From Nitrosomonas sp. (GTDB lineage Bacteria > Pseudomonadota > Gammaproteobacteria > Burkholderiales > Nitrosomonadaceae), in NCBI GenBank assembly GCA_017879645.1, contig JAAEXZ010000016.1, positions 1 to 37,802 of the forward strand: a stretch of 37,802 bases of DNA, given 5' to 3'. Below are positions 1 to 37,802 of this stretch, in pieces; positions within the stretch are counted from its first letter, which is position 1; each line of letters begins with the position of its first letter. The position numbers and the translations under genes were made by a program. A model generated the notes under the pieces. It did not search any database and was not told the DNA's origin. It saw nothing but the letters and a program-made list of their open reading frames with translations.

Positions 1-198
1 CGTATTCTAGGTCGAATATCCATGGACATGCTGACGGTTGATCTGACACATATTCAGAATGCTGGAATCAACAGCCCGGTGGTACTGTGGGGAGAAGGGG
101 TTTCAGTCGATGAAGTAGCACAACATGCAGGAACAGCCAATTATGAACTACTCTGTGCCTTGGCTCCGCGCGTGGAAAAGATCGCCTTAAGTCAGTAA
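1..198 (+). CDS. alr: Alanine racemase, C-terminal fragment (5' end outside window)
   Basis: The reading frame is open from base 1 to the TAA at 196-198 and encodes the last 65 residues of a PLP-dependent alanine racemase, which makes D-alanine for peptidoglycan. The fragment contains the C-terminal domain motif [12 protein letters not shown], in which the Met-Asp-Met segment contributes to the substrate site of the partner subunit. It ends with [12 protein letters not shown], typical of the extreme C-terminus of Alr. The catalytic Lys and Tyr regions are outside the window. The stop codon lies inside the loop of a strong hairpin terminator. The family assignment is firm, but whether this is the biosynthetic (alr) or catabolic (dadX) copy cannot be told from the fragment. 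Confidence 0.9.
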
Positions 199-211
199 AA
201 GGCGATCTTTT
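176..211. terminator. Rho-independent terminator between convergent alr and ppiC
   Basis: A perfect 13-bp inverted repeat (176-188 and 199-211, arm AAAAGATCGCCTT) with a 10-nt loop is followed on the plus strand by a T-rich stretch. The left arm and loop contain the last codons and the stop of alr. The minus strand has only a short T tract, so it is strongest for alr but could also stop transcription from the convergent ppiC-like gene. Confidence 0.85.
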
Positions 212-244
212 TTTCTTGTTAGCAATCAGAAATCAGACCACAAA

Positions 245-1039
245 TCACTCAACTTTTGCTTTGCCACGCAATTCTTGTACTACAGTAGCAAATTCCCGCT
301 GCAGGACACGTTGCTGTATATTTTGCTTCACTTCATCGAAAGGAGGCACTTCCATGGGACGTGTGTCCATCAATTGAATGACATGCCATCCAAAGTTAGT
401 CTGTACAGGCTGTTCGGTCAACCCGCCTTTCGATAATTTGACCAGTGCCTCAGAAAATGGTCTGACATAAGCAGCCGGAGGACTCCAGTTCAATTCACCA
501 CCATTTTCCTTGCTACCGTCATCCAATGATTTCTCTTCAGCAATCTTGGCGAAATTGCCCCCTTTCTTCAGGTTGGCAATAATCTCTTTGGCTATACTCT
601 CACTGTCGACCAGAATATGACGCGCCTTGTATTCCTTGTCCCCCATCTGGACCTTTAGCATTTCATATTCTTTACGCAAGGTTTCATCGCTGACAGAATT
701 ATTCTTGATGTAATCAGCTTGGAAGGCTCTGACAAGAACAGCCTGACGCGCCATTTCAAGTTGAGCAACCACTTCTGCACTTTTATCGAGTTTTTTCTTG
801 AGTGCTTCCTGAGCAATGATTTCCTCGGCAATCAGATTCTCACGCAAGGCTTTTCTCATCTCGGGTCCATCCTGTTGCCCTTGGGCCACACCGGCCTTGA
901 CCATTAATTCCAAACGTGACTGTGGAATAGTAACGCCATTCACTTTAGCCACTGCTCCTGATGATTGGGCCTGAACCGATAACGCACTCAAGCTGAAAAG
1001 ACCAACGATCATTACTTGTGATAATTTCGTCAAACGCAT
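245..1039 (-). CDS. Periplasmic parvulin-type peptidyl-prolyl cis-trans isomerase
   Basis: The protein has 264 residues and belongs to the SurA/PrsA/PpiC type: an export signal, an N-terminal chaperone-like helical part and one parvulin (rotamase) domain. Such enzymes isomerise X-Pro bonds and assist folding of exported proteins. I chose the ATG at 1037-1039 because it gives a classic signal peptide (MRLTKLSQ, hydrophobic core, cleavage near VQAQS) and has an AAAGGA ribosome site just upstream. An in-frame start at 1132 would add 31 residues ahead of the signal. The parvulin domain begins near the ARHILV motif and ends with the FGWHVIQL motif, both hallmarks of the fold. It converges on alr. 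Confidence 0.88.
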   Translation of the reverse strand: MRLTKLSQVMIVGLFSLSALSVQAQSSGAVAKVNGVTIPQSRLELMVKAGVAQGQQDGPEMRKALRENLIAEEIIAQEALKKKLDKSAEVVAQLEMARQAVLVRAFQADYIKNNSVSDETLRKEYEMLKVQMGDKEYKARHILVDSESIAKEIIANLKKGGNFAKIAEEKSLDDGSKENGGELNWSPPAAYVRPFSEALVKLSKGGLTEQPVQTNFGWHVIQLMDTRPMEVPPFDEVKQNIQQRVLQREFATVVQELRGKAKVE

Positions 1040-1109
1040 GGAATTTCCTTTTCTGTGATTTGGATAGAATTCATATTCGCGAAGAATATGCTTATTTCGA
1101 GAGTGCTTA

Positions 1110-1138
1110 AGTATACCTCTTAACTTTGACAACGTGAA
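1110..1138 (-). promoter_or_regulatory. Probable sigma-70 promoter of the ppiC-like gene
   Basis: Read on the minus strand, TTCACG (1133-1138) and TATACT (1110-1115) are separated by 17 bp. This predicts a start near 1103 and a leader of about 64 nt. The leader contains a small hairpin (1072-1090, stem CATATTC/GAATATG). The -10 is good and the -35 only fair. Confidence 0.45.
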
Positions 1139-1200
1139 TCATTACATCTTTTCATGCTAAAGCGCAAACCGCATACATTCAGTGTCAAAACGCACATTCA

Positions 1201-1503
1201 TCAGGCCGGCAATACTTTCTTGAATGGTTTGACAGTTACCTTGGCATAAACCCCAGCGCTGACATAAGGATCAGCATCGGCCCAAACCTGTGCAGCAGCC
1301 AGTGATTCAAATTCCGCCACGATCAAGCTCCCCGAGAACCCCGCCGTTCCCGGATCCTGACTATCTATGGCAGGATAAGGTCCCGCCAGGATCAAACGCC
1401 CGGCCTCCTGTAATGCCTGGATCCGTTTCAAATGCTCAGGGCGCACTGCCAGTCTTTTTTCCAAGCTGCCGGGTATATCTTCACCGTTGATAACATAAAG
1501 CAC
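1201..1503 (-). CDS. YciI family protein
   Basis: A 100-residue protein of the YciI (YCII-related) family, small dimeric alpha/beta-barrel proteins related to muconolactone isomerase. A conserved His/Asp pair lines a pocket; the biochemical role is unknown. It starts [13 protein letters not shown] and contains [16 protein letters not shown] and a C-terminal [20 protein letters not shown], which matches the usual DPY(v/f)xAGvy signature. It lies 5 bp after yciB on the same strand, so the two are probably cotranscribed. This pairing is common in proteobacteria. The length is normal for the family. Confidence 0.88.
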
Positions 1504-1508
1504 GATTT

Positions 1509-2123
1509 CTAATCCTTACGAATTTTATTGTCATTGTCTGCCGATTCATGCTGATGCTGATCCGGCTCGAGCTGATTGGCCGCAGCCGTGGAAGACTCTT
1601 TCACATATTTACCGAGCATCAGCACTTGTACAATCATAAATATCACCATCAGTCCTGTTGCACCGAATAACTTGAAGCTAACCCACGTGTCGACTGAGAA
1701 ATTGAATGCAACATATAAATTGATACCCCCCATCAACAGAAAAAAACCAATCCAGGATAAATTGAGCCTCTGCCAGATGTTTTTTGGCAAGGTAATCTGT
1801 TTTTCCAGCATGGTCCGAATCAGATTTTTACTGAATAACTGACTTGATACCAGCAGGATCGCTGCAATCAGCCAATATAATACGGTTGGTTTCCACTTGA
1901 TGAAGGTTTCGTCTTGCGAAACCAATGTAGCGCCACCAAATACCATGATGATGGCTAAATTCATCCACATCATCTTGTCAACCTGGTGCTGACGGAACCA
2001 GAGCCATGCAATCTGCCCCACCGCAGCGACCATGGCTACGGACGTAGCCACAAAAATATCGTATAGCTTGAAAGCCAGAAAAAACAAAATGACTGGGAAT
2101 AAATCAAACAGAAATTTTTTCAT
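1509..2123 (-). CDS. yciB: Inner membrane protein YciB / septation protein A (IspZ)
   Basis: A 204-residue polytopic membrane protein that starts [22 protein letters not shown], close to the family's canonical N-terminus. About five hydrophobic segments follow. The motifs KWKPTVLYW and [23 protein letters not shown] are characteristic of YciB. Family members sit in the inner membrane and are linked to cell-envelope integrity and septation (IspZ in Shigella). The C-terminus carries a hydrophilic, His/Asp/Glu-rich tail ([13 protein letters not shown]) that is longer than in the E. coli protein. It is the first gene of a likely yciB-yciI pair. Confidence 0.93.
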
Positions 2124-2170
2124 CAGTACGAATTAATCCGTTTTGAACAAGTAACTTGCCGAAGTAAACC

Positions 2171-3322
2171 TCAGGACAAAATTGGAGGCAACTGGGATGT
2201 CAAGGCAATTTTTTCTTTGGTTGCCGTGCCTAGCAAGGCGAATCCGAGTAAATTACCCGATCCATCGCGATACAACGCTTTTACACCTTCACCATCGCTA
2301 TCGGTATGCCACTCACCGATCACATTAAAATCAGGTGGTGAAACCACTGTGGGGCACGCGGGGGTTTTGACCAATACAGGCATAGCCGGATAATGCACAG
2401 GCGTTGCATGACCAGCCAGGGTTGCAGCCAAGGCTCGGGCAGCATGCGTAATGGGCATTACGAAAGGCAATACCTTACCCTCCACTTCTGCGCAATCACC
2501 CAGTGCGAATATATTTTCGAAATCCGTCTGCAAAAAACGATTCACCACAATTCCTCGATTGACAGCTATTCCGGCAGCACTGGCCAATCCAGTACGCGAG
2601 CGTAATCCCACCGATGACAATACCAGATCCGATTCGATCGACTGACCGTTCGTTAATTTCAAATAAAATCGCGCATCCCTGTTCTCTACTGTTTCAACCG
2701 ATGTACCCAGATGAAAGTTGACTCCCGCTGTTTCGAGTTTTCGCCGCAAAAAAGCGCCTGCATCTGGCGGTAACAACCTTCCTAGTGGTTGCGTACCAAT
2801 ATCGATCACGTCAACTTGATAATCAGCCGCGACTAGATCATTGGCAAATTCACATCCAATCAATCCTGCGCCAATAATCGCGATTCTTTTTTTTTCGGTA
2901 ATGGATTCTCGAAATTTTGCATAATCATCAAGATCATTTACCGTAACAATCTCTGTCACTCCATTACCTGCCAAGGGTAATCGAACCTGATCAGCCCCCA
3001 GCGCCAAAACCAGTTGATCGAAGGTAATTTCTTCTCCACTTTGCAGCATCAACCGGCTTCGCTGCACATCAATCGTCGCAACTGGACAATGCGGACGAAT
3101 CGCGATTTTTAGTTGCGATGACATGTGCGACGCATCGCTATTCAAGATGGATTGGGGAGTTTTTCCTGTAGACAGTGCATTCGAAAGCATGGGTTTGGAG
3201 TAAAAACCGCCATGGTCATTTGTCAGCATGATTATGGAAACTTCCGCATCCAGTTTTCTTAACTCACGTGCAACAGCATAGCCTGCCAATCCGGTTCCTA
3301 CGATCACCACTGTTCGTGACAT
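2171..3322 (-). CDS. Rubredoxin reductase (FAD/NAD(P)H-dependent oxidoreductase)
   Basis: A 383-residue flavoprotein of the pyridine nucleotide-disulfide oxidoreductase class I fold. It has an N-terminal FAD-binding glycine motif (GTGLAGYAVARE, residues 8-19), a second NAD(P)H-binding motif (IIGAGLIGCEFAND, about 149-162) and the late FAD-contacting IFALGDCAEVEG motif. It lacks the redox-active CxxC of disulfide reductases, which fits electron transfer to a separate carrier. The rubredoxin gene lies 4 bp upstream on the same strand, so this is very probably its NAD(P)H:rubredoxin reductase. Known roles of such pairs are alkane hydroxylation and detoxification of oxygen or superoxide. No hydroxylase or flavodiiron gene is nearby, so the terminal acceptor is unknown. 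Confidence 0.9.
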   Translation of the reverse strand: MSRTVVIVGTGLAGYAVARELRKLDAEVSIIMLTNDHGGFYSKPMLSNALSTGKTPQSILNSDASHMSSQLKIAIRPHCPVATIDVQRSRLMLQSGEEITFDQLVLALGADQVRLPLAGNGVTEIVTVNDLDDYAKFRESITEKKRIAIIGAGLIGCEFANDLVAADYQVDVIDIGTQPLGRLLPPDAGAFLRRKLETAGVNFHLGTSVETVENRDARFYLKLTNGQSIESDLVLSSVGLRSRTGLASAAGIAVNRGIVVNRFLQTDFENIFALGDCAEVEGKVLPFVMPITHAARALAATLAGHATPVHYPAMPVLVKTPACPTVVSPPDFNVIGEWHTDSDGEGVKALYRDGSGNLLGFALLGTATKEKIALTSQLPPILS

Positions 3323-3326
3323 TACT

Positions 3327-3491
3327 TCAAATCTCCACCATATCGAAATCCGCCTTGCTCACGCCACATTCGGGACAAGTCCAGTTTTCGGGAATATCGT
3401 CCCATCTCGTACCTGCTTGTATGCCGTGTTCGGGATCCCCTGCCGATTCATCATAAATAAAACCACAGATCTTGCACTGAAATTTCTTCAT
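3327..3491 (-). CDS. Rubredoxin
   Basis: A 54-residue protein starting [15 protein letters not shown] and ending FDMVEI. It has the two CxxCG knuckles that bind a single Fe(Cys)4 centre: CKICG (Cys6, Cys9) and CPECG (Cys39, Cys42). The spacing and the intervening [15 protein letters not shown] segment are those of classical small rubredoxins. The start ATG is at 3489-3491 and the TGA at 3327-3329, only 4 bp before the reductase gene, so the two form an electron-transfer operon. It is a soluble one-electron carrier in the cytoplasm. Confidence 0.95.
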
Positions 3492-3640
3492 TTACTGATC
3501 ATGTTCAATAAAAAAATAGCACATTGATCCGGGAATTCCCATTTACCAATGTGCAAGATTTGGATTGCTTAAGATAATCGATTTGATTGTCGATTTTCAA
3601 CCCTGACAGAAACAGGGAAAGCTATTTTAAATAGGGTTGC

Positions 3641-4414
3641 CTACTTCCCTTCTTTGGTATCGGTATTATTGATCAGACTGGTTCTTCGCTGTAGATAGGC
3701 GTCACGCATGAACTCATATTTATCCAGAGCAGCTTCCTCGAGTGTTTTTTCGGCGTCCAGCAACTGAGCACGATTATGAATCGTCCTAGTTGATGCAATA
3801 GGCGTTCTAACAGCCACATTATTCAAGTAGGCCACATGATTCACGAATATTCCCGTAATCCCTTGCGTGACTGGATCCATGAAGAAACTATCCACTGCAA
3901 TACCCACGGTATCGCGTAACGAACTTGGTCCGAGGAAAGGTAATACGATATAAGGTCCGCTACTCACCCCATAGCGCCCCAGAGTTTGACCGAAATCTTC
4001 GTTGCGCTTGCTGATGTTGATGTCGCTCACTGCACTGATGTCGCTGGCTATATCAATTATGCCAAATACCCCAAACGTGGTATTGATCAGTAACCGAGTA
4101 CTGCTGGCCAGTGCCGCTTCAGGATTCAGTTGCAAAATCGCATTTGTGGTTACAACAACATCATTGAGATTGGAGAAAAAATTACCAATCATCATCTCGA
4201 GCGGATCGGGCATAACCATTTTGTATCCGCGCGCCACCGGTTCCATAACCTTGTTGTCGACCATCTCGTTAAAATTGAAGACCGCCCGATTCATCGACTC
4301 AAGCGGATCATTCGTACTTCTCTGAACGTTGTTACTCGTTGTTGCACAACCCGTTAGCAGAATAACCAGCACCATTAGCACAGCTGTAGTATTGAAGCGG
4401 ATAGAATTAATCAT
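3641..4414 (-). CDS. mlaA: MlaA family outer-membrane lipoprotein (VacJ)
   Basis: A 257-residue lipoprotein. The N-terminus MINSIRFN is followed by a hydrophobic stretch and a lipobox LLTGC, with Cys23 as the predicted lipidated residue. The core matches MlaA/VacJ: DPLESMNRAVFNFNE, NFFSNLNDV, RLLINTTFGVFGIIDIAS, EDFGQTLGRYGVSSGPYIVLP, LGPSSLRDT. MlaA forms a ring in the outer-membrane inner leaflet and removes mislocalised phospholipids for retrograde transport by MlaC and MlaFEDB. The other mla genes are not in this window, so here mlaA stands apart from the transporter operon. Flanking gaps of about 150 and 190 bp suggest a single-gene unit. Confidence 0.94.
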   Translation of the reverse strand: MINSIRFNTTAVLMVLVILLTGCATTSNNVQRSTNDPLESMNRAVFNFNEMVDNKVMEPVARGYKMVMPDPLEMMIGNFFSNLNDVVVTTNAILQLNPEAALASSTRLLINTTFGVFGIIDIASDISAVSDINISKRNEDFGQTLGRYGVSSGPYIVLPFLGPSSLRDTVGIAVDSFFMDPVTQGITGIFVNHVAYLNNVAVRTPIASTRTIHNRAQLLDAEKTLEEAALDKYEFMRDAYLQRRTSLINNTDTKEGK

Positions 4415-4603
4415 GTTCTTATTTATTTAGGATAAAATTTGATGGATCATGCCATATTTATACACTGGGTTCAACCTGATCCGTAAATACCGAAACAGAT
4501 ACTTCCCTGGGTTCAAGCTCTCAGACTGGTACCTCACATCAGAACAGTCTGTTTAAACAACGTAAAAAACCAGAATCAGTCGACTAACTTTTAAACTAAA
4601 ACG

Positions 4604-6688
4604 TTAAGCCACTTCCATTCCGTTATGACGCAATAGCGCATCCAGTTCAGGTTCACGCCCCCTAAAAGCAACAAAGGATTCCAGCGCCGAACGGCTTCCT
4701 CCCTTGGCCAGAATTTCTTCCAGAAAACGGGCTCCCGTTGAAGCATTAATTACTCCATCCGATGCAGTTTCTTCAAACATGCTGTATGCATCGGCTGACA
4801 AAACTTCTGCCCATTTGTAACTGTAATAACCCGCAGCATAACCACCCGCAAAAATGTGTGCAAAACTGTTGGGAAAACGATTGAAATCCGGAGGAATGAT
4901 CACAGCAACAGCTTCCCGGATCTTGTCCAGCAGTTGCAATACAGTTTGTTCAGTAGGTTTGAAGTCGTAATGAACATGCATATCGAACAGTGCAAACTCG
5001 ATTTGTCGCAACATCTGCAATCCACTCTGGAAATTCTTGGCTTTCAGCATTTTGTCATACAGCACACGCGGCAAGGATGCTCCGGTTTCAATATGTTGGG
5101 TCATACTGTGCAGGGCATCCCATTCCCAGCAAAAATTTTCCATGAACTGGCTCGGTAGCTCCACCGCATCCCACTCAACGCCATTGATACCTGAGACCCC
5201 CAGATCTTCCACTTGCGTCAACAGATGATGCAATCCATGACCAAATTCGTGAAACAGCACAATGACTTCATTATGCGTAAATAACGCCGGGCGAATCTGC
5301 CCATCGATCTTGACCGGGGCGGAAAAATTACAAGTCAGATAAGCTACTGGCACTTGTATTGCGGAACCACTTTTTTTATCTTCGATACGCCGCCGTGCAA
5401 TGGCACCATCCATCCACGCACCACCCTGTTTTGTTGAACGGGCATAGAGATCCAGGTAAAACTGGCCGACGAGTTTGCCCGTAGTATCCCTGATATCAAA
5501 AAATTTCACATCAGCATGCCAACACTGAACCTGGGTCGCACTCGTCGCCACAATCCTGATCCCGTAAAGTTTTTCGACTAGCTGGAACATGCCCTGCAGT
5601 ACTTTATCCTCAGGAAAATACTGTTTTACTTCCTGATCCGAAAAAGCATAGCGCTCTTCTCGCAATTTTTCACTGACGTAAGCCAGATCCCAAGCTTCAA
5701 GCTTTGCAATATTCAATTTCTCTGCTGCAAACTGTTGCAGTGCCTGCAAATCGTTCTCTGCATGCGATTTTGCCTTTGTGGCCAGTTTCATCAAAAAATC
5801 GAGAACTTGCTGCGGTGACAATGCCATCTTGGTGGCCAACGACACCTCGGCAAAATTATTGAAACCGAGCATGAGCGCAGCTTCCTGACGCAGTGCCAGA
5901 ACCTGATTGATCAAGGGCATATTGTCCTTATCCGCGCCGACACGCTCATCCAGCTCACTGGCGCGCGTCGCATAGGCACGGTACATCTGCTCGCGTAAAG
6001 CGCGATCATCGGCGTATTGCAACACGGGAAGATAGGAGGGCATGTGCAGGGTAAACTTCCACCCTGAGCGCGAATCACCCTCTGCCAGTGCTTTCGCTGC
6101 CTGCAACACATCGGCAGGAATACCAGCAACAGTTTGTTCATCTTCAATTACCAAAGAAAAAGCGTTGGTGGCATCAAGCAAATTATCATTGAATGTCGAG
6201 GACAATTTCGATAGCTCTTCTTGAATCTGTATGAACCTCTGTTTCTTTTCCGCGGGCAATTCTGCCCCTCCCAATCGAAAATCCCTCAATTCATTGTCTA
6301 CAATCTTTTTTCTTGCCGGAGTCAAATTGTCGAACTGAACGCTAGCACGCAATTGCCTGTATTTCTCGAACAAAGCCTGATCCTGCGACACCTCGGCATA
6401 AAACTGGGTAATCAACGGCAAATTCTGATTATATATATCACGCAGTTGCGGACTATTCATGACGGCGTTCAGATGCGATATCTGCCCCCAAGCACGCGAC
6501 AGTCTCTCATTGGCATCCACCATCGGCTGAACAAAATTCTCCCAAGTCGGCACCTCGGTCAAAGCTCGTACTTTTTCCACAACAGCACGATTTTCATAGA
6601 GTAATTGCTCAACAGCAGGGGCGATATGTTCTTCACGGATTTCAGCAAAACGGGGCAGCCCCGAAAAATCAAGTAGTGGATTCGACAT
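4604..6688 (-). CDS. prlC: Oligopeptidase A (M3 metallopeptidase)
   Basis: A 694-residue zinc oligopeptidase of the thimet family, counted from the ATG at 6686-6688 (MSNPLLDF). A TTG three codons upstream is possible, but ATG is preferred; no strong ribosome site is seen for either. The catalytic motif HEFGHGLHH lies at about residues 480-488. His480 and His484 are zinc ligands, Glu481 the base, and the downstream Glu in VELPSQ (about 510) the third ligand. The N-terminal helical half restricts access to short peptides. The E. coli enzyme degrades signal-peptide fragments and other oligopeptides in the cytoplasm. The length is normal. The gene lies about 50 bp after the pyr cluster and may be read through from it. 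Confidence 0.95.
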   Translation of the reverse strand: MSNPLLDFSGLPRFAEIREEHIAPAVEQLLYENRAVVEKVRALTEVPTWENFVQPMVDANERLSRAWGQISHLNAVMNSPQLRDIYNQNLPLITQFYAEVSQDQALFEKYRQLRASVQFDNLTPARKKIVDNELRDFRLGGAELPAEKKQRFIQIQEELSKLSSTFNDNLLDATNAFSLVIEDEQTVAGIPADVLQAAKALAEGDSRSGWKFTLHMPSYLPVLQYADDRALREQMYRAYATRASELDERVGADKDNMPLINQVLALRQEAALMLGFNNFAEVSLATKMALSPQQVLDFLMKLATKAKSHAENDLQALQQFAAEKLNIAKLEAWDLAYVSEKLREERYAFSDQEVKQYFPEDKVLQGMFQLVEKLYGIRIVATSATQVQCWHADVKFFDIRDTTGKLVGQFYLDLYARSTKQGGAWMDGAIARRRIEDKKSGSAIQVPVAYLTCNFSAPVKIDGQIRPALFTHNEVIVLFHEFGHGLHHLLTQVEDLGVSGINGVEWDAVELPSQFMENFCWEWDALHSMTQHIETGASLPRVLYDKMLKAKNFQSGLQMLRQIEFALFDMHVHYDFKPTEQTVLQLLDKIREAVAVIIPPDFNRFPNSFAHIFAGGYAAGYYSYKWAEVLSADAYSMFEETASDGVINASTGARFLEEILAKGGSRSALESFVAFRGREPELDALLRHNGMEVA

Positions 6689-6738
6689 TTTGATCAATGA
6701 GTAGATAGCAGAAAGACAGCTCAGTTAAAGTAAAAAAT

Positions 6739-8016
6739 TCATTGTTCGTATACCATTTGACCATTCAGCACGGTATACCGGATCTTGCCGGGTAGTTCCA
6801 TACCCAGAAAAGGCGTGTTCTTGCCCTGACTCAGCAATCCCGATGCCGTCACCTTCCAGTAGCAATCCGGATCAAAAATACACAGATCTGCCGCATTGCC
6901 AACTGCCAGATGTCCCGCATCGACTCCAAGCACTTTTGCTGACTCGGATGTGATTTTTGCCAGCGCGCGCAGCAAAGGCAATCGCGTATCTTTGGCCCAC
7001 TTCAGAGTCAGCGGCAATAGTAACTCAACACCTGTGGCTCCCACTTCAGATTGTCCGAATGGCAACAGCTTGGCATCTTCGTCGACTGGCGTATGATCCG
7101 AACATATCGCATCGATCGCACCATCCAGCAATCCGGCACGTAACGCATCCCGATCCCCTGAACTTCGCAGGGGTGGCATCAGATGACAATTCGAATCAAA
7201 AAAACCAATATCCATATCCGACAGATGCAAGTGATTAATCGAAATATCACACGTTACCGGGATACCCTGCTGTTTTGCAGCACGAATCATGGTAAGCCCT
7301 TCAGCACTGGAAATCCGGCACAGGTGGACCTTGACACCGGTCTCTTTCGCCAGCAATAAAATGTTGGCTATGGCAATCGTCTCCGCACACACCGGAATGG
7401 TTGGCAACCCCAACCGGATCGCCACTTCAGCGTCATGCGCCACACCACTTCCCGTCAGACTCCTCTCCTGTGGTCGCAACCACACTCCAAATTCAAATGT
7501 CGAGGCATAGTGCATGGCTTGCATCAACACCTTCAAATCAACCAGCATGCTATCAGGCTGGCCAAAAACGACACACCCCGCATCGTTGAGCTCGGCCATT
7601 TCGGTTAAACGCTCTCCTTTCAGGCCTTGGGTCAGAGCTCCGATGGGGTAAACATGAGCCAGATTCAGGTTTCTGGCACGGTGCTTCAGCATTTCGACCA
7701 ACCCGGGCTCATCCAGCGGTGGATCGGTATCTGGAGGACAAGCCAGACTCGTCACGCCACCCGCCACCGCTGCAGCCATTTCCGATTCCAGTGTAGCCTT
7801 GTACTCGAATCCTGGTTCACGCAATCGAACCGACAGATCAACCAGCCCCGGACAAACGATCAATCCATGCGCATCGATGACCCGGCTGACCTGAAAACCC
7901 TCTGGCATTGCTCCAATACCAGCGATTTTTCCCTTGGCAATAAAAATATCCTGAATCGCATCGACCCCATGTGCAGGGTCGATCAGCCGGCCATTTTTAA
8001 TATGTATTCGCACCAT
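6739..8016 (-). CDS. pyrX: Dihydroorotase-like PyrC' (PyrX), probably non-catalytic
   Basis: A 425-residue protein with the amidohydrolase fold of class I dihydroorotase, starting MVRIHIKNGRLIDP. Metal-site residues of active enzymes are changed. The DxHxH motif is DLSVR (residues 60-64), the carboxylated-Lys region TKG is TQG (129-131), the HaED motif is RPQE (181-184), and the HiCH(v)S motif is HLCRIS (231-236). Only the SDH motif (306-308) survives. It lies 6 bp after pyrB. In Pseudomonas an inactive PyrC' of this kind is a structural partner required for aspartate carbamoyltransferase assembly, and I infer the same role here. An active dihydroorotase must then be encoded elsewhere. Confidence 0.9.
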   Translation of the reverse strand: MVRIHIKNGRLIDPAHGVDAIQDIFIAKGKIAGIGAMPEGFQVSRVIDAHGLIVCPGLVDLSVRLREPGFEYKATLESEMAAAVAGGVTSLACPPDTDPPLDEPGLVEMLKHRARNLNLAHVYPIGALTQGLKGERLTEMAELNDAGCVVFGQPDSMLVDLKVLMQAMHYASTFEFGVWLRPQERSLTGSGVAHDAEVAIRLGLPTIPVCAETIAIANILLLAKETGVKVHLCRISSAEGLTMIRAAKQQGIPVTCDISINHLHLSDMDIGFFDSNCHLMPPLRSSGDRDALRAGLLDGAIDAICSDHTPVDEDAKLLPFGQSEVGATGVELLLPLTLKWAKDTRLPLLRALAKITSESAKVLGVDAGHLAVGNAADLCIFDPDCYWKVTASGLLSQGKNTPFLGMELPGKIRYTVLNGQMVYEQ

Positions 8017-8022
8017 TTACCT

Positions 8023-8982
8023 TTATGCCTGATTTCCAGCCAAAATAGACATGACAGCCATGCGCACCGCGATGCCAAAAGTGACTTGCGGCAAAATGAC
8101 TGACTGCTTGCCATCCGCAACTGCGGAGTCAATCTCCACCCCCCGGTTCATGGGACCAGGATGCATGACAATGGCATCGTGCCGCGCCAACATCAGTTTC
8201 TCCGGAGTCAGTCCATAATATTTGAAATACTCTTCTGCACTGGGCAAGTAGGCTCCCTTCATGCGCTCATTCTGCAATCGCAACATCATCAGCACATCTA
8301 CATCCCGCAAACCCTTTGCCATATCGTGATACACGTGCACCCCCAAACGCTCCACCATTCTGGGCAACAGTGTTTTGGGTGCGATCACCCGCACTTCCGG
8401 CACCCCCAGTGTCGTCAATGCATGAATCTGTGAGCGCGCTACCCTCGAGTGAAGAATGTCACCAATAATCGCAACGCGCAATGCACGAAAATCTTGTTTA
8501 AATCGTCGGATGGTAAACATATCCAGTAGCGCCTGAGTTGGATGCGCATGGCTTCCGTCACCGGCATTGATCACATGTATGTCCGAGCGCACATGCTTTG
8601 CAATCAGATGCGCCGCACCGCTCTGTGCATGCCGAACGATGAACATATCGGCATTCATGGCGGAGAGGTTATTGACCGTATCCAGCAGTGTTTCGCCCTT
8701 GGACTGGGCTGAAACAGCAATATTCAGATTGATGACATCGGCCGACAAGCGTTTGGCAGCGATTTCGAACGTGGTACGCGTTCGCGTGCTGGGTTCGAAA
8801 AACAGATTGAATATGGATTTGCCACGGAGCAATGGAATTTTTTTAACATCACGCTCGGTCACGCCGACAAAGGATTCCGCAGTATCCAGAATATGCAGCA
8901 AAATTGAAGCCGGCAAACCCTCCGTGGTCAACAAATGCTGTAGCGCACCGTGACTATCCAGTTGAGGATGTCTATTGATCAT
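8023..8982 (-). CDS. pyrB: Aspartate carbamoyltransferase catalytic subunit
   Basis: A 319-residue enzyme that condenses carbamoyl phosphate with aspartate, the first committed step of pyrimidine synthesis. It contains the carbamoyl-phosphate site [12 protein letters not shown] (about residues 58-69), the conserved [10 protein letters not shown] segment, and [12 protein letters not shown] near the C-terminus. The start overlaps the stop of pyrR by 4 bp (ATGA), and pyrC' follows after 6 bp. No pyrI regulatory subunit is present. Together with the inactive PyrC' this indicates a class A (Pseudomonas-type) PyrB-PyrC' dodecamer. PyrR upstream suggests pyrimidine-dependent control. Confidence 0.97.
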
Positions 8983-9491
8983 TCTGCCGGACTCTTGTCG
9001 TACACATGAAAGCTCAAATGGCCCTTTTCCTGCTTTACTTCCAGCATCTTGTCAGCGGGCAAGGGAAATTCGATCCCGACATACTGCGCTTCGATTGGCA
9101 ATTCCCTGCCGCCGCGATCGACCAAAGCCGCCAGACTGATCGAAGCCGGGCGACCATAATCAAATAACTCATTGATTGCCGCACGAATCGTTCTACCCGT
9201 AAACAGCACATCATCAACCAGCACGATATGCGCCCCATTGACATCAAAGGGTATGTCCGATGGTTTTTTCTGGGCATGCAAACCAATCCGGTCAAAATCA
9301 TCCCGATAAAACGACACGCTCAGAATCCCCAGAGGCTGTCTGATTCCAAGCATACTGTGTAATCGTTCTGCCAACCAAACTCCACCCGTCCGGATTCCGA
9401 TCAGAACAATCTCGCCTCGCACATTGGCGCGCATCTTCTCGGCCAGCGTGGTAAACACGGTTTCAGCGTCGGGCAATGACATATTGTTCAT
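8979..9491 (-). CDS. pyrR: PyrR bifunctional pyrimidine regulator / uracil phosphoribosyltransferase
   Basis: A 170-residue type I phosphoribosyltransferase. The PRPP loop is [12 protein letters not shown], and [14 protein letters not shown] and SFYRDDF match PyrR. The protein is known as an RNA-binding attenuator in Bacillus and as a pyr regulator or UPRTase in other bacteria. I place the start at the ATG 9489-9491 ([10 protein letters not shown]), with a second ATG at 9480-9482. A longer in-frame extension up to 9659 would lie wholly inside ruvX and has no similarity to PyrR. The gene overlaps the ruvX 3' end by about 29 bp and pyrB by 4 bp, so translation is coupled. No clear attenuator hairpin lies directly before it. 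Confidence 0.93.
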
Positions 9492-9918
9492 CCAGATAGG
9501 ATTGCAGAATATGCTGAGCCGCAACCTGATCCAGCATAGCTTTCTGGTTTCTCCCGGTAATTCCGGCTTCACGAAGAGCCACACTGGCTGTCTTGCTGGT
9601 ATAGCGCTCGTCGCACAAGACCACATCCACCCCAAACCTACCCTGCAAGCGTCGCGCAAAGCGTTGACACAGTCGGGTCAGCTCATGTGGCGTACCATCC
9701 GAATGCATGGGCAATCCCACAAGCAACAAGTTTGGTTTCCATGTATCCAGTAATTGCGCAATGGTCATAAAACGTTTTTCAGTCACTTCCGTATCAATGG
9801 TAATCAGGGGATGCGCTATACGCACCAGCGTATTGCCTACAGCCACACCAATGCGTTTTGTTCCAAAATCGAAAGCCAGCAATGTGACTTCTTGAATCGA
9901 CTCGCTCATTACTATCAT
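9463..9918 (-). CDS. ruvX: Putative Holliday junction resolvase / pre-16S rRNA nuclease YqgF
   Basis: A 151-residue RNase H-fold protein. The motifs are [16 protein letters not shown] (near residues 14-29), [12 protein letters not shown] and [13 protein letters not shown], which supply the conserved acidic residues of the YqgF/RuvX family. In E. coli YqgF matures the 5' end of 16S rRNA; a Holliday-junction role has also been proposed. The ATG at 9916-9918 overlaps the yqgE stop by 4 bp; a second ATG three codons later is possible. The yqgE-ruvX pair upstream of pyrR-pyrB is a conserved arrangement in beta- and gammaproteobacteria. Confidence 0.95.
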
Positions 9919-10475
9919 GCATGCCCGACTTCATTGGATAAATTGGCAAAATCGATGCCAAGCAGATGCATGGCGGCAGACAAGCGCTCTTCGGACGGCA
10001 TGTCAAAGATCACATCTGCCGATGCCGGTACGGTCAGCCAGGCATTTTGTGCCAATTCGTGTTCAATCTGCCCGGGAGCCCATCCCGCATAACCCAGAGC
10101 AATCAACGCTTGCTCAGGTCCGTCATCGTCGGCTATGGCTTTCAGGATATCCAGTGATGTCGTCAGCCCTACTTCCTTGTTGACGGCCAGCGTGGACTGC
10201 CAGTTACCCACGGGTTGATGCAAAACGAACCCGCAATCCATTTGCACCGGTCCACCAAAAAGAACGGGGGTCGTCTCCGGCACGGCTTCGGATTGTTGAA
10301 TACCCAGTTGTCTGAATAAGTTAACGAGAGTGAGATCAGTAGGCCGATTGATCACGATCCCGATTGCACCCTGTTCATTGTGTTCACAGACATAAGTTAG
10401 TGTCTTGGCAAAAATGGAGTCCACCATTGCGGGCATGGCAATCAGAAAATGGTGTGTCAAATTGATATTCTTCAT
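9915..10475 (-). CDS. YqgE/AlgH family protein (UPF0301)
   Basis: A 186-residue protein of the YqgE/AlgH family. It starts [22 protein letters not shown] and contains the signature [21 protein letters not shown], then [16 protein letters not shown] and [20 protein letters not shown]. The family fold is known but its molecular function is not. AlgH was named for an effect on alginate synthesis in Pseudomonas. It is the first gene of the compact five-gene yqgE-ruvX-pyrR-pyrB-pyrC' operon, overlapping ruvX by 4 bp. The promoter should lie in the 80 bp between 10476 and 10555, where I see no strong consensus. Confidence 0.93.
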
Positions 10476-10555
10476 AACAAGATCATAAGCATTTAACCTG
10501 ATGCTGCATTTTCTCCAACTTAAACCCCATTATCCATGTACGTCATGCTTGTCCA

Positions 10556-11182
10556 CTAAACCCAGAAAGCGGTACTTGTCATCACTTTGGATCCCATTTT
10601 CATGGCCATTTTTACTGCCAGTGGCAATTCTGCACCACCATGCGATAGTGCCATCGTAGCATGACTGGCCTCGTCCATCTTCATTTGCTCCACAATCGCC
10701 CGACTTTTCTCATCGGTATTAGGCAAGCGTTGCAGATGCCCCGCCAGATGCGCTTCAACCTGATGTTCCGTTTCAGCCAGAAAACCGAGATTCCATTTAT
10801 CCCCCAATAATCCTGCCACCACACCGATCGCAAAAGATCCACTGTACCATAACGGATTCAGCAGACTTTTACGCCCCCCCAATTCGGCAATGCGTCGTTC
10901 CGTCCATGCCAGATGTTCGGTTTCTTCACGCGCCGCCTTCATCAAGGTCTGCTGTACAGTTTCATTACGCGCCGTTAATCCCTGCCCTTGATATAGCGCT
11001 TGCGCACAAACCTCACCCACATGGTTGATGCGCATCAGAGCGCACGACAATCGCTTTTCGGTGTCAGTCAATTCGGTTTCCGGCAAATTATTACCCGGAA
11101 CAGGACGCACCGTCTGTGCCGCCGTTGTCAAAGTCCGCAAAGCACTATCAAAACCTATGATGAATTTATCTATATTGACCAT
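10556..11182 (-). CDS. coq7: Demethoxyubiquinone hydroxylase Coq7
   Basis: A 208-residue diiron monooxygenase that hydroxylates the demethoxy-quinol intermediate (2-polyprenyl-3-methyl-6-methoxy-1,4-benzoquinol) in ubiquinone synthesis. Ligand motifs of the ferritin-like four-helix bundle are visible: [18 protein letters not shown] (first Glu), [14 protein letters not shown] (Glu and ExxH), a second EHQVEAHL and the final DEASHA. The start is the ATG at 11180-11182 (MVNIDKFI), with an AGG about 8 nt upstream. A TTG two codons earlier is also in frame. Coq7 replaces the flavin enzyme UbiF in many betaproteobacteria. Confidence 0.94.
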
Positions 11183-11251
11183 AATCAAGACCTAAAGGTT
11201 GATCAAAAACATTACATGTTGGTATCGAATAAAATCAGATACATTGCTGCA

Positions 11252-12601
11252 TTATAGTTCCAAACCCATCTGCCTTGCCAATAGTGTCACGGGATGCAGC
11301 ACTTCAAGATCTATCCCCCTGTTACGCAAACCAGTTGCAAGATGCATGGCACACCCGATATTGGAAGTGAGCAGATATGCCCCTCTTTTTTCCTGCACGG
11401 CGGAAATTTTTGCGTCCAGCAGTTGCTGAGCAATTTCGGGTTGATTGATGAAATACATTCCTGCGGCACCACAACACTGGTCATTATCGGGTAGCGGTAT
11501 TATCTGAATACCGGGAATATGTGCCATCAGCTCGTACACAAAACCATGTCCGTTCAAAACATGACGCAAGCTGCATGGATCATGAATCAGTACCTTCTTT
11601 TCAAGCGATTTTAACTCGATATCCTCCCATCCTTGCGCGGTTAGCAAAAACTGACTGATGTCCATTACACGATAGCAATCAGCATTGTTTTCTTCCACCA
11701 ACTGCACGCCACAACCTGACGCAGCACTCAAGACGACTTCCACCCCAAGCTCCGCAAATACGGATCGATTTTGCCGAGCCAAGGCCATGGCACAATCACG
11801 ATCTCCAGCATGCTGATGAATGGCACCACAACAGGTTTGCCGTGACGGCACATGAACGACATATCCCAGTTGATTTAAAATAAAAATACTTGCATTCAGT
11901 GTAGTCACATCCGTTAATCGCGCGATGCACCCCAGAAACAAACCAACCGCTCCACGTTCTTGTCCCCTTGCCGGATAAACTTCTAGCCAACGATCTCCAA
12001 CCTTGTAACTGTTTTCGGTCATTTTCGAAACAGGAAATTCAACCACCGGTAATTGCACGACCAAATTCCATATCGCATTTTTTTTCAATAACTCCGACTT
12101 ACCCAACCACTTCAAAAAACCGATTCGCTGCAACCAGTAAAACAATCGTCGCAATCGTTCGATACGCACAGGATGGGTAATAAGCCACTGTTTCAGCATA
12201 AACATGCTGCCAGTTTCTTTGATCTGTAATGCGTCGTCTGATTGCTGCGCAATTACCGCACGCGTGGAATCCATCAAATTACCAAATGCGACATGGTTGG
12301 GACAAGCTGCTTCACAAGCCCGACATGAAAGACAACGATCCATGTGCATCACGAAGCGTGCATTCAAAGGTATTTTGTCACGCATCACCCCTTGCATCAG
12401 CGCAATCCTACCGCGCGGCGAGTCGGCTTCGGATTTGAGCAGACGGTAAGTTGGACAATGTGGCAAACAAAGACCGCAAGATACACACTGATTTGATTCT
12501 GCAACAATAAACTCCTTGGTTGGGTTTATTGACAAATTCTTTCCTTCATCAAGTTCGACGGGGAGCATCTTGCTTGAATTGATTGGTTGCTTCTTAGTCA
12601 T
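11252..12601 (-). CDS. glcF: GlcF-type (Fe-S)-binding protein, glycolate oxidase iron-sulfur subunit
   Basis: A 449-residue protein. Two 4Fe-4S ferredoxin motifs lie near the N-terminus: Cys39, 42, 45, 49 (CVSCGLCLPHCP) and Cys90, 93, 96, 100 (CLSCRACEAACP). Two CCG (heterodisulfide-reductase) domains follow, with TCCGAIHQHAGD and QCCGAAGMYF. This order is that of GlcF, which passes electrons from the flavin subunits GlcD/GlcE to the quinone pool at the inner membrane. No glcD or glcE is adjacent. The N-terminus has about 35 extra residues before the first cluster compared with E. coli GlcF. It may serve glycolate (photorespiration-type) or lactate oxidation. It is divergent from rpsP. Confidence 0.85.
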   Translation of the reverse strand: MTKKQPINSSKMLPVELDEGKNLSINPTKEFIVAESNQCVSCGLCLPHCPTYRLLKSEADSPRGRIALMQGVMRDKIPLNARFVMHMDRCLSCRACEAACPNHVAFGNLMDSTRAVIAQQSDDALQIKETGSMFMLKQWLITHPVRIERLRRLFYWLQRIGFLKWLGKSELLKKNAIWNLVVQLPVVEFPVSKMTENSYKVGDRWLEVYPARGQERGAVGLFLGCIARLTDVTTLNASIFILNQLGYVVHVPSRQTCCGAIHQHAGDRDCAMALARQNRSVFAELGVEVVLSAASGCGVQLVEENNADCYRVMDISQFLLTAQGWEDIELKSLEKKVLIHDPCSLRHVLNGHGFVYELMAHIPGIQIIPLPDNDQCCGAAGMYFINQPEIAQQLLDAKISAVQEKRGAYLLTSNIGCAMHLATGLRNRGIDLEVLHPVTLLARQMGLEL

Positions 12602-12615
12602 GAATAGTCATTAAC

Positions 12616-12645
12616 TTGTCAGAAGAATAAAATTTACTGTACAAT
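12616..12645 (+). promoter_or_regulatory. Sigma-70 promoter of the rpsP operon
   Basis: TTGTCA (12616-12621), an 18-bp spacer and TACAAT (12640-12645) each match the consensus at five of six positions. The predicted start is near 12652, giving a leader of about 50 nt before rpsP, whose ATG is preceded by AGAGG. It lies in the 104-bp divergent gap with glcF. Confidence 0.7.
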
Positions 12646-12705
12646 TTAGAGTTCTTTATTGTTTGATTTTAGCAATTTTAGGGATAAAGGTTAAAGAGGC
12701 GGATT

Positions 12706-12972
12706 ATGGTAATCATCAGATTAGCAAGGGGTGGAGCAAAAAAACGCCCATTTTTTAACATGGTCGTGGCTAACTCCCGCGATCCAAGAGATGGCAGATT
12801 TATTGAGAGAATAGGTTTTTATAATCCAAGAGCGACGGGCGGGGAAGAAAAATTGAGAGTTCATTTGGATCGCATTGCATATTGGCAATCCAAAGGAGCG
12901 CAACTCTCGTCCACAGCGACACGATTGGTTAAGGAATTCGTTGCCAAAAACAAAGCTCCCACAAACGGCTAG
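12706..12972 (+). CDS. rpsP: 30S ribosomal protein S16
   Basis: An 88-residue protein starting [22 protein letters not shown], followed by [20 protein letters not shown] and [23 protein letters not shown], which are canonical for bacterial S16. S16 binds 16S rRNA early in 30S assembly. The ATG has an AGAGG ribosome site 6 nt upstream. It is the first gene of the conserved rpsP-rimM-trmD-rplS operon. The length is normal. Confidence 0.98.
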
Positions 12973-12991
12973 CCTTGCGCCCGAAACGCCA

Positions 12992-13513
12992 TTGGTAATT
13001 ATGGGACATGTCATCGGCCCGCATGGTATTCGTGGATGGATCAAAGTTTCTCCTTACACCGAGTATGTCGATGGCTTGTTGGATTATCACTCGTGGTGGT
13101 TAAACAAAGAAAACGAAGATCGTTGGCGGGAAGTATCTCTGATAAATGGTAGTGTTAATGGCAATGTGATAAATGCGCATCTGGAAGGTTATGAAGATCG
13201 CACGCGGGCTGCACAACTCAAGGGAATGCAAATTGCAGTCCCCAGAAGTTGTCTGCCGGTTTTGCCAGAAAACGGAAATCTTGGCTATTACTGGTCAGAT
13301 TTAATAGGTGTTAGAGTAATTAACTTGCATGATGAAGTTTTAGGAAATATCGTTGGTCTTTTTGAAACTGGAGCAAATGATGTATTACGCATCAGTAGTG
13401 CTAGTGCGGATACAAAAACCAAAGAAATTTTGGTGCCATTTATAGCCCAGTATATTATTAAAATAGATCTTAAACTCAGGCAAGTTACAGTGGACTGGAA
13501 CAGAGATTATTGA
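12992..13513 (+). CDS. rimM: Ribosome maturation factor RimM (16S rRNA processing)
   Basis: RimM binds S19 and helps mature the 30S head. It has an N-terminal RimM domain ([22 protein letters not shown] at its start, one residue pair short of the full domain) and a C-terminal PRC-barrel ([30 protein letters not shown]). The start is uncertain. I use TTG 12992-12994, which begins just after the rpsP stop and gives 173 residues. ATG 13001-13003 would begin at MGHVIG. TTG 12941-12943 lies inside rpsP but has an AAGGA ribosome site 5 nt upstream and would give 190 residues. The gene follows rpsP by at most 20 bp and precedes trmD by 13 bp. Confidence 0.93.
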
Positions 13514-13526
13514 GGGTGATGATTTC

Positions 13527-14297
13527 ATGTTACGCGAGTTCGATATCATCACATTGTTTCCGGAGATGTTTCATGCCTTGACACAATATGGCGTGACTGG
13601 CAGAGCGTACCGAGATGGTATTTATAACCTTACCACTTGGAATCCTCGTAATTACACTCGAGACAAGCACCGCACAGTCGATGACTGTCCTTACGGTGGC
13701 GGACCAGGCATGGTCATGATGGTGGAGCCTTTAGAAGAAGCTATTTTACAGGCCAAGGTGAAGCAAAAAGATCGAGGTATTGAGAACCCGAACGTGATTT
13801 ATCTTTCACCTCACGGGAAATGTTTAGATCATCAGCTAGTCACACAATTGAGTCATTTGCAGGGATTGATCCTGCTATGCGGTCGATATGAAGGAATTGA
13901 CGAAAGGCTGATTGCTCGACAAGTTGATATGGAAATCTCTATTGGAGATTATGTTATTTCTGGCGGTGAATTAGCAGCCATGGTACTGATTGATTGCGTT
14001 GCAAGACAAATACCCGGCACGCTTGGCGATCCTGAATCAGCCAATCAGGATTCATTTGTAAGTGGATTGCTGGACTATCCGCACTATACTCGGCCCGAAA
14101 TGTACAAGGGAGATCATGTACCCGAAGTACTGATGTCCGGCAATCATGCCAGGATCCGCAGCTGGCGACTACAACAAGCACTAGGCAAGACCTGGTTAAA
14201 CAGGCCTGACTTGCTGGAACAGAAATACAAGCAGGGCATGACAGCTGAAGAAGAAAAATTATTGAAAGAATTTAAAGAAACGTGTAACTCCAGGTAA
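13527..14297 (+). CDS. trmD: tRNA (guanine-N1)-methyltransferase TrmD
   Basis: A 256-residue SPOUT methyltransferase that makes m1G37 in tRNAs, which prevents frameshifting. It starts [15 protein letters not shown]. The trefoil-knot SAM site is visible as [25 protein letters not shown] and [29 protein letters not shown]-like residues ([12 protein letters not shown]) form the N-terminal loop, and [21 protein letters not shown] is in the C-terminal domain. The catalytic Asp of the [10 protein letters not shown] segment is present. It is third in the ribosomal operon and is followed by rplS after 27 bp. Confidence 0.98.
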
Positions 14298-14324
14298 AAT
14301 CGGTAAATTGCAAAGGAAGGAAAA

Positions 14325-14738
14325 ATGAACTTAATCGATCAACTAGAAGCAGAAGAAATAAAACGCCTTAATAAAGATATTCCCGATTTCTCCCCAGGAG
14401 ATACCGTTATCGTCAATGTCAACGTCGTAGAGGGCGATCGCAAGCGTACGCAAGCTTATGAAGGCATTGTCATTGCAAAACGCAATCGTGGTTTGAATTC
14501 GGGCTTTACGGTAAGGAAAATTTCGAGCGGTGAAGGTGTGGAGAGAACTTTTCAAACCTACTCCCCGCTGATTGCCAGTATTGAAATCAAACGTCGTGGT
14601 GCCGTTCGTCGCGCGAAGCTTTACTATCTCAGAAACTTATCGGGTAAAGCAGCACGTATCCGCGAAAAACTCCCTGCCCGAGCACGTTCAAACGAACAAT
14701 CTATAGCTCAAGTCACTGAAACCTCAGCTTCAGAATAG
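14325..14738 (+). CDS. rplS: 50S ribosomal protein L19
   Basis: A 137-residue protein. The core ([90 protein letters not shown]) is typical of L19, located at the 30S-50S interface. The ATG follows a clear AAGGAAGG ribosome site. About 20 extra Ser/Glu/Thr-rich residues extend the C-terminus beyond E. coli L19. Such tails are common in betaproteobacteria. It is the last gene of the operon before the terminator at 14784-14820. Confidence 0.98.
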
Positions 14739-14783
14739 CTTGGATGGAAGGGCATAGCCTCTCCTTTGCTGTAAGCAAACAAA

Positions 14784-14820
14784 AAAAGCCGCACGTTCCT
14801 CTTTAGGGATTGCGGCTTTT
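14784..14820. terminator. Bidirectional terminator between rplS and arsC
   Basis: A perfect 10-bp stem (AAAAGCCGCA at 14784-14793, TGCGGCTTTT at 14811-14820) encloses a 17-nt loop. On the minus strand it is followed by seven consecutive T and ends the arsC transcript. On the plus strand it ends in four T and lies about 45 bp after the rplS stop, ending the ribosomal operon. Confidence 0.9.
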
Positions 14821-14895
14821 GCAATTAGCTGCTTCCTAATTGAAGAAATACTTTAACTTTATCGCGCTTGGTTTCCCCAAGATCGACCACTTTTC

Positions 14896-15246
14896 TCAAT
14901 CCGATTGCAGCAACTCAAGTACATTTTCTGGTGGCCGACATAATTTCGCCTGATCCCCTCGCACCACAATCGGGCGCTGCATTAGATCCGGATTGTTGAT
15001 CATAGCTTGGATTATGACCTCATCAGAAGCATTTTCCAGTTCACGTGCGGCAGGCTCATCTTTGCGGAGAATATCACGTACCGGCAAATTCAATTTTTGA
15101 ACCAGTTCCCGCAACTGCTCGCCAGTCAAGGGAGTTTCATAATAGTTGATCGATTCAAATTCCTTACCGCTTTCATTGAGTAATGTCAGAGTTGACCGAC
15201 ATTTACTACATGTAGGCTTCTGGTAAATTACAATCTTCTCACTCAT
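14896..15246 (-). CDS. arsC: ArsC family reductase (arsenate reductase, glutaredoxin type)
   Basis: A 116-residue thioredoxin-fold protein of the ArsC family. The N-terminal active site is KPTCSKCRSTL, with Cys13 as the predicted nucleophile. It is followed by the RKDEPAARELE segment and MQRPIVVRGDQAKLCRPPE, which place Arg residues equivalent to the arsenate-binding arginines of plasmid ArsC. Cys16 makes a CxxC pair not found in E. coli ArsC (CGTSR). The enzyme could reduce arsenate to arsenite with glutathione/glutaredoxin, but no arsB, arsR or acr3 is nearby and chromosomal paralogues such as YffB lack proven arsenate activity. The ATG has GGAGG 10 nt upstream. Confidence 0.82.
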   Translation of the reverse strand: MSEKIVIYQKPTCSKCRSTLTLLNESGKEFESINYYETPLTGEQLRELVQKLNLPVRDILRKDEPAARELENASDEVIIQAMINNPDLMQRPIVVRGDQAKLCRPPENVLELLQSD

Positions 15247-15335
15247 AGAACCCGCACCTCCATAAATTCAGATATAAAACAACAACCACAATCCGCAAGA
15301 AACAGACTCAATGATGATGGCAAATCACGAAGTGA

Positions 15336-15851
15336 TTACTTCACACCGCACTCGGCAGAGATGGCTTTGAAAGCAGCCGTTGATCCACCCAATCCAAAAG
15401 TATCTACAGTCTCGGTACCTCGGGAGGATGCTCCCTTGACTACCAGGGAACTGCCTCGCTTGATCGCGTCCGTAATCTTGTTATCGGCAGCTTCATCCGC
15501 TGCCCATGCAGAATCATCCTGAGTAAACAGCTTGAAGTTTTGATTATTTACTGTAACCGTTGCTTCACTTCCGGATTTATAGGTATAGCCGGCAATATAG
15601 CTAAAAACGTTTTTGCTCTTCTCGGCCGGCCGATGTGTGATCAGAGCAAATACATCCCCCCTTTTTGTATAATTACCCGATGTTTTTTTAGGTTGGCTGA
15701 CCATGTAACAGACTTTATTGTTGTTCTCCATGAACATGTAAGCTTTCCAGTCGCCATGTTCCCCGATCAGCTTCGGCTCATTGGCTTGAGCCGTGTTGCA
15801 GAGCATGAATAAAGCACCTGATATTAAAATTTGACTATATTTGAGCTTCAT
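15336..15851 (-). CDS. Exported IalB-family (invasion-associated locus B) protein
   Basis: A 171-residue protein with a signal peptide (MKLKYSQILISGALFMLCN, cleavage near TAQA-NEP). The mature part has the IalB pattern: GDWKAYMF, CYMVSQPKK, RGDVFALITHRPAEKSKNVFSYIAGYTY, NNQNFKLFTQDDSAWA, IKRGSSLVVKGASSRGT, VDTFGLGGSTAAFKAISAECG. Two Cys (in KVCYMV and the C-terminal AECG) could form a disulfide. IalB was named in Bartonella, where it aids erythrocyte invasion, but homologues are widespread in free-living proteobacteria and their function is unknown. The ATG has AAGG 8 nt upstream. A small hairpin (15323-15337) spans the stop. Confidence 0.87.
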   Translation of the reverse strand: MKLKYSQILISGALFMLCNTAQANEPKLIGEHGDWKAYMFMENNNKVCYMVSQPKKTSGNYTKRGDVFALITHRPAEKSKNVFSYIAGYTYKSGSEATVTVNNQNFKLFTQDDSAWAADEAADNKITDAIKRGSSLVVKGASSRGTETVDTFGLGGSTAAFKAISAECGVK

Positions 15852-15906
15852 CTCAGAAACCTTCGAAATTAGGATTGATAGGCTTTGCCGATAACATCAG
15901 TCAGGA

Positions 15907-16161
15907 TTAGCAACCTTCCATTTTGTAAATATAAAAACCGTGTTTATTGATTTCATCGATCACATTGGGCGGTGCGCTTTGACTATGGCAAAAACTACAC
16001 TCCCTGCTGGTCACCACTGCCGTATCCTCGCCAATGGATGTCAGCCATTGCTTGGCATATTCCACAGCCTTCTGATCATCCTTTACTGCTGTAAAAACAT
16101 CAAAATGCATGGTGTGGCCATCTCTTGCCTTGACATAAGTATCATAAACATGAATTTGCAT
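15907..16161 (-). CDS. DUF2024 family protein
   Basis: An 84-residue protein starting MQIHVYDTYVKARDGHTMHFDV and ending HGFYIYKMEGC, which matches the small DUF2024 family of unknown function. It contains a CSFCH pair in SRECSFCHSQSAPP and a C-terminal Cys, which suggests metal binding or redox chemistry, though this is not shown. The ATG has a strong GGAAGGAAAA ribosome site. It is 55 bp upstream of the IalB-like gene on the same strand and could share its transcript. Confidence 0.82.
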   Translation of the reverse strand: MQIHVYDTYVKARDGHTMHFDVFTAVKDDQKAVEYAKQWLTSIGEDTAVVTSRECSFCHSQSAPPNVIDEINKHGFYIYKMEGC

Positions 16162-16236
16162 AACTTTTCCTTCCGTTAATCAAACTGAAAATTTTTTGGA
16201 TGACTACCAACAGTAGCCGATTATTTTACAAGCAAA

Positions 16237-16261
16237 GCGGTTAATCATACCAATTAATCGC
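16237..16261 (-). terminator. Possible terminator downstream of the O-methyltransferase gene
   Basis: A 9-bp stem with one G-T wobble (16237-16245 and 16253-16261) and a 7-nt loop is followed on the minus strand by TTTGCTTG. It lies in the gap between the end of the polysaccharide-linked cluster (16351) and the DUF2024 gene (16161). The stem is AT-rich and the T tract short, so this is only a candidate. Confidence 0.35.
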
Positions 16262-16350
16262 CATTATACCCTGCGCAACCATTTTATCGCTGATTGCTCC
16301 GCCACCACTTCCGTCAATCGTTCAGAAAATTGAATCCTCTGTCCACCCCA

Positions 16351-17034
16351 TCACTTCCTCCGGGCAACGATTACCCCATCACGAACCGGATTGATGAATA
16401 CGTCAAAATCCGGATCGTTGAAAATCATCTGATTGTGTCGAACAATTGCTTCGGTCGAAACCATTACTGGATTATGAACATCCTGCAAGGCTACGCGCCC
16501 GGACCAGAGCACATTGTCAGCAATATACAGTCCACCGGGACGAATACGATCCCTCGCCATTTGCCAGATCTCCGGATAGTCACTTTTGTCGACATCGTTA
16601 TAACAGATATCAAATAGGCCCTCTGTTTGCAAAAACACATCCTGGGCCATGCCGGTACAAAATTCAATACGATCCCATAACCCTGCATCAGTGAGATACT
16701 GCCGCGCACGTTCCCGATTGGCAGCATCGCCATCACTGCAAACGACACGCCCTTCCGGCCCCACGGCCCGAGCGAACCAATAGGCTGAATAACCATAGCC
16801 ACTACCAAATTCGAACACCCGCCTAGCACCAATCATGCGAGCTTGCGTCTCGAGAAAAACTCCAACCAGTCGATTTACAATCGGAAACTCTCTCTGTCTG
16901 GCAAATTCTTCCATAGCCAGCAAAACCGCAGTATCCGTATGCGCGATCAGATCGCGCATGTAGGCTTCCATCTCAGGATGAACAATGTGCCATTCTGTTG
17001 CACCATCACCCTGCAAAAACCGGGAATCGTTCAC
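16351..17034 (-). CDS. O-methyltransferase (class I SAM-dependent, PF01596-like)
   Basis: A 227-residue Rossmann-fold methyltransferase of the CCoAOMT/COMT type. The SAM motif I is VFEFGSGYGYSAYWFARAVG (about residues 73-92), and VVCSDGD and GLFDICYNDVDKSDYPE supply the acidic residues that bind SAM and the divalent metal. RPGGLYIADNVLWSGRV is the characteristic later motif. Substrates are usually catechol-like or phenolic. I use the GTG start at 17034 because GGAGG lies 4 nt upstream; a later ATG at residue 22 lacks this. It is the last gene of the minus-strand polysaccharide cluster, but nothing in its sequence ties it to sugars. Confidence 0.87.
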   Translation of the reverse strand: MNDSRFLQGDGATEWHIVHPEMEAYMRDLIAHTDTAVLLAMEEFARQREFPIVNRLVGVFLETQARMIGARRVFEFGSGYGYSAYWFARAVGPEGRVVCSDGDAANRERARQYLTDAGLWDRIEFCTGMAQDVFLQTEGLFDICYNDVDKSDYPEIWQMARDRIRPGGLYIADNVLWSGRVALQDVHNPVMVSTEAIVRHNQMIFNDPDFDVFINPVRDGVIVARRK

Positions 17035-17065
17035 ACAACCTCCAGATTGGCAATTATTGACGCAC

Positions 17066-18025
17066 TCATTTTATCGCCATGACAACACATTCCTCACCGC
17101 AATGCTTGTCACGCAAATAAACCAGACCTGCCGTGAGCTGGAACCGGAATCCGCGCAACACATCACGCACGGTAATCGGCTGATTGGTGGCACGACGACG
17201 CCCACTGTTTTCTGCAATTGCAAAAGCACTTACCATTGTTGTCCAGTGCTTGTACTGACTGAAACTGGCCTGACGCACCAAGTGTTGCAATGTATTGCCA
17301 TTGAAAAGATGCAGATGCCTCGGCGGCTCCAGTCCTCTCCATGCCGAACCAAATCTGCGGTGTCCCAGGCTTGCCACATTCGGTGTCAATACGATCAAGC
17401 GTCCTCCTGGCTTGAGCAATGTGTAGCACGTCTGCAATAGCGCCGATGGATCATGAACATGTTCGATGACATGACTCAACAGCACCACATCAAAACGATC
17501 CTGTGCATCCAGTGTCTCAAGTTCCCCAAGATGCACCGGAATAGCTTTTGATGCCTGCACATGCGCAGCGGCAACGGCATCGATCTCCTGCCCCATCACA
17601 TCCCATCCCAACGCCCGCAGGCGCTCCAGACGCTTGCCATTACCGCACCCCACCTCGAGCAGGTTTCCGGGAGAACATTGATCCAGATACATCTGCTTGT
17701 ACTGCCTGCGTTCATGATGCAATCCCAGAAGACGCACTGCCAAACCCTGCAACAGCGGACGCAAAGCATTGGCCCATACAGTTCTCTGAACCTGACTGGA
17801 ATCATGCGTGTAATAACTGTGATAAGCCTTGCCGATGGTCGCCCGGGTTGGTCTGGGATCCAGCCAGATCAACCCGCATTGATCGTTGGCACATTGCTTG
17901 AACGTCCATGTGCCGGGCACGCCAAAAAGACGATCCGAACAATCCTGATGAAGCGTTCTCCCTGAACTCCCGCATAGGTAGCAATCCAATCGATTCTCGG
18001 TGACTATTCCATATTGCGGATCCAT
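17066..18025 (-). CDS. Class I SAM-dependent methyltransferase with N-terminal zinc-ribbon-like segment
   Basis: A 319-residue protein. The N-terminus has two Cys clusters (CYLCG near residues 15-19, then CANDQCG near 45-51) that look like a zinc ribbon. The methyltransferase domain has motif I LLEVGCGNGKRLERLRALGW, then LSHVIEHVHDP and LLKPGGRLIVLTPN. This architecture is common in methyltransferases of O-antigen, capsule and glycan clusters. It lies 6 bp after the O-antigen ligase-like gene and 31 bp before the O-methyltransferase gene. Sugar methylation is inferred from context only. Confidence 0.85.
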   Translation of the reverse strand: MDPQYGIVTENRLDCYLCGSSGRTLHQDCSDRLFGVPGTWTFKQCANDQCGLIWLDPRPTRATIGKAYHSYYTHDSSQVQRTVWANALRPLLQGLAVRLLGLHHERRQYKQMYLDQCSPGNLLEVGCGNGKRLERLRALGWDVMGQEIDAVAAAHVQASKAIPVHLGELETLDAQDRFDVVLLSHVIEHVHDPSALLQTCYTLLKPGGRLIVLTPNVASLGHRRFGSAWRGLEPPRHLHLFNGNTLQHLVRQASFSQYKHWTTMVSAFAIAENSGRRRATNQPITVRDVLRGFRFQLTAGLVYLRDKHCGEECVVMAIK

Positions 18026-18031
18026 GTCCGG

Positions 18032-19246
18032 TCATCCCGCCTTGTGGTGATTCTGTTGATTCAATGGCTGCCAATGCAAGGCTATGGCAGTAATCATGAG
18101 CAGCAGAAGTGGTGCTTTACTGAAAACCAGGAAAGTATCGGTCAAGCCTGCTATAAAAATATAACACAACATCCCTGCTGCGAAAATTTGCAATTGCCTG
18201 CGTCGCAGGGATTGATACCAGGCCCAATATAAAAACCCCAGACAGGACATACCCAGTATACCGGTATGCATACCTATCTCGATCCAGTCATTATGAAAGT
18301 GCGATGTCTCCTGAAAATTGGGCAATTCTCTATAGATGCCACCCTTATAGGTTTGAATGGTCCGATCGAAGTATACCTGCGCCATGCCAGTGCCATACCC
18401 CAGTAAAGGACGCTCGGCAATACCATGCAAACCGACATCCCACATCGCTAGCCGGTAACCCATGCTGGAACTGAAATTGCCCTGCTGCAATAACGCAATA
18501 TCCTGCTTGATGAGCATAAACCGCTCTTTGAAAACGGGGCTGCTGTAGGCAAAAACCACAGCAGCAACCAGCACGGACACAACCATCGCAATCAGCTTCC
18601 GGGTATCCAGAGAATGACGCAGTAACGCCATCAATAACAAGGCCGCGAGTGTTGCCAGCAGCAATACCCTGCCCCCCTGATGAAACTGAATGAACAGCAA
18701 CGCCCCCGCAAGTAACCACAGCATCCCTCTCGCCCAGGCTACCCGGACAGTACAAGCCATGCCAATCGATACCACGACACCCGCACCCAGTATGGCCGAA
18801 AAACTCAGATACGACATCCCCAGTGCCGGTATGCCTTGCACATCCAACGCTTGCCATTGATAGATCCCCAGCCCCAGCACTGCCCCGTAACTAGCAAGCA
18901 AACTACCCAGCACCCAAGGTAGGCGCGCCGGATTGAGTAGCGAATAAAACGGAATGAACAGCAACAGAAAAAAATATTTCAACCATTTTATCCGTCCCTG
19001 CAGAGAATACTCACTCCAGCTCAGCCCGACCAGCAATACGATGCAAAGCAACAAAATAGCCTGCGCCAAAGGCTCCCTGAGCACCTGTTTGAAACGATCG
19101 ATACCGCCATCCAGCACCCAGGCCAGTACTAGCAGAGAAAAAGCGATGACCTGCAATCCACCTCGCCAGAAAGCAAAGCACATAAAAATCAGCGCAAACC
19201 GGATCAGCGCCTCGCGCCATTTGTAATCCGCATGCATTACAAGCAT
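18032..19246 (-). CDS. O-antigen ligase / polymerase-like membrane protein (Wzy_C)
   Basis: A 404-residue integral membrane protein with about ten predicted transmembrane segments and a large periplasmic loop near residues 240-330. The loop contains LAMWDVGLHGIAERPLLGYGTGM and ETSHFHNDWIEIGMHTGILG, the hallmark of the Wzy_C (O-antigen ligase/polymerase) family; the His in SHFHND is the conserved catalytic candidate. The enzyme would join polysaccharide from undecaprenyl-PP to lipid A core or another acceptor on the periplasmic face. Ligase (WaaL) and polymerase (Wzy) functions cannot be separated from sequence. It lies between a GT2 gene and a methyltransferase gene. Confidence 0.88.
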   Translation of the reverse strand: MLVMHADYKWREALIRFALIFMCFAFWRGGLQVIAFSLLVLAWVLDGGIDRFKQVLREPLAQAILLLCIVLLVGLSWSEYSLQGRIKWLKYFFLLLFIPFYSLLNPARLPWVLGSLLASYGAVLGLGIYQWQALDVQGIPALGMSYLSFSAILGAGVVVSIGMACTVRVAWARGMLWLLAGALLFIQFHQGGRVLLLATLAALLLMALLRHSLDTRKLIAMVVSVLVAAVVFAYSSPVFKERFMLIKQDIALLQQGNFSSSMGYRLAMWDVGLHGIAERPLLGYGTGMAQVYFDRTIQTYKGGIYRELPNFQETSHFHNDWIEIGMHTGILGMSCLGFLYWAWYQSLRRRQLQIFAAGMLCYIFIAGLTDTFLVFSKAPLLLLMITAIALHWQPLNQQNHHKAG

Positions 19247-19301
19247 TGGAGCTGTTGCCAGAGAATATGCACCATACTTCTACCTTTCCTCAGGATATTT
19301 T

Positions 19302-20351
19302 CTACTCCGGCTTCCACACCTGCCATTCCAATCGTCGCAGATGTGCCAGGATAGACAGTATGCCCGATAGCCTTGTCGACATACCTGGCACAACCCAGAC
19401 AGTCGTAATACGCTTGTCTTTCCGGGTCCAGCCGCGTAACAGCAGGCGAACAATCATTCTAAAACTCAATCGACTGTTGCGCATTTGCAAACAGGGCAAC
19501 TGCACTGCGGTACCGGGTGTCAGCCAGTGTACACCCCCACCCTGCTGAAGCACGGTGTCGATTGCCTGCATCAATGATACAGGTAAATCCTCGAGCACCA
19601 GACAACTGGAAACCAGCAACACATTTCGCTGTACTTCGGGATAGCGTGACAAATACAGGGAACGGTTACGTTGCGTAAGCTGACGATAGGATTTGCCGCG
19701 TCCGAACGAGGCACCACCATGGTGCCGAATATGGGCATCCGGATGCACACCCACGCGCCAACCCTGCGAAATCAATCGGCGCCCCAGATCAGTATCCTCG
19801 AAATAACCACGCCCAAATGCCGAATCGAACCCGCCCAATGATAAAAACAGGTCCCGGCGAATCAGGAAACCATACCCCTGAAACCGGCAGGTAGCAATAT
19901 AGCCCCCCGGGAATCGCTGATAACGCTCCAGTTTGTACCGAAAAAAATGATCATGCACAGGGCTGATCACAGCCAGTTCCGGGTCAGCAGTCAGTGCAGC
20001 ACATAGAAGTGGCAGAAAATTGTCAGCGATTTCGGTATCGGAATTGAGCACCAACACCAAGGTTGCCTTACTCCGGGATACAGCTTCGTTCACTGACTTG
20101 CCGTACCCCTGATTCTGGGGTGCATGATGCACCTGTAATTGCGGATAGGACAATGCATCCAGCATCCCGCATGTAACCGCATCGGAAGCATCATCCTGAA
20201 CATACAGATTCCCGATTACAGCACCGAGATGCGTGATAACCGAAGCAATACAACGTTGCGTCAATTCGGGAGAGTTATAGACCGGGATAACGACATCGAC
20301 AGTGAATCCGGCACAATCAGTCATGGCGCAGTCGTTCCGGTTTGAAGGCAT
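19302..20351 (-). CDS. Glycosyltransferase family 2 (rhamnosyltransferase-like)
   Basis: A 349-residue GT-A fold transferase. The nucleotide-sugar site begins VDVVIPVYNSPELTQRCIAS. The DxD-type motif is LNSDTEIADNFLPLL, and the acceptor region GGFDSAFGRGYFEDTDLGRRL contains the catalytic ED. This combination resembles dTDP-rhamnosyl and related GT2 enzymes. The last 100 residues (after RSLYLSRYPEV) are not typical of the family and may bind the acceptor. The first nine residues precede a second ATG (MTDCAG) that could be the true start. It is part of the minus-strand surface-polysaccharide cluster, 55 bp upstream of the ligase gene. Confidence 0.88.
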   Translation of the reverse strand: MPSNRNDCAMTDCAGFTVDVVIPVYNSPELTQRCIASVITHLGAVIGNLYVQDDASDAVTCGMLDALSYPQLQVHHAPQNQGYGKSVNEAVSRSKATLVLVLNSDTEIADNFLPLLCAALTADPELAVISPVHDHFFRYKLERYQRFPGGYIATCRFQGYGFLIRRDLFLSLGGFDSAFGRGYFEDTDLGRRLISQGWRVGVHPDAHIRHHGGASFGRGKSYRQLTQRNRSLYLSRYPEVQRNVLLVSSCLVLEDLPVSLMQAIDTVLQQGGGVHWLTPGTAVQLPCLQMRNSRLSFRMIVRLLLRGWTRKDKRITTVWVVPGMSTRLSGILSILAHLRRLEWQVWKPE

Positions 20352-20434
20352 CTATTTTGCCAGCACTGAAAACAGACACAAGCGAACCATCGATCAAGAG
20401 CCGGCAACGATGAACAGATCGTGAACTGCAGATG

Positions 20435-21199
20435 CTAGGCACGACCGAATATCAGATAGGCTTCGCCCCAGTTTCGGGTTGATCGCTGCTTGACTTCCAA
20501 TCCTGCCTGCTGCATCAGGTCAATCGCTTTCTGCTGCTCCTCGGCTGTACCCAGTTCAACGATGACCGACCGTAATGCAGGATGGGCCAGTACAGTCGAT
20601 GCACCTTCAAGGATCGAAATTTCAATGCCATCGACATCGATCTTGATGTAATTCGGGTAGGGAAATCCCCATTTGCTGCATAAATCATCCAGTGTCACGC
20701 CAAACATCCCCTGGATATGTGTCGTCGAAATTTTCATATTACCGATGTCTTCATGACCGAACTGTGAACGGTTTCCCCCCGGAATGAACTTGGGAATGTA
20801 CAGCTTGGAAAACTCGCTCCGGCCCGACACCGCGACACAATAAGACAGGATATTTTGTGCCAGGTTGTTGATATAAATATTTTTGTTCAGCGCGTAATAG
20901 TTATTGCTTTGGGGTTCAAAGGCAAACACACGGATTCTTTCACCGAATTTTTTTGCCGGATACAGCGAGTATTGCCCGATATTCGCCCCGATATCGAAAT
21001 AACACGAATCCGGTTCGAAGCTATCCAGCCAGTCCAGCGTATCCGGCTCCTTGATGCCATAAGTCCTGGCGCGGTTCAGCGTGCGCAGATGATCAACGGA
21101 AATCAGGATACGTTGCCCCCTGACCATGATATCCGCATACCCGCCTTTTAGCTTGTAGGCAGTCACCACCAGTTCGTTCAAGAGATTTTTTAATGACAT
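20435..21199 (-). CDS. FkbM family methyltransferase
   Basis: A 254-residue SAM-dependent methyltransferase of the FkbM type, which methylates hydroxyls on sugars or polyketides. Motif I is CYFDIGANIGQYSLYPAKKFG; VFAFEPQSNNYYALNKN and NYIKIDVDGIEISILEGA are the other FkbM landmarks. I start at the ATG 21197-21199 (MSLKNLLNEL), with AGGA 5 nt upstream. Starts further upstream (21238, 21250, 21253) would read through a hairpin terminator at 21215-21242, so they are unlikely. The gene needs either read-through of that terminator or its own promoter. It probably methylates a residue of the polysaccharide made by the neighbouring genes. Confidence 0.88.
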   Translation of the reverse strand: MSLKNLLNELVVTAYKLKGGYADIMVRGQRILISVDHLRTLNRARTYGIKEPDTLDWLDSFEPDSCYFDIGANIGQYSLYPAKKFGERIRVFAFEPQSNNYYALNKNIYINNLAQNILSYCVAVSGRSEFSKLYIPKFIPGGNRSQFGHEDIGNMKISTTHIQGMFGVTLDDLCSKWGFPYPNYIKIDVDGIEISILEGASTVLAHPALRSVIVELGTAEEQQKAIDLMQQAGLEVKQRSTRNWGEAYLIFGRA

Positions 21200-21214
21200 G
21201 TCAATCCTGGGGAT

Positions 21215-21242
21215 AAAAAATGAGCCTGGATCCAGGCTCATT
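21215..21242 (-). terminator. Strong hairpin terminator inside the polysaccharide cluster
   Basis: A perfect 24-bp palindrome at 21219-21242 (10-bp arms AATGAGCCTG and CAGGCTCATT around a GATC loop) is followed on the minus strand by six T (21220 to 21215). It begins 8 bp after the stop codon (21250-21252) of the upstream gene. It therefore ends or attenuates transcription before the FkbM gene. Confidence 0.88.
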
Positions 21243-21249
21243 GGTAACA

Positions 21250-22515
21250 TCAACGAATGGCTTGTTCAAGCAATCCGACGTAACGCGACAAAACATGGGC
21301 ATCGGGAAAATCCAGCATCTCGCGAATGAAGCGTTGCCGATGTTCTTCAACATAAAAATCGTCACACCCCTGTGCCAGAAAATGATTGATTTTCTCGTAC
21401 ACATCATCCCGGCAGCGCAGCTCCGTCTCGGGCATATAAAAAGCCACGGCAGACCGGGCGGCAATGAGATAGTCGGCCGCCAGAACCGGCTTCTTGGCCC
21501 GCACGGCTTCAAACACCACCGATGTCGCCAGATCGATGATGACATCCGACCAGTTCATCAGGTGAACCGAATGCGCGTCATCGCTGGCCACGCTTACATT
21601 GGGCAATTGCTTGATTGCGCTATCCTTCGTCAGGGACTGTTTCCAGCCGCTGCGGGTATGCGGTTTGATGATCAGTTCCACATCGGGAAATCCGGCAATC
21701 ATGTGCACGACTTCGCTGACCTCTTCCCAGAACGTCGTAAAATTGGCCTTGCGCAAAAACATGACTATTTTCAGTCGACTATTCGAGCGCACCAGCGGAG
21801 AAGGCGGCATCAAACCGGCCAGGATTTTCAGCCATTCTTCGCAATATCGGGGAGAACCCAGCACGGCCAGCTTGCTGTCATCCAGAAAAGGACGGAACCG
21901 TGTGGCGCACATCTCGTTGGGAACCACCAGCCGGTCGAATATCTTTGCTGCCGAAAAGGTCACATCCGGCTCCACGCGTCTCTCGCCCCGGCGGATCAAC
22001 TGGCTGGCATGCGGGCTATCGCCATGCGGCAGGGACACGGTACCCAATCCACGATTCTTGGCCATCTCCACCACCACCTCTACCCATTCGACGCAAATGA
22101 CCGAATTTCGCTCGATCCAGTCAAACGCCACGACACCTTTGCCAGAATCGCCAAAACACCGGTTCAAGAGCGATTCGGCAGTATCCCGCCACAATGGCAT
22201 GCGTTGGCTTTCGTCGAAGCGATCGGCCAGTTTTTCTGCCAGATGACCGAGGATGGGAATGCGTCGCACATTGCGCGTCAGCATCAGCATCTGCAAGCGC
22301 CACTTCACATACTTGACCCAAGAAAACAACTCGCAGACATGCGCCACACGGACACCACTCAAATGGCTCAGATACTGGACGCGAAAATCCCGACGGAATT
22401 GAGTCGAGCCGATCAGCACGACATCACACTGGTGACCGGATTCAATCCATTTATATACAACCGGAGTGACATGATCGATGTCGTTATAGTGGCGCAGAAA
22501 GAAAAGTGCTTTCAT
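21250..22515 (-). CDS. GT-B-like surface polysaccharide transferase (CDP-glycerol glycerophosphotransferase-like), uncertain
   Basis: A 421-residue protein starting MKALFFLRHYNDIDHVTPVVYKW. No single motif fixes the family, but the layout resembles CDP-glycerol glycerophosphotransferases and capsule transferases. A first Rossmann-like half is followed by LGTVSLPHGDSPH (PHG motif, near residues 180-192), then LAVLGSPRYCEEWL, ELIIKPHTRSGW, NVSVASDDAHSVHLMNWSDVIIDLATSVVFEA and KKPVLAADYLI. In GT-B enzymes the KPH and DxxSSxxxEA-type segments bind the nucleotide donor. It is the first gene of the minus-strand cluster, divergent from the cytidylyltransferase operon. A CMP- or CDP-linked donor is therefore attractive but unproven. 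Confidence 0.68.
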   Translation of the reverse strand: MKALFFLRHYNDIDHVTPVVYKWIESGHQCDVVLIGSTQFRRDFRVQYLSHLSGVRVAHVCELFSWVKYVKWRLQMLMLTRNVRRIPILGHLAEKLADRFDESQRMPLWRDTAESLLNRCFGDSGKGVVAFDWIERNSVICVEWVEVVVEMAKNRGLGTVSLPHGDSPHASQLIRRGERRVEPDVTFSAAKIFDRLVVPNEMCATRFRPFLDDSKLAVLGSPRYCEEWLKILAGLMPPSPLVRSNSRLKIVMFLRKANFTTFWEEVSEVVHMIAGFPDVELIIKPHTRSGWKQSLTKDSAIKQLPNVSVASDDAHSVHLMNWSDVIIDLATSVVFEAVRAKKPVLAADYLIAARSAVAFYMPETELRCRDDVYEKINHFLAQGCDDFYVEEHRQRFIREMLDFPDAHVLSRYVGLLEQAIR

Positions 22516-22844
22516 CGCGATGCAGGAATAGTCAAGTCATTCAAGAGGTGCGGTTTCACCATTCATTTTCCCTGTTTTATCGACCTGGAGATTTATAGGC
22601 CACAAATCATACTGTGAGCGACCTGAAGATTTTGTAAAGCACGCATTCTACTCTGGCGCTTTTCCAATTGCCAGATACGAAAGGATTTGACTCGGAATTG
22701 TATACACATGACCACAAATCCTTAAAATTTGGTAATAAATAATTGCCCAGGAAACCGGAAAAACCTGATAATCAGCACTGCGTTTTGCACACCACCATTT
22801 TGTAATGATCAACCCATTCGATACACGAGACACCTGACCTCCTC
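22516..22844. other. 329-bp divergent intergenic region
   Basis: This AT-rich gap separates the minus-strand polysaccharide cluster from the plus-strand cytidylyltransferase operon and must hold promoters for both. I see no promoter with good -35 and -10 boxes at proper spacing, no terminator and no RNA gene. A 9-bp direct repeat (CCACAAATC) occurs twice, about 110 bp apart. The only open frame (61 codons, minus, 22648-22833) has no recognisable features. Confidence 0.5.
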
Positions 22845-23594
22845 ATGAAAACCATTGCTGTCATACCTGCCCGTATGGGATCAACACGATTCCCGGGCAA
22901 ACCGATCGCCCAGATTCTGGGACGCCCGATGATTGAACACATCTATAAGCGCGTAGCCATGAGCAAATCCTTGCACGCCACCTACATTGCCACCTGTGAC
23001 GAAGCCATCCGCGAAGTCGCGGAAGGATTTGGCGCGCCGGTCATCATGACATCCGATATTCATCAGCGCGCCAGCGACCGGGTTGCCGAGGCCGTTGTAT
23101 ACCTGGATGCCGATCTGATCGTCATGGTGCAGGGAGACGAACCGATGACGCATCCTGACATGATCGATGCCGCTGTTGCGCCTTTCAAAACCGATCCCAA
23201 GCTGGGGTGCGTCAATCTGGTACGCAAGATCGACCAGGAAGCGGATTATCTCGATCCCAACACCATCAAAGTCGTCATGAACCAGAATCTCGATGCGCTG
23301 TACATGTCACGTCGCCCAATCCCGACACTGGCCAAAACCGGGTTTGCCGATACGGCGGTGTACAAACAGGTATGCATCATTCCGTTTCGGCGCAGCACCC
23401 TGTTTGAATATACCAAGTTGCCGCCGACACCGCTGGAACAACTGGAATCGATTGACATGCTGCGCTTGCTCGAACATGGCCTGCAGGTCAAGATGGTGCC
23501 CACCGAATACAATACCCAGGCCGTGGATACCGAAGCCGATCTGCAACGGGTTGCCGAGCTGATGAAAACCGACCCACTGATTTCCCGCTATTAG
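22845..23594 (+). CDS. Divergent KdsB-family cytidylyltransferase (CMP-sugar-acid synthetase)
   Basis: A 249-residue enzyme of the 3-deoxy-manno-octulosonate cytidylyltransferase family, which uses CTP to make CMP-activated 2-keto-3-deoxy sugar acids. Conserved parts: IPARMGSTRFPGKPI (residues 7-21, CTP loop), VQGDEP with Mg-binding Asp98, YMSRRPIP (153-160) and VDTEADL with Asp228. It departs from the KdsB consensus: the usual HxSGTDR is HQRASDR (73-79), the QGDEPLIP region is QGDEPMTH, and GIDT(x)xDL is AVDTEADL. These positions line the sugar site, so the substrate may not be Kdo itself. It is the first gene of a six-gene operon. No ribosome site is obvious. Confidence 0.83.
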   Translation: MKTIAVIPARMGSTRFPGKPIAQILGRPMIEHIYKRVAMSKSLHATYIATCDEAIREVAEGFGAPVIMTSDIHQRASDRVAEAVVYLDADLIVMVQGDEPMTHPDMIDAAVAPFKTDPKLGCVNLVRKIDQEADYLDPNTIKVVMNQNLDALYMSRRPIPTLAKTGFADTAVYKQVCIIPFRRSTLFEYTKLPPTPLEQLESIDMLRLLEHGLQVKMVPTEYNTQAVDTEADLQRVAELMKTDPLISRY

Positions 23595-23602
23595 GAACCA
23601 CT

Positions 23603-24373
23603 ATGTCACTCAAATCGCGGTTGAACCGTTCCGAATTGACCATAGGCTCATGGATTACGCTGGGTCACCCCGCCATCGCCGAAATCATGGCAGCCGCCGG
23701 CTTTGACTGGCTGGTGCTGGACATGGAACACAGCGTGCTGGAGCTGGGTGAAGTTCAGTCGATCATCCAGGTGCTGGATGGCAAGCAATGTCCTGCCATC
23801 GTCCGCCTGACTTCCAATCACCCCGACCAGATCAAGCGTGTCATGGACGCCGGCGCCACCGGCATCATGGTGCCGATGATCAAATCGGCTGCCGATGCCA
23901 GAGCCGCCGTGGATGGCGTGTACTATCCACCACGCGGGCAAAGGGGCGTCGGACTGGCGCGTGCGCAGGGTTACGGCGCGAGCTTCCAGGCCTATCGCCA
24001 ATGGCTGGATGAAAACGCCGTCATCGTGGTCATGATCGAACATGTTCAGGCAGTCGAAGCCATCGACAGCATCCTGGCCACGCCCGGCGTCGATGCCTAC
24101 ATCATCGGCCCCTATGATCTGTCCGGTTCGATGGGACGCCCTGGCGATCTGGACCACCCCGATGTACAGGCTGCCATTGCACGCGTTCTGGAGGCAGGTC
24201 ATCGTGCCGGAAAACCGGGCGGCATCCACGTCATCGAACCCGATCCACAGGCCTTGCAGCAACGCATCCAGGCCGGTTTCAACTTTCTCGGTTACGCTCT
24301 GGACATCCGCATTCTCGACTCAATCTGCCGCAACCATCTGCACAGCATCCGAGCCTCATTGCACACATCATGA
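23603..24373 (+). CDS. HpcH/HpaI family class II aldolase
   Basis: A 256-residue TIM-barrel aldolase of the 4-hydroxy-2-oxo-heptane-1,7-dioate / 2-keto-3-deoxy-L-rhamnonate aldolase family. These enzymes join pyruvate and an aldehyde, or cleave 4-hydroxy-2-oxo acids. The catalytic set appears complete: His43 (MEHS), Arg68 (VRLT), metal ligands Glu146 (MIEH) and Asp172 (GPYDLSGS). It therefore looks active. It lies 8 bp after the cytidylyltransferase gene and overlaps the dehydrogenase gene by 4 bp (ATGA). In this context the anabolic direction, building a 2-keto-3-deoxy acid for CMP activation, is a reasonable inference; the aldehyde is unknown. Confidence 0.92.
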   Translation: MSLKSRLNRSELTIGSWITLGHPAIAEIMAAAGFDWLVLDMEHSVLELGEVQSIIQVLDGKQCPAIVRLTSNHPDQIKRVMDAGATGIMVPMIKSAADARAAVDGVYYPPRGQRGVGLARAQGYGASFQAYRQWLDENAVIVVMIEHVQAVEAIDSILATPGVDAYIIGPYDLSGSMGRPGDLDHPDVQAAIARVLEAGHRAGKPGGIHVIEPDPQALQQRIQAGFNFLGYALDIRILDSICRNHLHSIRASLHTS

Positions 24374-25299
24374 ATACGCTCGTCATTTCCACTTCTTCTT
24401 TCGATACCGACAACAATCCGCCGTTACAGCACCTGCAGAAAAGCGGCATGTCCATTGTCACCAATCCGCATCGGCGCAAACTGGCCGAAGATGAAATCAT
24501 CGCACTGCTCCAGGGAGGTGCCATCGGCCTGATCGCCGGCATCGAGCCGCTGACCAGGCGAGTTTTCGAAGCGGCGCCACAACTCAGGGTGATATCGCGT
24601 TGCGGTGCCGGACTAGACAGTGTCGATCTCGCTGCCGCCAAACAGCATGGCATTACCGTACTGAATACACCGGAAGCGCCGGCACAAGCTGTAGCCGAAC
24701 TGACGCTCGCATACATCCTGACCTTGCTGCGGCAAATCAGTACGATCGATACAGCCGTGCGCAACGGTGAGTGGCCACGCACCCAGGGTCGTCTACTGGC
24801 CGCACAAACTGTCGGCGTTATCGGACTGGGGCACATCGGTCGCCGTGTCGCCCGCCTATGCCAGGCTTTTGAAGCCACTGTGATAGCGCACGATCCGTTT
24901 GTGCAACAGGCTCCGGATGGCATCACACTGATGCCATTACCGCAATTGCTCGCCAGCGCCGATATCGTCACCTTGCATGTACCGTACTCGACTGAACTGC
25001 ATCATCTGTTGGATGCCAAGGCATTCGCTGCGATGAAACCGGAAGCCATCGTCATCAATGCCGCGCGCGGTGGACTGGTCGATGAAGCTGCGCTTGCCAC
25101 GGCCCTGACAACAGACACAATCGCAGCCGCTGCCCTGGATGTCTTCGAACAGGAGCCCTATCATGGTCCGCTCACCGCATGCCACAACACCATTCTGACC
25201 TCGCATATCGGCTCACTGGCCCGGGAATCGCGGCAACGCATGGAAATCGAAGCTGCGGAAAATCTGCTACAGGGTTTGCGTCAAAACGGCCTCATCTAA
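24370..25299 (+). CDS. D-isomer-specific 2-hydroxyacid dehydrogenase (phosphoglycerate dehydrogenase-like)
   Basis: A 309-residue NAD(P)-dependent dehydrogenase without the C-terminal ACT or ASB domains of SerA. The dinucleotide site is VGVIGLGHIGRRVARL (148-163). The catalytic triad is Arg233 (NAARGGLVDE), Glu262 (DVFEQEP) and His279 (TSHIGS), all present. It would interconvert a 2-keto acid and a D-2-hydroxy acid, for example 3-phosphoglycerate / hydroxypyruvate phosphate or a sugar-derived acid. Translational coupling to the aldolase gene (ATGA overlap) implies a shared pathway. The substrate cannot be read from sequence. Confidence 0.91.
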   Translation: MNTLVISTSSFDTDNNPPLQHLQKSGMSIVTNPHRRKLAEDEIIALLQGGAIGLIAGIEPLTRRVFEAAPQLRVISRCGAGLDSVDLAAAKQHGITVLNTPEAPAQAVAELTLAYILTLLRQISTIDTAVRNGEWPRTQGRLLAAQTVGVIGLGHIGRRVARLCQAFEATVIAHDPFVQQAPDGITLMPLPQLLASADIVTLHVPYSTELHHLLDAKAFAAMKPEAIVINAARGGLVDEAALATALTTDTIAAAALDVFEQEPYHGPLTACHNTILTSHIGSLARESRQRMEIEAAENLLQGLRQNGLI

Positions 25300-25312
25300 C
25301 CAGGGATAACGT

Positions 25313-26242
25313 ATGCAAAACGAATCAGTTGTAGTTTTTGGCGCCAGTGGTTTTCTTGGCAGCCATGTTGCCGATGCGCTGTCTGCTGCGGGCTATCGGG
25401 TACGACTGTTCGACCGCAGCCCGTCCCCGTATCTGAAAAGCAATCAGGAAATGGTCATCGGCGACATCATGAATCTCGACCAGGTCATCGATGCCGCAAA
25501 AGACACCACCTACGTTTACAACTTTGCGGCAATCGCCGACATCGACGAAGCCAACGACAAACCGATTCCTACGGCTACCATCAACGTGCTGGGCAATATG
25601 CATGCACTCGAAGCAGCGCGCATTGCCGGCGCACGCCGTTTTGTCTTTGCCAGCAGCGTGTACGTCTACTCCGAATCCGGATCGTTTTACCGCGCCAGCA
25701 AGCAAGCTGCAGAACGCTTCACTGAAACTTACCACGAGCGATACGGACTGAATTACAGTATCCTGCGCTACGGTTCCCTGTACGGCCGCCGTTCCGACAA
25801 ACGCAATGGCATTTACCGCATGCTGCACGAAGCGGTCGCACACCATTCGATAACCTATAAAGGCAGCGGCGAAGCCCTGCGCGAATATATCCATGTGGAG
25901 GATGCCGCCCGCATGAGCGTGCAAATCCTTGCTGCCGAGTTTGCCAACCGGCACCTGATCCTGACCGGTCAGGAAAAAATGCGCATCAGGGATGTCATGC
26001 GCATGATCTCGGAAATTCTGCCTTGGCCCGTCGAATTACATTTCGACGAAGCCAACATGGTGCACCATTACGAAATCACACCGTACGCGTTCCAACCCCG
26101 CATTGGCCGCAAACTGGTGCTGAATGAACATGTCGATCTGGGACAAGGCATACTCGACTGCCTGCGGGAAATTCATCAGGACCTGCATCACGCCGATGAA
26201 AATGATGACGCCACCCCCACCACTTCCGACAATCGCGCCTGA
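25313..26242 (+). CDS. NAD-dependent epimerase/dehydratase (extended SDR)
   Basis: A 309-residue extended short-chain dehydrogenase. The Rossmann motif is VVFGASGFLGSHVAD, with Gly10, Gly13 and Gly16. The catalytic Tyr126 and Lys130 lie in SFYRASKQAAERF, and Ser114/Ser115 in VFASSVYVYS complete the triad region. YSILRYGSLYGRRSDKRNGI and EALREYIHVEDAARM are typical of sugar-nucleotide epimerases and dehydratases. The substrate would usually be a nucleotide sugar. The C-terminus ends with a polar DDATPTTSDNRA tail. It is the fourth gene of the operon, 13 bp after the dehydrogenase gene. Confidence 0.92.
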   Translation: MQNESVVVFGASGFLGSHVADALSAAGYRVRLFDRSPSPYLKSNQEMVIGDIMNLDQVIDAAKDTTYVYNFAAIADIDEANDKPIPTATINVLGNMHALEAARIAGARRFVFASSVYVYSESGSFYRASKQAAERFTETYHERYGLNYSILRYGSLYGRRSDKRNGIYRMLHEAVAHHSITYKGSGEALREYIHVEDAARMSVQILAAEFANRHLILTGQEKMRIRDVMRMISEILPWPVELHFDEANMVHHYEITPYAFQPRIGRKLVLNEHVDLGQGILDCLREIHQDLHHADENDDATPTTSDNRA

Positions 26243-26248
26243 ATCGTC

Positions 26249-26890
26249 ATGAACAAACACGATTGGCAAGCCATCATTTTCGATTTCGACGGTGTTATCG
26301 TCGAATCGGGAAAAATTAAAACCCAGGCCTTTGCGGAACTGTACCGTCCCTATGGCGACGACATCGTTGCCCAAGTCGTGCAATTTCACACCCAGAATGG
26401 CGGTATGTCGCGCTATCACAAATTTCGCCACTTCCAGGAACATTTTTTACACCAGCCACCACTGACCGAAGCGGAAGAAAAACAACTGGACATCCGTTTT
26501 TCCGAACTGGTCGTCGAAGCGGTGATTGCCGCCGAACCAGTACCCGGCGCGATCGAACTGATCCAGCGCCAATCCGGCAAGATTCCGCTTTTTGTTGCCT
26601 CCGGCACACCGGAATCCGAACTCAAGGTCATTGTCGAGCGCCGCGGGCTGACCCCTTATTTCACTAAGGTACGTGGTGCACCGGCACTGAAAAAAACCAT
26701 CATTGCAGAAATCCTCTCGGCGTACAGCCTGGCTCCCGAATCGGTGCTGATGATCGGCGATGCCATGGCCGATTATGAAGGCGCACAAGCCAACCACACT
26801 GCTTTTCTGGGTCGTGTCTTTCCCGGCGATCTCAATCCTTTCCCCGTCGACGTGAAAATCGTCCCCGACCTGCGCGGATTGCTGATCTGA
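26249..26890 (+). CDS. HAD-superfamily sugar phosphatase-like hydrolase
   Basis: A 213-residue HAD hydrolase with a subclass I cap. Motif I is IIFDFDGVIVES (Asp12 nucleophile, Asp14 acid/base), motif II lies in LFVASGTPESEL, motif III includes the Lys of ALKKTI, and motif IV is VLMIGDAMADYEGA. The nearest relatives are phosphoglycolate- and sugar-phosphate phosphatases. It lies 6 bp after the epimerase gene. In the operon it could remove a phosphate from the aldol product or its precursor before CMP activation, as KdsC does for Kdo-8-P, although KdsC itself lacks a cap. The exact substrate is unknown. Confidence 0.9.
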   Translation: MNKHDWQAIIFDFDGVIVESGKIKTQAFAELYRPYGDDIVAQVVQFHTQNGGMSRYHKFRHFQEHFLHQPPLTEAEEKQLDIRFSELVVEAVIAAEPVPGAIELIQRQSGKIPLFVASGTPESELKVIVERRGLTPYFTKVRGAPALKKTIIAEILSAYSLAPESVLMIGDAMADYEGAQANHTAFLGRVFPGDLNPFPVDVKIVPDLRGLLI

Positions 26891-26903
26891 AACGGAGCCT
26901 GCG

Positions 26904-27584
26904 GTGCGCAGACAGGTTTATCCCGATATCCCATCCCTGAGCAACGGCTTTGTCGAGTTTGCCGCATCGACACTGCGCGATGCACTCACCCGAAAACCTC
27001 AGGCCACCCTGGTCGTTCCAGGAGGCAGTACTCCACGCCACTACCTGCCAGCACTGGCGCAATGCTTACTGCCTTGGGATCGCATTACCGTCACCCTGAG
27101 CGATGAACGCTGGGTCGATACCGATGATGCACAATCGAACGAAAATCTGGCGCGACAGCACCTGCTAGCACACCTCCCGGCCAATACCCCATTCGTCGGC
27201 TTAAAAACCGCGCACGACAATCCGTTCGACGCCATCGAAACCCTGCATCAGCGCCTAGATTCCCTTCCACTACCGATCAGTCTGACCGTGCTGGGTCTGG
27301 GAGAAGACGGTCACATTGCCTCGCTGTTTCCCGGTCTGAACCCACAGTCGTTGCCAGCACATCACTGCATCGCCGTGGCACCTCCACTCGCACCGTCACT
27401 ACGCATGAGTCTCTCATTGAACTTGCTGGCAAGCAGCGACCACATTGCATTGGTCGTTACCGGTAACAACAAACGACGGTTGCTCGATCAACTGGATGAA
27501 AAACCAGATACGAACCTGCCCATTTCCTGGCTGGTAAAACTGGCATCGTCGCGGATAATGGTTTTTGAAACAAGCTCTACCTGA
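26904..27584 (+). CDS. pgl: 6-phosphogluconolactonase
   Basis: A 226-residue DevB-type lactonase. The motifs LVVPGGSTPRHYLPAL, VTLSDERWV, TDDAQSNENLARQHLL and VLGLGEDGHIASLFPG are all family signatures. The enzyme hydrolyses 6-phosphogluconolactone to 6-phosphogluconate in the oxidative pentose phosphate pathway. The start is GTG 26904-26906, with GGAG 6 nt upstream. It is the last gene of the operon, 13 bp after the HAD gene. No zwf or gnd is adjacent, so it is either the housekeeping enzyme carried in an unusual operon or one adapted to a related sugar lactone. I see no strong terminator in the 56 bp that follow. Confidence 0.93.
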   Translation: MRRQVYPDIPSLSNGFVEFAASTLRDALTRKPQATLVVPGGSTPRHYLPALAQCLLPWDRITVTLSDERWVDTDDAQSNENLARQHLLAHLPANTPFVGLKTAHDNPFDAIETLHQRLDSLPLPISLTVLGLGEDGHIASLFPGLNPQSLPAHHCIAVAPPLAPSLRMSLSLNLLASSDHIALVVTGNNKRRLLDQLDEKPDTNLPISWLVKLASSRIMVFETSST

Positions 27585-27640
27585 GATCTGCCAGATACAT
27601 TTTTGCAGCAAGGATGCATACGATCTAATTTGCCTGAACA

Positions 27641-28115
27641 TTACTGGGCACAATTTATCCTTGCACTTTGCACATTAAATACAATTGGCTTATCCGTCTT
27701 CCGGATCAGAAAAGCAGTCATGGGATAATCAATCACGGTAATCGCGGAGCAGTGATCGCCTGGTGAAGCATCCAGCACATAGATGGAAATGCCATCATCG
27801 AACTCATATATTCCTGTTACCTGCAAGCTGTTACCTCCCTGCCCCCCTGACACCGATTCCTCCCACGATTAATTGAAAAACTTCAAAATCGATTTCGGAC
27901 AAGGTATTACTCTCACCTTGCAAACCAGTGGTTAATTCATCATAAAATGCTTGCCACTCTGCACGCGTTTTGATGATATTGACCCAAGGCTCCTCTTTTT
28001 CCAGTTGGTTAGGAATTTCAAAACGATGTGCGAATAAATGTCTCTGGCCAGAGCATGATGGCACCCCAGTCACATGAGCAGCCCGATCAGCAAAATCTTC
28101 CTGAAATATCGACAT
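27641..28115 (-). pseudogene. Frameshifted PrcB-like gene (single-base change in a run of six G)
   Basis: Two overlapping minus-strand frames appear to be halves of one gene. The first (27831-28115) starts at an ATG with AGGGAG 7 nt upstream and encodes KTRAEWQAFYDEL, SEIDFEVFQLIVGGIGV, then stops. The second supplies GGNSLQVTGIYEFDDG, DASPGDHCSAITVIDYP and TAFLIRKTDKPIVFNV. Removing one G from the six-G run (C at 27842-27847 on the plus strand) fuses them into one 157-residue protein. It resembles the PrcB C-terminal domain (xEWxxFW, VDFxxxxV, GGYxVxI, xPGxxCxxTxxxxxP). No signal peptide is visible. It could be a pseudogene, a phase-variable gene or a sequencing error. Confidence 0.65.
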
Positions 28116-28213
28116 TACTCAGTCTCCCTGGTCGAATCATAACGGCGCATCATCAACGCTTATCACCCGATTGGCACATCCCATTTTTCTCAGAAAACCC
28201 GACTAGATTACGA

Positions 28214-28636
28214 TCACTCCTCCGGCACTACCCTTGGTTTCCGGTTGTGATCGATCGCCACATAGGTCAGCACCGCTTCGGTTACCTTGATACAAATTTC
28301 CTCCTCACCTTCGCGTACACCTCTTTGCGCATAGACAGCCACGCCAACTGTGATGGAAGTGCGTCCGACCTTGATGATACTGGCATAAAGACTGACCAGA
28401 TCGCCGACAAACACGGGATGCTTGAACACAAATGAATTGACGGCCACCGTGGCAATGCGCCCACGTGCCCGGCGAATTGCCGGAATGCTGCCAGCCATGT
28501 CGACTTGCGACATGATCCAGCCACCGAAGATATCGCCGGCGTAATTGGTATCTGCCGGCATGGGCACCGTGCGCAGCACCGGCTGACCTTCGGGCAATGG
28601 CACATGTAGTTTGGGATCGTACGGTATGTTGGGCAT
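28214..28636 (-). CDS. Acyl-CoA thioesterase, hotdog fold (YciA type)
   Basis: A 140-residue hotdog thioesterase. It contains MPADTNYAGDIFGGWIMSQVDMAGS (the YciA/Acot signature, with Asn and Asp at the active site), ATVAVNSFVFKHPVFVGDLVSLYA and VGVAVYAQRG. Such enzymes hydrolyse short- to long-chain acyl-CoA and set free CoA. I use the ATG at 28634-28636 (MPNIPYDPKL), with GGAG 10 nt upstream, because the 46 residues encoded further upstream are basic and Cys-rich and unlike the family. It is divergent from the DUF455 gene. Confidence 0.92.
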   Translation of the reverse strand: MPNIPYDPKLHVPLPEGQPVLRTVPMPADTNYAGDIFGGWIMSQVDMAGSIPAIRRARGRIATVAVNSFVFKHPVFVGDLVSLYASIIKVGRTSITVGVAVYAQRGVREGEEEICIKVTEAVLTYVAIDHNRKPRVVPEE

Positions 28637-28812
28637 AATAGTTGTTCTCCAGGTAGGAAGGAAATGTCTTTTCGATCGAGCCGTTGCAAGGATACATCGG
28701 TCATCGATCTTGAACCAGCGTTTCCGTCCTTTCTCCCTATTTCTTCTGCAATGTTGGCATTTCAGCCAGAACACGCGAGAATGGCTGCCTTTTCACTTGA
28801 TTCTGTCGCGAT

Positions 28813-29697
28813 ATGCCCACCCTGTTCGATGCCGCCGCCCACTGTTTGACAGCAAGCACCATCGATGCCAAGCTCGTCCTGACACAGCAAACCGCACAGG
28901 CGTGGCACAATGGCACATTATCGCTGGTAGCAACCGATGCCGTATCTCCGATCAGCGCACCCGGCCGTCCAGCCCGACCCATTCTGGTTGCGCCCGAAGC
29001 CGTACCGAGACGCAGCCTGAGAACCAAGGTGGGCTGGATCGCCCTGATTCATGCCATCACGCACATCGAATTCAATGCCATCAACCTGGCCTGGGATGCG
29101 GTATACCGTTTCCGCAATCTGCCCGAATCCTATTACAGCGACTGGATTCGGGTGGCTACCGAAGAAGCCTATCATTTTCACCTGCTGCGCCAGCGATTGC
29201 AGGATTTGGGCAGCGATTACGGCAACTTGCCCGCACATGACGGGCTCTGGGAAATGGCGATACGCACGGCTGCCGATCCGCTGTTGCGCATGGCGCTGGT
29301 GCCGCGCGTGCTGGAAGCCCGAGGGCTGGATGTCACCCCCGGCATCATCCGGAAGTTACAGCAGGCCGGTGATCACCAGACTGCGGCGATACTGGAAATC
29401 ATATTGCACGATGAAATTGGTCACGTAGCCATCGGATCGCGCTGGTTTCACCACCTCTGTACACAGCGCGGGCTCGATGCGGAACTGACATTTCGCAATC
29501 TGGTCCGGCGATACATCACCGGACAGATCAGCGGCCCACTGCATCGTGCAGCAAGACAACAAGCGGGATTCAGTCCGGCTGAACTGGACGAACTGGAACG
29601 ATTGGGTACCCAGAAAAGCGCCGTGCCACCTGCGACATCCCCTTGCCCGGTGCAAGATGAATCGTTGCAGTCCTACACGCGGCGTTCGAAACGATAA
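28813..29697 (+). CDS. DUF455 family ferritin-like protein
   Basis: A 294-residue protein of the DUF455 family, part of the ferritin-like superfamily. Candidate diiron or metal ligands are visible: Glu and His in HAITHIEFNAINLAWD, EEAYHFHLL, and the late Glu/His pair in LHDEIGHVAIGSRWF. The N-terminal third includes the conserved PGRPARPILV segment. The function is unknown; the fold suggests an oxidase, hydroxylase or iron-handling role. The last 25 bp overlap tail-to-tail with metW on the opposite strand. The polar 40-residue C-terminal tail encoded there is not part of the core domain. Confidence 0.9.
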   Translation: MPTLFDAAAHCLTASTIDAKLVLTQQTAQAWHNGTLSLVATDAVSPISAPGRPARPILVAPEAVPRRSLRTKVGWIALIHAITHIEFNAINLAWDAVYRFRNLPESYYSDWIRVATEEAYHFHLLRQRLQDLGSDYGNLPAHDGLWEMAIRTAADPLLRMALVPRVLEARGLDVTPGIIRKLQQAGDHQTAAILEIILHDEIGHVAIGSRWFHHLCTQRGLDAELTFRNLVRRYITGQISGPLHRAARQQAGFSPAELDELERLGTQKSAVPPATSPCPVQDESLQSYTRRSKR

Positions 29698-30284
29698 AAA
29701 GCCAGTTTACCCCGCAGATTGGGGAGAAAGGACACCGGATGGTCATTGCTCATGACACGGCGCTCGAGAATGCGCGCATTGCATTGCTGGCACAATGCCT
29801 CAAAATCCCCCAGCGTGCACAAGTGGATATTCGGTGTGTCATACCAGTGATAGGGTAACTCTTCGGAAACCGGCATGTGCCCGCAGATCACCTGCATACG
29901 GTTTTTCCAGTGACCAAAATTGGGAAAGGATACGATGCCCTCCTTGCCAACTCGCAGCATTTCCTCGATGATCCCTTCGGTATGCCGCATGGCCTGCAGG
30001 GTTTGCGACAGGATCACGTAATCGAACGAATCCGACTCGAAACTGGATAATCCGGCTTCCAGATCATTGTGAATGACATTGATGCCATTCCGGAAACAGC
30101 GCAGCAGATTGTCATCATCGATTTCCACGCCATAACCAAAAATATTGCGGGTATCGCGCAAATAGCGCAGCAATGAACCATCGCCGCACCCCAGATCGAG
30201 AATCTTCGCACCAGGCTTGATCCATTGGGCGATAGCCGCAAAGTCCGGACGTAACACGCTGACAGGAGGTGTAATGGTGTTCAT
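29673..30284 (-). CDS. metW: Methionine biosynthesis protein MetW
   Basis: A 203-residue Rossmann-fold protein of the methyltransferase superfamily. The motif I is ILDLGCGDGSLLRYLRD, followed by GVEIDDDN, DYVILSQTLQAMRH and VSFPNFGHWKNRM, LPYHWYDTPNIHLCT, which are strongly typical of MetW. MetW acts with MetX in methionine synthesis and has been proposed to support or regulate homoserine acylation. The ATG at 30282-30284 (MNTITPP) has AGGGA 8 nt upstream; a TTG at 30308 would overlap the metX stop. It follows metX by about 20 bp, so they form an operon. Confidence 0.95.
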   Translation of the reverse strand: MNTITPPVSVLRPDFAAIAQWIKPGAKILDLGCGDGSLLRYLRDTRNIFGYGVEIDDDNLLRCFRNGINVIHNDLEAGLSSFESDSFDYVILSQTLQAMRHTEGIIEEMLRVGKEGIVSFPNFGHWKNRMQVICGHMPVSEELPYHWYDTPNIHLCTLGDFEALCQQCNARILERRVMSNDHPVSFLPNLRGKLAFYRFERRV

Positions 30285-30304
30285 GGGGCAATCCCTATCG
30301 TCGT

Positions 30305-31432
30305 TCAAGTGGCAATATTGCTCATGTAAGCATGCACCAGTTCATGATAGCCCGATGCCTCCATGAGGAATGAATCATGACCGAAACTGGACGTGATTTC
30401 GGCATAGCTGACGTTCAACGCGTTATCCAGCAGCGCCTTGACGATTTCGCGTGAACGCTCGGGCGAAAAACGCCAATCCGAGGTAAACGAGATAATCAGA
30501 AAATTGGCTTTGGCAGTCCGGAATGCCGCGCTCAGATCGCCATCGTAAGCACGCGCCGGATCGAAATAATCGAGTGCCTTGGTCATCAGCAGATAGCTGT
30601 TGGCGTCGAACAGATCGGCAAACTTGTCACCTTGATAGCGCAGGTACGACTCGATTTCAAACTCGACGTCAAAACCGAAAGTCAGCTCGCCCTTGCGCAA
30701 GCTACGGCCAAATTTGGCTGCCATCGAATCATCGGACAAATAGGTGATATGCCCCAGCATGCGTGCCAGCCTCAGGCCGCGCCGCGGTAACGTATCGTAA
30801 GCGTAATAATTGCCGCCATAAAACTCCTGATCGGTCAGGATAGCCTGGCGTGCGACATCATTGAATGCAATATTTTGCGCGGTCAGTTTCGGTGCGGCTG
30901 CAACGACCAGAGCGTGACGCACTTGTTCCGGATAATCCAGCGTCCACTGCATGGCCTGCATGCCCCCCAGACTGCCTCCTACTACCGCAGCAAACTGTTC
31001 GATGCCGAGATGCTCGGCAAGCTGCGCCTGCGCTTCTACCCAGTCTTCGACAGTCACCACTGGAAAGGTCGCACCATAATGCTTGCCGGTACGCGGATCG
31101 ATACTGGCCGGACCGGTGGAACCATGGCAGCCGCCCAGATTGTTGACACCGATGACAAAAAAGCGCTCGGTATCGATCGGTTTTCCCGGACCCACTATAT
31201 TGTCCCACCAGCCGATACTTTTCGGATTATCCGCATACACGCCCGCGACATGGTGATTACCCGAGAGCGCATGGCAGATCAACACGGCATTGGAGCGGGC
31301 GGCATTCAACTGGCCATAGGTTTCATAAACCAAATGATAGCTGTCGAGTACAAACCCACTTTTAAGCTGTAACGGCTTGTCGATTTGCACGTACTGCGGG
31401 GTTACCACCCCCACTGATTTAGGATCATGCAT
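30305..31432 (-). CDS. metX: Homoserine O-acyltransferase MetX
   Basis: A 375-residue alpha/beta hydrolase that acylates homoserine, the first dedicated step of methionine synthesis. The nucleophile is Ser154 in [12 protein letters not shown]; the Asp lies in [10 protein letters not shown] and the His in SFGHDSFL. Other landmarks are [12 protein letters not shown] and [19 protein letters not shown]. MetX enzymes use acetyl-CoA or succinyl-CoA; many betaproteobacterial and gammaproteobacterial members with an adjacent metW use succinyl-CoA. I do not assign the donor from sequence alone. No ribosome site is clear at the ATG. A possible promoter is noted upstream. Confidence 0.95.
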
Positions 31433-31479
31433 TATGTACTGGAAACATCCTGATGAAACAACCGGGAATATCGTTCTGC

Positions 31480-31485
31480 ATTATA
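31480..31485 (-). promoter_or_regulatory. Possible -10 element of the metXW promoter
   Basis: A perfect TATAAT on the minus strand lies 47 bp upstream of the metX ATG. No hexamer resembling TTGACA is found at 16-18 bp from it. The 200-bp gap between ptsI and metX holds no evident riboswitch or hairpin that I can support. Confidence 0.35.
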
Positions 31486-31632
31486 TCGCCAAAAAGCCGG
31501 TGAACTCTAGGAGAACACCAAAAAACCACTGTACCTGCTTACAATCACGCTACGTTGAAATCAGACCCAGACTGCATATTACCTCCCAATTCTGTCCACC
31601 CAGCATCGCACGCTGACCTTCCCAAAACCACG

Positions 31633-33360
31633 TTAATCATTCAATCTGGCCAGCAACGCCGCCAGCTTTTCCGGTTGATCGGTTTTGATGATCTTTTGCA
31701 CGAGAGGGAGAATATCGGGTAAATGGCTTTTCAGGACCTGGTTCTTGACGGTCAGCAATTGCGCCGGATACATGGAAAACTGCTGTAAACCAAAGCCCAG
31801 CAGCAGTCGTGTAAACTGCATGTCTCCCGCCATCTCGCCGCAAATCGATACCGGCACCTGCGCGCGATTGGCACTCTGGATGATGTGCGATACCAGCCAC
31901 AGTATGGCTGGATGCAGCGGATCGTACAGATGCGCCACCGTATCATCGATACGGTCGACTGCCAGCGTGTATTGAATCAGATCATTGGTACCGATCGACA
32001 GGAAATCCAGCTTGCGCATGAAAATATCCAGACTCAGCGCGGCGGCGGGAATCTCGATCATGCCTCCGACCTTGATGTGTTCATCGAAATGTAACTTGTC
32101 ATCGCGCAGCGTCTGTTTGGCATACTCGATCAGGTGCAAGGTCTGGTCGATTTCCGCGACATTGGACAGCATCGGCACCAGAATACGCACATCGCCGAAC
32201 TTGGAAGCCCGCAATATGGCACGTAACTGAGCATGGAACATCTTGGGTTCCGCCAAACTCAGGCGGATCGCCCGCAATCCGAGTGCCGGATTGGCTGCCA
32301 CTTGCGTGGAACCACGTATATTTTTGTCGGCTCCCAGATCGAAAGTACGTATGACCACCGGCTGCTTGTGCATCTTCACCGCAACGATGCGATAGGCCTC
32401 GAACTGTTCTTCCTCGTCCGGCAGATCATCGCGGTTCATGAACAGGAATTCGCTGCGGAACAACCCGATTCCTGTGGCGCCACTGTGCTTGACCTGCTCG
32501 ATATCCTCCGGCAATTCGATGTTGGCATATAAATCCACCGGCGTGCCATCCAGCGTTACGGCAGTAACACTCCTGAGACGCTGCAGTTTCTTTTTTTCCA
32601 GTTCCAGTTGACCCTGCCGCAAGCGATACTCATCCAGCACATACTTGTCCGGATTGACGATGATGATACCTTGGGTACCATCGACAATCAGGCAATCATC
32701 CTCGAGAATGAGCTGATGCGCATGATGCAGCGCCACGATCGACGGAATATTGAGACTGCGCGCCACAATGGCGGTATGCGAAGTCTGGCTACCCAGATCG
32801 GTCAGAAAGGCCACGAACTGATGCTGCTTGTATTGCATTACGTCGGCAGGGCTCAGATCGTGCGCCACCAGAATGCTGTCGCCCGTATGCTTGGAAGCAA
32901 TCGGCAGATAACCGGGATGCCCCATCATGGCTTTCAGCACCCGCTCCACGACCTGCATGACATCCGCTTTGCGTTCCCGCAGGTAAGCATCCTCGATTTC
33001 CTCGAATTGCGCCAGCAAAACCTGCGCCTGTTGTGTCAGCGCCCATTCCGCATTGCAATTCGTCTGGGTAATCATGCTGCTGGCCGCTTCGGACAGCATC
33101 GGATCATCCAGGATCATCAGATGCAGATCGAGAAAGGCACTGAATTCAGCACGCGCATGTCCATCTGCAACGGATTTCTGCAGTGATTCGAATTCCTTGC
33201 GCACTACGGCAAAAGCCATTTCCAGACGCGCAATCTCGCGTTTGATCTGGTTCTTGGGTACCAGGTAATGAATGACTTCGAGTGCAGCTGGCGCTGCCAG
33301 ATGGGCATGCCCGATAGCAATGCCGCCCGATACCCCGATACCTTGCAGGATGAAACTCAT
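31633..33360 (-). CDS. ptsI: Phosphoenolpyruvate-protein phosphotransferase (Enzyme I)
   Basis: A 575-residue Enzyme I that takes phosphate from PEP and passes it to HPr. The N-terminal domain has the phospho-His motif GSQTSHTAIVARSLNIPSIVA. The C-terminal PEP-binding barrel shows GIGLFRSEFLFMNRDDLPDEEEQFEAY, RTFDLGADK, NPALGLRAIRL, FLSIGTNDLIQYTLAVDR and the catalytic Cys in SICGEMAGD. All key residues appear present. The start overlaps the ptsH stop by 4 bp. In this context it belongs to a phosphorelay without a sugar permease. Confidence 0.97.
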   Translation of the reverse strand: MSFILQGIGVSGGIAIGHAHLAAPAALEVIHYLVPKNQIKREIARLEMAFAVVRKEFESLQKSVADGHARAEFSAFLDLHLMILDDPMLSEAASSMITQTNCNAEWALTQQAQVLLAQFEEIEDAYLRERKADVMQVVERVLKAMMGHPGYLPIASKHTGDSILVAHDLSPADVMQYKQHQFVAFLTDLGSQTSHTAIVARSLNIPSIVALHHAHQLILEDDCLIVDGTQGIIIVNPDKYVLDEYRLRQGQLELEKKKLQRLRSVTAVTLDGTPVDLYANIELPEDIEQVKHSGATGIGLFRSEFLFMNRDDLPDEEEQFEAYRIVAVKMHKQPVVIRTFDLGADKNIRGSTQVAANPALGLRAIRLSLAEPKMFHAQLRAILRASKFGDVRILVPMLSNVAEIDQTLHLIEYAKQTLRDDKLHFDEHIKVGGMIEIPAAALSLDIFMRKLDFLSIGTNDLIQYTLAVDRIDDTVAHLYDPLHPAILWLVSHIIQSANRAQVPVSICGEMAGDMQFTRLLLGFGLQQFSMYPAQLLTVKNQVLKSHLPDILPLVQKIIKTDQPEKLAALLARLND

Positions 33361-33626
33361 TCGCCCTCGCCAAAATAGTCTTGTACCAGCGCCACCAATG
33401 CTTCCATGGCATGCTCTTCATCTTCGCCACTGGTTTCCAGTTCCACTTTTGAACCCTTGTTGGCAGCCAGCGTCATCACCCCCATGATGCTCTTTGCATT
33501 AACACGGCGACCATTTCGTGTCGCCCACACCTCACATTTAAACTGACTTGCCAGTTTGGTCAACTTGGCCGACGCCCGCGCATGCAACCCGAGCTTGTTA
33601 ACGATCTCCACTTCTCTAGTCTGCAT
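33357..33626 (-). CDS. ptsH: Phosphocarrier protein HPr
   Basis: An 89-residue HPr starting MQTREVEIVNKLGLHARASAKL, with the phosphorylatable His15 in the KLGLHARAS motif. The second regulatory site, NAKSIMGVMTLAA, contains the Ser46 equivalent that HPr kinase phosphorylates in organisms that have it. I use the ATG at 33624-33626; an upstream in-frame extension to 33671 lies inside the EIIA gene and is not HPr-like. It overlaps the EIIA gene by 11 bp and ptsI by 4 bp, so translation is coupled. Confidence 0.96.
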   Translation of the reverse strand: MQTREVEIVNKLGLHARASAKLTKLASQFKCEVWATRNGRRVNAKSIMGVMTLAANKGSKVELETSGEDEEHAMEALVALVQDYFGEGE

Positions 33627-34020
33627 GGCGACCTTCCGCTTCGACTTGCATGACACCGCACTGCCCGCCACTCAATCCCTTTTCGATGACCGTCGCCAAC
33701 GATTCGTTGCGATAAGTCAATGCTCGCACCAGCATCGGCAGATTGACCCCGGCAATGCACTCCACCTTGCCGGGCTGCACCAGGCGACTGGCGATATTGC
33801 ACGGCGTTGCACCAAACATATCGCTCAGTACCAGCACACCATCACCACTGTCCAATTGTTGAATCACCTCGCGCGCACGCGTCAGCACCGCTTCCGGATC
33901 ATCCCGCGCAAAAATGCTCAAATGCTTCAACTGCGGCGGCTGCATGCCCACCACATGACATGCACAGCGGATCAGGTGTTCACCCAGATCCTCATGCGTC
34001 AGCACTAATATTCCGATCAT
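33616..34020 (-). CDS. PTS EIIA component, mannose/fructose-family (ManX-like)
   Basis: A 134-residue domain of the mannose-type EIIA family. The N-terminus MIGILVLTHEDLGEHLI carries the predicted phospho-His9, and VLVLSDMFGATPCNIASRL and GVNLPMLVRALTYR are typical of the family. Normally this domain passes phosphate to an EIIB, but no EIIB, IIC or IID gene follows. In many betaproteobacteria a lone EIIA-HPr-EI set with HPr kinase acts as a regulatory phosphorelay. hprK is not in the window. It is the first gene of the PTS operon. Confidence 0.9.
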   Translation of the reverse strand: MIGILVLTHEDLGEHLIRCACHVVGMQPPQLKHLSIFARDDPEAVLTRAREVIQQLDSGDGVLVLSDMFGATPCNIASRLVQPGKVECIAGVNLPMLVRALTYRNESLATVIEKGLSGGQCGVMQVEAEGRHAD

Positions 34021-34274
34021 CTTTCAAGCCTGTTTTTCATTGAGAATTGTCATTTAAGGATTCTAGCATTGGCATCGCCTAAAATCCTTGGTTTGTTGCC
34101 CGACGACCCTGCAAATCCGCCTCAGACCAAACTCGAATCATGTCGAAATTCTGCCAATGATCCGAGAATTTTTTTGAATCAATCCCATCCATCCCAGTCA
34201 AATGATGTGTGGGTTTCATCGGAATACACTATCGATTGGCGATGCCTTCCCGCAACCAGAAAATAGGGTGCGAC

Positions 34275-35519
34275 ATGAACAAAAAAGACCGGATCATAGC
34301 CTTGTGCAAAGCCGCCGAAGCGATGGCACACGGTCACTTTGTCCCCGACATTCCCGTGGGTGACGACGATGTAGGCTGCTTAGGCAGATCGCTCAAAAAA
34401 CTATCCCGTTCGCTGCAAAAACAAGCCGAAAAACACCAATCGTTGTACCGGATCATGGTGGAGTGCCACCTCAATCTGCGACTGATCGACATCCTGAATC
34501 ATATTTACGAATCGTTCCAGCATCACCTGCCGTATGACCGTATCAGCCTGGCACTGCTCGACAGCGATGGCAACAAACTGAAACTGCACTGGGTGCGCGC
34601 CTGCTACGACAAGTTGGAGCTGGATACGGGTTACTATGCCTCGGCTACACATCATACGGTTAAAACCATCCTTACCGCTGGCAAGGAACTGGTCATTGAC
34701 GACCTCAAGGTGTATCTGGAACAACACCCCGAGTCCAGTCTTGTAGCCGCTGCATGCAAGGAAGGCATCCAGTCATGCCTGATCTGCCCATTGATCGCAA
34801 CGGGAAAGCCGGCAGGCTTCATCCTGTTTTCGAGTCGCAAGAAAAATGTCTTCAAGAAACTGCACCGGGACCTTTCACTACAGATCGCCAGTCAGCTCGC
34901 GGTCATCATTGAAAGAACACGGCTGTATAAAAACATCAAACTGAACCGGCAATTGATCGCACAAAAGAAAACATTGCAGCAAAAGGTTACGCACGATGCG
35001 CTGACCGGTTTATTCAATCGTCCGGCCATTTTCGACAGATTGCGCAAGGATATTCTTCGCGCCCGGCGGGGCGGATTTGGCATCGCAGTCATCATGATCG
35101 ACATCGATCACTTCAAACAAATCAATGACCGTTATGGACACCAGACAGGCGATGCCGTGCTGGTAGAGATTGCCGAGCGCCTCACCCAATCGGCCCGTGC
35201 CCATGAATACATCGGCCGCTACGGTGGTGAAGAATTTCTGGCTATCGTTTCACCGTACGATCAGGATGGTGCACTCAGGGCCGCCGAGCGATTCCGCGAG
35301 ACGATCGCCAACGAGGCCATTCATAGCGGTGAAGTTTCTATCCCTATCACCATCAGCTTGGGCGTAGCGATTGCCCGTACGCCCGAATTGCTGGAAGAAA
35401 ATCTGTTAATCAAGGCTGCCGACGAAGCACTGTACGCAGCCAAGCACCATGGCAGAAACCGTGTCGAGCTTGCCCAACTGCCCTGTCCGGAATCTGAGAC
35501 TGCTCGATTGGTCATATAG
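34275..35519 (+). CDS. GAF-GGDEF diguanylate cyclase
   Basis: A 414-residue cytoplasmic protein with no membrane segment. Residues 1-55 include a HAMP-like stretch (GDDDVGCLGRSLKKLSRSL). A GAF sensory domain spans about 60-215, followed by a coiled linker and the GGDEF domain at about 238-405. The active-site motif GGEEF (317-321) is intact, so it should make cyclic di-GMP. The inhibitory RxxD site is RAHE (308-311), with Glu for Asp, so feedback inhibition may be weakened. I start at ATG 34275, with AGGG 7 nt upstream; an extension to 34209 is possible. It is divergent from the PTS operon. Confidence 0.92.
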   Translation: MNKKDRIIALCKAAEAMAHGHFVPDIPVGDDDVGCLGRSLKKLSRSLQKQAEKHQSLYRIMVECHLNLRLIDILNHIYESFQHHLPYDRISLALLDSDGNKLKLHWVRACYDKLELDTGYYASATHHTVKTILTAGKELVIDDLKVYLEQHPESSLVAAACKEGIQSCLICPLIATGKPAGFILFSSRKKNVFKKLHRDLSLQIASQLAVIIERTRLYKNIKLNRQLIAQKKTLQQKVTHDALTGLFNRPAIFDRLRKDILRARRGGFGIAVIMIDIDHFKQINDRYGHQTGDAVLVEIAERLTQSARAHEYIGRYGGEEFLAIVSPYDQDGALRAAERFRETIANEAIHSGEVSIPITISLGVAIARTPELLEENLLIKAADEALYAAKHHGRNRVELAQLPCPESETARLVI

Positions 35520-35572
35520 ATCAGAATGGCAATGTTCGTTCAATCCTGCAATCGGCAATGAGAACAGGTCCT

Positions 35573-37802
35573 CTAAATCACATGAAAATCCCCATTCGTC
35601 AATGCCAAACCGGGGGTAACACCAGCAAACTGCACCGCTTCACCGGCACCATTTCCGTCGGCATCATAAAACACCGCGCCAGTCGTTTTGTTGTACACGA
35701 TGAAATCGTTGGCATCCAACGCCTGTGTACCGGTAACGAATTGGCCTGGAGCAATCGGGCTGGGCAGTGGATTCGTAAAGACTGAAAACACTTTCTTGTC
35801 CAGCTTGATCGTATCGTCCACCACATTGAAATCCGTAATCGTGTCGATATGCCCCGCAACCCTGAACTGAAAATAGTCGACACCACTTCCTCCGGTCAGC
35901 GTGTTGTCGCCATTCCCGCCGTTCAGTACATCATGACCGGCACCACCATCGATGACATTCGCCGCTGCATTACCCGTAATCGAATTGTTCAAGCCATTGC
36001 CGGTTGCATTGATCGCAGCATTACCCGTCAAGGTCAAATTTTCGACATTGTCCGGCAGGACGTAAGAAACACTGCTGTTGACCCTATCGAGCCCTTCATT
36101 GGGCAGTTCAGTCACCACATCGCCCACATTATCGACTGTATAGCCATCATCTCCCAAGCCGCCGGTCAGCGTATCAGCCCCCGCTGCACCATTCAGTACA
36201 TTACTGGCCGCATTACCGATCAATACGTTGCCAAGTGTGTTGCCATTACCATTGATTACTGCGGTGCCCAGCAACTCCAGACTCTCGACATTGTTCGGCA
36301 ATGTATACGTCACCGTGCTTCTGATCTTGTCCGTACCGGCATTCAGCGCTTCGTTCACCGTGTCCGCACTGTTCTCTACCCAATACACATCGTCTCCGCC
36401 ACCACCTTTCAGTACATCCGCACCCGCTGCGCCGTCCAGGATATTGGCAGCGGCATTACCCTGGAGGAGATTGGCCAGATCATTACCTACGCCGTTGATG
36501 GCCAAGGTTCCGGTCAGAAACAGATTCTCGACTTGATTCGGTAACGTGAAACTGACGCTGCTATTGATCCTATCCGCACCCGCATTCGAATCCTCGGTAA
36601 TCGAGTCGCCGGTATTGTCGACAGTATAGATATCATCACCGAATCCTCCCGCCAGACTGTCTGCACCTGCTCCACCATTCAATGTATTGCTGGCGGCATT
36701 ACCGGTAATCATGTTTGCCAGATTATTACCCGTACCATTGATTGCCTGGTTACCCAGTAATATCAGATTCTCGACATTATTCTTCAATGCAAACGTCACA
36801 CTGCTGAGCACCGTATCCGTACCGGCATTCAGCACTTCCGTGACAACATCACCGGCATTATCCACAACGTAGATATCGTCACCTCCAGCCCCTTTCAGCG
36901 TATCGGCCCCAGCACCACCGTCCAGTACATTACCCAGCACATCTCCGCTCAGATTGTCTGCCTGATTGCTGCCGATCAGATTATTGATATTCGACAGGAT
37001 ATCCAGTCCCGCACCCACAGTATTCTGTTGGGTTTTCAGCGCCAATGAAACCGTCACTGCCGCACCGGCATACGCATAGGTCACCGTGTCATTGGATACG
37101 GTACCCACGAGCCCATCGTTACCAGCACTCCCTACCAGAAGTTGCCCAGCATCGAAAACCGTCACAGCCAGCGTCAGCGATTGCAGATTACTCGCACTCA
37201 AGCCTTGCTGATCGGTCGCTGTGACCAGCAATGAAAAAGTACCGCGATCCTCGAAACCGGGAGTTCCTGAAACGACTCCGGTATCGGCATCCACATGCAT
37301 CCAAGACGGAAGCGGGTCGCCATTGGCCAATGAGGCACTGTAGTGAAGTATATCGCCGACATCAGGATCACCAAAGGCTGCCCCCAAGTCATGACTCCAG
37401 TCAGTGCGTCCGATCTGCACGGCCTGATCGACCAAGGGAGCAATCTGTTGCGGAGTATGATTCTCCGGTATGACCGTCAGATTGAAATTGCCGGTAGCCG
37501 GAACGGCTCCATCTTCACCGCCATCCGCCAATGCAAAGCCAAAACCAGCCTGGGTGGTTGCGGAACCATCATGAGCGAAAGTTACCTTGCCATCGAGGAT
37601 GTCTTGCAAGCTGAATGCGCTTGCTGCCAAACCATCGACCCTCACCAGGCCATTCAACTGCGTCTGCACGGTATAGGTCAATCCTGTGACCGTATCGTCG
37701 GGATCCACCGCCGCCAGATCATCTTGCGTGATCAGATAGATTCCGCCCGCATCGACGGTGGCCGTCAGATCACCGGCAATCACAGGTGCATCGTTGACAG
37801 CC
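35573..37802 (-). CDS. Large RTX protein with cadherin-like domains, C-terminal part (5' end outside window)
   Basis: The frame is open from the right edge (…AVNDAPVIAG) to the TGA at 35573-35575 and gives about 742 residues. It begins with a VCBS/CSPG-like cadherin domain (SLQDILDGKVTFAHDGS), followed by a He_PIG/dystroglycan-type domain (WMHVDADTGVVSGTPGFEDRGTF). Hemolysin-type calcium-binding segments follow, with GGAGADTLKGAGGDD-like nonapeptides in four 81-residue repeats. The C-terminus has GGNGDNTLTGGSGVDYFQF and DTITDFNVVDDTIKL, typical of type I secretion substrates. It is probably a secreted or surface adhesin; no catalytic domain is visible here. No type I exporter genes are in the window. 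Confidence 0.92.
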   Translation of the reverse strand, partial: AVNDAPVIAGDLTATVDAGGIYLITQDDLAAVDPDDTVTGLTYTVQTQLNGLVRVDGLAASAFSLQDILDGKVTFAHDGSATTQAGFGFALADGGEDGAVPATGNFNLTVIPENHTPQQIAPLVDQAVQIGRTDWSHDLGAAFGDPDVGDILHYSASLANGDPLPSWMHVDADTGVVSGTPGFEDRGTFSLLVTATDQQGLSASNLQSLTLAVTVFDAGQLLVGSAGNDGLVGTVSNDTVTYAYAGAAVTVSLALKTQQNTVGAGLDILSNINNLIGSNQADNLSGDVLGNVLDGGAGADTLKGAGGDDIYVVDNAGDVVTEVLNAGTDTVLSSVTFALKNNVENLILLGNQAINGTGNNLANMITGNAASNTLNGGAGADSLAGGFGDDIYTVDNTGDSITEDSNAGADRINSSVSFTLPNQVENLFLTGTLAINGVGNDLANLLQGNAAANILDGAAGADVLKGGGGDDVYWVENSADTVNEALNAGTDKIRSTVTYTLPNNVESLELLGTAVINGNGNTLGNVLIGNAASNVLNGAAGADTLTGGLGDDGYTVDNVGDVVTELPNEGLDRVNSSVSYVLPDNVENLTLTGNAAINATGNGLNNSITGNAAANVIDGGAGHDVLNGGNGDNTLTGGSGVDYFQFRVAGHIDTITDFNVVDDTIKLDKKVFSVFTNPLPSPIAPGQFVTGTQALDANDFIVYNKTTGAVFYDADGNGAGEAVQFAGVTPGLALTNGDFHVI
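35948..36919 (-). repeat. Four tandem 243-bp coding repeats (81 residues each) in the RTX gene
   Basis: The calcium-binding turn (G-[GA]-A-G-[AH]-D) recurs at exact 81-residue spacing five times, giving four full units. Each unit holds an RTX nonapeptide pair, a Y-x-V-[DE]-N strand, an NAG-type turn, V-[ET]-[NS]-L and a closing GN-A-[AS]-N-x-[LI] segment. The units are similar but not identical, so they are old repeats. Confidence 0.9.

Follow-up and report, generated by a model that had tools for sequence, protein, structure and literature searches.

A conserved Nitrosomonadaceae operon that may make and CMP-activate an acidic sugar other than Kdo

Six forward-strand genes in a 37,802-nucleotide stretch of Nitrosomonas DNA (here called the window) probably make an acidic 2-keto-3-deoxy sugar other than Kdo and activate it with CMP, a reading in which we infer the substrate, the product, and the reaction direction. 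A near-universal operon for one CMP-activated acid would offer a testable entry to the outer-membrane cover of ammonia oxidizers without lipid A genes. If true, activated 2-keto-3-deoxy sugars would be reachable through an aldolase as well as through the PEP-dependent synthases KdsA and NeuB, and a gene signature for this route would be at hand; literature searches for an aldolase combined with CMP activation yielded nothing useful.

Enzyme families of the operon

All six ORFs were confirmed as real (Table 1), and the tight operon with one ATGA overlap given in the preliminary description was borne out, the gaps in gene order being 8, −4 (ATGA), 13, 6, and 13 bases. Its six family assignments likewise agree with profile matches (NF009905, HpcH_HpaI, 2-Hacid_dh, Epimerase, HAD, and TIGR01198). 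A scan for promoters and terminators gave nothing above chance.

Table 1. Positions in the window of the operon genes and of the divergent glycan cluster
Feature	Position	Strand	Description
CMPT	22845..23594	+	KdsB-superfamily cytidylyltransferase, distinct clade; motifs KQVCIIPFR, ESIDMLR, RASDRV
ALD	23603..24373	+	HpcH/HpaI-type aldolase, own subgroup; motifs DMEH, VRL, MIEH, GPYDLS, GGIHV
2HADH	24370..25299	+	D-2-hydroxyacid dehydrogenase, SerA-like; Arg (ARGG), Glu (EP), His (SHIG) present
SDR	25313..26242	+	Extended SDR, nucleotide-sugar epimerase type
HAD	26249..26890	+	Hydrolase; by sequence closest to beta-phosphoglucomutase; DFDG motif present
PGL	26904..27584	+	6-Phosphogluconolactonase family; GTG start; candidate pathway lactonase
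GT-B-like protein	21250..22515	-	Divergent, conserved, no Pfam family; candidate transferase; 44/51 family loci
FkbM-type methyltransferase	20435..21253	-	FkbM homologues also inside module in other taxa
Rest of divergent glycan cluster	16351..20351	-	O-methyltransferase, methyltransferase, Wzy_C protein, family 2 glycosyltransferase

CMPT matches the KdsB-type subfamily model NF009905 at 306 bits (cut-off, 255) and falls under the cut-off with the kdsB equivalog models. Its best solved relative is the capsule enzyme KpsU (PDB 1gq9; E = 3.9e-48), and among the 21 KdsB rows of the tree KpsU also lies closest to it; however, a branch of 1.91 lies between the two. The tree holds 47 rows picked from 143 (26 from the module and 21 KdsB/KpsU); one of its branches, L201, is very long, and two of its rows (L118, L191) have an unusual composition. 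It places CMPT in a clade separate from all 21 KdsB/KpsU rows (support, 100/99), a split recovered in 100% of 200 bootstrap trees. The motifs HxGxY and LEQLR, whose columns we take to be contacts to Kdo, are kept in 21 of 21 KdsB/KpsU rows (20 outgroup KdsB plus KpsU), whereas all 122 module rows have other residues in their place, which upholds the earlier claim of altered sugar-site motifs; where KpsU has KHVGIYAYR and LEQLR, CMPT has KQVCIIPFR and IDMLR. At the CTP/metal site, the Asp of QGDEP and the Asp of VDT are present in the alignment, from which we read these columns as the counterparts of D95 and D219 in Aquifex KdsB. Excerpts from published work on KdsB have these two residues holding Mg and, within those excerpts, assign Kdo binding to the C-terminal domain alone.

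In each of the eight beta- and gammaproteobacterial relatives examined that carry the module, a second KdsB-type gene scores higher than CMPT and lies on a separate contig. Together with the separate clade and the replaced motifs, this second gene rules out CMPT as the genome's housekeeping KdsB. In Nitrosomonadaceae, CMPT is the only KdsB-type enzyme seen, yet it stands outside housekeeping KdsB. Another PF02348 match in its own genome was rejected as a second KdsB; it is a 461-residue ORF, presumably GlmU-like.

ALD matches HpcH_HpaI (PF03328) at 122 bits and stays below the cut-offs of the equivalog models for HpaI (187 against 369 bits), the GarL type (175 against 393 and 174 against 407), and rhamnonate aldolase (142 against 441). 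With the HpaI/GarL/YfaU pyruvate aldolases it shares the family as well as the Glu and Asp that we take to be metal ligands and the Arg and DxEH that we presume to act at the active site; these PF03328 residues are present, as judged over 56 family rows and, from the commonest variants, 15 outside rows. Unlike those enzymes, which it resembles only far under their cut-offs, ALD carries GPYDLS and GIHV signatures and is linked to a cytidylyltransferase. The preliminary description credited it with every catalytic residue, which was too generous: all 56 family rows have Met in place of the Gln of GarL, two residues ahead of the Glu that binds the metal. Gln is kept there in at least 3 of the 15 outside aldolases.

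2HADH matches PF02826/PF00389 and has the Arg, Glu, and His that we assume form the catalytic triad of D-2-hydroxyacid dehydrogenases. SDR matches the Epimerase profile, and all 15 homologues aligned with it share its GxxGFLG motif, Ser114, Tyr126, and Lys130 (YxxxK). For the HAD protein, KdsC was not among the 12 families matched, and the closest solved structure is beta-phosphoglucomutase. PGL scores 153 bits with TIGR01198 (cut-off, 124).

Conservation and genomic setting

CMPT, ALD, 2HADH, SDR, and HAD keep the same order and strand in 50 of the 51 Nitrosomonadaceae loci with sufficient flank, spanning four genera, and this conservation is more than chance. Window-type CMPT was found in 121 of 125 genomes of the family. 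CMPT is paired with ALD in all 66 loci, including 13 from outside Nitrosomonadaceae, although locus rows are not independent, as the two search sets share genomes (L104 with L084, and L110 with L235). The co-conservation of the gene set and the tie between aldolase and cytidylyltransferase both stand, and neither outcome named beforehand as refuting, a sole copy within housekeeping KdsB or a gene set not conserved together, was observed. The gene signature of the module appears in loci titled with several phyla; the phylum sample scored at most five candidates per genome. Polysaccharide-type genes adjoin the module in the outside loci with typed neighbours. SDR shares a locus with some cytidylyltransferase in 24 of 33 non-family loci, a count without a background control; eight of the other nine are contigs shorter than 15 kb. 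Four loci (L165, L179, L181, and L182) have SDR and 2HADH with another type of cytidylyltransferase and without ALD and module CMPT, so SDR and 2HADH may serve another or a broader acid. In locus L150, the aldolase is split over two frames.

The place of PGL is less uniform. Within the genus of the window, 38 of 39 judged loci have it after HAD; in three other genera, none of 11 judged loci do, an absence that had suggested a hitch-hiker. That idea was weakened by 7 of 33 non-family loci in which PGL-family genes abut the module, before 2HADH in L105, L109, L110, L111, L118, and L119 (L105 and L119 are near copies) and after ALD in L114; in L237 and L239 such genes lie elsewhere in the locus. 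Eight of these nine non-family genes pass the TIGR01198 cut-off, and that of L105 is one bit short. Because of the seven adjoining cases, PGL may belong to the module, as a possible lactonase of the pathway; the weight given to the pathway readings below does not depend on PGL alone. The six-gene set originally described is sustained by recurrence of PGL-family genes beside the module in other taxa and fails in the 11 judged loci of other genera.

Beside the operon, as first reported, lies a divergent polysaccharide cluster, with a glycosyltransferase, a Wzy_C protein, and methyltransferases on the reverse strand. A moderate-confidence structural model of the adjacent GT-B-like protein (mean pLDDT, 70) matched GT-B proteins in general in a fold search, with no donor singled out. 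A PDB sequence search with this protein gave no match at E up to 1, and a PHROGs search for GT-B-like proteins yielded nothing useful. In other loci a surface carbohydrate protein follows CMPT: that of L107 matches TIGR04326 (O_ant_LIC13510) at 550 bits (cut-off, 250), and homologues with 30 to 46% identity to it occupy this position in L105, L106, L108, L109, L113, L118, and L119. No such protein was seen in the window, where the GT-B-like protein stands divergently instead.

That N. europaea has lost lipid A genes is already published (Opiyo 2010). Across the 125 Nitrosomonadaceae genomes we found no LpxC and no KdsA over the cut-off (102 have sub-cut-off matches), and the window's own genome also lacks LpxC, WaaA, and, as claimed before, KdsA over the cut-off; its two sub-cut-off KdsA-like matches were rejected, their sequences reading as DAHP-synthase-type ORFs. 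WaaA was found in one genome (G093; 6% contamination), and we read it as a contaminant because its contig holds LpxK while a second LpxK lies elsewhere in that genome. Of the genes for lipid A and Kdo that were tested, the family otherwise lacks all but LpxK, which is present in one genus.

Proposed pathway and competing readings

As judged from their families, SDR, 2HADH, and HAD, with the lactonase where present, would prepare an aldehyde or aldehyde acid or else finish the product. ALD would add pyruvate to give a 4-hydroxy-2-keto-3-deoxy acid, CMPT would link the C2 hydroxyl of this acid to CMP from CTP, and a glycosyltransferase, for which the divergent GT-B-like protein is a candidate, would place it in a surface glycan. 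The module would be an uncommon accessory of polysaccharide loci outside Nitrosomonadaceae and would have a core function within this family, which is without LpxC and the tested Kdo genes. Like the CMP-sialic, legionaminic, and pseudaminic acid pathways (NeuB/NeuA, PseI/PseF), the operon would activate a 2-keto-3-deoxy acid with CMP; unlike them, it has no NeuB-type gene among its six, and CMPT reaches only 40 bits with the PseF model (cut-off, 206). With the Kdo pathway (KdsD-KdsA-KdsC-KdsB, WaaA) it shares a HAD protein and the CTP-side motifs PARxGSxRxPGKP, QGDEP, and VDT, whereas an aldolase stands in place of the PEP-dependent synthase. Some observations run counter to this reading: ALD could work in the cleavage direction and has Met in place of the GarL Gln; SDR and 2HADH also turn up apart from ALD and module CMPT; no promoter or terminator stands out from chance; HAD is closest to beta-phosphoglucomutase rather than KdsC; and Syntrophomonadaceae and Actinomycetota MAGs carry module CMPT without a better-scoring second KdsB-type copy.

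Since no KdsA passes the cut-off in the family, ordinary Kdo would need a bypass, such as a Kdo-aldolase-type reaction of pyruvate with D-arabinose, after which a diverged KdsB would activate it for a capsule or linker. Kdo aldolases exist, and the superfamily of CMPT and its kinship with KpsU would fit; however, the uniform loss of HxGxY and LEQLR, the separate KdsB-type gene in the eight relatives, the missing LpxC, and the lone, apparently contaminant WaaA make this quite unlikely. A non-Kdo acid would take a special form if the product were a dicarboxylic ulosaric acid (e.g., Dha or another 3-deoxy-heptulosaric acid), with SDR, lactonase, and 2HADH supplying the aldehyde acid to which pyruvate is added. 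The HpaI and GarL models give ALD similar scores (187 and 174 bits), and both of these enzymes use acid semialdehydes as their aldehydes; every five-gene set contains a hydroxyacid dehydrogenase, and a PGL-family lactonase recurs, but literature searches found no paper tying such genes to Dha, and we regard this version as unlikely.

If the operon makes an acidic surface sugar other than Kdo, it may point to what replaces LPS at the outer surface. It is conceivable, though doubtful, that another outer-leaflet glycolipid or envelope glycan took over in Nitrosomonadaceae, with the operon product (a new ulosonic or ulosaric acid) as its obligatory acidic sugar, the GT-B-like protein as transferase, and an accessory polysaccharide module as the source from which the pathway was recruited, to become fixed at the time of lipid A loss.

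Turnover of sugar acids in carbon metabolism, with an incidental cytidylyltransferase, would suit families that overlap catabolic enzymes and a phosphogluconolactonase that comes next in the genus of the window and adjoins the module in other taxa; the invariable pairing of ALD with CMPT and the adjoining polysaccharide-type genes render it highly improbable. Nor do we expect two pathways in one operon, ALD and CMPT yielding one CMP-acid while SDR, 2HADH, and HAD serve a different sugar or its modification. The four loci with SDR and 2HADH beside another cytidylyltransferase type agree with such a division, but it is improbable given that the five-gene order is unbroken in all but one of the family loci.

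Operon structure and conservation in the Nitrosomonadaceae

All six open reading frames that the preliminary description assigned to the operon are present at their coordinates, with intergenic gaps of 8, -4, 13, 6, and 13 bases, and Pfam and NCBIfam searches upheld the six family assignments: a KdsB-superfamily cytidylyltransferase (CMPT), an HpcH/HpaI-type aldolase (ALD), a D-2-hydroxyacid dehydrogenase (2HADH), an epimerase-like SDR protein (SDR), a HAD hydrolase (HAD), and a 6-phosphogluconolactonase family protein (PGL). The assembly containing the window totals 2.81 Mb (completeness, 90.6%). Expected motifs are present in 2HADH, SDR, and HAD. In ALD, the active-site DxEH motif, Arg, and metal Glu and Asp are all retained in 56 of 56 family rows; the Gln preceding the Glu is replaced by Met in the same 56 and is present in at least 3 of 15 outside rows.

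We fetched 55 other Nitrosomonadaceae loci (L084 left out) and compared gene order in the 51 with at least 3.4 kb of downstream sequence. The order CMPT-ALD-2HADH-SDR-HAD on a single strand is kept in 50 of these, the sole exception (L037) having CMPT, ALD, and 2HADH only. Another locus, L177, on a chromosome of almost equal length, carries SDR, HAD, and PGL without CMPT, ALD, and 2HADH; together, the two suggest that the operon of a single Nitrosomonas chromosome is apparently split over two sites, unless the assembly is at fault. Median identity to the window is 84% for ALD, 82% for SDR, 79% for CMPT, 70% for HAD, and 69% for 2HADH, compared with 73% for TrmD (26 loci). Of 19 window query genes, 18 have a match in locus L154 (Nitrosomonas sp. 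GRE_AOB_2), with identities of 72 to 98%; TrmD was not seen there. Among the 64 loci recruited with SDR (L120 to L183), 50 are labeled Nitrosomonas, Nitrosospira, or Nitrosovibrio. We accordingly assign the window to Nitrosomonas.

Coordinates of features in the window, its genome, and related loci
Feature	Sequence	Position	Strand
Six-gene operon	window	22845-27584	+
421-aa protein, candidate transferase	window	21250-22515	-
Wzy_C (O-antigen ligase/polymerase) protein	window	18032-19246	
RTX-repeat and Ig-like protein	window	35573-37783	-
LpxK	C137, window's own genome	58325-59281	
PF04199 cyclase homologue	L106	9281-9955	
PF04199 cyclase homologue	L134	8652-9314	
PF04199 cyclase homologue	L165	13522-14184	
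Second cytidylyltransferase type	L165	6737-7486	
Second cytidylyltransferase type	L179	4872-5636	
Second cytidylyltransferase type	L182	6194-6985	
Variant module	L084 (MAG SP263)	4872-16515	

Cytidylyltransferase identity and Kdo and lipid A genes

CMPT scores above the cutoff for two KdsB-type subfamily models and below it for the kdsB equivalog models (142/155 and 177/281 bits), and the solved structures closest to it are those of KpsU and further CMP-Kdo synthetases. HxGxY and LEQLR are retained in KpsU and in all 20 outgroup enzymes fetched (22 found); at these positions, module rows (56 from the family, 65 from genome-contig relatives that overlap with them, plus L084) read KQ[VI]C[IVLM][IM]PF and [IV][DE]M[LMI]R. 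In a tree of 47 rows picked from 143, 26 module rows stand apart from 21 KdsB/KpsU rows (support, 100/99; branch length, 1.91), with KpsU the closest outsider. These sequence comparisons indicate that CMPT is not KdsB.

A PF02348 search of 13 genomes addressed second copies. Eight beta/gamma relatives (L105 to L107, L109, L112, L113, L118, and L119) carry a module gene of 149 to 162 bits and, on a different contig, a second gene of 194 to 214 bits, which is probably the housekeeping copy; these module-bearing relatives presumably make LPS. No better second gene was seen in the Syntrophomonadaceae and Actinomycetota genomes (L134, L152), and a Geobacteraceae genome (L176) has a gene of 189 bits, module CMPT not being seen in its locus. 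N. marina has one PF02348 gene; in N. multiformis Nl7, two weaker ones accompany the module gene.

Across 125 family genomes, window-type CMPT occurs in 121 (a raw count of 122 includes a 33% match in G143), and the four others are 66, 74, 89, and 90% complete. The family CMPT search listed no full-length match of housekeeping strength down to an E value of about 1e-4; the same query found a housekeeping-strength gene in 22 of 24 same-order genomes (32 to 39% identity; one in two pieces). With searches positive in well-known control genomes, LpxC was found in none of the 125, KdsA above cutoff in none (weaker matches in 102), and WaaA in one, apparently a contaminant. Judged by the genes tested, the family has neither a Kdo nor a lipid A pathway. 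Opiyo et al. 2010 (PMC3087551) already reported lpxK alone of nine genes for N. europaea and lpxA as the sole gene identified in Nitrosospira multiformis; our results extend this loss to the family as such and link it with the operon. LpxK is present in 82 of the 125 genomes, all of the window's genus and the window's own genome among them, even though LpxC and, bar the one apparent contaminant, WaaA were not found; this orphan may act on another substrate.

A proposed sugar-acid route and candidate transferase

We propose that SDR, 2HADH, HAD, and a lactonase would form or complete a sugar acid, with ALD building the C3-C4 bond using pyruvate, that CMPT would activate the acid, and that a transferase would add it to a surface glycan. 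The product may be an ulosonic or ulosaric acid, and we give the route as a whole a little better than an even chance of being correct. CMP-activated 2-keto-3-deoxy acids are already known; in the full-text literature searched, which covered a minority of subscription papers, we found neither this set of genes nor a role for it across the family described.

Beside CMPT lies a divergent glycan cluster encoding an unclassified 421-aa protein, an FkbM methyltransferase, a family 2 glycosyltransferase, a Wzy_C protein, and two methyltransferases. The 421-aa protein, our candidate transferase, was modeled from 25 sequences (mean pLDDT, 70). In the 50 rows listed, Foldseek gave GT-B proteins at 8 to 13% identity, led by UDP-GlcNAc 2-epimerases; a CDP-containing bacterial polysialyltransferase ranks 18th. 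The model supports a GT-B fold only. The protein is found in 44 of the 51 family loci, and it is less firmly linked with the pathway because it is duplicated in some Nitrosomonas loci and missing beside the operon in one subgroup. In this lineage, which lacks LpxC, the Wzy_C protein could serve as a polymerase or as a glycosyltransferase acting on proteins.

A possible hydrolase slot and the module outside the family

PGL follows HAD in 38 of the 39 loci that the window's genus contributes to the 51 (L037 lacks it); in the other three genera, it does so in none of the 11 loci that could be judged (L086 and L095 being too short downstream). Outside the family, PGL-family genes adjoin the module in 7 of 33 loci, and two further loci carry them at a distance from it; eight of these nine exceed the TIGR01198 cutoff. 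Seven of the 33 (L106, L115, L134, L152, L165, L176, and L243) instead have a PF04199 cyclase homologue beside the module with no adjoining PGL (assignment confirmed by Pfam for L134 and L165), and L116, L117, and also L084 have a putative fumarylacetoacetate-hydrolase-like gene there, again without adjoining PGL. None of the three gene types was seen in 15 of the 33. The PF04199 cyclase and PGL may fill one hydrolase slot, and since these three gene types recur beside the module, it is a reasonable guess that the pathway includes a hydrolase or lactonase step.

A single SDR-alignment scan of genome contigs gave 312 relatives, of which the best 80 were retained; we examined 79 of these plus L242. 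Module CMPT is present in 66 of these 80 loci, always with the aldolase, and 13 of the 66 were judged non-family from record titles and gene order; four loci (L110, L114, L172, and L176) have an aldolase match without module CMPT. The module of Denitromonas, Gallionella, Rhodocyclaceae, Burkholderiaceae, and an Acidobacteria MAG runs from 2HADH and SDR through an FkbM methyltransferase (in most cases), HAD, and ALD to CMPT, methyltransferases often intervening. A cytidylyltransferase of module or other type occurs in 24 of 33 non-family SDR loci (a raw, uncontrolled count), and eight of the other nine are contigs under 15 kb. An even phylum sample of 398 genomes yielded SDR (E < 1e-40) in 10, two from the window's genus.

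The MAG SP263 locus, whose host is unsure because the MAG is 8% contaminated, holds a variant module (SDR, 49%; CMPT, 48%; 2HADH, 31%; a distant aldolase, 27%), with its fumarylacetoacetate-hydrolase-like ORF and another HAD. Four loci (L165, L179, L181, and L182) have a different cytidylyltransferase type and no aldolase match. In L165, L179, and L182, this second type matches PF02348 in part, lies near radical SAM/SPASM genes, and takes the place of both module CMPT and the aldolase next to the same SDR; a Methanoperedens MAG is among these cases.
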